Of a stretch of DNA of 64,000 bases, positions 1-64,000 are shown one piece after another. A program made the position numbers and the translations under genes. How positions within the stretch are numbered: position 1 is the first letter of the stretch; the number at the start of each line of letters is the position of its first letter. The DNA comes from Dacryopinax spathularia (taxonomy: Eukaryota > Basidiomycota > Dacrymycetes > Dacrymycetales > Dacrymycetaceae). Below the pieces are notes generated by a model. The model had not been told where the DNA came from. It did no database searches and saw only the letters and a program-made list of their open reading frames with translations. Location of the stretch: assembly GCA_037974965.1 (NCBI GenBank), contig JBBPFI010000012.1:806001-870000 (forward strand). The letters are read 5' to 3'.

Positions 1-95
1 TGAGGGAGTCCCTTCGCAGGGACACCGCTCCCATGGCCATCCAAGTCGGGCGAGTAGTCGAGGATGTCCAGCTGGTAGGTGTTGTTGCTCATCAT
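1..95 (-). CDS. N-terminus of an unidentified protein, cut by the window edge
   Basis: On the minus strand an open frame starts with a double ATG at 95 and 92 and runs off the left edge after about 31 codons. The readable start is MMSNNTYQLDILDYSPD, followed by an acidic and glycine-containing stretch. Upstream, on its promoter side, is a purine-rich tract (about 110-300). The codons look coding, but the piece is too short to assign to a family. The double ATG leaves the exact start open by one codon. Confidence 0.45.
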   Translation of the reverse strand, partial: MMSNNTYQLDILDYSPDLDGHGSGVPAKGLP

Positions 96-2355
96 TATGG
101 TCGCCGGCCCGTGGGTGAGACGGGGAGGGGGGTTACAACGGAGGGAGGGAGGATGTGAAGGGGGAGGGGAAGGAACCCGGGAGAACCAGCGGGAGGAGGT
201 GGCCGGGATGTGAAAAGAGGAGGGCGCGAGGGAGGAAGGTTATATGTGCCGAGGGGAAAAGGGGGAGCGAAGGGGTGGCGAAGGGGTTGAAAGCTCAGGG
301 CGTGTGTGCGTGCCTGTGATTTGTTGGCCGCTTCTTTCTGAGCTTGAGAAGCTGATCATGAATGTGAGTGAGGACGATGGATGAATGGGCACGACCGGCG
401 ATCCTCACTCCTTTTCCTGCCGTATCTCTCTGCCGATGCGCTCTCCCTTACTCCCACTCTCGACAACACTCTCAGGATATTGCGCGAGGAAAGCAGAAGA
501 GGGCGGCAAGCGTCCGTAATTGTGAGACGAGTGGACAACGCTTCCTATCGCGCCTTGCCTCCTTCGCTGGACACTCCCTCTTCTCCCTTTTTGAGCGCGA
601 TTCTATTCTCTGATGGATTCCTTCCTGCCACTCCCTCTTTGCTCTCGCTTCGTCTCCCCCCTTCGGCACTGGCGGTTTTATCGGCATGGCATGTTGTCGT
701 CATGCCATTCATTATTCCGAGTGCCAGTGTCCGCCACCCACGAAACTCGTCGGAGAGTAGCCAAATGTTGAAGCATAAACGGCAGTTGAATGTGCCATTA
801 ATCGTAGGCGTTCATGGACCGTTCCCCTGACGCGGTCCATCAAACTCAAAATCGCCCGCTTCCTTCGCATCGGCGGAGGCAGTTGTCTTCTCCACAATTC
901 AACCCCGATCCCCGTTTTCATGCGTGCAATCATCGGGCATCTTCCTACCAAAAGGGACACCGCCACCGATCGACAACCTTGGCGGCCTGCTTATGAGCGG
1001 GAGATGGCCCACTCTCCTCCTTCTTCAAGCCCGTTCGCTCAGCGATATTACTCCGTCATGCCTATCTGACCAGCGGACTATACCCGCCACGAGCTCACTT
1101 ATTGCACACTTGGGTGCGGGGCTTGATTTTCTGCAACATGGCTGGCTGATGAACGGCTGAATGGCCGATGGGCAGTAAGCTCTAATTGGTCTTCGGTCCC
1201 TACCCACATGCCTCCGCTATTCTGACTTCACTCATCATGACCCACCAAACGTACTGAAGGGCCTGCCAATTTCGTCTCGGGGTGCCGACCACAGGACGAC
1301 GCATTCCTTTCCTGCTTTGTGAATGAAGGATCCCTGCTCCCCTAAAATGGGGGTGAGCGTGGTGTCCAGTCCGTAACGATAAACCAATGGAATCATTGGT
1401 GTCCATATTGATGCGCCGCGCTACAAACGGGCTTCCTCTGAGATCCAATTCTGACCATGTTAGCTGCGTGTCCGGACGACCGAGGGTCTCTGGAAAGTAT
1501 CTTTGGACCTCCCCACCCCGGCCTTTGGTACTGCTGAGGGCGCGTGGGTGCTCACCGCTGATTGGAGAGGTGATACCCATTTCGGGCCCGCAGAACTGGT
1601 ACCCGGCTTGCACAACGCGCCTTATTGCATTGCCAAATATAAACCGCCTACCTCAGGGGGATCAACAGATCCGTTCGCTGGCGTTCTCACCAACCCGTAG
1701 TTACGCCCGGCAGATCTGCGCATCATCCGCAGTCCCGACTATCTTCATTCTCGCCAATGCCCTCCCACATGGCCAGCTCGGGGTCTTGAAGACGACTACC
1801 TCCACGTTGGGCTGCTTGACACTTCGAGCTGTGTTCAATCCTTCAGTCCAAACCGCAACTGAAAACCGCCTCGGGTGCTTAAAGCACATTGCTCGGCGAG
1901 AAGCGAACTTCGCAAGGTTTCATCATAAGGCTGCCGGGTCACTTGGCACTGCCATGTGCTTCTGTAGTGATGGTTATCGTCATCGATACCGGGCCTCTGC
2001 GGCTCCAAGCCAAAAAGTTGCGAGCCCTGAGCCGGAGCCTCTCTGTCCAGAACATAATAATAGCACCTTAAGTTACAGGGGACTCTCAAATTCGAATGTC
2101 GATGCGCTGTTTCGTTCTTGTAATGATGGCCGCATACGCCAAGTGAAGCGGGCTGCCGACGGGATTTGGGGTCATACCGCATAACCAATGCATGTCTCCT
2201 GATTCGGTCCGATCAAACTGATTGGCAACTGCAGGAGGATCCAGAGCATTGACAAACATCCGGCGACGTCGGACGCGATAGCATTATCATTCATTGACAA
2301 AGATGCTCAGCATTAGACGACGAGAGTCCGAGGGGAACCTGGAGGCGCCTGGGCT
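96..2355. other. Intergenic region, no convincing gene
   Basis: This 2.2 kb stretch separates the partial gene at the left edge from the 3' end of the first TAP-like hydrolase. It begins with a GA-rich tract that probably belongs to the promoter of the left-edge gene. Open frames exist, the longest being 265 codons at 1387-2184 on the plus strand, but their translations show no domain, no low-complexity pattern and no splice logic. I see no gene I can support here. Confidence 0.5.
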
Positions 2356-4498
2356 TCACCAAGTCTCCATACTTGCAGCTAGCCTGCGCATTGCTCGGCC
2401 AACTACCTCCTCTTCCTCGCTCAGAGTCTGCAAACCCTCCTCCATCGAATGCGATGAGGGAAAGATGAACCCCGCATCTGACTTGCACGTCGTCCCGTAC
2501 TCTGGGACGACGCCGTGATGGAAGTAAGCGGCTATTGCCTTCGCCGTGCAAATAGAAGGATGAGCGGTAGAGCAATGACCAAAGCCGTCCTGGATTAGAA
2601 GCGTTGCACTCTCGTTTCCGAAGCCCTTTGACATGGCCTTCGCCGCAGATAACGGCGTCACAGGATCCGCGGTATTGCTAACGGATTCTCAGCACCTTTA
2701 CGGGTTTGTGAAGACGCAGGAACTCACCCAATGAACACAATGGGATACTTGGTCTTTTTCAGGCCGTCTTCAACCGTCCAGGGCCCGCGATATGCCTCAT
2801 AAGCGGTGATATTCCAGAGCCTGCATCTTCCCGCGAAGAATGTCCACGTTTCTCCAGTGATACTGAGTTTTGCGAGTTCTTTGGAATACTCCATGAATTT
2901 CTCAGGCGTATCCATGGTGTGCGCTACGTCCGGGTCGGCATCACCACACATCACCGCTGCATTCGAGATACGGCTCATGCCCGCTGAATAAAGGTGACGG
3001 TGGAAGATATTGTCCGTTGGATCTTTCCGTTCCGTCAGGGCGGGCTCGCCGATGAAAGCAGCAAGGGCGGAGCCGTCCCCTTCCTTTGCATCGGCGAAAG
3101 CCTTGGCAAGATCTGCCCACTTATTCGGCTTGTAGAGCGCTTGAAAGATGGCGGTCTTGACGTCACTGGCAGTGATGATGCCTGAGAACTTGTTTGAAAA
3201 AGGGACAGGGAGAGGCCGAACGAGCAGCGCATCGATAAGCTCGTTCACGCTCGAGGCGATGTCTTCCGAGGTATAGCTGGGCTGTGCAAGCGCACAGTTG
3301 CCTGGCCCCGCACGAGCGCATTCGCTTAGGAAACCTGCCCAGACTTTGTTTGTGTCGTCCATAGCGCTGCGTCCCGAATCGAAAGGATTGTTGGTGAAGT
3401 AGTCGCTGTTGGCCACTCCATCCAGCACCATTCGATAAGCGTACTCGGGGAACATCGCTGCAAAAGTGGCTCCAAGGATCGTACCATAGCTGAACCTTCG
3501 GATCATCAAAATGTGGCTGATATGGTGACATCAAGCAGGGCTCACCCCCAGTATTGAAGACCTCTCTCGTCCTCCCCGATAGCCTTGAGGATACTCAGGA
3601 TATCACGAGCCGTATATGCGGTGCTCGATGCCTTGAGCATCTTCTGATTGCCATTTTGTGCACAACTCGCAGCATCCGCCTTATAGTACCCGTCGACCTT
3701 CTCAAACCAGGTCAAGCTCTGATTGCCATATTCGATGGGAAGCCCCAGCTGAGTCTCCTTGTACCCGCCAATCCATTCATCGAAGTTGGTCGGATAGCAA
3801 TCAAGCGCAGGGGTCGTCTGCAGAGAAATCAGGAGAGCTGAACGTATTGTTGGTGACCTGAGCAGACCATGTTGATTCCACGAGGATCCCATGATAAGAT
3901 ATCGTACCGACCTGGTATTTATCAGATGCGGTGTTCGTTATGATTCATTAACTAACCTTTCAATATAATGTTAAGGTCCTGACCGTAGTTGACCAAAGCA
4001 GCGGTTCCCGAGCCACCAGGGCCCCCCGGATTGATAAACAGGGTGCCCATCCTCTCAACAATTGGCGCGGTTGCAGGTAGACGTCTCAATGCCAGGGAGA
4101 CGGACTCATGCGAGACGGGATCGAGGTACTGAATTCTGCATCAGGAAACCCCAAATTGATAACCATATGGCACTGACATTCAAAGGGACGCTCAGATATC
4201 CGCACTCGAACTCGGTCAGGTCGGGGCAAGATGACCACACGATGCCAGCTTGCGGGGACTCATATAGGCTGACCTGTCGCACCCAACTGCTGTCAAGCAT
4301 GTCCATACATAATTCCTTGTGAAGACCGCTTACCACGGAGTTCAAACCGAAGGAACGGAGGGCCTGGTACCCGAGCGAGACCACAGCGAGGCCGACAAGA
4401 CCGACGCACTTTACTGCACCTTTCCTCTTGCTAGCGGACTGCGAAACTCCATTCGTAGGCAAGCCCATGAGCAACTGCTTACTCGCAAGCTCCTCCAT
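2356..4498 (-). CDS. TAP-like alpha/beta hydrolase (peptidase S33 type), tandem copy 1
   Basis: This is a serine hydrolase of the tripeptidyl-aminopeptidase-like group, which removes peptides from N-termini or hydrolyses related amides and esters. The N-terminus (from ATG 4498) has a short basic segment and one hydrophobic helix (CVGLVGLAVVSLGYQAL), so the enzyme is secreted or a type II membrane protein. Next come the oxyanion motif NPGGPGGSG near 4040, the block SWDPRG, the nucleophile elbow WGFSYGTILG split by an intron near 3490-3545, the acid in NTADPVTP near 2665 and the histidine in DGFGHC near 2575. All triad parts are present, so the gene looks functional. Short introns interrupt it, including ones at about 4135-4177, 3490-3545 and 2660-2725. 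Splice sites in the first 250 bases are not settled. It lies head-to-tail with two close paralogues. Confidence 0.85.
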
Positions 4499-4745
4499 GA
4501 TGGCTGCACAGGACAGAGAGAGGATGACATTGTGATGTCCTCAACAACTTGGTAGAGAAAGAGGCTCGCCAGCCGCGATTCGTGCGGAACGCGTTCGCTT
4601 CTACGGAATGCCGAGCCCGGTCAGACCCTATTTTGTCCTGCAGTTCAAGAAGTACTACTGGCGACCGGCTTCTTGGCGGGCATTCAATCCATTCGTCCCA
4701 CCTCCGCCCCCACTGTGATTCCTCATAAAACAGAGCGAGGGCAAT

Positions 4746-7110
4746 CTACCACACTGCCCTCCTTGACAGCCGCTTCAGCGCTTCCATAGTCAGGTGCTCT
4801 TCCGCATCGCATGCGTTTAACGGGCCTGCTTGCTGTCTCGTTGGAAATAGAAAACCGTCGTCCGATTTGCAAACAGTGCCGTAGGACGGTAAATCTCCCC
4901 CAAAGAAGTACTCTGCAATCTTGCGAGCTGTACAAGATGAAGGATGGGCAAGAGAGCAATGTCCAAATCTTATTCTGTAAGTTAGTGCCCCTCCACACCT
5001 TTGGCTCGGTGGTTGCACTCACGCTTCTTGAACCAGTAATGTTGCGCTTTCATTGCCGAAACGAGCTGCCATCTCTGTCGCCGCGGACAAAGGTGTGACG
5101 GGATCTGCCGTGTTCCTTATCAGATCACGCCGTCAGCTATGCTCGTCACGAAAACGACTTTACCCACCCAACGAAAAGAATGGGATACTTTGTTTTCTTC
5201 AGGCCCTCCCCCACAGTCCACGGTCCTCGATATGCTTCATCTGCGGAGATGTTCCAGATGCGGCACCTACCATTTCAGATGCTTCGGCTCGGACACGTAC
5301 AGAAGAGCTGACACACCTTGCTACCCATATTTGCCAGCTCTCTCCTATGATGCTCTTCCTAGATAATTCTTCGCTGTATTCGCTCATCCACTCAGTTGAC
5401 ATGTTCGACCTCACAACCGAGAGATCTGTATCGCTGCATTGGATAGCCTGCAGAGAACTGAAAACGGGCAGCCAAAGTGAAGGATGGGACAGACCACCGT
5501 AGTCAGAGGTCCTCCAGCTCTGGTTAGATAGCGATGGAAGGTATTATCTTCCATGTCCGAACGCTCGCTCAGCAGCGGTGGGAATATGAAGCCAGAACCG
5601 TCTCCCTGCTCGGCTTCCACGAGCCATCGGGCTAATTGTTGCCAGCCTGCTGGTTTATACAAGGTTATGAAGACCTTCAGGCAAGAGGTGAGATAGGGTG
5701 GCATGACCTAGTTGGGGAAAACTACCATGAAACGGATATCGCTGGCCGTCAAGATTCCCGAAGTGAGAGCCCTGTCGGAGTAGGGTACACTCAACGGTCT
5801 GCTCAGGAGAGATTCGAGCAGTTCATCAAACCTATTTTGGATATCGAAGATGGTTGACCCTTCCGTCGCCAGGGCGCACCGGGCTGGGCCAGCAGTCGCG
5901 CAATGGTATACAAAGCCGTTCCACACCTGAAGGGGCATGAGACGCAGGCGGTGAAAGGTGATCAACACCAGCCTTGTGTGTATGGTCCATTGCATTCCGA
6001 CCCCATTCGTACAGATCCCGATGATAGAATGCCGCGTTGCTGACGCCATCCAAGACCATGCGATGAACCAAGTTCGGAAACATCGCTGCAAAAGTTGCTC
6101 CAAGAATTGTTCCATAACTGAATCTAGTCATCAGATATGAGATGACCGATCCTATGTAGTGAAATAACGACCTTACCCCCAGTACTGAAGTCCACGATCC
6201 TCCTCACCGATGGCCTTCAGTATCTCTACCATGTCACGGGCAGTATATGCCGTGCTTAGGCTCCTCAACAGTTTCTGATTGCCGTTTTTGGCACAAGAAT
6301 CCACAAGCGCCTGATAGTAGGCATCTGCTCGCCGGAACCAGGGCAGGTCTGTGCCTGTCATGGCCCGCATTTCAAAAGGAAGCCCATTCTGGTGAAGCCG
6401 AAATTCTTGCATTCGTTCATCATAATCTGTTTGAAAACAACCCATAGGTGGTGTAGTCATATTAACTCCACGTGGATCCCATGACAAGAGGTCATATCGT
6501 CCTGTTCTCTGCCATTAGATTCGGGCTAGGGGAAGTTGTAAACGGGCTCTTGCCTTTTAGGATGACAGACAGATCCTTGCCGACATCAGCAATATACTCC
6601 GTCCCAGATCCACCCGGGCCACCTGCAATCTCGATAGTCAGTGTCGGTGAATCACTGGGCTTCCACCTTGACTCTACCTGGGTTCACGAAGAGGGTGCCA
6701 AGTCGCTCGGCAATCGGAGCTGTTGCAGGCAGCCGTCTCAATGCTAGGCTCACTCTCTCGGCCGAGTGACGTTGCATATACTGCAGTACGGGGCATGAGG
6801 AAAAGAAGGCGATGCACCGCAAGAGGTGCACTGACGTCCATTGGCACATCGAGGAAAGCACATTCGAACTCCGTAGCATCAGCGCAGGATGCCCACGCAA
6901 TTTTATCCACAGATCGAGCCAAAGCAGAGCGATTCTATAGACACAATTTAGACCAGGGAGTTGGTTCATCCCGACAGATGGATTTACAGAGAGCAGAAGC
7001 TTGAGCAATGAATAGTGCCACGAAACAAGTGCTGTCAGCGAGACGCACGCAACCACTGTAATTCGGACCAGCCAGACTGCACGTTGACCGCTAGATTGAT
7101 CCTTCGCCAT
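4746..7110 (-). CDS. TAP-like alpha/beta hydrolase (peptidase S33 type), tandem copy 2
   Basis: This is the second member of the tandem family. The start at 7110 gives a basic leader and a hydrophobic helix (VWLVRITVVACVSLTALVSW), again suggesting secretion or membrane anchoring. Conserved blocks are FECAFLDVPMD, NPGGPGGSG, SWDPRGVN, the nucleophile elbow FSYGTILG (about 6115-6131), NTADPVTPLSAA near 5095 and RFGHCSLAHP near 4965. The other two copies have DGFGHC, while this one reads AIRFGHC after splicing, so the residues just before the catalytic histidine differ. Introns can be placed in frame at several points, for example between the ACG-GTG codons near 5512 and the block AIQCSDTD, before CRIWNISADEAYRGPW, and before NTADPV. 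The stop is TAG at 4746. The reading frame is continuous once spliced, so it is probably active. Confidence 0.83.
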
Positions 7111-7870
7111 CAGCGGTCTTTGAGTGCTGTTTCAGTCTTCACGTCGACGATACACCCATCGCGTTGGGTTGACACGAGCCAACCAAGCCTGGACGCGGGT
7201 GAATTACAGTCGCGCCCCCCGTTAACTATACCGCCAATTAAGCATCACCCCCGCTTTAACATCGGAGTTGAGCGGGCCCCAGTCGGTACATAGTAAAGTC
7301 CCTATGATGATAACAATCACCCCTTGATAACCATAAACCATCACTATCCTGCGAAAGTCCCCACCCAACATTGCTATCAAGGGGTGCTTCTGCTTCCTAA
7401 AGTCTGCTTAATATGGTAATTCCGGGAGCAATCGGGGCTATCTTAAGTCCCCTGTGCGCTTAGTAAGTAACACTTTCTGCAGATAAGTCTTCCGATTCTG
7501 CCTATGTTTGCAATAAAGCCTTTTATGCTCGCAGAACATGGATCTCTAAGCAATCTCATGTGCTCTTGACTACAATTTCATCCAGTCGGAAAAACTGTCG
7601 GCTCCGAGGTAACCCCTTCATAAAAATCGCCCCCCAATAGCAATCACTTATGCTCGGACGGAACCCCATTGTTAATCGGGGGTACGACTGTATGTAATGT
7701 CTTGGCGTTCAAATTATCATCCGCTCGTGACCTCACACGATTACGCATGCCACTCTCCACGCAGATCAATAGACAAGAACACGGCGAGGTACAGAAATAG
7801 CGTGGCATATCCGAGGCAGCATTCGCTCGTGGGCGGTCCAGTGCACCTATCTAAGTACTGTAGACCGAAA
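7111..7870. other. Intergenic region with an inverted repeat
   Basis: The stretch lies between tandem copies 2 and 3 of the hydrolase. It is more AT-rich than its surroundings and has no plausible coding frame. It contains a perfect 12-bp inverted repeat (7318-7386, listed separately). It must also hold the promoter of copy 2 and the terminator of copy 3. Confidence 0.5.
7318..7386. repeat. 12-bp perfect inverted repeat around a 45-bp loop
   Basis: The left arm CACCCCTTGATA (7318-7329) is matched exactly by its reverse complement TATCAAGGGGTG (7375-7386). The 45 bp between the arms do not pair obviously. The size and AT content would fit a small MITE-like remnant or a regulatory hairpin, but no target-site duplication is evident. 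Confidence 0.6.
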
Positions 7871-10317
7871 TTACAGCCAGTGATAACCTGGTAACTTGGA
7901 GGACAGCCTCTCCAAAGCTTGTACAACTTTGCGGTCCTCCTGGCTTAAATGCAGCGCCATAGCGAGTGCATTGCCAGGCTCAGGGAAGAGGAACCCATCA
8001 TCCGAAGGACATATCGTCCCATATTCGGGCACTTTCCCTTCGAAGAAGTAGCTGGCGATGGTTTTCGCAGAGCAGATTGAGGGTTGTGCAAGCGAACAGT
8101 GTCCGAATCTTTGCAAATTCAGCGGAGCCTCAGACCACGTATGGATGCGTACCCGTCCTGTATGAGCAAAGTTGCGCTTTCGTTCCCAAAACCCTGAGAC
8201 ATGTCCATGGCCGCGGACAATGGAGTCACCGGATCAGCCGTGTTTCTAAGCAGACCACTTAACATCGAATCAGGCATCAAAACGCGGCCTTACCCCACGA
8301 AGAGTACGGGAAATCTAGAGCTGAGATCAGTGACATTGGAAGAGGGATAATACACTGGCTCACTTTGTCTTCTTCAGGCCATCCTCGGTTCTCCATGGAC
8401 CTCTATAGGCTTCCGCCGCGGTTATGTTCCAGATCCGACATCTCATGCATCTTCAGCAGGCATTGCATCAGAGGACAAAAGAACCCACCTGCCGACCCAC
8501 TCGGCCCAATTCTCTCCAGCAATGCTCAGGTTCGCCAATTCCTTGCTGTATTTACTGAAAGCTCTGGTGGACGCCGTGCCAGCGGCATGGGCAACTTCAG
8601 GATCAGTATCACCGCACATAATCGCCTGTAGACCTTGTCTCTGAGCGGGAAATTGCGAGCGATTCAGGAGAGTCAAGCACCTCCGTTGTGACTTCACTGC
8701 CGGCTCTGGTGGTGAAGCGATTGAAGATGTTGTCCAGCATATCCTTTCGATCTGTGAATGGTAGACCTCGTAGAAGTGCGGTTCCGTTTCCATTCTCGAC
8801 CTCGGCGATTGCACTTGCCATATCTGGCCATGTTTTGGGTGCATACAGTCCTCGGAATATCTGGCCGAAGCGGACATCAGTTTTGTAAGATGATGGGGTT
8901 ACTTCCTCACCAGATAGCGAATGTCGCTGGCAGTAACAATGCCCGACTGTCCGGAGAAAGCCACTGGAAGCGGCTTCTCCAGGAGCCGTTGGATGATATG
9001 GTCCACTCTGGACCGTACGTCTTCGCCTGTAAAGCCCTCTTTCGCCAATGCGCAGCGTTCTGGCCCGGCTTTAGCGCACTCTGCTAGGAAACCGTCCCAA
9101 ACCTGACAATACATCAGCGGCTTCTTGGGGTAACTAGAGAATGGATAGACCTTGTGGGTATCGTCCATTCCGCTACGGCCCCAGTCAAATATGTTCTGGG
9201 TGTAATACCTTGCCGAGCTGACGCCATCTACAACTACCCGATGCACTAGATCGGGAAACATAGCGCTGAACGTGGCGCCCAAGATGGTCCCATAGCTGAA
9301 GCTGCATAACAATTCAGAGATAAGATACAAAGTGTTAATATCCATAATTTCTTACCCCCAATACTGAAGACCCCGCTCCTTCTCTCCCAAGGCCTCAAGA
9401 ATGCTGACTATATCGCGCGCCACAAACGCTGTGCTCACGCTCTTGAGCATTTTGTCGTCGCCATTTCTAGAACAGGACGCTACAGTCGAACGGTAGTAAG
9501 CATCAATCTTCTCAAACCATGCGTCGTCCGATCCCGTCGTCGCCTTCATTTCAAACGGAAGTCCTAGTTGCCACTCCTTGAAATGCTGGATGAACTCGTC
9601 AAATTCTGTCGGATAGCAGTTGAGGGCGGGAGTCGTCTGGTTTACGCCGCGGGGATCCCACGAAAGAATATCGTAACGGCCTGGCGCGCATAACCAAGTC
9701 AGGCATCCACTAGTCAACCAAACCTATCTCACGCTTGAGTATGGCGTGCAGATCTGGGCCATATCGAGCAACGGCATTGGTTCCAGAGCCACCAGGACCG
9801 CCTAAGGTGATGGTTAACTAATAGGGTGCGATCACCGAGAGCTGCGAACCTGGATTCGTAAACAGCGTGCCCATGCGTTCCGCCACAGGGGCCGTAGCAG
9901 GAAGGCGGCGCAGAGAAAGAGAAACGGTCTCATTGGGTAAAGGGTTTGTATACTATACTTGTTGAGAGTCATGTCGGCCAGGAAGGGAGATGTTGACCAA
10001 CATCCAACGGCACACTTAGATAAGCGCACTGAAATTCGGTCAAGTCCGGACACGCTGCCCAAGCAATTCTGCTGTTTTGGGTGGCAGCATGGCCAGAATC
10101 CGACTGCAGAACAAGCTGCTTAACCGAGTCACTTTAATCAGGTAGAGAAGCTCACGCTCAGGACAGAGCTGAGAATTTGATAATGCCAACCAAGATAGAT
10201 GCAAAGCAAGAGCATAACGCCCTTCAAACCCCGTTTTCGATGGATTTGGCTGACCAGGTGGCCGGGCGCCGCATGATGAATTGTCGGTAAGACTGAATAT
10301 TGCTCGCCCTTCTCCAT
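7871..10317 (-). CDS. TAP-like alpha/beta hydrolase (peptidase S33 type), tandem copy 3
   Basis: This is the third tandem paralogue. I choose ATG 10317 because it gives a basic leader and a hydrophobic segment (GVMLLLCIYLGWHYQIL) that splices in frame, through a GTGAGC...AG intron, to the conserved block AWAACPDLTEFQCAYLSVPLD. Further introns join YTNPLPNETVSLSLRRLPA and split NPG from GPGGSG. The nucleophile elbow FSYGTILG lies near 9290, the acid in NTADPVTPLSAA near 8225 and the histidine in FGHCSLAQPS near 8100, after an intron that splits the glycine codon. All catalytic parts are present. The stop is TAA at 7871. Some middle introns, such as those near 8880 and 9100, are placed only roughly. 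Confidence 0.83.
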
Positions 10318-11096
10318 AGCCAGGAATCAAGAGCAGTTCACAGAGGAGCGAAGAAGAGATACTCGCGGTCTTTTCGTTGAGGAACCAGCGTCGTCAAAAG
10401 AAGTTCGGAAGCCTCCGCCGCCATGCGGATTCTGAGCGGGTCTGACTGGGATGCACAAACATCGATCCCGACTGTCCATCCAGGACACTTCTTAGCAAAA
10501 TGGGCCTCGGAAAGGGTACAGTGCAGAGATTGACCTTGAAGGTGGGGATGATATGCAGATGGTCTCCAAAAAATCCCGATACTGCCATCGACCTATCGAC
10601 AGTCCGTGTGGGCAGATTCAGTTGGCTCATGTCTTACCATGCAATCGCCGATGTCGAGCTTCACATCCTTCCCCAACCGCCCACATCGCTCTAGTCCATC
10701 CGCCTTAGCCAGAGGCTGCAAGCTTCGCGCTGTGCCTGTGCTAGGATTTCAGTGGACAATGAGTAGCTTCAGCGCCTCCTGGTGTGCTTCGCGAATGGAC
10801 CCTCCCCCGACGTCTGATTTCAAACTACGCCATTGGCTGCTTTGTCGGCTCACAGAGCAAAAAACAATCGCGAATCCTATCACCTTCTTGAACACCTCGC
10901 GGTCCATGAGCTCGAACGGCGAAAGTGTTCGAACGCTGTCTCTGATGTAGGTTGCGCGAGAAGCAAGGATCGTTGAGGCAGATAAACTGGTATGCGGTAC
11001 ACAACGGCCATACAAACGACCAATGGAAGGCTGAGGACTCCTCACGGCCAACCTACCAAGGGCAGTTTAGGTCCGTCTACCTTGCTCAGCAGAGAC
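10318..11096. other. Intergenic region, no gene seen
   Basis: About 780 bp lie between the start of hydrolase copy 3 and the stop of the first dienelactone hydrolase. Open frames on both strands, such as 10606-10950 plus and 10394-10630 minus, give translations without recognisable domains and without splice partners. It probably holds the promoter of copy 3. Confidence 0.45.
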
Positions 11097-12287
11097 CTAT
11101 AAAAGCGTTTTCTTAAACCAAGTCGCTGTCTGTTGGGCCGCATCCTCGAATGCCTTCTTGATCTCGGGCCTATCCAGGGCTGGTCGGCCGGCAAAGCCGT
11201 GTCGCGTGCCTTTGTAGATCGTGAATTCATAATCGATTTTATCGGGTCCGGTCCGAGCAGCAAGGATCTGCTGTGCTTGGGCAGCCTTTTCAGGATCGAA
11301 GGCAAAGTCCTCTGTGAAGACGCCATGATTGGAAGGGCGCCTCTAGAAATAATCCATGGTAGACCGACCTTCGCTAATAACCCAAGAGACCGGGAACTAG
11401 GGCTCCGTAATGAGACTGGAAAGAGCCACGAGCTGATGAGAACACACACATCCATTTCCCGTACGAGTTTCAGGGAGAAATTGCCCGGGTGACATATTAC
11501 TCCGCTGGAAAGGAGATGGTACCCAGCCAGCTCGCCAATTATCTGACCTAGAAGAGACCTCAACCTCGCAGCGTGACGAGATTACTTTGGAACCGCACCT
11601 CCGTAGCAATACCTAGCAGACGTATCAGCCGGAAGGCGACCAGACATTATGACCACGACCTACCCGACAGCGCCCAGCCTCTCGACGCCCTTCTCATTCT
11701 TTAGCGCGTCAATGAACTATCTGCACATCAATTGCGTGTTCCGACTGGTCACAGGTTGTCACATACTAATACCACTCTTTTGAGCACGTTTTTGGGCCAG
11801 TTTATCGTCAACAGGTTTGGCGCTGCTTTGAAAAATGTCCAGAAGAAGCCTAGGGTTTTCCAGAGCGGCGCCTTCTTGCCTACTTCGTAGTGGTCGTAGG
11901 GTACGATGTCTTCATCCCTTACCGCAGGTTTACCCTGAAACACCTGTCGTTACGTATTCTCTGCAATCTGGAGCGCCGGAGTCGACCTACGGCGAACATA
12001 TCCGGTATCTGGATCGAGGTGAGCTTTGACCACGCCGACGTGTTCTCCGGCAGTCATACATAAACATCCAAACCGATCTCCTTTGCGAAATAATCCCCCA
12101 GAATTTTAGGGTTTCCCAAAGGTAATCCGAATATATCGGTCAAGAGCAAGATTGCTGTTTTGTCTGCGACGGATGCTCGTTCGGCGGCTCGTGCGTAGTA
12201 ACAGTCGGTGCTGCCAATCTTAACCATGACGCCTTGAGGCGTACCGGGCAGGCGGGTGCCAGAAACACAGTCTGCGCAAAGCTTCAT
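11097..12287 (-). CDS. Dienelactone hydrolase family protein, copy A
   Basis: This is an alpha/beta hydrolase of the dienelactone hydrolase family, whose type enzyme opens dienelactones in aromatic-ring breakdown. The start ATG 12287 gives MKLCADCVSG, which matches the starts of the two sister genes (MKICADC, MFCENC). Later blocks are FGLPLGNPKILGDYFAKE, DEDIVPYDHYEVGK, the nucleophile motif YCYGG near 11600, GVICHPGNFS, the acid in EDFAFDPEKA near 11310 and the histidine in GTRHGFAGRP near 11200. The family triad is Cys-Asp-His, and all three appear intact. At least five introns interrupt it, some still uncertain near 11650-11760 and 11940-12055. It ends in KKTLL with stop TAG at 11097-11099. 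It sits head-to-tail with copy B. Confidence 0.82.
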
Positions 12288-12627
12288 GCTTGGAGTTGTG
12301 CCCGCCTTTGCTCAGATTGTCGCTGAATGATGGAGTCAAGCCACGGTCTGGGTACTGGTGTGAGAGAGCACCAAGTTGCCCTTGCCTTCGTGCTGCAACC
12401 TGCAACAAAACACCCGGCTGATATCACATGCTTGTCAGGGACCGACCGAAAAGAACGTGCGAATTGGATCAGTCGTAACCAAAATCTGTAATGACGTGTA
12501 ACCCTTTCGAGCTCTTATGGGACCAGCAGAATGAGGCGCATCAATCCGTAACTTACAAGCAAGTTTCATAAGGAAGGAGCAGGAGACCCCCTGGATCCTA
12601 TCTCAAATCAGGATATGGATGGGCTCC
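12288..12627. other. Intergenic spacer between two dienelactone hydrolase genes
   Basis: The 340-bp spacer contains no coding frame I can support. It should hold the promoter of copy A and the 3' end signals of copy B. Confidence 0.5.
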
Positions 12628-13690
12628 TCAGAGCAGCGTCTTCCTAAACCATCCCACAGTCTGCTCTGCAGCCCTCTCGAAAGCCTCTTTGACAACGGGA
12701 ACATCCAGCGCCGGCCGGCAGGCGAAGCCGTGCCGTGTGCCCGTGTAACGCTTGAACTCGTACGGCGGAGGTGCAGGCCCACCCGCTTGTTTCGCCTTTC
12801 TCTCACGAGCAGCAAACTGCGCTTCAACTTCTTCAGCCTTCTTTGGTCCGAAGGTAAAGTCTTCTTCGCATGTGACCCAGGAGGACGGGAACTGCCATTA
12901 GATGTTGTCAGGAAGGAGATGGGGGAAGTAAAGACCAAGGAAACATACGTCGACGGAATCAACCAGATTAGGATTGACATCGCCTGGATGACAGATTACC
13001 GCGCTCGAGACAAGGTGGTGGGGTACCAAGGACATGATCACGCTCCCACCATGACAGTAGCTGACCCGCGCTCAGTGCGTTACAGAAACGGGTGAGGAAG
13101 ATCGAGATCACCCTACCGCGCCGACCTTCATGATCCCCTTCTCCTTCTGAAGAGTCTCTAAGAACTAAATTTCATCAGAGTGAATAATTATCCCTGGCAA
13201 AAGAACGCCCTTACTGTCTTCATCCGCGCGTATACCTTGGACTGTGAGTTCTCCCCGAACATCATCTTGGGAAAGACAGTGGCCATAGTGAACATGAATC
13301 CCAGCCATTTCCACCATGGTATGGGGCTGCCGGCATCCTGGTGGTCATACGGCATGATGTCATCGTTGTTCAAGGCGGGATGGCCCTGTGCGAAGACGAT
13401 AAGTTCCATTTGTCCTGAAAGCGGGTCAATGTACGTACGTTGAACATATCTGGCACCCAAACGTCCAGCCCCAGTTCTTTAGCGAAGCTCTCCGCCATGA
13501 TCTTTGGATTCCCCAGTGGAAGGCCGAAGACATCCGTGAAAAGTACAATAGCGGTTGTATCCGCGACGGACGCACGGGCGCAAGCAGGCGGCGATGCCAG
13601 ATAAACAGCCAACGCTCCTAGCTTGAACATGGTGCCCTCTGCCGTGCCAGGGAGAACGACGCCGCTGATGCAATCTGCGCAGATCTTCAT
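12628..13690 (-). CDS. Dienelactone hydrolase family protein, copy B
   Basis: This gene is paralogous to copy A. ATG 13690 begins MKICADCISGVVLPG, in line with the sister genes. Longer upstream frames exist but have no homology to the family. Conserved blocks are FGLPLGNPKIMAESFAKE, WVPDMFN, NNDDIMPYDHQDAG, the nucleophile motif YCHGG near 13025 (Tyr replaced by His after Cys relative to copies A and C), SSAVICHPGDVNP, EEDFTFGPKKAEE near 12850 and GTRHGFACRP near 12735. The Cys, Asp and His of the triad are all present. It ends in WFRKTLL with stop TGA at 12628. Several short introns are needed, for example after PDMFN near 13440 and before YCHGG near 13030. Its start faces the aldo/keto reductase gene across a shared promoter region. 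Confidence 0.82.
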
Positions 13691-14347
13691 TCCTGGTGGT
13701 GCAGTCCGGCTGATGTGGTCCTGAGTCCCGGGCGGGGCCGCGTTCGTCGAGGCGTCGGGGGTTGAGCTAATTATTTCCAGCTCGACCTTGGGGTATATAT
13801 GCCTTTGTCTGGCTTGGGCCGGTATACATACCTGAGTGTGGGCAGTGAAACCAGCTTTAGGATCTGGACGATCACTGCGTCCTATACAACGACGCAGCCA
13901 AAGCAAGAGCAAGTTGAATCCAGGAGTAAGTCGCGGTGTTCCCCGCAGCCGGCTTACGTCAACATATCCATGGACCGAGTTGCATCACCATTATTATATC
14001 ACGCGCGTCCACGACCGCGGCACACCGGGGAGTTTGAAACGGCATGGATATCGCTTATTGGGAATTGACCAACAAGGTGTTTTCTAGGAAGTCGTTGCCT
14101 GTGAGCCGCGGCGAATTTCAGCGAGGGCAGAGCAGTGGTAGTTGATCTCCGCGACTTTTGAATTGATAATATCGATTGTGTGAGGTCGACTGTGGCACAA
14201 CTCCGGCCCGGACCCTCACCTCCGGGATGACGGCGGATTGCAATGCTGTCCTGCACATAATCTCAAACGGGCTCGTCTGCGATTCCCTCCCTCCCCTGTA
14301 GACTGGCTTGTTACGGATTTCTGAGTGCAAACGAAACGTAGACAGAC
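13691..14347. other. Divergent promoter region
   Basis: The stretch separates the start of dienelactone hydrolase B (minus) from the start of the aldo/keto reductase (plus), so the two genes could share control elements. No coding frame is convincing. Confidence 0.45.
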
Positions 14348-15406
14348 ATGTCCAAACTCACCCTACAGTCGGCTGTAAGGCTCAACTCTGGTACGCGTTC
14401 TGTGCCTTACCCGCTGAGTTTGGAAAGACTCACCAGTACGAGGCAGGGCACCCAATGCCTTACTTTGGCTTCGGCGTCTGGGCCTCACCCGGGCACTTGA
14501 CAGCTCAGTCCGTTGTACATGCGCTCAGGGTTGGCTATCGGTACATTCGCTCCACCCTGTGGGCGACGCGAGCTGACAAGAAGGGTAGACACATCGACAC
14601 CGCCCAGATGTATCGAAACGAAGCCGAGGTCGGCGACGGTGTAAGGCAGTGGTGCAAGGAGAGCGGGGTCGCTCGAGCAGAGGTGTTTGTCACCACTAAG
14701 ATGGGCGCGCCGGAAGACACGCATGAAGCTACGATGGCGGCACTTCGAGGGAGCGTCGCTAAAATCAACCTCGGTACGTGTCCCCTTCCTCAGTACTTTG
14801 CGAGCCTACGACTGACGACGGCTGGGGACCAGATGGCTACGTCGATCTCTTCCTCATACACTCCCCGCGGTCTGGTCCTGCTGGAAGGCAAGCGCTCTGG
14901 AAGGGAATGGAGCAGTTATTGTCGGAGGGACGGACAAAGAGCATAGGAGTGAGCAATTACGGGCCGACCCATTTTGAGGAAATGCGCGCATATGCGAAGA
15001 CATGGCCGGCTGTAAATCAGATTGAGGCGAGTCTCTCCTGAAGCCTCTCCTACGCGTGTGCTTATATCCCAAATAGTTACACCCATGGTGCCAACAGCCC
15101 GCGGTGGTCGACTACTGCTTCGCGAACGGCATTGCAATACAAGCGTACTGCCCTCTCGTACGGGGCGAGAAAGCTTCAGACCCCACTCTGCTGTCCATCG
15201 CGGAGAAGCACAAGAAGTCATGGGCCCAAGTTCTGCTCCGCTGGAGCCTGCAGCGCGGATTTGTCCCCTTGCCCAAGAGCGACAACCCTAAGCGGATAGA
15301 GGCGAATGCGGACGTCTTTGACTTTGAGCTGGACGAGGAGGACATGAAGAAGCTGAATGGAATGGATCAAGGGGCAAAGGGTGCGCTGGTGCGGGTTGCG
15401 GAGTAA
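14348..15406 (+). CDS. Aldo/keto reductase
   Basis: This is an NAD(P)H-dependent oxidoreductase of the aldo/keto reductase superfamily, reducing carbonyls to alcohols. The start ATG 14348 gives MSKLTLQSAVRLNSG. An intron then joins HPMPYFGFGVW. Further blocks are GYRHIDTAQMYRNE (catalytic Asp and Tyr, formed by splicing out 14538-14590), DLFLIHSP, KSIGVSNYG, NQIELHPWCQQ and the C-terminal KSDNPKRIEANADVFDFEL, which binds the cofactor. The catalytic Lys lies in TKMGAP and the His in LIHSP. The intron at 15027-15076 begins with GCGAGT and ends with AATAG. Only this GC-AG splice restores the family motif IELHPWCQQ. The gene lies among three dienelactone hydrolases, suggesting a shared catabolic or detoxifying setting, which is inference. 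Confidence 0.87.
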
Positions 15407-15974
15407 TGCTGACGTGTCGGTTGGGTGGTCGACTTTGGATCCACGAGCACGGACCAATCGCTGTATGTTCCCCGCTGCCGACGGACGAAGTTCCTGATAA
15501 GGCCATTGTTGTACATGGCAACGGTATAAGAGCATAAGTAATGCGTTGACAGAGATGTGTGCTTGCCGTCCTGCGTGTGTACCCCTCGAGCTCTGCAAAT
15601 GGAGCACAGCAGGGTTGCAATTGCCCGAAATGCCGATTCGATGGAGAAATTAGATCCGATTGCAGCCGGGGGTTCCGATGTTCGATGTGGGATCCATGAC
15701 GCGCAGTCCCGTGGGTTTATCGTGGAAAGGATACCGCGAGACACGCGCTGATTGGTCGACAGCTCGAGCGCTTCGATATTCGACAAGGCCACCCGCTCTC
15801 ACCTCGACGACCGGAGGGCGAGCAGCGTTATATAGCACAAGTCTGGCCAGCGATGACGGGACATCCAGGACCGAACGTACCTTTTGCGCGACTACCATTA
15901 TCCCTACAAGCAGCTGAGCATAGGATCGCATCTTCGCGACGCACAACCATCTCATTCTCTACTACCACGGTACC
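15407..15974. other. Intergenic region upstream of dienelactone hydrolase C
   Basis: About 570 bp contain the promoter of the following gene. Short frames on both strands have no family resemblance and no splice support. Confidence 0.45.
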
Positions 15975-16906
15975 ATGTTCTGCGAGAACTGCACCAAAGG
16001 CACCAAGCTGCCTGGTACGCCCACAGGACAAATGATCAAGATCGGAGACACGGACACCTATCTCGCACCTGCACCACAGCCCGTGCCTCCTGAAAACGCG
16101 CACAAAGCCGTGGTCATATTCACCGACGTCATTGGCCTACCCTTGGGCAACTCACAGCTCATCGCCGATGTCTTTGCGGACAAGCTCAACTTGCCTGTGT
16201 ATGTGCCCGATATGTTCCTGGTGCGTCCCATGCGCCGCATTGCATTACTTCCAAACAAGCTAATGACTGTGGGGCACCAGGGTTCTCCACCTATCACGCC
16301 AGAGCAGATGGACTCCGTAGACCACTTCGAGATCGGCAAGCCCCGACCGTTCTGGAACAAACTGCGCTTCTATACTCTCTTGATGGGGGCAATCCCTAAC
16401 CTCTTGCTGTACAATTCGCCTGGCAAGGTCAGCGCACGCATGCAGGCGTGGTGTGAGGCGCTCCGGGCAGAGAAAGGCGTTGAGCGTCTGGGCGCAGTTG
16501 GCCACTGTTATGGAGGCATGGTGATCGTGAAGCTTGCGGCAGCCAAGAGTGGTCTCCTCCAGGCTGGTGTTGTTTGCCATCCTGGAAGGATAACGAAGGA
16601 GGAGATCGCGAAGATTGACGTGCGTTCCATCCCCCACCTCATTAGTCGCAAGCTGATGATTTGTAGTTTCCTTGCGCGTGGGCATACTCCGAGGAAGACG
16701 AGTCTTTCCCACCTGAACTCGCGAAGGAGGTGGAGCAGATGTTCGCCGCCCGAGACGAGAAGACGAAAGTACCTTACGAATTCGTCTATTACCCAGGCAC
16801 GAAGCATGGGTTCGCTGCGAGACCAGCCCTTCATATTCCCGCCGTCAAAGAGGCGTTTGAGAAGGTCACAGAGCAAAGTTGGAAATGGTTGGAGAAGTAC
16901 CTCTGA
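15975..16906 (+). CDS. Dienelactone hydrolase family protein, copy C
   Basis: This is the third dienelactone hydrolase of the locus, on the opposite strand from A and B. ATG 15975 gives MFCENCTKGTKLPGTPTGQ. Blocks in order are VIFTDVIGLPLGNSQLIADV, YVPDMFL, then an intron (about 16220-16280) to GSPPITPEQMDSVDHFEIGK, the nucleophile motif HCYGG near 16507, AGVVCHPGRITKEE, a second intron from GTGCGT near 16620 to TTTGTAG, AWAYSEEDESFPPE (acid) and PGTKHGFAARP (histidine) near 16800. The triad is complete and the frame is continuous after removal of two introns. The length is close to the usual 250-280 residues of the family. It ends in WLEKYL with TGA at 16904-16906. Confidence 0.88.
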
Positions 16907-17315
16907 TGGAGGTGCAAATCTTTGACGGTGTATCCATGCTTCCCTTTCTGCTCGCAGCGTTTTGCGAAGCCATCTCATGCCTAATGATGCAATATTTCGT
17001 CCTCGCGAACTACAGCTCTATGGCTCCATCATCTTGCCAGCGACCGCACGCACCGTTGGTTAACCTTCGCCGACTTCACCTTTGGTTGACCTTCACCGAC
17101 TTGCTCCGGGGAGAGCAGCACAAAAGAAAGCAGTCTGCCAACTTGCAGCTTACGTCAGCCAACATGCTGTGCAGCGCCTATTCAAATGAGTCTAGAGGCT
17201 CCGCCTGGCCGAAACAAAATAATTCAACGCAGCGGGAACCATGGCCGGATGAGCTCAAGAACATTGGCCAAGGTGGCACTCTTGCACACGTCCGATTTCT
17301 TCACCCGACCCGACC
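16907..17315. other. Intergenic region
   Basis: About 400 bp separate dienelactone hydrolase C from the small NTF2-like gene. No gene is seen. It should contain the promoter of the NTF2-like gene. Confidence 0.5.
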
Positions 17316-17765
17316 ATGTCTGTCACTTCGCTACCTGACTTCCTCGAGGAGACGCTGGGCAAGATCTTCTTCGACCCTAACGACGATGTCTCATCACAGA
17401 CGTTGAACGACTACATAAGCCCTGCGTTCCAATGGATGTAAGTCCCCCTTCCATGAAATTGGATGGTCTGCGGAACTCATGGCAACCGAAGCCTCAACGG
17501 CGACACGCTCGCGCGCGACGCATTTGTTCGCGACGTACAGCGAAATCGTAGTGGGCAGCTTGGACGTTCCGTCGGGAAGAACGAGACGCTAGCGTTGGTT
17601 CTCATAAACGAAGCCAAGCAGACGGGAGTAGTCGCTCAACGTGCCAAGTTCGCCATTTATCTTTCAGGAACGGAAACCGTCCTCGACACGATCATGGTTG
17701 CCAAAGTGGAAGAGGTGGACGGGAAGAGGCAGTTGACTAGTTTGGTCGAAGTCATCAATTTCTAG
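17316..17765 (+). CDS. Small NTF2/SnoaL-like protein, paralogue 1
   Basis: This is a two-exon gene (17316-17437 and 17492-17765) encoding about 131 residues. The intron starts GTAAGT and ends in AAG. The frame joins as AT|C, giving ILNGD. The protein begins MSVTSLPDFLEETLGKIFF and ends VDGKRQLTSLVEVINF. The alternation of an N-terminal helix with later strands, and the motif TGVVAQ in the middle, match the second copy at 20204. The length and pattern suggest an NTF2/SnoaL-like cone fold, common in fungi as small ligand-binding or cyclase-like proteins. That family call is inference, and no catalytic residues can be named. Confidence 0.7.
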
Positions 17766-17908
17766 AACAGACAGTTCGTGTCTGGGCGCTCACTCTTTCT
17801 CCTCGTAAGCGTATGGGTTACTCGTCAGCACGGAGCAAGCATTTATTCGGAGGAGGTCATTCAGCTCTGATGGAATAATACCGTTTGCGCGCGCTCTGAC
17901 TACGCTAT

Positions 17909-19002
17909 CTATAAGAAGCGTGCGGTGAGACAGGTCCCAGCCTCTTTTCTGACACGGGCAAGGAGAAGAGTCCTCCGCAAGTCGGCCCCGACTGCCGCAG
18001 GGCCAGCCAAGGTTCCCACCGCATTCTCCTGGAGCTCAGGCATAAGATCGGAACGAGAGATTGATGAAGCGCTTTTGGACCTCGTGTGAGACGCAGCCTT
18101 CTGCTTGCGAGCGCGGAGGGCAGGGGTAGATGACGCTTGGGCTGCAAGGCCGGTCAGAATAGTAATATCCGTCAGAGGTTTGCGTTCTTGAAGAGGGAAC
18201 GTTATCAGACGAGCAGCATGGCGGCCATGTACAGATGATGTTCTGATGTCTCGGGTCCCTTGAGAGGCTCGTTGGTGCCGTGACTGCAGAGTGCTTGAAT
18301 GAGGGCATGCTTGAGCATGCAGGTGTGGGCTTACGTTCTCCTTGTCAGCGAGAGACCTGCCCAGCGGAGGACGAGGTGTAGATGGAGTGATCCCTGCACC
18401 CGTGGCACCACTCGAGCCAGGAGCGGCGTGCAGTCGGCGATTTTCTGAGGCAGACATAGCTGGACCGCGCCGGCACATTCGCGTGGTCCAGTAGTCGACA
18501 GCATCCGCATCAATGGCCAGACGTGCTAGGCGTCGTACGAGCAAGTCGGGAAGTACTTCATCCTGCAGCGAGATGCCAGTAAGCGACCACCAGATGTATG
18601 CGCCGTGAAGTAATCATGACTTGCCCTGTTGAGCTCTTCAATTACCAGACTACGGCTCGTCCGTTGCGACAGCCCGTTTAGAGAGAGTATGCGACATATA
18701 TGCGCAAGAGTAGAGTCGTCGTGGGTGGCTGATTCCATGACGACGCGGGGAAGTAGCTCCATGAGCCGTTCGTACGCATTCTCTGCCGGGAAGCCAGGAT
18801 CACCATTCGGATATGCAGGAAGACTTTCGAGAAGTAGAGAAGGACCCGGCGTGACCAGTGCAGGCTTATAGGGAGGGCAGTTCGCTCGAGGCCGAGAAGG
18901 CGTGGACATAGGATCGGCGCCCGGGACCACAAACGAGGGATTCGCTTGTAAGAGGGCATTTTTTCCTTTGAGAGAAGCCAGAGTAGGCTGGAGCGCATTC
19001 AT
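17909..19002 (-). CDS. Disordered protein with KEN box, unknown function
   Basis: I do not recognise the family. From ATG 19002 the first exon encodes MNALQPTLASLKGKN..., a proline-rich linker and a conserved-looking helical part with LMELLPRVVMESA. The intron 18563-18623 starts GCAAGT and ends CTGCAG. This GC-AG splice is the only one that keeps the frame, joining EELNR to DEVLPDLLVRRLARLAIDAD. The second part contains MSASENRRLHAAPG, LADKENVSP (a KEN box), RKPLTDIT and basic serine-rich stretches (ARKQKAASHTRSKSASS). Another intron may lie after the KEN box near 18340. KEN and RxxL motifs suggest a cell-cycle protein destroyed by APC/C, perhaps a chromatin or kinetochore factor; this is inference only. 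The stop is at 17909. Confidence 0.6.
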
Positions 19003-19290
19003 AATGATGTGAAGGCTGAGCGAAAGACAATGACGAGCTGGTGTGACGGTTAGAGGGGAAGATTGGGGGAACCGTATCCAGGTCTGCTTCGTCTGCTTCC
19101 GAGCCCGAACCCTCCATGGTGAGCAGCCATGCAGCCAACGGCCACCATGACTTCTCAACGCTGTTCGAAAGGTAGTTAATCAAATTCCAATGCCCAAATA
19201 CAGAAACGCAGATGAAGGGACGGCCATAACTACGAGAGAATCTCGCGTGCTCGGGACCTCGTAAGCCGAGGTTGCGACGAAAACCAGACG

Positions 19291-19682
19291 CTACTGCTTC
19301 AACTCTTCGCCAGCTTCCATATCTCTCCTTCGTATCCGTATATATTCCATCCTGAGACGCTCCATATTCTCCGCGTTCGTACTGTATGAGAGCTCAGCGG
19401 ATGTAATCTTGGATCATCTATTGGGCTTGGACGTACAACTGTTTGATACAGTCCTGCATAGCACTGTGTTGCCCCCGACATGCCCACACAACCGATATTG
19501 TTCGCCCAGTCGCACATGCTGCAAACTCTGGCCACGAAATCAGTATGTGTGCAAAAGTAGACGTGCAAGCGATGCGCCTCCGGCAGGAACGTACCACGGA
19601 CGATATCGTCGCACTCCTTGAGAGCTTTCGCCTTCGTCACTTTCATCAGCGTCTCCTCTTCTCGCCGTGAAAGCGCGTTCAT
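19291..19682 (-). CDS. CMC1: CMC1-like mitochondrial cytochrome c oxidase biogenesis protein
   Basis: This is a twin-cysteine protein of the mitochondrial intermembrane space that helps copper delivery and assembly of complex IV. I start at ATG 19682 (MNALSRREEETLMKVTKAKA) because homologues begin about here. The open frame continues upstream to 19880 but that extension is arginine-rich and not family-like. Two introns are removed in frame. The first restores KECDDIVREFAACATG and WACRGQHSAMQDCI, which carry the paired CX9C cysteines. The second joins to the basic C-terminus NMERLRMEYIRIRRRD. The stop TAG is at 19291-19293. The length, about 90 residues, fits the family. The gene diverges from the NTF2-like gene at 20204. 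Confidence 0.85.
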
Positions 19683-20203
19683 GTTTGGTAATCCCACTCC
19701 ACCAGACTTCTCAAAATCGTAAGCAGGGCCGATTGAAAAAGTCCGGCGGGGATACGCAGAGGCACGTCGGGCGCGCGGTTGTCTGGAGAGTCGAAGTGTG
19801 GTTTGAGCAAGGCGGCAGAGGTTACGCCGCTTTAAGGGACCAGAAATAGACGCGCTTCGGCGGACTCGGTGGTAATTCACGAAAGAATGACCGTGGGGAA
19901 GCGAGTCATCTTGTCAACCCATCAGACAGAACCTGATTCGTCCTCGAGGGAACAGTCACATCCATCGCCTTGCAAACCTATGACTTGACTTTCTCGCTGT
20001 TGATATTGAACCCTTGTGCTCTTCGGCCTTACTCTACGGCCGCAAGGTTATGGGCACCGCCTTCCATGGGAGCGCCCTGCGTGGTAGGCAGGGGGAAGGC
20101 GAGTCATCCATTACTGTCTGCAGACTGGTACCAGACAGCGACATAGTGAGAAAGATATATTGAGTCACCAGGCGAAGCCCGGGTAAGGTCATCCTGCCCC
20201 ACG
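19683..20203. other. Divergent promoter region between CMC1-like and NTF2-like genes
   Basis: About 520 bp between two divergent starts. The left third is an open extension of the CMC1 frame that I read as 5' leader. No other gene is seen. Confidence 0.45.
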
Positions 20204-20778
20204 ATGCTTTCCCGCCTGCCAGTCAGAGCTATAAAGTCCCCGCACTTCGTGGCCTCATCTCTCCACAACCAAGGCGTCGCCAATCTTCACTACACGATTG
20301 CACGCAGAAATATGTCCTCCACTCCAGTCAAAGCACTCGACACATGGGTCAATGACCTCTTCACGCTCTTGTTCTTCCAGCCTGACGACCAGCTCGCGGA
20401 CAAGGCGTTCGATGAGAATATGAGCCCAAACGTTCACGTTGAGTGGGTAACGCCATGGGAGACTCCCTTTTTGCACGACGCTGACAACCGCATTGCAGCG
20501 TAAACGGTCAAATTATCCCCGGGCCCGCCTATAAGGAAATAGTTCGCCGTTTTCGCCGTGTCAATATCGGCAAGGACCTGGGGAACCCCACTCTCGCCAT
20601 GACCATCGACAATGCCGAGCAGCAGACCGGCGTCGTCGCCCAGTGCGGCAGGTTCAGCGGGACCACCAGAGATGAAGGAAAGGAGACTCGTTCCGTGGCG
20701 GTGACAATTTGCAAAGTGGAGTTGGTGGACGGAAAGAGGGTGCTGACCAGGCTCACCGAGGTGCTGGCGCAGGAGTGA
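20204..20778 (+). CDS. Small NTF2/SnoaL-like protein, paralogue 2
   Basis: Two exons (20204-20442 and 20499-20778) give about 172 residues. The intron starts GTGGGT and ends TTGCAG, joining VHVD to VNGQIIPGPAYKE. The body from MSSTPVKALDTWVNDLFTLL to VDGKRVLTRLTEVLAQE aligns with the protein at 17316, including TGVVAQ and VELVDGKR. This copy has about 35 extra N-terminal residues, arginine- and serine-rich with no acidic residues (MLSRLPVRAIKSPHFVASSL), that look like a mitochondrial presequence. An internal ATG at the MSSTP position could give a cytosolic form. An NTF2-like fold is inferred from length and pattern. Confidence 0.75.
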
Positions 20779-21318
20779 GACACCTGCTGTTGACGTTTTC
20801 AAATGAAGGAAGCGACGTACATACATGTAGCATGTGAGCTCAGGACCTCAGACATTCTGAATGATACCATGGCGCACGAAAGTCAGGCATGGGCGTACGT
20901 CTCGTGAGCGTACATCTCGCAAGGGAAGCATTTCGCGTTTGGGAGCTGAGCGACCTCTGGCTTCGCCCGTGGTAGCAGAAGTGATGTAGAGCCAACCGTG
21001 TCTGTTTCTCCGCGCACCCAGCAATATCGAGCCAACAAAGAAACATCGGCCCACAAATTCAGAAGTTATCCGGAGCGTATCATAGGAAAGTAGGCGTCGC
21101 AATATCGTACTAAACATGAGTCGTCATAGAATCTGCCGTCAAATAGCGCAACAAGGTGAATCGGCCAAAAAGAAAACAGCAATAGAATAGTCACACTCAG
21201 TACTCCCCTTCCATCCCGTCCTCTGCCGGTGCATCCAGGAATTTGCTCCCCACGAATCCGAGTACGCTAGAAATTATTATGAGCTCTACAACGGAGGAAG
21301 CCGTCAAGAATAGACGTA
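20779..21318. other. Intergenic region between convergent genes
   Basis: The stretch lies between the 3' ends of the NTF2-like gene and the F-box/WD40 gene. Short frames on the minus strand show no domain. I see only 3' untranslated sequence. Confidence 0.5.
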
Positions 21319-24300
21319 CTAAATCGTGCCGTCCGCACATCCCACCACAGTCTCCTCATGATCGAGCGCCATAGACATGGGGTTCTTGTCGGGAGTGGCG
21401 AGCTCCTCATAAGTTTGCCAGATACCGGTAATAGGAACGATATCGTTCAAGGCGGCCGCCGGCTTTTGGTCTCCTTCCGTTGTGAGTCCGCGAGCGGCGC
21501 TGTGCGGGCTCTGGCTAGCTTGAGTGGCTCGGCAGGTAGACACGAATATCTACACGGCTGTCAAGCACAGCTGTCTGCAGTGGAGAACTAGAAGGAGCTC
21601 ACCCTCCGATCCGCTCCAGTTCGGGTAGAGAACCTCGTACTCGTCACCACTCTGCCCTTAGTTGGATCCACAGCTCCGATCGAGATGTCGGGGGTATCGG
21701 TAATCGACACGATTCTCGGCAGCTTCCCAATCGGCACGTCCTGGAATGCAACCGACCTAGGCGAAGAAGCAATGGATGCTTGCGAAACGCGGCCGAGGCT
21801 CGAGCGTCGGAGCGAGTCTGCACGTATAGGTGTTGCAGCGCCAGAGCCTGGCATCGGCGCGCTCACTTTGCGCTGGGCAAGTGTGGAACGCCTATCAGCC
21901 AGCGGCGAGGGGAGGCCGTTCGTGGTGGGTGTGCGAGCAGACTCGCTTCCTTCTTCGGGCCATTCTAGTCGGAGGATGACCGATTTTGTGGCGCACTGGT
22001 TCGCCATTAGCACGATCTCATCAGCGGTAGGACAGCAGAACGTACAGTAATGTGTCTTCCCTTCGCTGCGAACCATCTATGCAGAAATCAGCCTGGGTGC
22101 TCGCACAATTCTGAGGGCAAAGAACGGACTGCAAGGTGTTTGCTCCGGCGCCGATGTCCTTCAGCCTCGCATCCGCAAGCGGGTCAGCACCCAACAAGTC
22201 CGCAAGCTTGAATTGACTCAGCATCTCCCTTTTTGCTACATAATACAGCGTCAGATTTCCGAAGCAAAAACTTTCCGAGACTATGCGGCGAGACTCACGG
22301 ATCGAGAATGTCCTAACAACCCCATCAACTGTAACTCCCACAACCCTATCCTCACTGATAAGTTGTACACCAATGTTCAAGTTCGTCTGCTGTCCAAAGC
22401 GGACGATTTTGCTCCCCGACCGCCAGTCCCAGCAGACCAGGGCTTTGTCGGCTCCGGCACTGACGAGATACGTTGAGTTCATCGCTATTGCGCGGATGCC
22501 ATAGAGGTGGCCCTGGAGAGTTTGGAGGATGTTCCAGGTGATGGAGGAGAAGACTTGCACGCGTCTAGAATGCACGGAGATGACGCTGTCAGCCAGGAGG
22601 TCGTTGTGAAAGCGAAGCACAGACGTACCCGACATCATGGAACCCAACGGCGAAAACTTCCTCGTCAGGCAGCATATCCAAGCAACTGACAGCCTTGACC
22701 TTCAGCTCCTTTGTCTGTTGACCGCTTTCCAGGTCCCAAACACGAATAGTCTCATCATAGCTACCAGAGATGAGACGTTTTCCGCGTAGGTGGAGGGTGG
22801 TCACGTAGCCCGTGTGGCCGGAGAGAAAGCGGAGGGACTGAGCACGCCCAAGTGCCCAATTTTGTTCGCGGTAGTGAAGGCCGCGGTACAGGGGTTCCCT
22901 TGTCCATTGTTAGCTCTCTCACCAAATCCGAAGGACGAGATGGACGCACCAGCCTTCCGGACTCGAGGGCGGCCGCACAGGCACCGGGTCAGTGGCAGAC
23001 AACCTCAGGCAGTGCTCCCGCCAAACGCTCGGATGATGCACCAGTCTCTGCCACGTGCGGGAGACGGTCTCAACCGACAGCAGCTCGGGCACGGACAGGT
23101 TGGTGAGGACGAGCACGGCCAGTTCTTCGGGTAGGTTGCCGAGTATGTCGAATGTGGACTTGAGATATTTGTCAAGGAGGCGGATCATCGCGGATATGTC
23201 GCCGGGCAGGCAGGCTGTGAGGGGTTAGTCACACAGTTTTGCGTATCATGGCAGGAACTAACAGTCCAGGATGATGTGTATCCTGTCGACACCGACGTCA
23301 GCGGAGTAAACACAAACTGCTGAGTGCTTACAGTCTCATCCTCTCTGCGGGCCTCAAATTTCGTAACGCCGCCTTAACCTCCCCATCCCTAATAGTCCCA
23401 TCCACAGCGCCTCTAACAACAGCGGTCATGTCCACGCCTATGGTCGGATCTTCCGCAGGTCTCGGCGTGCGTACTCTCGGCCCAGCCCACATCCTGGCTC
23501 TTTCCTCTTCCATCCCCCTCTCCAGCCTTTCCCTCTCGCTCCGCTCTCTCCCCAGCTCCTGTCTCAATACCCTTCCTTCCGCCTGCAACGCATGCAGCTG
23601 ACTTGCAGCACCCGTCTGACTCTGCTCCAGTAGGCGCTTCAGCGCGCGGAGTTGTTTTGTGTGCAGCGCCCCGACAGATTGGAGCGAGCGGATGAATTCT
23701 TCGTCGGGGGCGTGCTCGTCAACTTCGGTGATGAGGTCGTCGTCTGATGCTATGTCTTCTGTCGTAGCCCAGAAAGACTGAGCAGGGGAGGAAGGAGTAA
23801 TCGAGTAGCTCACTCCACCATTCGCGCTGGGACTCGTCCCGCCTTGCCAGTCGCCATGCTGAGACGGGGAGGAGAGAGGGATGCTGGCCTGTCGATGGAG
23901 GCCGACGCGTGCAGGCGTACGGGTGCCTTCGGATGGAGGAGGAGACGAACTGGGCTGGACGTGGATCTGCGGGGTGGTAGGCGCGGCAGCTCGCGCCTGA
24001 GGAGCGGCAGGTGTAGGCGGAGAGGGACGAGAGTTACCACGAGCAGCAGGAGGTCGTGTGGGCGTCTTCAGCGGTGGTCGCTGGGCTGGCGGAGCTACAT
24101 ACACGGCGTCAGCGTGGGAGAATGGGGCAGCGAGAAGCAGCACACCGGCTTTAGGACCAGAAACAACTCTCGGCGTTCCTGCTCTTCCATTTACTCCTTG
24201 TCCTGCCCCGTTGGGCCTCGCCCCGCCTGGCGACTCCAACGAAACAGGGGACATCATCAGCCCTCCTGGCGTTCCTCCGCCCGCTCCGCCAGAAGGGGTT

Positions 24301-24431
24301 CCAGGCGTCCCAGGTCCAGTGCCGAGCCCACTGGGTCGACGGGTCGTGCTAACCGCCAGTGGTCGCTTGCCTTGTGGCAGCCCTTGACCAGGAGCTGTGG
24401 CTCGTCTAACGGCAGGAGAAGGTGCCGCCAT
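21319..24431 (-). CDS. F-box/WD40-repeat protein (SCF substrate adaptor type)
   Basis: This is a multi-exon gene of Cdc4/MET30-like architecture, the adaptor that brings substrates to an SCF ubiquitin ligase. Exon 1 (24431-23332) encodes a proline/serine/glycine-rich disordered part and a coiled coil (about residues 250-305, [15 protein letters not shown] and [20 protein letters not shown]). Two introns then join [25 protein letters not shown] to the F-box [23 protein letters not shown] (near 23140). WD repeats follow: [29 protein letters not shown] near 22750 is clear and later repeats run to about 21600. The C-terminus ends [12 protein letters not shown] with TAG at 21319. Substrate unknown. 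Some 3' introns, near 21545-21600 and 22080-22280, are placed only roughly. Confidence 0.82.
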
Positions 24432-24830
24432 TTTTTCGAGGTCTTTTTTGGGGTATTGAGGGTGGTGGGGTATATGCGTCTAGAAGCCCTTGGGGCCCAG
24501 CTGGCTTAGCAGGCGTCGTCCTTCCTCGATGAAAGGTGGGTGTGGGTTATAGAGCAGGTTGCTGGTACGGTGATATGTTGAAGGTGCGGCCGATGTCTCG
24601 AGATGGATGTTGGATGTATGCGGTCTGTTCCTTTGTGAGACCGTGGCGTTGGGACCAATGTTGGAATGTTACGGATGCACGGGACACGCGTTCGACGCGT
24701 TGTGTCTTTCTGTCTCAGAGAGCGTCGCATCACTCAGGGGTCTCATGTAACGAATGAAACGCCCCGCTTTCAATCGGCAATATTACGTCTCTCCTCGGAT
24801 TAACTCTTTCTATGGTAGTACAGCAGTGCG
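24432..24830. other. Intergenic region
   Basis: The promoter side of the F-box/WD40 gene and the 3' end of the phosphoesterase gene. No gene seen. Confidence 0.5.
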
Positions 24831-27218
24831 CTAGTTCCACTTCTCCTTAGCATAGCGCTCAAAAACTCTGTCACTCGTGATCTCGCAATATCTCTCCAGC
24901 CCGGGCACGGTATAATTCTGACCCGGGAACAAGCGGTTCAGCGTGTCGACTATCGGCTGGGCGACGAAACTGGGGAAGATAACGTCGATCAGGTCTGTGT
25001 CTTCTATTCCAGGGGGAGGAGGGGAGGAGTGGTAGTCATCGGCGCGGTCGAGACCGCCGATCGAGAGGTGCGGGGTATCATCTGCTACACCGGCGCAAAG
25101 CTGCGAAAGCTTCAGCCCCTGTAGTAGAGGAAAGAGGTAGGAAGACGTACATCGTGCGTCACATAGCCTAGCGTCAACTCTTCTTTCGGTTTGGAGAATA
25201 CCGTCTGCGCCTCTTCTGTCAACAACACTTCCTGCCGCTGCTCAGGCTTGACAAGCGAAGGCATCGTTATGCGTCGTGCAGCCCTCAATTGGGCCTCCTC
25301 TTCACGCTTTCTGTTCGCCTCATCCACCACCCGTTTTCCCACCGCCCACGGTACCGTGACGAACAGGAACTCGTTCCGGAAGGGTATGACGGTATATTGG
25401 TCGTTCCTGGTGAAAGCACCTTCATAGATGTCATATCTTACACATGTTACGGTCAGTTACGGTCGCTAGGCGGTAGGATGACAGGAATGATTGGGATAAG
25501 GCACGAACCTCATACTTCCACGGTTGAAGATCACAATAAGCGGAACATCTACCCGCCCGGGAGCGTCCAGCCTCAGCACCGTAGGGAGGACATCGTATAA
25601 GAAGAGCGTCAAGACAGAATGGTTATCCGGATGGTCAACGCTGTATCCCTATCAACTAGAAGCACTGCAGGAGCGGAATGCTACTCACCGGTCCAGGTAC
25701 CAGTCCTGTGGCGCATACCCGAAGACTTCGTGTAAATTCCACTTGTCTGCCAAAGAAGCGATATCACGCGTGAGGTTCAATCCTTTGGGCGTGTCGAATG
25801 TATCATCGTCTGTGCCGGTATGATACTGGCCCTTTGTTAGCACGGTCATTGGAGCAAGAATGGAGACGTACTTGGTAAGTATTTCGGTTCGTATCCAGGT
25901 ATCGCCTGCTATAGCCTCCATCTTTCGTCAGGTTCGCGCCAAGCCATCCGACCGTCTCCATATACCGCCCTCCCTGGACCGCGATTGTATTCTATCCTTT
26001 CGTCACCATCCGCAGTTTATCGGATAGGTGGAGTACGCACCTCATCCATCACGGTGCAATTCCGTTTATGAGAGTGCCCTCCGAAAATGAAAATAGGCAC
26101 ATCCGGATGGATACTCCTTATTGCATAGTAGACGATTGGCCAGTCGTTAACATTGACATCTGGATCTTCTTCCGCATGCACGGGCATGTGCCCAGCGAGG
26201 AGGAACAGGTCGGGTGCATCAGCGATCGCTTCTTTGAACCAAGGTTCGGCAACGAGGTCGTCCACGCTCTCGACGAAAGTCCCGGGCGCGTTCCATGTGA
26301 AGTGGAAGAGGATACCGAAGGAGGTTACGTGCCGGCCTTGCGTAGTTTTGAATTTCTTGTAGCGCGAGCCCAATGGTTGGGTGAGCGTGATATTAGGGTG
26401 ATGAGGAGAAGGGAGGGTGAGATTAACGTTTGAGCTTAGGTAGCCGCCGTGCCAATGAGGAACGAAGTTGTTGTGGGTGTCGAGGGCGTTCGAATCTGGG
26501 ACAATGTGAAGACGGGCTGGGAGGAAACTACGACACTCATACATTTATACAGCTCGTGACTGTAAAACCAGGTCAACCCATGGACGACACATGTATTGAC
26601 GTGAACCCACTTGCCGACAGCGAGCACATCATAGGGCAATCGCGTGATGAACTTGTTCGACTGTAGCCTGGTCAGCGACCTGTTCATTTGGATGACCAAA
26701 ACGGTCAGACCTCATGCGCATTTGGCAAGCCCTCGGGCCCACCATCCGTCAAGCCAGTACCATCGTGCATATCGCCTACGCAGATATCAGATGCGACCGG
26801 GTCTCATAACGATCTGTTGCTCACCAGAGTCGATTAAGAGAAGATCGACACTCTTCTCGTCCGCAATCGTTTTCATATGTGTCACAAACGAGAGGAAGTC
26901 GCCGAAGTCTGCGCTATAGTTCGGCTCTGGTGGACGGGATTTGGTGTGTCCCATGAGCCATCCTGTGAGCAAACAAGAGGGATAGCCTTGAGCGAGTCTT
27001 TCGAAAAGGAATCGATAAAACTCACCATGCGTATCGGTCGTGTAGATGAAGTTGATATCCCCCCATTCCAACGGCGCAGCGGGCCATGCGGAGCTTTGCG
27101 TTGCACCCGGCTGTGAGGCGGAGGAGATTCGGAGGAGCAGCGATGTTGTTGCCAGGAGCAGAGTGCGCGACAGCATCCCGCGAGAGTATTTGAGTGATAA
27201 AAGCTTGGTGAGCGTCAA
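24831..27218 (-). CDS. Calcineurin-like metallophosphoesterase, secreted or vacuolar (yeast YHR202W type)
   Basis: This is a binuclear-metal phosphoesterase of the 5'-nucleotidase-like group. The start is at 27218, or at 27176, which gives a clean signal peptide ([20 protein letters not shown]). Metal-site motifs appear in order: DTHGE (D-x-H) near 27040, IDSGEQQ near 26835, GNHEL formed exactly by splicing out the intron near 26575-26625, [11 protein letters not shown] near 26180 and [14 protein letters not shown] near 26060. All ligand motifs are present, so the enzyme should be active. The C-terminal half (25900-24831) is a domain that ends [12 protein letters not shown] with TAG at 24831. 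The gene has about seven short introns. The yeast relative is vacuolar; location here is inferred from the signal peptide. Confidence 0.85.
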
Positions 27219-28157
27219 CCGAGCCCCTGATAGGAGACGGATCAGGAGAAGACAGGGGCGGATCGGCTGAATCAGGACGTTGAGTCTCAGTCTAGCCCGG
27301 CGATCATTTGCTGAAGCCAGACAGAGGTCCGATCAGAGACAGTGGGGCCTTGTCGATCAACTCTACAGTTCAAGATACTGTAGTACCTCGAACCAAGACA
27401 CTACGACCGGAGCTGTTGCCAGCCAGCAGCACAACGACAGAGCCAGGCGGGCCACCTCCGGAATGGTCGACCCCAAGACAAAGACCGCAGCCTGACTGCG
27501 TTAGGATCACCAATACCGTCGGAATGCCTGGAACGTGAACTCCGAGCGAGAATACCGGATTCGGAGCTGGCCGCAGACGGGCCCGAGTGAGACGCGTCAC
27601 CAAGGAGATTTACATTGCTTCCGGTCACGTGACAAATACTCCTCGTATTCCCACCAGTCCTCGACGAAGCGTTCGGAAGAAACGACATTTTGATTTTGAA
27701 TTGCGCATCCACTCCCTGTCCTGGGAGCATTACATGGAAGAAGATCGAACTATCAACGGCATTACAATCATGGTGAAAACAAAACAGTCAATTCAGGCAA
27801 AGATGAAGTGCGACCATCGCTTGGGCGAACCGAAGCGAGTGCCCGGTGAAAGACGGTAAACTTACACCTTCTGATTGCATTGACATCATTGACGCGATGG
27901 TAGTGGCTGTGGAGAAGCCATTCACCGAAGGTGGAAGCCATGATCCTTCTTTCGTTCGACCATTGACTTTCGGAAAAATGTATTTAGATCCGGACAATTT
28001 TGCCGTGGCTGATGAAGTCTGCTGTTCCATTCCGCCGCACTCCTCCCACACGGTCAACAATCGTTCACTCGGGTGTTGTATTGGCCTCTGCTTACTTGTG
28101 TGCCTCTGCTTACTTGTGTGTTATATCGGCACTACACTTCACATCAGCATTTGGACT
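27219..28157. other. Intergenic region with divergent promoters
   Basis: The stretch separates the phosphoesterase (minus) from the F-box-like gene (plus). It has open frames but none with domain content. The plus frame from 27846 is open into the F-box-like gene, but its first 104 codons include a duplicated hydrophobic cysteine run and do not resemble the family, so I regard it as leader. An 18-bp unit (GCCTCTGCTTACTTGTGT) is duplicated in tandem at 28084-28119. Confidence 0.45.
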
Positions 28158-29651
28158 ATGGGCGACATTCACCTCCGACAGGAACACAGTGCTAAACATC
28201 GAGCATTGCACATGCACGAACTCGTCGAGCTGATCGTGGACAAGCTAAACGGAAAGGCCCAAGACTTCGCACAACTGGCAACAACGACATGCACCTTCTT
28301 TGAGGTCTGCATCCCAAAGGTCTGGAAGGAGATACCGAACCTTAGTATCCTCTTGCGCCTCCTCCCAAAGTCGTTGCTTCCACCGGAGCTGCAGCAAACC
28401 TCGACTATGTCAACAAATCTAACGAGCGCTGGGGGTCCTACCGCTGTCGACATAGAACGCTGGAAGATTTATGCTCGGCACGTGAAGATGATCACCATCA
28501 ATACCTCTATCGACAAAGAGAGGATTGACTGTGCTTGTTACGGCAAGATTATTTGCGATAACTGCGACAGGATCGGCGATGTACATCAAGAGGCATTGTC
28601 AAGGCTGTTCCATGATATCGCCACCATCTATGGATACCCTCCTCTTCCAAATGTTCGACATATCTCGATGCAAGACTATGGGCCTTCGCGATTTGCTGTT
28701 TTGTGTGCGCTGAGGCCACCGAATCTCAAGTCACTAGAAATTTCGACCCATAAGGAGCGCTCAGCGGACAAGCAAGCTGCCCATTATTCTTCCTTACCCC
28801 AATTTCTGCCATTTATCCAGGTGTGGTTTCCCTCCTTGAGTAGCTTTCGATTTTTCGACGAGAATGCATCGACGGAGGTCTGTCAAGCACTGGAGAGGAT
28901 GATATGGCCTGAAGGATCATCGTCTTCGATCAAAGAGTTTGCTTTACATGGCTTGGCACGTGATCAAGGATTATTCCGAACGATAAGCTGGCTACCTGAC
29001 TTGGAGAAGTTTGAAGTTGATGAAGGCCTGTACGATACCAGCTTTTACACCGACGATGAAGTTGCAAAGCGCGCTACGATTGGCAACCATAACTTCCTCT
29101 ATTCGACAAATTTGCTTGGTTTCGGCACTTTTTCGAACTTGACGATGCTCTCCCTGTCATCTACCACAAGCTTCTGTTCGGCACTCCTGTGGACCATCGA
29201 AGGTCCAGTAGCTCAGCTCAGGCTTCATACCAAGCTACATACAGCTGAAGACTTGGAACCTTTGATCGACACGATTGTCCGCTGTTCGAAACGGCACAAC
29301 CATTGGAGCCTCAGAAGCCTGGACCTTCGACTAGGAGCTAATGAAGATGATGACGACTCTCTCAGTGATTTCCACTGGAGCGTGCTCTATGGCCTGAGCA
29401 ACTTATACCTTCACAGATTTCGGTTCTCTGCCGAAGGATGGCTGCCATCTTTCTCGCTCAGCGACAACAACGTTCTGACTCTTACTCGACGGTGGTTCAA
29501 ACTACAACACCTCGATATGCGAATTCACTATTTCAGCGGTGAAGACACAATCGAGACTACGGAGAGCATTTTCGACGACATACTGGTGCAATGTCCTTCA
29601 CTTGAACACATGCAGATCAGTAACGAGAGATACAATGAGCGGGTCTCATGA
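28158..29651 (+). CDS. F-box/LRR-like protein
   Basis: This is an intronless gene of about 497 residues. The start ATG 28158 (MGDIHLRQEHSAKHR) is chosen because an F-box-like helix set begins soon after: MHELVELIVDKLNGKAQDFA, then LATTTCTFFEVCIPKVWKEI. The rest is a degenerate leucine-rich repeat array, with motifs such as LKSLEIST, LPDLEKFEV, LTMLSLSS, LRSLDLRL and LQHLDMRI, ending QCPSLEHMQISNERYN. Such proteins form large lineage-specific families in basidiomycetes and may act as SCF adaptors. The two genes at 57.3 and 60.7 kb share the overall plan. Confidence 0.75.
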   Translation: MGDIHLRQEHSAKHRALHMHELVELIVDKLNGKAQDFAQLATTTCTFFEVCIPKVWKEIPNLSILLRLLPKSLLPPELQQTSTMSTNLTSAGGPTAVDIERWKIYARHVKMITINTSIDKERIDCACYGKIICDNCDRIGDVHQEALSRLFHDIATIYGYPPLPNVRHISMQDYGPSRFAVLCALRPPNLKSLEISTHKERSADKQAAHYSSLPQFLPFIQVWFPSLSSFRFFDENASTEVCQALERMIWPEGSSSSIKEFALHGLARDQGLFRTISWLPDLEKFEVDEGLYDTSFYTDDEVAKRATIGNHNFLYSTNLLGFGTFSNLTMLSLSSTTSFCSALLWTIEGPVAQLRLHTKLHTAEDLEPLIDTIVRCSKRHNHWSLRSLDLRLGANEDDDDSLSDFHWSVLYGLSNLYLHRFRFSAEGWLPSFSLSDNNVLTLTRRWFKLQHLDMRIHYFSGEDTIETTESIFDDILVQCPSLEHMQISNERYNERVS

Positions 29652-30364
29652 AGATTCCACTGGATCGTAGGATGGTGGGTCATTTCGCGAACCGTAGAAA
29701 GGTTTAATATGCTGACATGAAGCGCTTAGAGCCAGAGGCAATTTAATAGGTCTGATTTTAGCATGACGAGTTACGGTGAATGTACCCGTAGGAAGAATCG
29801 ATACTGAAGAATTGGCAAGAGTACAGCTCAAGCTGCAGTCGCATTCCATGATCTCTCCAAGGCCAGCGAGCTGCTCTCTGTGCTAGCTGTTTGGAGCATA
29901 AGAGCCAAGGCCCAAAGCAAAGTGAACAAGGCCTTTGCGAAGTTAGACGTGCCCAGATCCAGGCTACTCGATCGCTTTGATCTTAATCAATCAGATCCAC
30001 TGAACATTCGTGATTCCTACTGCTCGTCCTTCCAGGCTGTCGTCACATATTGAGCTCAGCTTACTGCACAGAATGACGCAAGTAATGTTCAGACAGATCG
30101 ATCGCCGGATGAGAAGAGTAGGCCACTCTGGGTGGTTGATGTTGGAGTTCCGGCAGGGTTTGCCAAGACATGGGTATGGACGGCGATGGATGAGCCGCTC
30201 TGCGGATAGGACACTCCCGCACCAACCTCTGCTAATCGTCCACTCACATCCTCCTGACAATAGTACTCGATCAACATGCTCATCTTGCCTCTCGCCACCT
30301 ATAAAAGCTCGCTCGAATCCATGGCTAATTTTCCGAGAAAAATATCTGACCCGTATAGGAAAAT
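29652..30364. other. Intergenic region
   Basis: About 710 bp between the F-box-like gene and the first short-chain dehydrogenase. No supported gene. The last 100 bp should be the dehydrogenase promoter. Confidence 0.5.
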
Positions 30365-31573
30365 ATGGGTCAGCTAACATTCCTCGATTTCCTCAAAGAT
30401 CAATACACACGTCTACCTGAAGTATCATCCTTTTCGTGGAACTTGAGCGGCAAAGTGATTATCATCACTGGTGCCAACACAGGACTGGGGTATGAAGCGG
30501 CCAAGCATCTCGCCCGCATGGGTCCGGCCAAGCTGTAAGTGCATATCTATCTCGCTCTAAGGCCTTAGTCCGCTTATCGAGCTCGTCCGCAGGATCCTCG
30601 CATGCCGAGACGAAGCAAAGGGCCATGCAGCCGCCACGACCATAGCCACCGAGACGGGCTGCACGACCGTCGAGTGCTGGAAGCTTGATCAGAGCAAATT
30701 CGACAGCGTGCGCGAGTTTGCTGAGCGGTTCGAGCGTGAGGGTGGGGGGAAGCTCGACATCCTCATTGAGAATGCGGGGGTCACGTTCAACGACTGGAGG
30801 GAGAGCGAGGGCTGGGAGATGACGTGCGTCTTTCTATTCATCTCTATCATATAGTCTGAGGCTGATAATGGGATGTAGAATCAAAGTGAATCATCTCGGT
30901 ACCGCCCACCTCGGCCTCCGGCTCCTCCCTTTCCTCCTCGCTGCACCTCATACACCCGGCAAGCCTGGCCCAAGGCTGGTGGTCGTCACGAGCGAGATGC
31001 ATTTCTGGACGAGTGATATCCCCGCGCTAGAGAGCGACAATATCCTGGGTACGCTGCAGGACAGAGCGCGGTTTGAGGCGAGCTCGAAAGTGCGAGGCAA
31101 CCGGTACGGCACGAGCAAGCGTGCGTCCTCCTTTTCTCTTTATGATTGGCTTATGAAGGAGTTGACGGATGATGATGACGACAGTATTCAACATCCTCTT
31201 CACCCGCTCGCTCGTCCGCCTCTTTCCCCCCTCCTCCACACCCTTAACGTTCAACACCGTCAACCCCGGTCTCTGCCACAGCTCCGTCATGCGTAACATC
31301 GAGACCCTCCCCCTCAAGATATTCAAAGCCCTTCTCGCCCGGTCGACAGAAGTAGGAAGCCGGACGCTCGTACATGCCGCCGTGGCGAATGAGCTGGAAG
31401 GGGTTAGTGGGGCGTACTTGAATGCTTGTAGGGTGGCGGAGGCGAGCGACTTGACGCTGGGGGAGAAGGGGGAGCGGCTGGAGAGGAAACTGTGGGACGA
31501 GACGGTTAATGTGCTCGTAAAGGCTGATCCGGGGTTGAGGGAGGTGTTGGAGAAGTGCGGGATACCTTGCTAG
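30365..31573 (+). CDS. Short-chain dehydrogenase/reductase, copy A
   Basis: This is a classical short-chain dehydrogenase, close to retinol-dehydrogenase/WW-domain-oxidoreductase-like fungal enzymes. Four exons, 30365-30534, 30593-30823, 30878-31120 and 31185-31573, join in frame. Motifs: VIIITGANTGLGYEAAKHLA (TGxxxGxG cofactor loop), ILACRDEAKG, ILIENAGVTF (NAG), VNHLGTAHLGLRLLP, VVVTSEMHFW (catalytic Ser) and NRYGTSK (catalytic Tyr and Lys), split just after the Lys by the third intron. The C-terminus contains NTVNPGLCHSS. All catalytic residues are present. The exact substrate cannot be told. It converges on a paralogue at 31728-33310. Confidence 0.88.
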
Positions 31574-31727
31574 AGGTGAGGTGGCGGTCGGCAATCAAGT
31601 GGGCCAAATCGCCGTCCACATTGCCAACTCCGTATAGTACATTCACACGGTTCAATACACCCCGCTCCTCCGTCCCATGCGCTCGCTCGTCCCGTCCCGT
31701 CCCCTGCTGCTGCCAAAGTGCAACACC

Positions 31728-33310
31728 CTAATAATCCAACCCCAAGGCCTCCAACCTCTCCCTCAACCCCGGATCAGCCCCAAACAGCACCTCCAGCGTC
31801 TCCTTCTACCCCCCACCGCCCACAATCGTCAGCACACCCCTCCACATCATACAGCCAAAAGAAAACAAAAACTCACCCAAACCTTCTCCCCCGCCCTCCC
31901 CCCCTCCTCACTCAGCACGAAATCCCCCTCCTCCCTAACCTCACAAGCACTCAAATAAACCCCACTAACGCCCTCCAGCTCCGGCGCTAAGGCAGCATGA
32001 ACCAAAGTGCGGCTGCCGACTTCTGTTGTGCGGGCGGCGAGGGATTTTAGGAGTGTTAGGGCGGGGGTGGACATGTGCCGAGTTAGGGAGGAGTGGCAGA
32101 ACCCGGGGTTTACTGTGTTTGCTGTTAGCGCTCCGGGGCTGGGAGGGGAGAGTTGGGTGAGCTGGGAGAGGCGCTGGGAGAGAGAGCGAGTGAAGAGGAT
32201 GTTGAGCACTGTTCACCGCACCGCGTTCGCGTATCAGCCTCTCGCCGCGCTGAGAGAAGGAGAGAAGAGGGAAGAGGGGCGTACTCTTAGTAGCCCCATA
32301 CCGCTTGCTTATCACCCTATCCGATTCCCCCTTAGCCAGCACACAAGAGTAGGGCAGAGACGGACGGGACTGACCCCCATTGTTGACAGCGCTCCTCATC
32401 ATTAAGCGTCTTCAGGACATGCTCACTCGTGAGGGCTTGATGGTCGTAGACCCAATAATGGATCTCGCTGCTGACCACCACGAGTCTTGGGCCCTGCGGC
32501 GAGTGGTTTGGCTTGCGTTGGTTGGGTGGAGGCTGAGATGGGCCGGAAGCCGCTGAGGAAGGTACGGAGGGTGCAGAGGCTGGAGGGTCGGAGGAAGCGG
32601 CCGGGGGAGCAGGGGGAGGGGAAGGGCAGGCGGCGAGCATGTAGGGCAGGAGGGAGAGTATGAGGTGGGCAGTGCCAATATGATTCACTTTAAGCCTGTC
32701 CTTCTTATTAGCCGACAATACAACGTCGAGCCAGGGCGGATAGGGGTGGAAGAGAGGGCGGAGAGCGTACATCGACTCCCATTTATTCTCTGTCGTTTGA
32801 TACGTCGGATACGACACGGCGGCATTGGCGATCTTCCCATACGCTTCATCAGCCTCTCCTCCATACCACACGCATTCGGTCCCCCGTACATACCAAAACA
32901 TGAAGTTTCCCGTCCGTCTCCCTCCCAAACCGGCCCGCGAAACGTCGCACACTCTCGAAGCTCGCCAGGTCCAGTTCCCAGCTCTCGACCGTCAGACAGC
33001 CCGTTGTATTCCTGACGTCTAGAGCGGCAGCTTGGCCTTTCAGAGGGTCGCGGCAGGCTAGGATCCTGCTTCTGATCAGTAGCCTCTTCTCTCGCGAGCT
33101 TGCAGGAAGCTAAGAGGATGGGGAGGGGACTGACAGTTTCTTGGGCCATAGCCGAGCAAGATGTCGGGCTGCTTCTAAGCCTAGGCCTGTGTTGGCGCCT
33201 GTTACTATAACTGTCTTTCCTGTCAACGCTTGAGGATCAGCGAAAGATGAGACTGAGGGGAGGGTGCGCCATTGTTCGGAGAGGTATTGCCAGGGGTAGA
33301 GAGGGGCCAT
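31728..33310 (-). CDS. Short-chain dehydrogenase/reductase, copy B
   Basis: This paralogue of copy A is on the opposite strand. From ATG 33310: MAPLYPWQYLSEQWRTLPSV, then VIVTGANTGLGLEAARHLA. Introns lead to ILACRDPLKGQAAA and IANAAVSYPTYQ. Here the usual NAG is NAA. KVNHIGTAHLILSLLPYML follows, then a proline/serine-rich insertion of about 40 residues that copy A lacks (near 32600-32510), and then VVVSSEIHYWVYD (Ser) and RYGATK (Tyr, Lys). The C-terminal block ANTVNPGFCHSS is kept, and a last intron joins GEKVW to KETLEVLFGADPGL, ending ALGLDY with TAG at 31728-31730. The insertion sits in a surface loop position. Probably active, but the NAG change and the insertion are unusual. Confidence 0.82.
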
Positions 33311-33857
33311 CGCAGTCCTGGTCTGAGGAAAGTTTGAGATGCTAGGGAATTGACATGGCTGATTCGAGGAGGTTATGTAGACAGCTTGGGAGGTGATGTT
33401 GGGCTACAGGAGGAATGATCCTCCTGTTCGAGTCGCCTGTTGCCAGCATCGCGCACTGTTGAGGAGGAGGTCCGCGGCATCTCCCGTACGGCGCGATACC
33501 AGCAGATGATGACAGCAGTTTACAGCGGCAGCCTTGGTCCCCAAATTAGGACAGAATCTTAGAGAGCAAGAAACGTTGCATTATTGTAGGACACATAAGA
33601 AAAGCAAGTCTTCATCGTCTAATGAACATCCTAGTCTTGAGTCCGAGATCGTGTTGATGAGGATGCGTTCCTGGACAACGAAGTTGGGAAGGTCTTTACT
33701 GGATGGACGTTTTGATGCCGCACTGCGACCTTCTAAATGGGGACAGCATCGCTTTACGTTGCCTTGATTACGTACACTAGGCGCTGGTAACATATGTCGC
33801 GTAGGGTACTCTCGGGCGCCAATGATAATATGATACACTTCGTCTCATAGCGTACGC
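33311..33857. other. Intergenic region holding the left boundary of the Helitron
   Basis: The stretch runs from the start of dehydrogenase B to the stop of the first element-borne gene. The left end of the Helitron should lie in here, but no TC terminus could be identified without a comparison to other copies. No gene is seen. Confidence 0.4.
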
Positions 33858-34519
33858 CTATGCCTGCGTTTGTCCGATCCCGACTAGTCCTCTCATCTGT
33901 TCTAGCAAGCGATCCTGCTCTTCTTTCTCGGATCTAATTTGCTGAATGGTACGCTCCTGCTTGTCTTTTTCGTCTTTGAGTTGCTTGATGAACTGCGCAT
34001 ATACCAGGTTCGTCGTGGTCAACTCGTGCACGCTTTTCTCGAGCTCGGCTATACGATCCTTCAACTGGGCGACTTCCTCTACTTTCGCAGCGTTATTCTT
34101 ACGCGGTTGTATCCCCTGGCGGGGAGGCTTACGACGGGGGTGCGTAGGCGGCAGAGTAAGAGGCTCGGCGGATGAGTCGTCACCGTTTGTGGACGGTGAA
34201 GCGTGTACAGTAGGGCTGGTTGTATGCGCGTCGTGCTCGGTAAGTCCTTCGTTTTTGGTAGTTTGTCCAGGCTGAGACGTTGACGTATACGCTGCGTCGG
34301 TTGTCGTCTCCTGCGTCACAGCATTGGCACCGCCGTCGTTGTATTTGCGGCGCTTAGGGGAACGACCTCCGTCATCTGAAGCTTGCCGTTTGTTGCGCAG
34401 TTCTTGCGATACGCGGAGGATCATACGCTGGAAGAATATTAGAAGGGCAATGTAATCTGCCGGTGCGTTTGTCTTACGGCCACGTATGCGTCTTCATCAA
34501 ATTCTGAGTCGTTGGGCAT
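33858..34519 (-). CDS. Coiled-coil nuclear-type protein at the left end of the Helitron
   Basis: Two exons (34519-34478 and 34427-33858) encode about 203 residues. Exon 1 gives MPNDSEFDEDAYVA and an intron GTAAGA...CCAG joins RMILRVSQELRNKRQASDD. A basic patch SPKRRKYND could be a nuclear localisation signal. A serine/threonine-rich middle follows, then a second basic patch (PRRKPPRQGIQPRKNN), then a long coiled coil from KVEEVAQLKDRIAELEKSV to about EEQDRLLEQM. It resembles a bZIP in layout, but the basic region lacks the N-x7-R spacing of that family, so DNA binding is not shown. It is transcribed away from the Rep/helicase gene, across a 256-bp shared promoter region. No known family. Confidence 0.7.
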
Positions 34520-34740
34520 AGCGTTTGTCTTAAAAAGCGGTGTGTGTAGAGGACGTGGTGGTATGAGGTTGGAAGGCAGTGACAGTTAAGTGTTGAATTG
34601 TGCGGCATTGTAAGACCGCGGGCTGATACAAGTCATCCACAATCGGAAGAGTCACCCACAGCGTCGCGCGTTGTACCAAGGCGCTGCTAGTCTACGAGAC
34701 CATGCTGTACACCTGTGCGGAAGTGTCTCACGCGCGCTGT

Positions 34741-34747
34741 TATATAA
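34741..34747 (+). promoter_or_regulatory. TATA box of the Rep/helicase gene
   Basis: The sequence TATATAA lies 29-35 bp before the ATG at 34776. Such a short spacing implies a very short 5' leader. It matches the spacing seen at three other genes of the element. Confidence 0.55.
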
Positions 34748-34775
34748 CATTGGCACTTCTGGCCGCTAGCGGACT

Positions 34776-37700
34776 ATGGCCTCTTACGTTTGCACTCTAC
34801 AGGATCGCGCTCGTGTTCTGGGACGAGGTTCGAGCTTCCCAGTTTCTGATTTGAACGCCGGCTATACCTTTCAGCGCGCATACAAAAGCTGCGACGACGT
34901 GGATATGGCGAAGGTCTATGAAGACACCTTACTCCTGCGCGCTGCGATAGGTGAAGTGATCGTCGTTTATAATCACTTCTCGAAGTCGCATTTGCTCGAC
35001 CTGTCGCGTCTAGTCGGTATCGTCTTCACACGCTTCGTGACGAAGGGTACAATGGTCGGCAGTCTTACGCAAGACCGCGTGAAAGACATCTCACTTGTCT
35101 GGCGGTTCAAACTTCGCCGGCGAGAAAGGGTTTATGAAGGACTTCGAGTGGACCCAGCCGTCCTCCATACGCCTCGTGTGCCGAAGAGACATCATGAAGA
35201 TACCGCGGCAGATACAAGGCCCGGCAAGAGGGCTGCTCGCTTCCCTCCAGAGCACGATGAAGACCTCGTGAACTTAATCATTGCCGAATATCAGCAGGCG
35301 ACTAGCCCGACGGCTCTAGAACACGGCGTCTGTGGCAGCTGTGCGGAGCGCAAGAAGTTGCTAGACTTGCGTGCCGTGTCGGTTAATGACTTGGACCTTA
35401 CGCCTTTACAAAATCGACGTATTCCGGCGAACTTGTTACCTACGACATATTCGCTTCCAGCGTACGACTCCGCCATTCTAGATTGCCGGGGTTTAAGTAA
35501 CCCTTGGGTACGTCAAGGCTATTTGTACCTGTGCGCCCACTGCAAGGCGTCGATTGGCAAGGGCGAGCTGCCGCTCTTGGCGCTAGCAAACGGGTTCTAC
35601 TACGCCCACGAGCACGTTCCTCCTGCAGTTTCTGCTGCCTTTTCCGCCGCGACTTTCGTCGATCGCAAGCTCGTCGCGCGTTGCTCGGCTAGCAAAATCT
35701 GCTTCAGGTACTTCGATAATCCGGAAAGCCGATTGTATCGCCGCGGAGTGGATGGAATGCAACGTTATTGCCGGGGCAATGTGCTCATCTTGCCCCAGGA
35801 TAATATCACGCTGCACGACATACTGCCTCCACCAATCGATGACGTGAAGGATAGCTTCGTCGCCGTGTTTGCAAGTCGAGAGCCTCCTACTCCGGAAGTA
35901 CTGCGTCGCTTGGAGCCTCTTAAGGCGAATGCGCGTACCGTGCGAACGATTTTATCTTTCTTGATATCGCAAAATCCAGCATACACTTGCGCGACCGTGG
36001 ACTTCCCCACGGGAACTTCATTCTCTCAAGCTCACTTCGACGCCCTGTTTCCGGAAGGCGAAGGGGACGCGGCCTCCCCGCGTCTGTTCCCTTTCATGGA
36101 AATAGGGCATGTCGCTCTCAGTGAGGCGCAAGTTGCTGCCGAGTCGGATGTTGCCGACAGAAATGGGTTCGCCGACTCCGATGTTGGTGAGCGCGATTTT
36201 TTGATGGAGGCGTCCGGTTATTCCGCAGCGGATCGATCTGCGCAAAGCTATCGGGCCATGAAAGCGGACGCGTTGGCCCACTGCCTCGATAAACAAGGCG
36301 CATTCCTACTCTCGCGCCGAGGTAACCGGGCAGTACAAGACTTGCGGAACGAGTTTACTCTGACGTGGATGTTCCCACATCTCGACCCTTTTGGTCTAGG
36401 AGGATTCGACGATCCTCGGCGGCGCAGGGCTGTGCCTATGTCTAAGCAGCTTTCGCATTTGCTGAATTTGGCAGACGGCCGGTTTCAGTCGGATCCTACT
36501 TTCGCGTTCGTCTTTCATAGCATCTTGCAGAAGCGCCAAAGTCTGCGCGATGCTCTATTCCGCGTCCCGGAGGGCGCGCATGATCGGATCGTGGAAGGGA
36601 TAAAGAATGTAGATGTGGAGATTTTGGTGGATTTGGCGCGGCGATTAGAGGTCGATAAGTGGACGCAAGCTGTATCTGATGAAGAACGTCTTGCTTTCAG
36701 AGTACTCCGACGCATACATATGTTGCGAAAGGACGCACCTGGAAGCGACGCATACAAGACCTGTCGTAGGAACGAGATCCGCGCTCTGATTTACCACTTG
36801 GGCTGTCCGGCACTCTTCGTTACCCTCACGCCGAATGACATAGATGGCCTGCTGTTTCAAATGGCTTTGAAGGGTTATGAAGGCATGGACGACCTTATTA
36901 AGGGTGCGACGAGATCGAGTCGTTTTCAGCGTGCCATAATGGTTGCGGAAAATCCAGCCGCGGTTGCTCGAGTTTTTCACGAGACCATGGAGCGGTTTAA
37001 AACCATAGTCCTGCGTTTCGGTAAAGGTCCTGGACTATTCGGGGTTTGCACCGGCTTCTACGGCATGGTCGAAGCTCAGGGACGGGGTACTTTACATTGC
37101 CACATGTTGATATGGCTCGAAGGTAATCCGTCGCCGGCCGAACTCCGCGACAAGATGGTTGACGAGGAGTACAAGCGCAAGGTACTGGAATGGCTGGAGC
37201 GTTTGATTAAAACCGAACCTCCTGGTACTACCGACGTCATGATAAAGGAAGATCCGCGCGTGCGAAGACCGACGCTCGCTAAAGATGATGTAGATCCGAG
37301 AAGCATACCTGGTCCGTCGATTACTACACTCGCTCCAGATGAATTCCGCGGCGCATTCGAGCGTCATGTGTATGATCTTGTGTGCCGCAACAACTGGCAT
37401 GAGCACAGAGCGGGATGTTGGATACACCTCAAACAGGGTGAAGAGAAATCCGATGAGAAGTGTCGGATGCGTATCGATGGAACCACACGAGCGGTTTCTA
37501 CTATCGACCCCGATACGGGCGCTATTTTACTTCGGCGCCTTCACCCTTGGGTAAATGAATACAACGATGTCATGATGTTCCTTTTCAAGTCGAACATGGA
37601 TATTCAATACATTGGTTCTGGAGAAGGTGCGAAAGCCGCGCTTTTCTACATCACCGACTATATAACAAAGTCGTCTTTGAAAGTGCACGCCGGTATGAGC

Positions 37701-40637
37701 GCGTTGATTTATGCCATCCAGAAAAATCACGATAAGTTCAAAGATAGTCCCGGTTCATCCTCGCAAGCGGAGAGTCGGAGTTTGGTGAACAAAATGGTCA
37801 ACGCCATGATGTCGCGCCAGGAGTTGTCCCACCAACAAGTCATGAGTTACTACGTCGGAGGCGGCGATTGCTATACGTCTCACACATACGCTGTGCTGCA
37901 ATGGGGTCGATTTTCCAGATTAGTCGCCAAGTTAGAGTGCGCCTTACAACCCACCGAGGCGTCTCTGCGCCCGGAGGAAGAAGACGCCGAGGATGTCTAT
38001 CCCGACGAAGGGTACGAAGATGACTTCGTTGGTCGGAAGGCGAACCTTACCCTCAGCATACTAAATGGCGACGTTTCGGCCGCGAACCAATGCCAGGACT
38101 ATCTGTGGCGGCCCTTACTCAGCGCGTTTGAAAAGCTTTGCTTGTATGATTTCGTCGCCACGGTAGTAAAAGAAGTCGTTCCTAAGAACGGCGATCAGGA
38201 TAGGCCGGCGCCCTTGCAGAACACGTTTGAAGACATACGTACGAAGACATTGCGTGGGTCGCTCCAACAGGATCATCCGCAGTTTAAGACCCACTGCCTT
38301 AAGTACCGGCTCCGCCGTAGTGTCCCCGTATTGCTAGGCCCGTCGTTACCAAACAAGGACGCTTCCGACATCGAGAACGGAAACTGGTGTCGTGCTATGC
38401 TCATAATGTTCAAGCCTTGGCGAGTTCTAACAGATCTGAAGCGTGACAACGAGCTATGGACGGAAGCTTTTGACCGCTACGAGTTCCATAGCGAGCACAG
38501 GTCGGTTATGAGGAACATGAATGTCCTTAGGGAGTGTAAAGATGCCCGCGATTCTGACTTGCGTGGCAAGCTACGGGGGCGTCAGTCTATGCAACGCCCT
38601 GAGGAGCCCGCCGACCTCGGTATGGACGAGCTTGCCGACTGTGTTATGATGGACGACGACTTGGGTCATTCCGATCCATACGAAATCAGCGAGTCGCAAG
38701 GCGAGGGAGGAGTCGAAGCAGATATCTATCGCCAGAATCAAGCGGATTGCCTTAACTCCGCAGCGGGGCTGTCAGTACTTATGCGCGACGACCAATCGCT
38801 CGCGCCCTGCATACCAGCGCGCACATCCTTAAGTACTCGGCGTTCTTTACTCTCCGATATAACTCAGCTAAAGCGATATGCCGATGAGCTGAAGGAGTGG
38901 AAAAAAGACAAACGTCCTCAGCGAACCGACGCTAACGGGGCCGTGCAAACTGCCCTTGATACGCACCCGGACGCTTCTATCGCTCGCGTTGTGAGTACCT
39001 CCGCGCCGACTACAACTTCTGAGCCTCGTTCGCTTCCACATGAAGACGTGCAGCTAGCATTCGAAGAAACTGCAAGAGAAAGAGGTCTGAATAGCAATGA
39101 AGAACAGTTACGGGCGCTAAGAATCGTCGCGAACCACCTCAGTGTGTCGCAATCAAAGCAGCTCTTCTTGTACGTTGGCGGAGGTGCGGGTACTGGGAAG
39201 AGTCATCTCATAAAGTGTATCGAGGATTTATTCAGCAAGCTACATATTCGAGACAGTCTCTTACTGAGCGCGCCTACTGGAGCGGCCGCCGTCTTGATAG
39301 GCGGGTATACAATCCACGCCCTTACTCTCTTGCCGTCTCAGCCTCGCAGCAAGCCCAACCTGTCGCTCCTCGATTCCATATGGCGAGCAGTAAACTGGCT
39401 TATTATTGACGAAGTCTCTATGGTCTCCGCTCTCTTTTTACACGAAGTATCGGAGCGCATTTGTATGGCGAAAGGAACGCCCCCGGACGTAGCCTTTGGC
39501 GGCATCAATATCATTTACACCGGCGACTTCGGACAGCTCAAGCCGTTCGGTTCCTTGCCTCTGTATAGCAACCATCTGCTTCGCCAGGTAGGATCGAGAT
39601 TATCCCAGCGTCCTACTGGTCAAGCAGCCCTCAACGGCGCGTTACTATGGCGCTTGCTGGACTCCGTTGTTCTGCTGAAGCGGAACGTAAGACAAGCCGG
39701 AGATAGAAAGTGGGCGAACCTGCTAAGCCGGCTGAGAGTTGGACAAGCGTGGACGGGCAGGGAGTACCGGAATGACGAACAGGTAGGAGACGGGGATAAC
39801 TACGAGGCGTCCGACTATGACGTGCTCTGTAGTCGGCTTCTAGAAACGTTAGGGGGAGATGGCGGGGAGTGCCCATCCGCATTTCAAGACGCTCCGGTTA
39901 TCGTCGCAACAAGAAAGCTACGCAACATGCTCAACATACTGCTCGCTAGAAAACATGCTGCTCGTCTAAAAGAGCCGTGTCACTTGTACTTTGCGCAAGA
40001 TTACCTAAAAGGTTCTCGTATTGAAGGAGAACTCCAGCACCGGCTTTGGAGAGCCGACATCAAAGAAGCGGACTGTCAGCCGTATCTTCCGCTCTTCACT
40101 GGTATGCGCGTGATGCTTACAGAGAATATGGCTATTTCGAAGAATCTGGTAAATGGTACCACCGGGGTTGTTGTCGGAATCCGATACCAAGAGAGCGCGG
40201 ATCATATACGCTTCGCAGACGGCGTTTATGTAGAGATAGAGACGTCGCCAGTACAGCACGACGGCTTGCCGCCGACGATCGTATGCGTTCAGCCGGTCAA
40301 GTCTACTTTTCAGTATACTACGACGGCATTCGACGGAACGACTGTCCAATATGCTATACGCAGATTACAACTACCCATCCTTCCGGCATACAGCTACACC
40401 GATTATAAAAGCCAAGGCCGATCCCTAGAAAAAGCCGTAGTGGATCTCGCAGGGTGCCGTAGCCCACAAAGCGCCTACGTTATGCTGTCTCGCGTCCGCA
40501 CCTTGAAGGGTCTCGCTGTTCTCAGACATTTTACACCTCGGCACATTTATGGGCGTCAGCCTTCAGAGTTGCGGGAGGAGATGAATCGCTTGGCATACTT
40601 AGATGACATGACAAAGACAGACGAGGGAGGGTATTAA
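34776..40637 (+). CDS. Helitron Rep/helicase
   Basis: A single uninterrupted frame of 1953 residues encodes the transposase of a Helitron, which nicks one strand, transfers it and unwinds the element. The N-terminal third has a cysteine-containing region of the kind found in fungal Helitrons (CGSCAERK at about 187; YLYLCAHCKASIGKGELPLL at about 250, DUF6570-like). The Helitron-like N/Rep domain spans about 660-980. It has the HUH metal site in QGRGTLHCHMLIWL (about 767-780) and the paired catalytic tyrosines in YITDYITKSSLK (about 957-968). The Pif1-type helicase starts near 1440: Walker A YVGGGAGTGKSH (about 1464), Walker B LIIDEVSM (about 1542), YTGDFGQLKPFG (about 1580) and the C-terminal VMLSRVRTLKGLAVL (about 1902). 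All motifs are intact, so the protein may be active. A TATA box lies 35 bp upstream. Confidence 0.95.
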   Translation: MASYVCTLQDRARVLGRGSSFPVSDLNAGYTFQRAYKSCDDVDMAKVYEDTLLLRAAIGEVIVVYNHFSKSHLLDLSRLVGIVFTRFVTKGTMVGSLTQDRVKDISLVWRFKLRRRERVYEGLRVDPAVLHTPRVPKRHHEDTAADTRPGKRAARFPPEHDEDLVNLIIAEYQQATSPTALEHGVCGSCAERKKLLDLRAVSVNDLDLTPLQNRRIPANLLPTTYSLPAYDSAILDCRGLSNPWVRQGYLYLCAHCKASIGKGELPLLALANGFYYAHEHVPPAVSAAFSAATFVDRKLVARCSASKICFRYFDNPESRLYRRGVDGMQRYCRGNVLILPQDNITLHDILPPPIDDVKDSFVAVFASREPPTPEVLRRLEPLKANARTVRTILSFLISQNPAYTCATVDFPTGTSFSQAHFDALFPEGEGDAASPRLFPFMEIGHVALSEAQVAAESDVADRNGFADSDVGERDFLMEASGYSAADRSAQSYRAMKADALAHCLDKQGAFLLSRRGNRAVQDLRNEFTLTWMFPHLDPFGLGGFDDPRRRRAVPMSKQLSHLLNLADGRFQSDPTFAFVFHSILQKRQSLRDALFRVPEGAHDRIVEGIKNVDVEILVDLARRLEVDKWTQAVSDEERLAFRVLRRIHMLRKDAPGSDAYKTCRRNEIRALIYHLGCPALFVTLTPNDIDGLLFQMALKGYEGMDDLIKGATRSSRFQRAIMVAENPAAVARVFHETMERFKTIVLRFGKGPGLFGVCTGFYGMVEAQGRGTLHCHMLIWLEGNPSPAELRDKMVDEEYKRKVLEWLERLIKTEPPGTTDVMIKEDPRVRRPTLAKDDVDPRSIPGPSITTLAPDEFRGAFERHVYDLVCRNNWHEHRAGCWIHLKQGEEKSDEKCRMRIDGTTRAVSTIDPDTGAILLRRLHPWVNEYNDVMMFLFKSNMDIQYIGSGEGAKAALFYITDYITKSSLKVHAGMSALIYAIQKNHDKFKDSPGSSSQAESRSLVNKMVNAMMSRQELSHQQVMSYYVGGGDCYTSHTYAVLQWGRFSRLVAKLECALQPTEASLRPEEEDAEDVYPDEGYEDDFVGRKANLTLSILNGDVSAANQCQDYLWRPLLSAFEKLCLYDFVATVVKEVVPKNGDQDRPAPLQNTFEDIRTKTLRGSLQQDHPQFKTHCLKYRLRRSVPVLLGPSLPNKDASDIENGNWCRAMLIMFKPWRVLTDLKRDNELWTEAFDRYEFHSEHRSVMRNMNVLRECKDARDSDLRGKLRGRQSMQRPEEPADLGMDELADCVMMDDDLGHSDPYEISESQGEGGVEADIYRQNQADCLNSAAGLSVLMRDDQSLAPCIPARTSLSTRRSLLSDITQLKRYADELKEWKKDKRPQRTDANGAVQTALDTHPDASIARVVSTSAPTTTSEPRSLPHEDVQLAFEETARERGLNSNEEQLRALRIVANHLSVSQSKQLFLYVGGGAGTGKSHLIKCIEDLFSKLHIRDSLLLSAPTGAAAVLIGGYTIHALTLLPSQPRSKPNLSLLDSIWRAVNWLIIDEVSMVSALFLHEVSERICMAKGTPPDVAFGGINIIYTGDFGQLKPFGSLPLYSNHLLRQVGSRLSQRPTGQAALNGALLWRLLDSVVLLKRNVRQAGDRKWANLLSRLRVGQAWTGREYRNDEQVGDGDNYEASDYDVLCSRLLETLGGDGGECPSAFQDAPVIVATRKLRNMLNILLARKHAARLKEPCHLYFAQDYLKGSRIEGELQHRLWRADIKEADCQPYLPLFTGMRVMLTENMAISKNLVNGTTGVVVGIRYQESADHIRFADGVYVEIETSPVQHDGLPPTIVCVQPVKSTFQYTTTAFDGTTVQYAIRRLQLPILPAYSYTDYKSQGRSLEKAVVDLAGCRSPQSAYVMLSRVRTLKGLAVLRHFTPRHIYGRQPSELREEMNRLAYLDDMTKTDEGGY

Positions 40638-41064
40638 GCAGCTTCTCTGCTTCCGTAGGGTTCCTGTGCCTGAATGTAAAAACCGCCGAGTAAAGACGGA
40701 TGTATGCGCACCAGCCTATGTCTTGCTCAGCTGGGGTATTGTCCACCGCCTTCTCTTGATTGAAACGCACAGCTTCCTGTATCAAAGGGGGCCCATACGG
40801 AATTGCTCGCAGGATCTATCTCGCCGTGCTTCTTTTTCTGGACGACACACTTGGTACAGCCTTGCCAGACCATTAGCCAGTCGCAGATCTTACTCTCCAC
40901 CGAGCACCCTCGCCTGTTACAGCTTCGCCATAGCTTTAGAAGCACCGCCTGTCTACGCGAATCACCGCCTTCACCACCGCTTTGTAACTGCCTTCTTAGC
41001 ACTGCCATGGCTCCCAGGACATATAAAGGTTCGCCAGTTTTTTGCCATGGCGTATAGCGTCCAA
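40638..41064. other. Spacer between Rep/helicase and the next element gene
   Basis: About 430 bp with the 3' end of the Rep/helicase gene and the promoter of the following gene, including the TATA box at 41022. No gene of its own is seen. Confidence 0.5.
41022..41028 (+). promoter_or_regulatory. TATA box that favours ATG 41065
   Basis: TATAAAG lies 25 bp before an ATG at 41047 and 43 bp before the next in-frame ATG at 41065. With transcription starting about 30 bp after a TATA box, the first ATG would lie outside the mRNA, so 41065 is the likelier start. Confidence 0.5.
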
Positions 41065-42286
41065 ATGGCTAAAACGAGTAACAAGAGAAAGAGCATCTCT
41101 CCATCCAACGAGGATGTGCTAGCGACGCGCCAGCGGTAGGTCTCTGAACGATTCGCTCCGCACTATACACATCCTTACATGCCACAGGCGCAATCCTGAT
41201 ACTTCTGACGAAGTGGTACCCACTCTTCAACGTGAAGATACGAACAATACGCCTGTAAACGGTCGCCTGTTCAAACCTCAGCTGGATAGGGTCAATGCGT
41301 CTCCCTCTTCTCACAGTGAAGATACCATACAATCCCTCTCGCCGCATGAACTCGAGCACGCAGACAGGAACGTGAGCTCCCTCCAAGGCGACCAGTCTGA
41401 TGAAGCAGAGGCCGATATACTCCTAGGCTCTCCCAAGACTTCCGGCTTAACTGGCAAAGGCGTTCAGTTAGACATGGGCAAGTATGACGAGGAGCTACAA
41501 AGGCAAGTCGCGTCATGCAAAGGCACGGCGCAATTTCTTATCTTTCCATAGGCGCATCGTTGCCATGCGTCAGTACAGCGATAAAGCGCGCGCCGTCTAC
41601 TACGTCACGCAGTTCCCGTTGGATCTGCGCTTCGGATACAAGCAGGCCGTGAACATGTCGAACTACTTAGTACGCAGCGACAATTCCGCCGCATTAGTGT
41701 GGATTGTTGGCCACGTCGCAGCCGCTCAGTTACAAGACGAAACTAATGGGACCTGGCCAGACTCAGTTTACATCAGCGTGAAGCCCTTGACTCGGGAAGA
41801 TACTAAAGCCGCTACGCGACTGTGTAATGAATACGCCAAACCGCAGCTTGGTACGGATACGCTGGTTGTGAACTGCTCAGCCTCGACTGAAACGCTCATT
41901 AGATCTTGATTTAAACCCGTTCGGCACTATTCTTGCAAGCCGTTTCCAAAAGGGCTACAAGTCGCCTAAACCCGTACGAATAGCAGAGGCTACTGGACTA
42001 AACTGACGATGTTAAGCAGGCCGCCGAATTCAGAGACGTCTATGATGCTCGAGAAGGCATGAAGAAAAAGCGGGAGATGAAGCGCTACCCTTGCACTAAG
42101 ATTAAAAAGAACGATCTCATCCTCATGGAATGTCGCGTCAAGAAAAGGTTCGACGCTCGTGATAGCGAAGACGACGCTAGGAAGGACGATGCCCCTTTTA
42201 GGATAAGCTTCTATCTAAACGCGCTTTACCTACTGGCGGAGGGCACAGAAGAGGATGACGAAGACGGCGTGGAGTACAACTTCTGA
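41065..42286 (+). CDS. Novel Helitron-borne protein 1 (340 residues, five exons)
   Basis: No family recognised. Five exons, 41065-41135, 41188-41502, 41552-41850, 41903-41973 and 42020-42286, join in frame into about 340 residues. The intron at 41503-41551 begins GCAAGT and ends CATAG. It is a GC-AG intron, and only this splice keeps the frame, giving ELQRRIVAMRQY. The first 120 residues are polar and disordered, with a basic start (MAKTSNKRKS). The ordered part contains ARAVYYVTQFPLDLRFGYKQ, LVWIVGHVAAAQLQDE, DLDLNPFGTILASRFQKGY and YPCTKIKKNDLILMECRVKK, then FRISFYLNALYLLAEG and an acidic tail EGTEEDDEDGVEYNF. The last part has the alternating pattern of a small beta domain. Position inside the element suggests a transposition accessory role; this is inference. 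Confidence 0.72.
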
Positions 42287-42334
42287 CAGACTCTTAAGAG
42301 TAGCATGCATTGCGACTACGTTGAGATACAAGGC

Positions 42335-43795
42335 TCATTCGTCCAATATAAAGGTAACGTCCCTGTGGAACAGCGGGTAGAGATCCGAGGTGGGAACTAG
42401 CTCTTGTGTAACATAGTTACCCGCAATCAATTGCTCTCTTATCCCTTCCACTTCGCTGAGTCCTATGTCACCGAACTCCATGCAGGATGCCTGTACACTG
42501 CTGCTGCGCCGTAGAACCAGTTGAGGATACCGCGCGCCCAGACTAGGTTGCGAAGGATTCGAGGTCGTTCGATACTCTTCCACAACTAAGTAGCTTGCTT
42601 GCTGCCGACCTCTACCGACGCAAATCGTACCCGTCGCAAATGGCCCAGTTATCCAAGAACGCACGTCAATGGCGTGCACGTCGCAACTATAATCGGTCGA
42701 GATCGAATAGTAGATGGACACGGGTACTAAGCAGCCCGCGGGTTGCGTCGCCGTTACACAGAGGGCTTGTGTGGGTACCTCGGAGAATGGGACAGGTGCC
42801 TGTCAGTGGTAAGCTGTCTAACGTGTAGATTGAGCGTCGCACTTACCTCTCGCCGCTGCGGTGGGCCCCATGCAATCTTAAGAGTTGGCACGACCTCGTA
42901 CCAGATGTCATGGCCGCCTTCGTTCTACCAGCCTGATAAGCGCCGATTATGATATCTCGCACTTTAGTCACCTCCACTGTTCCCTTTCGCTCGTCCCTCA
43001 GCGCCGTTGTTATGAGAGCTGCTACCATACTGTACGTGCGCAGAAAAGTTAGAGATCAACCCTTAGTAGTGACCGTTCGTGGACAAAGACGCTCAAGTGA
43101 GTAATAGGGGCTCACACTCGCATTGCACCCTGTAATACTTCCGCACTTCGCCCCCGTGTCTTTAGCCGTATCTGCGCAATGAGATTAAGACGTGCATGTC
43201 GTAAGCCTGCCCCATGTGATATCAAGGCGACTCTCCACACCCTTCTACACTAGCGACCATTCCGTTAACAAATCTGCTGCGAAGTTAAGTTCCCCTCAGC
43301 GTTGTTGTTCTCCAGCGTACCCTGTAACCAGCATATCTACGACGGTCCTGTCAATATTGTCCATATGGACCCAAACTAGGCTCCCTCCTCTAGCGACCCA
43401 TTTAGTCACCACTATCGGTCCCTTCCATACCTTGTCCGTCAGCTCTAACAGTGCAATATTGATATGGCCCCTGTTCTGTTCTGCATACTCGACCTTAAAG
43501 AACCATTTCAGCTTCACGTCCGTGCCTGGAATGTACTGCAGCCGTATTTGGTAAGCTGAGCTCCACTTCGGAATCACATCGGTGACTTTCGGCACCAGAA
43601 TTACTTCCAACGCCGCACTCAGGGTATGAATGCCTCGAATCTTCTCTATCTCTCCGCGACTGTGATCAGGACGATACACTACGGCACGCACTCGATCCTC
43701 ATCCTGCTTGGTCAATCACGGCAAACTATACACTGCGACACATTACTCACCGCGCATGGAAAGCTAAGGCACTCGCACTCGTAGCGGTTCGGCAT
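42335..43795 (-). CDS. Novel Helitron-borne protein 2a (minus-strand paralogue)
   Basis: No known family. ATG 43795 follows a TATA box (43831-43838) and starts with MPNRYECECLSFPCA. An intron GTGAGT...GCAG joins DEDRVRAVVYRPDHSRGEIE, and the exon runs on through IRLQYIPGTDVKLKWFFKVE and VWKGPIVVTKWVARGG to about 43333. The 3' exons are also firm: NEGGHDIWYEVVPTLKIAWG (near 42915), then APVPFSEVPTQAL and IYYSISTDYSCDVHAIDV, ending DLYPLFHRDVTFILDE with the stop at 42335. One or two small exons between about 43330 and 42960 could not be placed with certainty. The C-terminal part aligns with the plus-strand gene ending at 44870: YLVVEEYRTT against YHVIVEHRTT, and PTSDLYPLFHR against PQSSMYNILHR. 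The two genes are therefore head-to-head paralogues. Confidence 0.6.
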
Positions 43796-43830
43796 CCTGT
43801 ATTATCTTGCCGCTTCTGTTACTGGCCGGT

Positions 43831-43838
43831 CTTTTATA
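43831..43838 (-). promoter_or_regulatory. TATA box of novel protein 2a
   Basis: On the minus strand TATAAAAG lies 36-43 bp before the ATG at 43795. The same octamer precedes the gene at 45184 with nearly the same spacing. Confidence 0.55.
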
Positions 43839-44090
43839 CAGCGCCCAACTACACACTCGCCCTTGTCTAAAGCTGTGCGGACGGTCTTGTCTCTGTTCCA
43901 TATCATGTCGCACCCGACATGATGGACGCATTCTCTGTCCACACCCTGTCATACGTTACGGCTACAATTGATTCACGAGACAATGCGGTGAGTACGTCCT
44001 CCTCCTCTCGGCGGCTTCCAAGCGCCGCTGTTATCCATCTTTCCCCATAAATACTGTTTGAGCCGCGACAGGATCTCTGCAGCTAATACT

Positions 44091-44870
44091 ATGGCGGCTC
44101 CTGACTCACCGCCTTTATACAGCAGAGGGCTACCTATGCTGGACGTGGCTGTCCCAATCCAAAATGAGCATGACGCTGTGCGCACTCTCCGTCTCCCACT
44201 AGGAACGAAAGCTAAATCCTGCGCCAGGCTCAAACCACTGGTCTCATTCGCTGCCGTGTGGTGGAAACCATCGTAATTTTACCCTCAAATGCACCGACCC
44301 CTTTGGTAAAGTCGACTTTACCCCATATTCCCGTAGAGTTCTCACGCGGTTTCTCAGCCAACCTTTCGCCACACGCTTATGCGCCTGATAGGCCTCCTCG
44401 TCCCTCTGGACGCCGCTCCTCTCCTCGTACAGGTGCCCTTCAAGTTTACCTTGACCTCCCGGAACTCCATGCGTCTTTACGGCCTTGCTATTCAAGACCT
44501 CATCCAAGGCCCATACGCGGAATACCGAGGAGTACACAAGTCGCAGGATGAATATACCGGCGCCAGCCGCAAACAGGCCTATCACGTGATCGTGGAACAT
44601 CGCACTACTAAACCAGTACCACGAATTAAAAACTCCGCTGCATTAAAAACGCCAGCACCAACACTCATGTCGGAGTGGTGTGGCGCGGTTCTCGTATTTC
44701 GATACATGCGCTGGGAGAAAGTTGACGACTCTTGCATAGACTACGGCAATGTGGTAACGGGGGACGTCGTCGACATCCTAAACATGCTCGGTAAAGGGCT
44801 GCCGACGAAGGAGATTCTTCCGCAGAGTTCTATGTATAATATCTTGCACCGCAGCTTCTACACAGCTTAG
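44091..44870 (+). CDS. Novel Helitron-borne protein 2b (plus-strand paralogue)
   Basis: No known family. The firm part is the last exon: from about VPFKFTLTSRNSMRLYGLAI, through IQGPYAEYRGVHKSQDEY, AYHVIVEHRTTKPVP and LVFRYMRWEKVDDSCIDYGN, to PQSSMYNILHRSFYTA and the stop at 44870. This matches the C-terminal half of protein 2a. The start is uncertain. ATG 44091 opens a frame (MAAPDSPPLYSRGLPML...) that would need an intron between about 44256 and 44340 to reach the conserved part. It may be a full gene with an unclear 5' end or a 5'-decayed copy. The two paralogues face away from each other around about 43.9-44.1 kb. Confidence 0.5.
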
Positions 44871-45137
44871 TTTACTACGCATCGCAATACTGTACGGCCT
44901 CAGGTACAGCGTGAAATGAGACTTCTGAGTACAGCGTGAGTAATGAGACTGTTCTACCAAGCATCACCACTTCCTCCACAGCCCTACAGCTCCTCCTTAT
45001 TATACCTGCGTGTCTACCCAAAACAAACCGTCCTCCGCGAGTCTCAGACGAACTGCCACAATCCTACTCTCCCTCTTGTACGCACCGCCTTCCTCTCACA
45101 GGCGAATACAACCGCCAGACTATAGGTCTGCAGCAGA

Positions 45138-45145
45138 TATAAAAG
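45138..45145 (+). promoter_or_regulatory. TATA box of novel protein 3
   Basis: TATAAAAG lies 39-46 bp before the ATG at 45184, matching the octamer and spacing of the minus-strand gene at 43795. Confidence 0.55.
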
Positions 45146-45183
45146 CGTACCACTTACGAAGTTAGAGAGTCATCAAACTCCTC

Positions 45184-45913
45184 ATGCCTTCTGCTACCTT
45201 CCATACCACAACGCCTACTTCTCCTACCTCCCGGTTGACCGTCACGTTGACTCCTATCATGTTCGTCCTTCCTCTACTTTCTCGTCATTTCCATTGTAGC
45301 TCACTAATCTACAGCACGACGCCTATCTGTAATTTAACGCCATGCACAGACTGCGCCCCTTGGCTCGCTCATCTGGGCAAATCACTGGACTTATTGACAC
45401 TTCCCTTTCCTAATAGCGCCGCGTGAGACTACCTAATTCTCCCTATCCCACTTTACCTAACACCAACGCAGGCGGCCTGCCTCAGCCTCGGCTGTCCTAT
45501 CTCCGCTCAAACTCACCGAGGGTATAAACGTCGACAAGAAATGCTACACGCCGCCCCTTATACCAAGTGACTATCCGTCGCCCACTGGCTCGCCCTTCAG
45601 CCTGGATATCAACAGCGGCGACCATCCGGCGCCAATTCCATCCTGGAACATCCCGAGCTTCTCCGATGCTGATACCTTGCCACGCCAGTCCGACGGCGAC
45701 ATGCGCTTGACTCCCTCAACCTCGCTTGCCACTACAGCCACAGGGACGGAAGCTGCTCTCATGGACGTCGCGCTCTCCCTCACTAACACAGTCGAGGTGC
45801 TTCGTAGCATTGAGAGGCGCCAAGAGCTTCTGATGAAGCGGACCCGTAAAGCTTTACGCTACAACAGGAAAGTGTCACGTAAATTGCTGCGGTTGTACAA
45901 AAGGGGCCTCTAA
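45184..45913 (+). CDS. Novel Helitron-borne protein 3 (basic C-terminal helix)
   Basis: Two exons (45184-45422 and 45472-45913; intron GTGAGA...GCAG) encode about 226 residues in one frame. The N-terminus is threonine/serine/proline-rich (MPSATFHTTTPTSPTSRL), followed by a short cysteine-containing hydrophobic stretch (PICNLTPCTDCAPWLAHL). The middle is proline-rich (PPLIPSDYPSPTGSPFSL). The C-terminus is a long helix with a strongly basic end (VEVLRSIERRQELLMKRTRK, then ALRYNRKVSRKLLRLYKRG), suited to nucleic-acid or protein contact. No family recognised. A good TATA box precedes it. It ends about 200 bp before the RPA-like gene on the same strand. Confidence 0.62.
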
Positions 45914-46109
45914 TTAGAGTGCACACACTTTAGAACATGCATGACTAGCTTGTACTCATATAGACCAAATGACATGCACCCTTCCACGGAAGCAAATCAC
46001 GGGCGCTATTGTGTGACTTGATACAAGCGGAGTCTGAATATCGCCACCTAAAGCCAACCGCCCTAGCTCGCGCATCTTTCCTTCCTACCACCACGCCCCC
46101 CCTAACACA

Positions 46110-48573
46110 ATGTCGTATCTCAAGCTTACCGCTGGCGCCTGCCGCAACATGCTCATCGGCCAGGTTGCCGAATATTCGTGCATCGTACAAGTGCAGAAAG
46201 TTGTCCCGTACCACTTCAAAATGGGCGACGATGTCAAGATCAATCAATACTTGTATGCGCGCCGTCATTTATTTTGTTGCTCTACTTACTTACCTTCCAG
46301 CAGCTTGGAGCTCAGCGATGGTACCAACTATATCGTCTGCACTCTACATCCCGACCTCTACTCCCTCGTCGAAAGAACAGAAGACGAAGTGGCAAAAGTC
46401 AAGCAGTTCAGTATGGTTCGCGTTGAGGGTTTCGTCAGGACCGTAACCTTAGGAGGTCGCATGTGCGTATCATATATGCACTGTTCTGCAGACAACCTGA
46501 TCCTCTTCCAGCACCGTCATCGTCACCGAGCTGAAGGTACTCAAGGATATGACGGCATTGAAAGGAAACCCGACCTTGTTGACGCTGACCGAACAAAACC
46601 CTACCCATACCACGTCTACGTCTCGTCAGCGTACTGCTTCGTCGGGTAAACAGCTTACGCACATCCCTTTTAACGCGGCTTTGCTTCCCGACGATGGTGC
46701 CGACAAACCCGCAACTTATTGTATCATTAAGAAGGCCGCGAGCAATCCTATTCCCAAGGGATCTCGTGTCCACAAACGTTACCGCATTGCCGACATCAAG
46801 AGCACCACCACGAGGTAAGCTCTTCGGACATCAACACACATACCTGGCCAGTAACCATATCACGCCGCAGATTCTGGGTCGTAGCTCGTTTGACTCGCAA
46901 ATCTACCAAATCAGAATATAGCAGCGATAAGGGCTCAGGCGCTCGCCAGCTGCTTACTCTGCACGACGAATCAGTCAGTCTCTTTTTTCTTACTCGCGCT
47001 TCACTTACTCACGCGGCTTTGACAGGGCGAAATAGGTGCTGTCGTATGGAACTCCGCTGTGGAAGCCAGCGACAAAATGGTCGTGGGCAAAGTACATGAT
47101 AGCTCAGGTCTGTCGCCTCCCTGCTAACAACCCTCTAGGTATATGCACTCCATAATGGATCCACCTTGCCTCGCAATGCAGCAACAAACCCGATCCCTCA
47201 TTCCGCCCAGCTCAATTTCAATCCGGGCGCGAGATTCGAAGAGGTATGAGGCAAAGCTTTCCTTAACCTTGCAACTCTGACGACAACCAAGGTTGCGGAC
47301 GATGGTTCCATCCCACGCCATTGGTTCAACGCCATCGATCTTGATCGCGTAGCGCATCTGCGCGAGGGCGATTATTTCGGTGCGCATGATATATGCACAG
47401 CGAATGACACATTGTTTGACCTGAGCTTAGATATTCGCGCCATCATACACTCCGTTGGAAAAGGCGTCAAGTTCAAGCCAAAGTCGGGCAAGGTACTCAT
47501 CACGTTATTCTCACGCGTCTTCCCCTCACGCCTTCGTCTAGAAAGATACGCCTACCAGTTTCCTTGACGTCTGCGTTGTAGACAAATCGCTTGCCATGCT
47601 GAGGATTTGCGTCTGGCAAGACTTCCGCGCAGACTTCGAAGGACAGGAAGGGCGCGCTGTCTCTATTAAAGGACTGAAGTGGGATTATCATATGGGTGCC
47701 AGTGGCATGACTAAGACGGGCAGAACTATCATCTGGTACGACGACGAGTCCCCAGCGCACAAAGAGCTTTGCGATTGGTAAGCAGCTTCTGCCCGCGCTC
47801 GTTTTCGCCTCCAACAAATAATAGGTACGCGAGGCAGAAGACAACCACCTTCCACCTTCTTTCCGCCCTCTTTACCGCATCCGGTAACAAGCCGGCCGAC
47901 GCCACCGACCCCGGCGAATGCGTTACTATCCAGGACGTCGAAGAACGTGGTTTAGGCAAGCGCGAAGAGCCCGACACTTTCGACCTCATTGCAGATATCG
48001 AGGTCATCTCAACGGCGGAGGTCGGATATTACGCCTGCCGTGATTCGGAATGCCAGCGTCGCGCCAAATACCTTGAGGACCAGAAGATATGGTCCTGTGA
48101 CTCATGTGGCACTACCTTCCGCAACCCACGCTTCCTGTACGTGTCGTCGGTTACAACAACTGGCAAGCCTAATATATGCGCAGGTTCCACCTCTCCATCC
48201 GCTTGGATGATGGTAGTCCCAATACTGTTGTCGCTACATCTTTCGATGATGTCGGCAGAAGCCTATTCGGCGATCTTGCTATCACCCTCCACCGACTCCA
48301 AAACAGCGACAAGGTAATTGTAGTCTCGCGACCCTAGTCCGTATCTAACTCGCGTACTAGGACGAGGACGTAGAAACCTTCGAAGCCTACCTCGATAAAG
48401 TGAAGGGCCGCTATCGCGTCACTGTCGATGCGCAGACGACCGTCAACGAAGTCCCGAATGGCCATGTAAGTCATGCCGTCTATACAACTCCGCCGCTAAT
48501 CCTCCCACAGACGTACGTCAACGAAAGCTGGATCATTTCCAAGATGGTCCGCGATGGTCCTGACACCGACTGA
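46110..48573 (+). CDS. RPA70-like single-strand DNA-binding protein carried by the Helitron
   Basis: This is a large-subunit replication protein A homologue, which coats single-stranded DNA. Twelve exons join in frame into about 642 residues: 46110-46252, 46301-46462, 46512-46814, 46871-46973, 47026-47091, 47139-47243, 47292-47492, 47542-47777, 47825-48136, 48184-48313, 48361-48465 and 48511-48573. Domains in order are an N-terminal OB fold (LTAGACRNMLIG, LELSDGTNYIVCTL; about 1-105), DBD-A (RFWVVARLTRKS, LLTLHDESGEIGAVVWN; about 200-330), DBD-B (DTPTSFLDVCVVDKS; about 360-430) and DBD-C with a zinc ribbon (YYACRDSECQRR, WSCDSCGTTF; about 490-640). The four zinc cysteines are intact. Length and layout match cellular RPA70, so this is no fragment. 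Plant Helitrons are known to carry RPA-like genes. The likely role is protection of the displaced strand in transposition. Confidence 0.88.
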
Positions 48574-48613
48574 GCCTCAACCGCGTCCTTTACGAACTGC
48601 TTCCACTCTTCTC

Positions 48614-49358
48614 ATGCACTGTACAACACGCACGGTTACCAATGACGACCCGAATACCACTCCCCGGCTTGAAGAATTCTTTGTACCGAATGCCCCTCAT
48701 GTAATCCCACGGACTACTCATGATAATGGATGCCGTTTACTGTATACTGGTGTGAGTCCCAGGCGTCGAACTAACCCTTTCTGCAAGCAGACATACCCCT
48801 ACCTGGCTTAAGGTGCGTATCATCATGATCGCCACCGAATATAGTACTAACTACATCTTCGCAGATACACTCAACATTCCTCCTACTATCCTTCCACGAT
48901 ATCGTTTCACATGCTCACCTTCACGTTCGGCAATCCAAGTTTGACTCTACCGCCTCGCCCACCGCATCCTTCCGCCCAGCCTAAATATGTGTGTACGCCC
49001 TAATACTAGCAACCGCATTATTTACTAATGCTTCATAAAGGCACGCCCTTCATTCCTACTATTCGACTTTCTAACCGAAGTCGCTTTCCCTTATCCCGTG
49101 CGCATTTTATTCTTGCGTAATTATACTGGCGACGCTGACGTAATTGCATCCGCTTCCGCGTCCAGGATAATCACGTGCACATTCATGACTCTCCTCCGCG
49201 TCGAGGAAGGACCCTACTCGACATTGCTAATTGCCTCCGCCCTCTCTGGGCGCTCGTTCTACTCACCAACGCCGTCTTTCCTCGCACGACCTCTCTCGAC
49301 TCTTCAACAACGACATCTATACCTCTCGGGACAAGTTACAACTTCTAGCAATTCGTAA
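48614..49358 (+). CDS. Novel Helitron-borne protein 4 (199 residues)
   Basis: No family recognised. Four exons, 48614-48749, 48791-48812, 48865-48988 and 49041-49358, stay in frame through three introns, one flanking a 22-bp micro-exon. This supports a real gene. An earlier in-frame ATG at 48554 overlaps the last codons of the RPA-like gene in another frame, so I prefer 48614. The protein starts MHCTTRTVTNDDPNTTPRL. Its ordered parts include RLEEFFVPNAPHVIPRTTHD, FHMLTFTFGNPSLTLP, and FLLFDFLTEVAFPYPVRILF, and the end is serine/threonine-rich. It starts only about 40 bp after the RPA-like stop, so the two may be co-regulated. Confidence 0.58.
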
Positions 49359-49410
49359 GTACTAACGTTCTCCGTTTAATTAAACAAAAACTGACCTGCT
49401 CGTACAGCAT

Positions 49411-50098
49411 ATGCCTGCTGTTACGCGTTCTGGAGGACGCGGTGGCGGACGTGGCGGCAAGGTACGCATATACGTCCTTCTCGTACAACTTCGACTAATC
49501 TTATAACAGAAAGGCGGACGTAATCGCCCGGCTAGCACCTACAAGGCGTCTATAAAGAACGGAGGGTCGACTAAAGCAGCTCCTAAAGGCGACAAGGGCG
49601 AAACGGAAGAGGAAGATGCAATGGTACGTCTCGCAGCACTTTCACCCCTTTCCACATTCTCTAACCAACCGTTTCTTACACAGGACATCGATCCACCGGC
49701 CGAAGATACTACAGCCGCCAGTACTGAGGTGCGCCCATACTTTGTCGCCAGTTACTTAGCTAACGGAGCGTTTCTAGACGCATACAGCTAACCCCGGCGA
49801 TCATACTACTACGACGTCCACGAACATGGCGACGGACGACCCCATCGTCCTTACCAGCGGCGCCTCGACGACTAGCACCAACGTCAACTTCGACAATCTC
49901 GTCGGTGCTAGTACTGCCCTTCTTCGCGACAACCAGTCGCAGCTCGGTATCCTCGTCTTGCAGAACCTCGATCATATCCGCCAACTCGAAGCCGACCTGG
50001 ACGCTGCGAACGACGAAGTCGTCCTCGTTAGAGCTCGCCACGATCGTCTGCAGGCCGCCTACGATAAACTCCGCGAGGAACTTCAGCGCAGGCACTAA
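49411..50098 (+). CDS. RGG-motif and coiled-coil protein at the right end of the Helitron
   Basis: Four exons, 49411-49461, 49510-49623, 49684-49728 and 49778-50098, give 176 residues without frame loss. The N-terminus is an arginine-glycine tract (SGGRGGGRGGKKGGRNR), typical of RNA or single-strand DNA contact. Then come a lysine-rich stretch, an acidic run (KGETEEEDAMDIDPPAED), a threonine-rich linker and a C-terminal coiled coil (NLDHIRQLEADLDAANDEVV to YDKLREELQRRH). The short second, third and first exons follow domain borders. No known family. A coiled-coil protein at the opposite end of the element (33858-34519) has a similar plan without clear sequence identity. Confidence 0.62.
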
Positions 50099-50725
50099 TG
50101 TCGCCCAGTGCCTACCGTTATACAACACTCAGTCGCCTGTACCAGTTCGCTACTTCAAGCTCTCGCCGTAGATTACATTACGAGTCCTTTTGTACCTAGG
50201 ATTAGTTACAAACTACCGCGTGTAATGCCATACAGTACCCTGTCCGCTTACTTAAGCATCTCTTATTAAGCATCTCTTACACTTAAGCATCTCTTATTAA
50301 GCATATCTTACTTAAGCAGCGTTGTCCAGGCCTGCGCGGAGCGGTTGACTATTCCAGTTGGTGACGCGCCAATTCCCGGACCCTTTCAGAATCCCGCCGA
50401 ACGCGCAGCTAATGCACAGCCTCTCCCCCTTATGCTACCCTTTACTGTACGCTGAGCCGATCGCCGGGTTTACGGTCACCATTCAATTTCACGGCTCAGC
50501 ACTGCGACGCCAACACACCGCACCGCTTTCAACCACTGAAGTGACAGAGGCGAGCTGGGCTTGTCCTTTGACGACCGACGACGAACTAAGGATCACTGTC
50601 GACTTACCTTTCTACTGCTATTACTTGCTAGACTCTTGCTGGTGGACTAGACTGGAATTGAGGCTACCGTACTGTATCTAGCTCAGGGCTTGTAACGAAG
50701 AAGAGGAGAGGCAAGATGGCACGAG
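50099..50725. other. Intergenic region with the right boundary of the Helitron
   Basis: The stretch holds the 3' end of the last element gene, the direct repeats at 50247-50319 and, to the right, the promoter of the host membrane-protein gene. The element end (CTRR) lies somewhere in it, but several CTRR tetramers are present and no clear hairpin selects one. Confidence 0.45.
50247..50319 (+). repeat. Short direct-repeat array near the right end of the Helitron
   Basis: The motif TTAAGCATCTCTTA and close variants occur four times within about 70 bp, followed by a partial TTAAGCAG. Spacing is 14-17 bp. Location just inside the presumed right end suggests subterminal binding sites or a slippage product; the first reading is inference. 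It is not a CRISPR array: units are too short and have no unique spacers. Confidence 0.65.
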
Positions 50726-52163
50726 ATGGCACAGGTCATATATTCTGCTGCTGCGGTACGCCCACCCAGCCTACCCTCGCCTAGGAGAGACAGTACTAAT
50801 CCAGGATGTAGCCATACCCCTCCTAAACACGGGCATCTACCTCTCCCTGCTCGAGCAGCTCTCAGCCGGTATACTCATTGGCACACTCCTCCTCGCCGCA
50901 CCACCAGGTACGTCCCCACGCCCACCCCTAGAGGCAGACTGGGTTGTTGACGAGAGGTCGTTTCGTAGTGGTCGGCGTCTCCGTCCCAACATTCACGATC
51001 TACCTCCTCGCCGGCCTCCTCTACCTCACCTCCCTCGCCCAGATCCTGGGGTTCTTCGGCGTCTCCCGTGAATCGACCTCGCTCTTCCGCACCTACACAT
51101 GGATAAACACCTCCCTCGTCCTCGCCTGTTTTGCCTGTGCGGCCGCGCTGATCGGCGTCTCTGCTGCACGGCATAGTCAGGTGGTGAGCGCTTGTGAGGC
51201 GAGTTTCTTCCCGCAGGTCGCGGGGGGGACGACGGGTGTTGGGTCGGATGTGCTGGATGGGGAAGGGCAGAGCGTGTGCAATATCTTTGCTTGGGTCGAT
51301 ATTGGCTTGCTGGGCGGGCTGTGGTTGTTACTGGCGATCTTCCAGGTGCGTCCGCCTTCGCCCGTTGCTTCTCTCCCCAAATCTCCTCCTATTCTTCTCA
51401 CCCTATTTCCCCCTCTCCCCCTCTCCGTCTCTTTCCTCTTCTGTTCTCCCATCCTCCACTTGCAGTGATGAATCAGAGCTAACGCACCCGCGCTTAGGGC
51501 TACCTCCTCCTAATAACATCCTTCTACGCCCGCGACCAACTCGCAGACCACAAACACTACTACTCGATCTACAGCACACAAGACGACATCCTCCTGTCCG
51601 ACCGACCCGGCCAGAACCCCTGGGACACCCGCGCCTCTCTCGATGAGATCCGCGAGCCGGACTATTCTTACGGTCCGGGTGAGCAGAACCTGGCTGGCGG
51701 AGCTGGGGTCGGGGCGGGGGGGCAGTATGGTGCTGGCACCGGGTACAGGGACGACGCACCTGGGGCAGGGCTGATGCACCAACGAAGCGGGAGCGAAGCC
51801 AGCCAAGCCAGTACGATCCGAGGGGAACCGTTCATCCCCCCCACCTCGCCACCGCGAGGCGGCTTTGGGCAGGGCTATAACCCGGGTCCCCGCTCGCCGC
51901 CTCCTCTGGGCCCGCGCTCGCCCCCACCTGGAGCCGGGATGGGAGGATATGGACAGCCTCAAGCGGGGACATGGACGGAAGATGGGCCTGCGCCGACGTA
52001 TCATACCCGCTCTCCGTCGCCGCCGCTGCCTGCGATTCCTGGTGGTGGTGCTGGTGATGCGGAGGGAGCGGAGCTGGGGAGGGAGCCGAGGAGCACGGAG
52101 AGGAGGACAGGGGTGTATCAGGGTGACATACCCGGCCAAATGGGGCGGTTCGATCGGCCGTAA
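50726..52163 (+). CDS. Multispanning membrane protein with disordered proline-rich tail
   Basis: Four exons, 50726-50755, 50805-50907, 50969-51345 and 51498-52163, encode about 391 residues. Start MAQVIYSAAA at 50726. Hydrophobic segments: ILIGTLLLAAPP, FTIYLLAGLLYLTSLAQILG, NTSLVLACFACAAALIGVSA and IGLLGGLWLLLAIFQGYLLL, so about four transmembrane helices in the first 190 residues. The C-terminal 200 residues are glycine/proline-rich and disordered (RSPPPLGPRSPPPGAGMGGY), ending DIPGQMGRFDRP. This layout is common among fungal plasma-membrane proteins of unknown function. No transport or enzyme motif is visible. It is the first host gene to the right of the Helitron. Confidence 0.78.
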
Positions 52164-52580
52164 GCGCACCTCACCGCCCATCCCCATCTGTCCGCGCTGC
52201 CGGAGGTCAGGAAGAGGTAGATGCACTGGGAGGAGCTTAGGTCGTGGATGGATCGGAGTAGGGGAGTAGGGAAGCAAGAGTAGGTAGGGGTGGACGGACT
52301 GTATTTTTCTTTTCATACTTTTTGTTTTGCATGTCACGCACGTACGCATGGACTCTGTTGAGCAGTGTAAACGATCTCATTCCCTTATTGGAGACTGTAG
52401 TATCCTGCATCCTGCATTCCAGCAATGGCTAGGGCAAGCATCAATGGTGTCTAGCATCTCTCGCATGACACTACGCTTCCTGAGCTCGCTACGCTCGCTG
52501 CACTACGCGCACAACGTTACGCTCGCTACACCACGCTGGCTTCGCTCACTTGCTACGCTGCGCTCGCTCCGCTCGCCACG
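52164..52580. other. Intergenic region between convergent genes, with a degenerate repeat
   Basis: The stretch separates the 3' ends of the membrane-protein gene and the bL17m gene. Its last 100 bp are a degenerate repeat (listed separately). No gene is seen. Confidence 0.5.
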
Positions 52581-52583
52581 CTA
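52486..52583. repeat. Degenerate CTACGCTCGCT-type repeat
   Basis: About 100 bp consist of irregular copies of a 10-12 bp unit with the core CTACGCTCGCT or GCTCGCTACG, varying in length and base. It overlaps the stop region of the bL17m gene. It reads as simple-sequence expansion in a 3' flank. Confidence 0.5.
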
Positions 52584-53791
52584 CAAAGAAGGCATCCTCG
52601 CCCTCCTCTCCTCCTCCCTCCTCTCCATCTCCTCCCTCTCCAACCTATCCAGCTCCTCATCCCACTCCCTCTCCTTCCCCTCGTCCCAACCCATCATCCT
52701 CGGCCTCTCGAACGTCTTCCTCCCCAACGCCCCCCTAGCGATATTCAGCCCCACCCTCCCCACATCCATCCCCGTCAGTCTCTCCCCCGCCCAAGGGGTC
52801 TTGCCCACTTTCAGGGCGTTAGGCTCCGCCTCCCTGTCCCAGGTGGAAGGCCGTTTCCCGTCGTCTTTCAGCATGGGCCGCACTCGCCTCAACCCGCCAA
52901 GGACGTCAGGCTCGCGCAGGAGCTCGTTCACGTACTCACGGGCTTTGGCGTTCAGCTCCGCTACGCCGGAGGGTCCGCGGTACTTGAGCACTTTGGCGCG
53001 GTTGAGCCGCGTGTTAGGGCGGAGCATCTTCTCTGCTTCTTCTCCATTCAAATCCAGTTCTCCTTCTCTTGCTCCCTCCGCTCCAGCCCCACCTGCGGCC
53101 CCCTCGGCCCCTGCCGCACCTGCGCTGACTCCGCCGACGGCCCCATCCGCCAACTCATCAGCAGGCAAAGCAACCCCCCACCTCCTCTCCCTCTCCTCCA
53201 TCCTCACAAACCCGCCCAACACTTCCCGCCCCACGGCCCGAGCAGTGATCTCAAACCTGATATCCTGCGGGTTGTCGACGAGCTCGAGGATCGCCATGGG
53301 TGCGTGGTCCCCGAAACGGTTGCCGTATTTGTGGATCCGGGTGTAGCCGCCGGGGCGGGTGGAGTACCGGGGGACGTAGGTTTGGTATAGGAGGGGGAGG
53401 GTGTCGCGTTGGTTCTGCGCGAGCGAGCATTAGCGAGCTCATCCAGCGAGTTACAGACTCTACCAAAGGGTGGCTCAAAGGTGCAGAAGTGAAAGTAGGA
53501 AACTGCCGGGCAGGAAGAATGAAATCGGTGAAATACAAAGAGGTACAAAAGTCAAATGAAGCCTGAAGTCGCACGCACCAATACGAACGCCTGAATTTCC
53601 TGCCTCGCCTTCTCCGACCCCTTCTTCGCCAGCGTGATCATCTTCTCCGCCAACGGAGCTGCCTCCTTAGCCTTGGCGAGAGTTGTCTTGACCTGCTGAT
53701 ACTGCAACAAACTCGAGACGAGGTTTCTGAGCATGAGCATCCTATGCGCTGTAGGGCGGGAAAGTCGGCGGTGGGCTTTTCCGTGCTTCAT
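52581..53791 (-). CDS. Mitochondrial ribosomal protein bL17m
   Basis: This is a large-subunit mitoribosomal protein, bacterial L17 family (yeast MRPL8 type). Exon 1 (53791-53579) has the diagnostic start [20 protein letters not shown], then [23 protein letters not shown] and [10 protein letters not shown]. An intron GTGCGTGC...GCAG joins exon 2 (53414-52581) at [20 protein letters not shown]. The block [20 protein letters not shown] and AILELVDN complete the L17 domain by about residue 122. The remaining C-terminal extension, about 225 residues, holds an alanine/glycine-rich insert ([20 protein letters not shown]) and a charged helical end. Such extensions are usual in mitoribosomes, though this is long. 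The total is about 348 residues. Confidence 0.92.
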
Positions 53792-54092
53792 CTTGCTTCT
53801 CTTCTCCCTTGGGTTACCAGCTGCCGCAGAGAGAAGAAGGAGAGGTCAGAGGGGATGGCAGGAGGAACGGTTGCGCGGTGTCGTGAGCGCGCGATGAACG
53901 ACTTTCCCGATTTAGAAGGTGTGAAATGCTGCCCTGCCGCTATCGGAGTACGAAACCCAAAATCCGCTTCCGCTGCTCTCTTCGCTCATCGCATCGCAAG
54001 TCAGCGCACACACTCGCCCACTCAATCGAGCTCACCGTCTTCTCCTCCTGCTCGCCTCTCAACACCACCACAAAAGACCCAGCTCACCCAAA
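53792..54092. other. Divergent promoter between bL17m and acyl carrier protein genes
   Basis: The 300 bp lie between two start codons of nuclear genes for mitochondrial proteins and probably serve both. No gene seen. Confidence 0.5.
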
Positions 54093-54919
54093 ATGTCATT
54101 CACGCGGTGTGCACGCCTCGTCGCCCCCACCGTCCTCCGCACGGCCGCTCGCTCACCCGCTGCCCGGCTCGTCCTGCCCCGCGCACTGCCAACAGCTGCG
54201 TCCCATGCCAGCCGCGCACTGCCGTTGGCGTTTGTGAGGTCTTATGCGAGCGGAGGGTCGTTGGGGAAGGAGGAGATCACTCAGCGTGTGTTGGAGGTCA
54301 TTAAGAGCTTTGAGAAGGTTGATGCTGGAAAGGTGCGCCTCGACTTCCCTTACCTTCCCTCGCCCAATTACGATTCGTCTTCTACCCCCGATATCCCACG
54401 CTCTCCTCCGCCCTTTCCATCCTCCCGCCGCTCCTTACTGCTGCTGTCGTGTGGAGATGAGATGTACTGACATGTAACGCGCAGCTGAAGACCTCCTCGT
54501 CCTTCACCGAAGACCTCGGCCTGGATAGCCTCGACGCAGTCGAAGTAGTCATGGCCATCGAGGAGGAGTTCAGCATCGAGATCCCCGACGCCGAGGCCGA
54601 TGCTATCACTACCGTTCAGGAAGGTGCGTTCAACTCTCCATCTCCATGTTCTATAATCCGTTTTCCACTTCTCGACCGAAACGCCTGCCGAATTCTCTGA
54701 GAGCTCTTGAACCGTTTCAGTGTGGCGGAGTTCATTATCCCTTCTCGCTCGATTCACTCTTATCCCTCCTTTCCTTGTTTACCGTATATCTTTGTTCGAT
54801 ACTGACAACCCACCAGCGATCGACTACATCGCCAAAACCCCGGAAGGTACGTCCCTTCCCCCCTCATCCAATAAACATACGAAAACTGACGCATTTCTTT
54901 ATTTCCAACAGCCGTTTAA
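54093..54919 (+). CDS. Mitochondrial acyl carrier protein
   Basis: This carrier of fatty-acyl chains is for mitochondrial fatty acid and lipoate synthesis and is also a subunit of complex I and of LYR complexes. Four exons, 54093-54332, 54485-54623, 54817-54846 and 54912-54919, give 138 residues. The first 50 residues form a classical mitochondrial presequence, arginine-, alanine- and proline-rich without acids ([20 protein letters not shown]). The mature part has [19 protein letters not shown] and the phosphopantetheine site [20 protein letters not shown] with its serine at about residue 92, then [20 protein letters not shown]. The last exon codes for only two residues and the stop. The gene is intact and diverges from bL17m. 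Confidence 0.93.
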
Positions 54920-55132
54920 CTACACCCTTCCAACCGTACCTAGCACCCAATGCCATATTTCCATCCGTTCATCCGTTCGCTCCATGTTGCCCCGCTCATA
55001 GTTCGCATAAAAATCAATAATCGGAACCCGTGCCCCCATCCCTCATCCCCTCCACTCATCCACCCTGCTCTCCCGCTTTCCAACCCGCCTACGCTCCAAG
55101 CGAGCAGAGAGGGCGTTAGAGGCGAAAAGGGC

Positions 55133-56364
55133 TCACCCCTTGAACGGCCACCTATATTCCCCGCCCTTGAACTCGCCCTTCCAGTCGTATAGGAAGACAT
55201 CGCCCTGATGCGGCCACTTTTCGAGGTTTTGCTCCGGTCCGCCGTTGTCCGTGTTGTTCGACGCGGTAGTGATGAACATCAGGCTGTTGTCCTTCCCTAT
55301 TATACTCCTTCATCAGCCCATGCCCACCCAACCGAAGTCCCAGCCGGCTGGCAGCTCAGGCCAGCGCGCGAAGAGCACTAAAGATAAGAGAAAAAGCAAA
55401 AAGAAGCTGTACTCACCACAGAAAATCGGCATCGTGACCTTATAAGCCGTAGGGATCCTAACGATCAGATCCACCCCCTTCCCGTCCTTCGTATACCTCA
55501 CCACGCACTCCCCGTTCCACCTCGCGCTCCATATACACCCCTCGGAGTCTACGCAGAGGCCGTCGTGCGTGCTTGTTTCGTATGGCGGGCTGCGGAGACC
55601 GAGGGCGGCGCCGTCTATGTGCGTGCGTTTGTTGGAGAGTGTGCCGGTGGTGAGGTCGTAGTCGTAGGCGTGGATTTTATCGCGGCCGGAGTCGGTGAAG
55701 TAGCTGCGAGCGCACGTGTGAGGATGTGTGAACCGGAGAAAAGAAGATCGTGCGTGTGAAGGCCAAGAGAGAAGAGGCGGAGATGCAAGAAGACAGAGAG
55801 AGGAAGGTGATAAGGCTGAAAGAGATCGACTCACAAAGTCCACTTGCCGTCCTCCTCCCACCACGCCATGCCATTACAGTCCGTCCACCCGCCTTCGACC
55901 AGCCTAACCCCCTCTCCATCCACACCCAAGCACCAGAGCTCCCCTCCCAAATCCTCTCCCTTCTCTCCCCCCTCCCTACCCAACAGTGTACCGCAAAAGA
56001 ACCTCCCCTTGGGATCGCACGCACCATCATTAAACCTCGTCACCTTCTGCAGCTGCGCGCTCAACGGTTTCGCAAGATAATTAATCTTCAAATACCCAGC
56101 CCTCTCCGGGTCCGGGTCAAGCGTACAAAACCCCTGCCTAGCCGCCCCAGCCAGACCGCCCTTCTCCCTCAGGACCAAACACCCCACAGGCTCGTCAACC
56201 AGGTCGGTGGTGAGTTCCTTAGTGGAGAGAGAGTAGTGAAGCACTTTCTTGCCGTTTATGTCGAGGAAATGGACTGTGTCGGTTTGGGGGTCGTAGATCG
56301 GTCCTTCGCCGAGGTTGAGCCCGAGCTTGAGGAGGGGCTCGGTGAGCGTTATTTCGCGGACCAT
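55133..56364 (-). CDS. SMP-30/gluconolactonase/regucalcin-like hydrolase
   Basis: This is a six-bladed beta-propeller metalloenzyme of the SMP-30/gluconolactonase family, hydrolysing sugar or other lactones. I start at ATG 56364 (MVREITLTEPLLKL) since the family motif LNLGEGPIYDPQTDTVHFLD begins soon after, with the metal-binding Glu. An open extension to 56616 is hydrophobic and glutamine-rich and is probably leader. Further motifs: RFNDGACDPKGRFFCGT (Asn ligand), GWTDCNGMAWW, then an intron to YFTDSGRDKIHAYDYD, HDGLCVDSEGCIWSARWNG (Asp) and VTMPIFCG. A second intron leads to DNSLMFITTASNNTDNGGPE and the end FKGGEYRWPFKG, stop TGA 55133-55135. All three ligand motifs are present. Confidence 0.88.
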
Positions 56365-57301
56365 TGTTGATGCTCTTGTCTCAGCGAGTTGTCTGTGATG
56401 TTGTTGTTGTTGTCTGGTGTTGCAGCGAGGTCGTTCGAATCGTCTCGCTGTTGTAGATGAACAGGAGAGAACGAACAGCTGTAAGCCAGCTCCAGCAGCC
56501 CCATAAGCCCCGCACACCATCAGTCCCCTCACATGCCCTTCATCCCTCACACCATCCGAAGTGTGGACCTCCACGCCGAGTAGGCCGAGCACCACCACCG
56601 GGAAGTGTGTGTGCCCCATCTCGCAATCGTCCCGTGCCCGGAGGAATGATAGCCAGTCGGGTCATGTGACTATACATATGTGCGGGGGATCTTCGGCCCG
56701 CTGGACCTTCTGATCAGTCTGCTCATGTCGCTCCGGTCAGAACTGAACCAGATCACAGAGATATGACATTGTATTTCTCCATTGTGTCTGGCCGACATTG
56801 CAGTTGATGATGGTAAGAAAAGTTATTGCACTCCTGGCTGAGTATGCCACCCGGATCCTACTCATTCTCACCCACGGCAGGCAAATAACGCTCATGTTCT
56901 TCGATCCCGACATCACGTCTGCTTATCCGCCATTGCACATTATTTGAAGGACATCCATGCACTCAAGCTCAACAATAGCGCCAGGCGAAGACTTACAGAC
57001 CTATATGTAGCAGTAGTGAGGAATCATACTATCATCACAGCCATCGATCAAACTCATTCAATTTGATTGAGGTATGTCGACAGCGAGATGTTCCAAAGAT
57101 AATGCAGCCGCTTGCGATCAGAAAGGCTCGAGAGTTTAGAAAAATGTGTACGTTTGTTTAGTAGATCAGGTGGACAATGGTCAATGAGCGAGCACTGGAA
57201 GCTTGCTTGCTTAGGCCTGTGTAAGCAGTGTTAAGAGCTTTGATTTGAGTGCGACGGAAGCGCCAGTACGCACAGTTCGAGACAGAAACCCCTCCTCGAG
57301 A
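56365..57301. other. Intergenic region
   Basis: About 940 bp between the SMP-30 gene start and the 3' end of the F-box/LRR pseudogene. No supported gene. Small frames show no domain. Confidence 0.5.
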
Positions 57302-58765
57302 TCAACACATGGTCTGCTTTTTTTCATCTCCACCTTCCAGAGAAACAGGCGCAAGGAGTGGACAGTTTCGGTAAAGTTGAATGAAGCCAGCATCGGTGAC
57401 TCGGATGGGCTCATACTGCCAACTATTGATGCACAGGCTGAGTGCTCGCAGCTCAGGCCAACCTCGAGTAAGCCGAATAAGAAAATCATCATCCACAAAC
57501 AAATATGTCTTCTCGCCCAACATCGACAGCGAAAATCGGTGGAGGTCGAGTTGCTCCAGTGGGTAGAGCTGTTCCAGTCCACATTCGTCAATTTTGGCTA
57601 TGGGACGGTGGACATTTCGATAGTGGAGCGACAGTTGGAGGTGTTTGAGCTGATGCCCTGAGCTTGTGGACAAGTCGATGATCGCCTTGACTAAGGGAGG
57701 AAGCTCTTCTCCAAACACAAATATAGAGGTGAGGTTGAGTTTGACCAGTGGGCCGGCAATACAGGGTAAGAAATGGGTGCAGAACAGGAGACTTGAGGTG
57801 AGAGTGAGGCGTTTGAGGCTGCCAAATGCCAGAGGTTCCAGGTGCTGCTGCACCCGAGAACAGGGCAAGAAGTCAGGGGAAATGCGCTCCAGGTGATACT
57901 CCGGAATGGGCACATTTTCCGGCTGTGGCGCTGCTAATGCACCCTCATCGAGCTCGAGGTTCTCCAGTACTTGAGACTGAGCCAGCACTCCAAGAAGATT
58001 CTTGCTTCTTCCGAGAGCTGTCAGGCCGAAGGATTTCAGTTTGCCCTGGGCCTGTCGCAATAGCGCAATAAGCTCGTTGATTAACGTAGGCCTGAGTGCA
58101 CAGGGAAGGTCGATGGCGAATCGGAATTCAAGCATATTCTTGAAAAGGTCGAGAATGAAGGGGATATGTGTCGTCATTGATTGGCCAAGACGGTCATCCC
58201 ACTTTCTGCAGGAAAGGGTGATGTGCTACACCTTTGGCCCAGCGAGAGCCGTCACGATCTTGGTGAAGTACATGCTGTCCTCCAGGATGGTGATGGCTTC
58301 CAGATTGGGTAGTGGATGTCTCCACTGGGCGATGCCGGTTATAACATCGGCATTTGTGCGCTGCTCAGCAATACAGGCACGGCACCCATGATGGCAATGT
58401 GCCTCCGATCCAGGAGATTTGGGGTGCTTCGGGTCCAAGGTTATTCTCCGTACCAGCTGCGCATAGGGCCAGTATTTGTCGAGATGTCTCGGGAATGCTT
58501 CTCGCGTGTCTTGACGGCCCTTCACGATTCTGTGCCTTAAGCGTGCCCGGACACAGTCCGAATATTGCTTTGACACTTCGTAGGCGAGCTCATGACCGGG
58601 TATGAGGCAAACCAATGGCTTCAAGCTAGGCAACTCTCGCCAGAGCAGCTTGATACAGCGTGGGTAGAATTGGCGACAAGTTCTTGAAAGTTGGGCAAGG
58701 GTGTAACGGGCCGAAGTGTCTGAGCCCAGCTCCTCTAGAATAAAGGGGAACAGGTCATCCATCAT
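57302..58765 (-). pseudogene. F-box/LRR-like gene with one in-frame stop (duplicate A)
   Basis: From ATG 58765 the frame reads MMDDLFPFILEELGSDTSAR, LAQLSRTCRQFYPRCIKLLW (F-box-like helices) and continues to codon 179. A TAG at 58226-58228 then stops it. Reading on in the same frame gives HITLSCRKWDDRLGQSMTTH and an intact LRR part to QTMC at 57302. In the sister gene at 60.7-62.4 kb the same position reads VERITLLEKE, so the TAG replaces a glutamate codon. A 26-bp intron from GTGTAG to TGCAG could remove the stop but would shift the frame, so it does not rescue. Relative to the sister, the upstream leader (58821-58766) also lacks one base, removing the longer start. The gene is either a recent pseudogene or makes a 179-residue protein of F-box type. 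Confidence 0.75.
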
Positions 58766-59075
58766 GATGACCTTGTGTGCACGGGTGGCAAAGGGACGGA
58801 AGGGGAGAGAAGGTCGGCCATTGAGGGTTCAGTCGGTCGGAGATGCGTCATATGGTTGTGAGAAGTTGCGATTGGTAAGAATCGAGGTCGATAGTTGTAG
58901 GTCGAGGTGGAGAGCAGTCGCGAGAAAGGAGCAACAGAAAGCATCCCAGAAAGCAGCGTGGATGTCGGAGCTTGAAGGCCCGCAAAATCAGGCGGATCTA
59001 AAAGTAGAGCTTCTTGCCTTCTTTTATTCCAGGTAAGTCCGGTACATTCATCTGCGTCGTCACAGCCACTCTTAT
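57302..59075. repeat. Duplicated segment, copy A (with 60692-62665)
   Basis: The F-box/LRR gene and its promoter are duplicated in direct orientation. Homology runs past the gene: the promoter block with GAGCTTCTTGCCTTCTTTTA near 59000-59035 and TCACAGCCACTC near 59060 recurs near 62590-62655. The copies are clearly diverged, so the duplication is not very recent. Confidence 0.7.
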
Positions 59076-60691
59076 GGCTGACAAAATGCCTCTTGACGTA
59101 GCTATTCGCTGTTTCCGGCTGCCAAGCAGCGGGGATAACAGGAGAGCGCGATCTGCTGAAGGATGGTGCTCGCCTTGGTCCGTGCATACATGCGTTAGCC
59201 AAATAGCCGATGTTCAATGTAGCATGTATGAACGCACCTTAATCCTAGCGCTTCCGTACGGGTCATCCACTCCTGGCCTCTCAATACTGCTATTCCTCGA
59301 CTGTACCCTGAAGCTCAATGGGACCTTCTGAATCGTTTGCACGTTCGCCGACCCGTAAGTCCCGGCTGTGGGCAACAGGTTCAGAGCATCTCGCTGGCGG
59401 AGCCGACTGGTATTGCAGGAGGATGTTGGATGGAATACGGTCCAGCGCTTGCTAAGCCTGTTCGTTGGAGGCCAGAAACGATCGCTCGAACGTCGTGCCC
59501 AACCTCGCGGCAGCGCCTCTGATCTCCCGGTATATGGGAGAACACCGATATGGGAGTGTGTAATACAGTCCTACCGAAGGGAGAGGAGCGGGATGCACGG
59601 TGTCGAGGAGCGCATCCAGCGAGAATGGCTTGATTATACCGTAGTGTACAGTGCTCTATCATACAGCTCTACTTCCGCTTCAGCTTGTTGAACACGATCT
59701 CAAGGGGTAGATGCGCACTACATCATCGCCTACGCCCCATCCCTCGACCAAGATTTGACCATCAACCTCGGTCAGACCGCGTGAGCCTCACCCACCCCAA
59801 TCTCTCTCCTCCCACTCTCCGTTCCATCTTGTCCTCTGTCCCCATACGTATGAGATTTGGGTTGATAGAAACTCGACTCAGGAACCTCAGACGCCTCCCT
59901 CCTCACAATCCCTTCCCGCACCGTCAAGTAAGTGAGGCGTTGCAGATGGAAGAGAAGGATTTGAGTCGGTGCACGGAGGAGAGGATATGCAGGGCTGTTG
60001 ACGAGTACTGAGATCAGTCGAGAGGTTGGACTGGCCGATGTCAAGCAGTGACACCAGGGGGAGGACAAGGAGGATATGTGAGACGAGGGAGATGCCGTGG
60101 TACGTTGGTCCAAGGGATTGGTCATGTGACTTGGGCGCTTGCCATCTTTGGCGCCCTCCTAAAGTCGGAGCTCGTACGGCTGAGTTGAACAATCGTGCAG
60201 GCAGACGATATCATCGTGGGCATCCCTCCTAGGATTAACATAGACTTGCAGACGGGCTGTTACGTCAACAAGTTGGGCGTAGCACGCTAACCTCAGGCTA
60301 ACGGTGCAAAATTGCCAGTGGTCAATCTGATCAGTTGGAAGGCGTTAGAATGCTGTAATCACAGGATGCTGGCCCCAAAGAATGAAAACAACACAGAGCG
60401 GCCACACATGATCGCTGTTGACTTGAAGAGCAGAAGTAGGCAGTCGTCAACTTTAACATCTACACCCCCAACCCTGGGCACATGTAACCGCCCTGGAATG
60501 TTTCAGAGTGTCCCACACATACTGATTGCAAACGGCCATTCCATGGTGGTTTCAACCTCTTCAGTTTGATTTATGTACATATCTTCTACAGAGTATGGGA
60601 GCATCATGGATATTGGCATACGCAGCAGACCTCGGAAGCCCTCGAGCCAAGCATGGTAATGTATGGCAGCTAAGTTCTGCCCCAAGAAGCC
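58766..60691. other. Region between the two F-box/LRR copies
   Basis: It contains the promoter of copy A (about 58766-59075, homologous to that of copy B) and about 1.6 kb of unique sequence. A short plus-strand piece near 59705-59782 reads HYIIAYAPSLDQDLTINLGQ and could be a gene scrap, but has no flanking exons. No gene is supported. Confidence 0.45.
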
Positions 60692-62356
60692 TCAGCTTTG
60701 ATCCCTTCCTCGTGAATGAGGTGTGCCAAGACAGGTAGTCAATGAATTAGAGATGAAGAAGTGACAAAGTATAGGTGCCGGAGCCTGTAGAAACATTGTA
60801 AACGCCTTAGAGTCACATGCGCAAGGAGCGTGCTCACCCCCACGAACATAACTCTGCCGTAATTCCTCTGATGTTTTCCCCTTCTCGCGCCCTTTCCTCA
60901 GGCAAATGTGCTCGAGAGATGGACATTGTTGCCGAAGTCTTGCATAGCCCTTCTTTGAAACTTTGACTGCGTTTGGTTGAGAACTGCAGAGCTGCAGGCT
61001 AAGCGAACACAGCTCCGGCCAATCTTGTGTGAGCTCAATGACAATGGCATTGGTCAGGAAGAGCACGGTCGGCTTCCCCGATATCAACAGCGTGAAGCTC
61101 TGAAGGGTGAGCAGTGCCAATTTAGAGAATTGTAGCCAGAGAGAGTTGTTGAGATGGGATGGGGGTGTGCGATTGATTATGGAAAGGTGAAGGTGTTTGA
61201 GGTTGTGGCCCGAGTTTTCGGAGGAGCGACGGATCATTTCTGTGAGAAGACCAAAGTCATACTCCCAGAAAAGCTTGAAAGAGAGGGCAAGTTCGACCAG
61301 AGGACCTGTGATACAGCTCAGGAGGTAAGTGCAGAACTCGATGCTTGAAATGAGGATCAGGCGCCTAAGGCTTGGGAATGCTGAGGCCTTCAGGTGATGC
61401 CGAACAAAAGCACAGGGCAAAAAGTCCGGACTTCGGCCTTGTAAGTGGACCTCTGAATCTGCCCCGTACTCCCACGAGTAATCATCGAGTTCGAGGGTTT
61501 CGAGTATTTGAGACTGAGCAAGGACTCGGAGCAATGCTGCGCTTCTTCCTGGGGCTATCAGGCCAAAAGACTGCAATGTGCCCTGGAGCTGTTCGACCAG
61601 GTCTGTGATCCCTTTGATCCGCGTTGAAGGCCAGCCCGGGAGGCAATGAGGAAAGAATCGGAGGCGGACGAGTTGCTTGAATGTGTTGGTTATAGTAGAC
61701 CATATGTGCTTCTTGCTGCTCCACACACACCGCTCCTTTTCGAGAAGAGTGATTCGCTCGACATGCGATTCGTGTAAAGCCTCCATGACCTCCCTGAGAT
61801 AGCAAGTCTCCAGAAAAGCAATGATGGATTTCAGGTTGGGGAGCGGCGGGCCCCACTGTGCAATGCTCTTTAAGACCATGGCATTCACGTACTTCTCATC
61901 AGCACATGTCATGCATGGATAAGGCTGAAGTCCGGGTGAATGTAGAGATCGATGATACGGGCTCGTAGCCAGTGTTATCTTCCATACGAATCTTGCATGA
62001 AACCAGTATTTGTCGAGGCATCGCGGCGATGGATCAGAACTATTCTGCCGATTGGGAACAACTCTTTCTGTGGGAGACACGGCATTGTCATCCGGATCTG
62101 TGGCTGCCGCTTCGTATGCATACTGGTAGGTCGGTATGAGTTGCATGAGCGGTCCCAGGCTGGGCAACTCTCGCCAGAGAAGCCTGACGCAGTGTGGGTA
62201 GAAGTGGCGACAAGTTCTTGAAAGCTGGGCGAGAGTTCGGCGGGCCAAAGCGTCCGAGCCCAGCTCCTCCAGGATGAGTGGAAGGAGGTCGTCCATCATG
62301 ATGACCCTCTTCGCGATGAGAGGGAGGGGGACGAGAGGGGAGGGAAGGTTGGCCAT
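60692..62356 (-). CDS. F-box/LRR-like protein (duplicate B)
   Basis: ATG 62356 gives MANLPSPLVPLPLIAKRVIM, and a second start MMDDLLPLILEELG matches duplicate A. The F-box-like helices LAQLSRTCRHFYPHCVRLLW are followed by a degenerate LRR domain: LPNLKSIIAFLET, VERITLLEKERCVW, LQSFGLIAPGRSAALLRVLA, LETLELDDYSWEY, FPSLRRLILISSIEF, LKHLHLSIINR, LALLTLQSFTL and LCSLSLQLCSSQ. The frame is open to 60692, but the family end CPSLEHICLRKGREKGKTSE is reached near 60870. A GTGAGC donor near 60835 suggests that the last 45 codons may be intron or read-through. Unlike duplicate A, this copy has no internal stop. It is probably an SCF adaptor, substrate unknown. Confidence 0.75.
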   Translation of the reverse strand: MANLPSPLVPLPLIAKRVIMMDDLLPLILEELGSDALARRTLAQLSRTCRHFYPHCVRLLWRELPSLGPLMQLIPTYQYAYEAAATDPDDNAVSPTERVVPNRQNSSDPSPRCLDKYWFHARFVWKITLATSPYHRSLHSPGLQPYPCMTCADEKYVNAMVLKSIAQWGPPLPNLKSIIAFLETCYLREVMEALHESHVERITLLEKERCVWSSKKHIWSTITNTFKQLVRLRFFPHCLPGWPSTRIKGITDLVEQLQGTLQSFGLIAPGRSAALLRVLAQSQILETLELDDYSWEYGADSEVHLQGRSPDFLPCAFVRHHLKASAFPSLRRLILISSIEFCTYLLSCITGPLVELALSFKLFWEYDFGLLTEMIRRSSENSGHNLKHLHLSIINRTPPSHLNNSLWLQFSKLALLTLQSFTLLISGKPTVLFLTNAIVIELTQDWPELCSLSLQLCSSQPNAVKVSKKGYARLRQQCPSLEHICLRKGREKGKTSEELRQSYVRGGEHAPCACDSKAFTMFLQAPAPILCHFFISNSLTTCLGTPHSRGRDQS

Positions 62357-62665
62357 CGCTCGGTGTGCTGGAGGGAGAGATGTTATGTCGTAGCGGTGCT
62401 TTGATCCAGGTGGAGCAGGTTGCAGCGAAGGAATCGAAAGCAACCAGGTGGGCATTTGGTCTGCTGAGGAGCGAGGCTGGTCGCTGTGTGCCGAGGTGGA
62501 GTTAGCCAAAGGGTGACGAGCAACAGAGAGCAAGCATTCTCGTCGTCGGACCTCCAATGTCCGCAAAATCAAGCGGATCTAAAACAAGAGCTTCTTGCCT
62601 TCTTTTATTCCAGCACTTACTCCGGCGCATTCATCCGATGTGTCACAGCCACTCGTATCGACGGC
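60692..62665. repeat. Duplicated segment, copy B (with 57302-59075)
   Basis: This is the second copy of the direct duplication carrying the F-box/LRR gene. It includes the matching promoter block near 62565-62655. It is intact, unlike copy A. Confidence 0.7.
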
Positions 62666-63278
62666 AACAACTGTGCCTTGGATCTTTTGTCGTTGACTTT
62701 GCCGTCCGACCTTGCCTGCCAGATGAGGTAATGGTAGAGTGAAGATGAACGGAATAAGTCTTGCTGCCGGGCTTGAGCTGAGCGTGCAAGCTTCAGCCTC
62801 GTGCGACGACAAAGCAGCATATACGCGCCTCAATCCTCAATCCTACATCCTGATCGCCGGGCCAAGACCTCGACCCATCATCGATCGGCTCGATAGTATT
62901 CGTATGGCCGACGTGCAGCAACCAGGACCGGACTCGAATCTTCACCCATTGCGTAAGGGTAGGAGCAGATGCTGCTGCCGGCGCTCGTTCCAGACGACGG
63001 CTGGGTCACAGGCGCGACCTTGACTCCGATCGACGAGCTACGGACAGCCAAGAGATCGCGGAGCTCGAGCCAGCTGAGACCGCCGCCACCGCCAGCGTCA
63101 GAGGAATGACGAATCCTATCGATTGCTGTCCAGAGAGGCTCGTCTGATCATAAAGTATTGTACAATGCTGATATCGTATCCTGCGCCTCCCTCAGTTTCC
63201 ACAATGGATACTGGAAGGATATAACGCACTACAGCCTCGCTCCCCTCAACCAACCTAGCCATCAACCTCTCAGGCACC
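62357..63278. other. Intergenic region
   Basis: It holds the promoter of F-box/LRR copy B (homologous to copy A's) and the 3' flank of the Fe-S scaffold gene. No gene is seen. Confidence 0.5.
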
Positions 63279-64000
63279 CTACGCTGCCACCCCGTTCTCC
63301 GCCGTCCCATTCTGCGCCCCTCCATGCGACCCACCCCCATGCGCCCCGCTACCATTGGCAGCGGCAGCAGCAGCAAGAGCCCGCACATCATCCTCACTAA
63401 ACCCCGGTACCCCTTCACCCCGCTGTACGGCCTCCGCGCCCTCAACGACCTTTCTGACAATCCCCTCAAACAGCTTAAACGTCGTCGTGCGCTTATACGC
63501 CTCCAGCAGCCTAAACCCTCCCTCCTCTGCTCCTGCTTCGCCCTCATCATCCCTGGGCTTAAGGTCCTCCGGCACCTCCCCATCCAGCAACTCCACCAAC
63601 TTCGTATCGATCGGCAGCCTCCCCAAGAACCTTACCCCCTCCCTTCTAGCCATCCCCTCCCCCCCTCCCGTACTAAACACATTGCTCACCTCCCCACAAC
63701 ACGGACACACATAGCCCGACATGTTCTCTATTATCCCCAGTAGGGGGAGGGAGACGGTCCGTGTGAAGGAGAGGGATTTGAGGCAGTCGACGAGGGAGAG
63801 GGCTTGGGGTGTTGTTACGAGTACTGAGGTGAGGTGCGGGTGGACGGGGGAGAGGTGTTCGAGGAGGGAGAGGTGTTCGTCTGATGTTCCTGTGGGGACG
63901 GGTCAGCGCCGTCCTCGAGCATACACCCCAATATCTATCTCCAAAGATATGGAAGGTGATAGGGGCGGGCGAATCAGGAAGTTTAGTGGGAAAAGCGAGA
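63279..64000 (-). CDS. Cfd1/NUBP2-type cytosolic Fe-S cluster scaffold ATPase, 3' part
   Basis: This P-loop ATPase of the MRP/NBP35 family forms a scaffold with Nbp35 for cytosolic and nuclear Fe-S clusters. The window holds the last exon (about 63891-63279) and, up to the edge, an intron. After the CACAG acceptor the exon reads GTSDEHLSLLEHLSPVHPH, VLVTTPQALSLVDCLKSL and LLGIIENMSGYVCPCCGEVS. The CPxC motif, here CPCC, holds the bridging cluster. NVFSTGGGEGMARREGVRFL and PIDTKLVELLDGE follow. The form NVFSTGGG without an extra insertion fits Cfd1 better than Nbp35. The C-terminal tail after about 63470 is alanine/glycine-rich and long, ending NGTAENGVAA. The Walker motif lies outside the window. 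Confidence 0.87.

What the first reader, a model, noticed from the sequence alone, without database searches (positions are those of the whole stretch)
33858..50319. A roughly 16-kb Helitron that carries its own RPA70 and a set of unknown genes
An intact 1953-residue Rep/helicase is followed by eight other gene models before ordinary host genes resume. Seven of them belong to no family I know. Most have in-frame introns, so they are genes rather than chance frames. A rolling-circle transposon that brings a nickase/helicase, a strand-coating protein and several dedicated accessory proteins would be a near self-sufficient replication system. Autonomous Helitrons usually have one or a few genes. 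The seen part is the gene order and intact frames; joint mobility is inference.
Basis: partly seen in the sequence, partly recalled or inferred. Interest (0 to 1): 0.87.

Follow-up and report, generated by a model that had tools for sequence, protein, structure and literature searches.

The report
Eight-gene Helitron in a fungal genome
This stretch is one complete 16.7-kb rolling-circle jumping element that carries, besides its Rep/helicase, its own RPA70 and several genes of unknown family, most of them long conserved, so its machinery looks larger than the one or few genes usual for such elements.

Summary
The finding holds in substance. Window 33669-50351 (16,683 bp) is one mobile unit: two other copies, 99.91% and 99.08% identical, stop at the same bases inside unrelated flanks. 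Three relatives with Rep only 57-63% identical keep the ends, size (17.4-17.7 kb) and gene order. Ends are Helitron2-like: an 11-bp asymmetric terminal inverted repeat, with T beside every end examined. Rep keeps its catalytic motifs. Rep, C, D, E and RPA70 stayed protein-like across mostly saturated synonymous divergence; A, F and H are weaker. New: gene C lies downstream on the same strand at 23 of the 24 Rep loci scored in this genome; a profile of it found only unnamed Calocera proteins. D and E are paralogues. Most likely this is a Helitron2-like element with a multi-protein transposition machine: Rep/helicase nicks and unwinds, RPA70 coats the strand, C is a dedicated partner. Joint mobility is shown; protein roles are inferred.

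The parts
33669..50351 (+). Complete element, 16,683 bp, flanked by T on both sides
   Evidence: Two other copies (99.91% and 99.08% identical) break off at the same bases in unrelated flanks
33670..33680 (+). 5' asymmetric terminal inverted repeat CCTGGACAACG, 1 bp from the 5' end; can pair with 33681-33692 as a short hairpin
   Evidence: Inverse of 50320-50330; hairpin weak here
50320..50330 (+). 3' asymmetric terminal inverted repeat CGTTGTCCAGG, 21 bp from the 3' end
50334..50351 (+). Conserved 3' terminal motif GCGCGGAGCGG(T/A)TGACTA
   Evidence: In five other elements; also at one 3' end of the C12:293 kb relative, and with one extra T at its other end and in the C4 relative
33858..34519 (-). 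Gene A: predicted coiled-coil protein, 203 aa, exons 34478-34519 and 33858-34427
   Evidence: Models; 12-27% identity among copies: weak support
34776..40637 (+). Rep/helicase, 1953 aa, no intron
   Evidence: Pfam; HCH at 774-776, YITDY at 958-962 and Walker A at 1468 in 4 of 4 divergent elements
41047..42286 (+). Gene C: 346 aa, five exons; unknown family, companion of Rep genome-wide
42335..44038 (-). Gene D: about 432 aa, eight exons, N-terminal half uncertain; last exon 42335-42799 is a paralogue of E
44379..44870 (+). Gene E: 163 aa (possibly with upstream exons from 44091)
   Evidence: 49-58% identical in three divergent elements
45184..45913 (+). Gene F: 226 aa, two exons, with a conserved C-x4-C-x2-C-APWLA motif
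   Evidence: Motif in 4 of 4 divergent elements (tblastx); the rest weakly conserved
46110..48573 (+). Gene G: full-length RPA70, about 633 aa, 12 exons
   Evidence: Pfam Rep_fac-A_C 1.6e-14, PDB RPA70 1.4e-21; the first splice acceptor is uncertain by 3 bp
49411..50098 (+). Gene H: 176 aa, four exons, basic N-terminus, C-terminal coiled coil by eye
   Evidence: 29-40% identical among copies: moderate support
50247..50318 (+). 31-bp tandem repeat array just before the 3' inverted repeat
   Evidence: one unit fewer in the C9 copy

Best explanation
A complete, recently mobile Helitron with Helitron2-like ends that encodes a multi-protein rolling-circle machine. Shown: the 16.7-kb block moves as a unit; Rep has its catalytic motifs; Rep, C, D, E and RPA70 have been kept as proteins in divergent elements. 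Inferred: Rep nicks at the T junction of the 5' end, its helicase peels off one strand, the element's own RPA70 coats it, the C protein acts with Rep as a dedicated partner (ssDNA binding or end recognition), and replication stops at the 3' signal, where the 3' inverted repeat can pair with the 5' one. D/E, F, A and H are taken to be lineage-specific helpers rather than cargo.
For: Three colinear copies with common ends, 15 and 122 mismatches over 16.7 kb. Window against C9 copy: no coding stop, no coding gap; 75 substitutions in 12,420 coding bases (0.60%) against 47 in 4,263 non-coding (1.10%; Fisher p 0.0016); 38 synonymous and 36 non-synonymous codons in all. Divergent relatives share ends, length and order. 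Rep, C, D, E, RPA70 in four divergent elements: pN/pS 0.26-0.63 against 1.00-1.08 for re-paired codons, synonymous distance saturated in 22 of 30 pairs; in all five genes the C1 and C7:1028 kb elements are the closest pair. Gene C beside 23 of 24 scored Rep loci, same strand, 0.4-7.3 kb downstream. C and Rep identity to the window copy rank together (rho 0.85, 16 loci). RPA70 at 13 of the 24, in two arrangements.
Against: No expression, circle or protein data; no empty site. A, F and H are too divergent for a firm test (12-40% identity, pN/pS 0.60-0.90). In the recent comparison F, G and H each show 4 non-synonymous to 2 synonymous changes: few events, but no sign of constraint. H in the C1 relative holds two stops in my model. 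RPA70 was not found at 11 of the 24 scored Rep loci, and C was missed at one (C1:1089186), so RPA70 is not indispensable to the lineage. One search scored 24 of 57 first-look candidates, so further Rep loci, with or without C, may exist. C gave no known family or fold; ssDNA binding is a guess. The C-Rep correlation is not corrected for shared ancestry.
Confidence: 0.8

Rival explanations
1. A simple Rep-only Helitron that recently captured a run of host genes as passengers, as maize Helitrons do.
For: Helitrons are known for gene capture; A, F and H diverge fast; Pleurotus Helitrons carry one to four 'captured' genes, some of unknown function (PMC4289320, passages).
Against: The same gene order is in elements whose synonymous sites are mostly saturated; D and E matched nothing outside elements in this genome at E up to 0.1; the models are whole genes with conserved introns (for C); C accompanies Rep at 23 of 24 scored loci.
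Confidence: 0.08
2. Core machine plus cargo: Rep, C and RPA70 serve transposition, while D, E, F, H and A are a long-kept cargo that does something else, such as evading host silencing.
For: Only C is nearly universal; D and E were found at six of the 24 scored Rep loci, all of one subgroup. Some fungal Helitrons carry a TET/JBP gene thought to counter methylation (PMC12730594, passages).
Against: No domain in D, E, F, H or A points to such a role.
Confidence: 0.3
3. A segmental duplication or nested composite of several transposons, not one element.
For: One relative (C12:293132-304970) does have doubled 5' and 3' ends.
Against: Seven elements on five contigs share the same kind of end pair with T beside each end, and outside the element the three near-identical copies do not match each other in the stretches compared.
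Confidence: 0.02

Closest known systems
Helitron2 group (Bao and Jurka 2013, PMC3627910; passages read)
   Same: Asymmetric terminal inverted repeats, 5' copy 0-2 bp from the end and 3' copy about 20-30 bp in; 5' hairpin over the repeat; 5' T.
   Different: No clear 3' hairpin in this copy; seven accessory genes, where Helitron2 is summarised as encoding a single Rep/helicase frame (PMC4067079), although Helitron2 elements with one extra gene (Fanzor, PMC3627910; TET/JBP, PMC12730594) are reported.
FoHeli elements of Fusarium oxysporum (PMC5148889; passages read)
   Same: Fungal, Helitron2-like ends; FoHeli3 has one unknown gene upstream of and opposite to the transposase, the position of gene A here.
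   Different: About 5-11 kb; no RPA-like gene; [quoted passage not shown]
HELPO1 Helitrons of Pleurotus ostreatus (PMC4289320; passages read)
   Same: Basidiomycete Helitrons with unknown genes downstream of the Rep.
   Different: AT target and CTRR-type ends; one to four genes that differ between subfamilies; the authors report no RPA domain in the RepHel frame.
Helentrons and the proto-Helentron of Phytophthora (PMC4067079; passages and sections 11 and 16 read)
   Same: Rolling-circle elements with extra genes; Helentrons can carry RPA; the proto-Helentron is about 14 kb with several genes; Helentrons prefer T tracts.
   Different: Helentron Rep carries a C-terminal AP endonuclease, absent here; the proto-Helentron inserts between A and T and carries a SET-domain gene.
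RPA-bearing plant Helitrons (PMC4683698; seen in search listings only)
   Same: Carry a gene for an RPA-like single-strand-binding protein.
   Different: None of the other genes found here is mentioned in the abstract start that I saw.

Membership tests
Helitron superfamily | HUH Rep domain with catalytic tyrosines fused to a PIF1-type helicase | tested here: met
   Helitron_like_N and PIF1; HCH, YITDY and Walker A in 4 of 4 divergent elements; PIF1 chains and Helraiser matched in the helicase part. Naming YITDY as the catalytic pair is recalled.
Helitron superfamily | No target-site duplication | tested here: met
   No duplicated flank beyond a single T in the six copies printed
Helitron superfamily | Transposition through a circular rolling-circle intermediate | not testable with these tools
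   No reads or bench work
Helitron1 (canonical) | CTRR 3' end and insertion between A and T | tested here: not met
   Ends GACTA; T precedes 8 of 8 5' ends and follows 9 of 9 3' ends examined
Helitron2 | Asymmetric terminal inverted repeats, 5' one 0-2 bp from the end, 3' one about 20-30 bp from the end | tested here: met
   11 bp; 1 bp and 21 bp
Helitron2 | 5' hairpin that includes the 5' repeat | tested here: inconclusive
   Of six different 5' ends folded, two are strong (C8 element z -4.2; inner 5' end of the C12:293 kb relative z -5.1) and four, the window's included, no better than shuffles
Helitron2 | 3' hairpin downstream of the 3' repeat | tested here: not met
   Window 3' end folds worse than its shuffles (z 1.9); the one relative folded has a 3-bp stem (z 0.3)
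Helitron2 | Rep clusters with Helitron2 in a tree | not tested
   No reference Rep set was loaded
Helentron | AP endonuclease domain at the C-terminus of Rep | tested here: not met
   No such Pfam match in 1953 aa at E up to 1
RPA70 family (gene G) | OB-fold DNA-binding domains plus the C-terminal domain | tested here: met
   Rep_fac-A_C, tRNA_anti-codon and REPA_OB_2; aligned to residues 41-563 of a 616-residue RPA70 chain

The most novel reading that the evidence does not exclude
These elements form a deep lineage of rolling-circle transposons, so far seen only in Dacrymycete-like fungi, whose transposase is not one protein but an obligate pair, Rep/helicase plus the gene C protein, repeatedly fitted with its own RPA70 and further helpers: a near self-sufficient replicon.
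Probability: 0.45. Interest if true: 0.82.

Novelty: new variant of a known kind. Interest (0 to 1): 0.68.

Why it matters
Helitrons are usually explained by a single Rep/helicase that borrows the rest from the host. A family in which eight genes travel together, five of them under long-term protein constraint, and in which one unknown protein stays with Rep at nearly every locus scored, gives concrete candidates for the missing factors of Helitron replication and integration. It also warns that genes filed as 'captured' in fungal Helitrons may be working parts.

Tried and rejected
Structure prediction of E from four sequences gave mean pLDDT 31.9 and was set aside. Prediction of C could not be run. 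PDB profile searches gave nothing credible: C from 5 sequences best E 0.081, D/E best 1.1, C from 16 sequences best 0.53. Profile comparison of C with D, E, F, H, A and RPA70 showed no relation, so kinship of C with RPA is not supported. PHROGs matches of C members (best 2.2e-4, in 2 of 16 members) were not followed. Protein database search: gene C alone, none at E up to 1; its 16-row profile, six Calocera proteins; the E profile, none. Joined flanks of six copies: no recognisable interrupted gene. Ab initio chaining in L029 and the C12:293 kb relative ran neighbouring genes together; only pieces resembling C, RPA70 and coiled coils were used. Alignments A5 and A7 mis-set exon fragments and were not used. 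Locus L008 was first read in the wrong orientation; its gene C rows were garbage and are left out, and its 5' end was re-read. Gene C rows dropped: L008 and L035 (masked bases) from then on; also L034 and L043; 16 of the 21 rows went into the profile; 16 of 17 listed loci had data. The Rep and C loci were merged from 33 and 57 matches by hand.

Full report
What is there. The window lies in a 29.2-Mb genome of 24 contigs. Its Rep/helicase has 33 matches there, which I merged by hand into 24 loci; the tool scored 24 of 57 first-look candidates, so this is a lower bound. Two loci, on C7 and C9, are near-identical. Aligning the window with them gives one unbroken block each, 33665-50353 at 99.91% and 33668-50352 at 99.08%, and nothing else. 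The ends resolve to 33669 and 50351, with T on both sides. So Rep and every gene up to 50 kb have moved together, recently.

Ends. The 5' end reads TCCTGGACAACG; CGTTGTCCAGG, the inverse of its last 11 bases, ends 21 bp inside the 3' end, which reads GCGCGGAGCGGTTGACTA. T precedes 8 of 8 5' ends examined and follows 9 of 9 3' ends (the C12:293 kb relative has two 3' ends, both counted). Because the T is constant, I cannot tell a T of the element from a T of the target. The layout matches the definition of Helitron2 (PMC3627910, passages read) except for the 3' hairpin. Of six different 5' ends folded, two form a strong hairpin over the repeat and four, the window's among them, do not beat shuffles.

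Divergent relatives. Elements on C1 (1,310,664), C7 (1,028,504) and C5 (454,977), Rep 63, 62 and 57% identical, are 17,585, 17,687 and 17,409 bp long, share the ends and are colinear. Protein-to-genome alignment places all seven accessory genes at the same positions and strands. That method was given each region and is bound to place something, so for the weak genes A, F and H it is not independent proof. For Rep, C, D, E and RPA70 the evidence is firm: amino-acid identity 33-67% with pN/pS 0.26-0.63, against 1.00-1.08 when codons are re-paired at random, while the synonymous distance is saturated in 22 of 30 pairs. A (12-27%), F (21-29%) and H (29-40%) have pN/pS 0.60-0.90. F keeps a C-x4-C-x2-C-APWLA motif in 4 of 4 elements.

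Recent constraint. Between the window and C9 copies there are 75 substitutions in 12,420 coding and 47 in 4,263 non-coding bases, no stop, and all 31 gap columns are non-coding. By gene the picture is mixed: Rep 18 synonymous to 17 non-synonymous, D 6:3, C 3:2, E 2:0, A 3:2, but F, G and H 2:4 each. The gaps fit the loss of one unit of the 31-bp array at 50.25 kb.

Gene C. Searching the genome with C gave 57 matches at E up to 0.1, merged by hand into 25 loci. At 23 of the 24 Rep loci there is a C on the same strand, its match 0.4-7.3 kb downstream of the Rep match; C1:1089186 (37% Rep) has none. Two C loci (C14:955604, C5:1827867) have no scored Rep match nearby; an unscored Rep there is not excluded. 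In nine of the more divergent loci 2.8-7.3 kb lie between the two matches, which I could not read. The core aligned from 21 rows is clearly one family; in 14 loci compared the first core intron falls at the same column and phase, the second in 12. C and Rep identity to the window copy rank together (rho 0.85, 16 loci; some Rep identities are from partial matches). A 16-row profile found six proteins at E up to 1 in a database of 5.77 billion, all hypothetical proteins of Calocera viscosa or C. cornea, so the host is probably a Dacrymycete (inference). No Pfam or PDB family was found. The repeated 'GDLVVLE.R.R...F.L.AV' ending reminds me of OB-folds, but profile comparison with the element's RPA70 shows no relation; the idea is untested.

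RPA70. G is a complete RPA70. It is on the Rep strand in six elements and on the opposite strand, 2-5 kb downstream of Rep, in seven others: 13 of 24 Rep loci. The two sorts are 24-25% identical over about 565 columns. The likely host gene at C2:1634 kb (my guess) is 25-26% identical to either over its main match, 38% over one 60-residue piece. Separate acquisition is therefore possible but not shown.

D and E. The last exon of D and E are related (profile E 1.1e-13; direct match 33% identity). Both were found at six of the 24 Rep loci only.

Mechanism. Rep nicks at the T junction and, with its helicase, frees one strand; the element's RPA70 coats it; C works with Rep; the two inverted repeats pair to mark the stop. 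The last step is the proposal of Bao and Jurka for Helitron2. Everything beyond joint mobility and conservation is inference.

Novelty. Eight searches of the open-licence paper library, for Helitron2 with RPA, fungal Helitrons with accessory genes, Dacrymycetes Helitrons, multi-gene Helitrons and related wording, showed no element of this make-up among the titles and abstract starts listed; the lists were capped, and most subscription journals and Repbase are outside the library. RPA in Helitrons, Helitron2 ends in fungi, and unknown genes beside fungal Rep genes are each known. The combination, its long conservation and the near-constant companion C are, as far as I could see, new.

Noticed in passing
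G000 C12:293132-304970 (loci L027, L028, L030): A relative with two tandem 5' ends 42 bp apart, two 3' ends 363 bp apart and a Rep matched only from residue 563; looks like a composite or deleted copy, with gene C and an opposite-strand RPA70.
   Followed up: partly
G000 C14:955604 and C5:1827867 (L038, L045): Two gene C copies without a scored Rep match nearby: solo remnants, a host-adopted gene, or beside a Rep that one search did not score.
   Followed up: no
G000 C2:1459 kb, C1:2278 kb, C2:97 kb, C9:169 kb, C8:1126 kb: Further RPA70-like reading frames away from any scored Rep locus; three share the same 134-aa frame length, as a repeat family might.
   Followed up: no
window 50247-50318: 31-bp tandem repeat directly before the 3' inverted repeat, one unit fewer in the C9 copy; may be a replication-end feature.
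   Followed up: partly
L029 and the C12:293 kb relative, between gene C and RPA70: The second subgroup seems to carry coiled-coil genes in the place of D, E and F; seen only inside run-on ab initio models.
   Followed up: partly
window 55834-56619 (-), 15975-16922 (+): Ordinary host-type frames elsewhere in the window: SMP-30/gluconolactonase-like and dienelactone-hydrolase-like.
   Followed up: no
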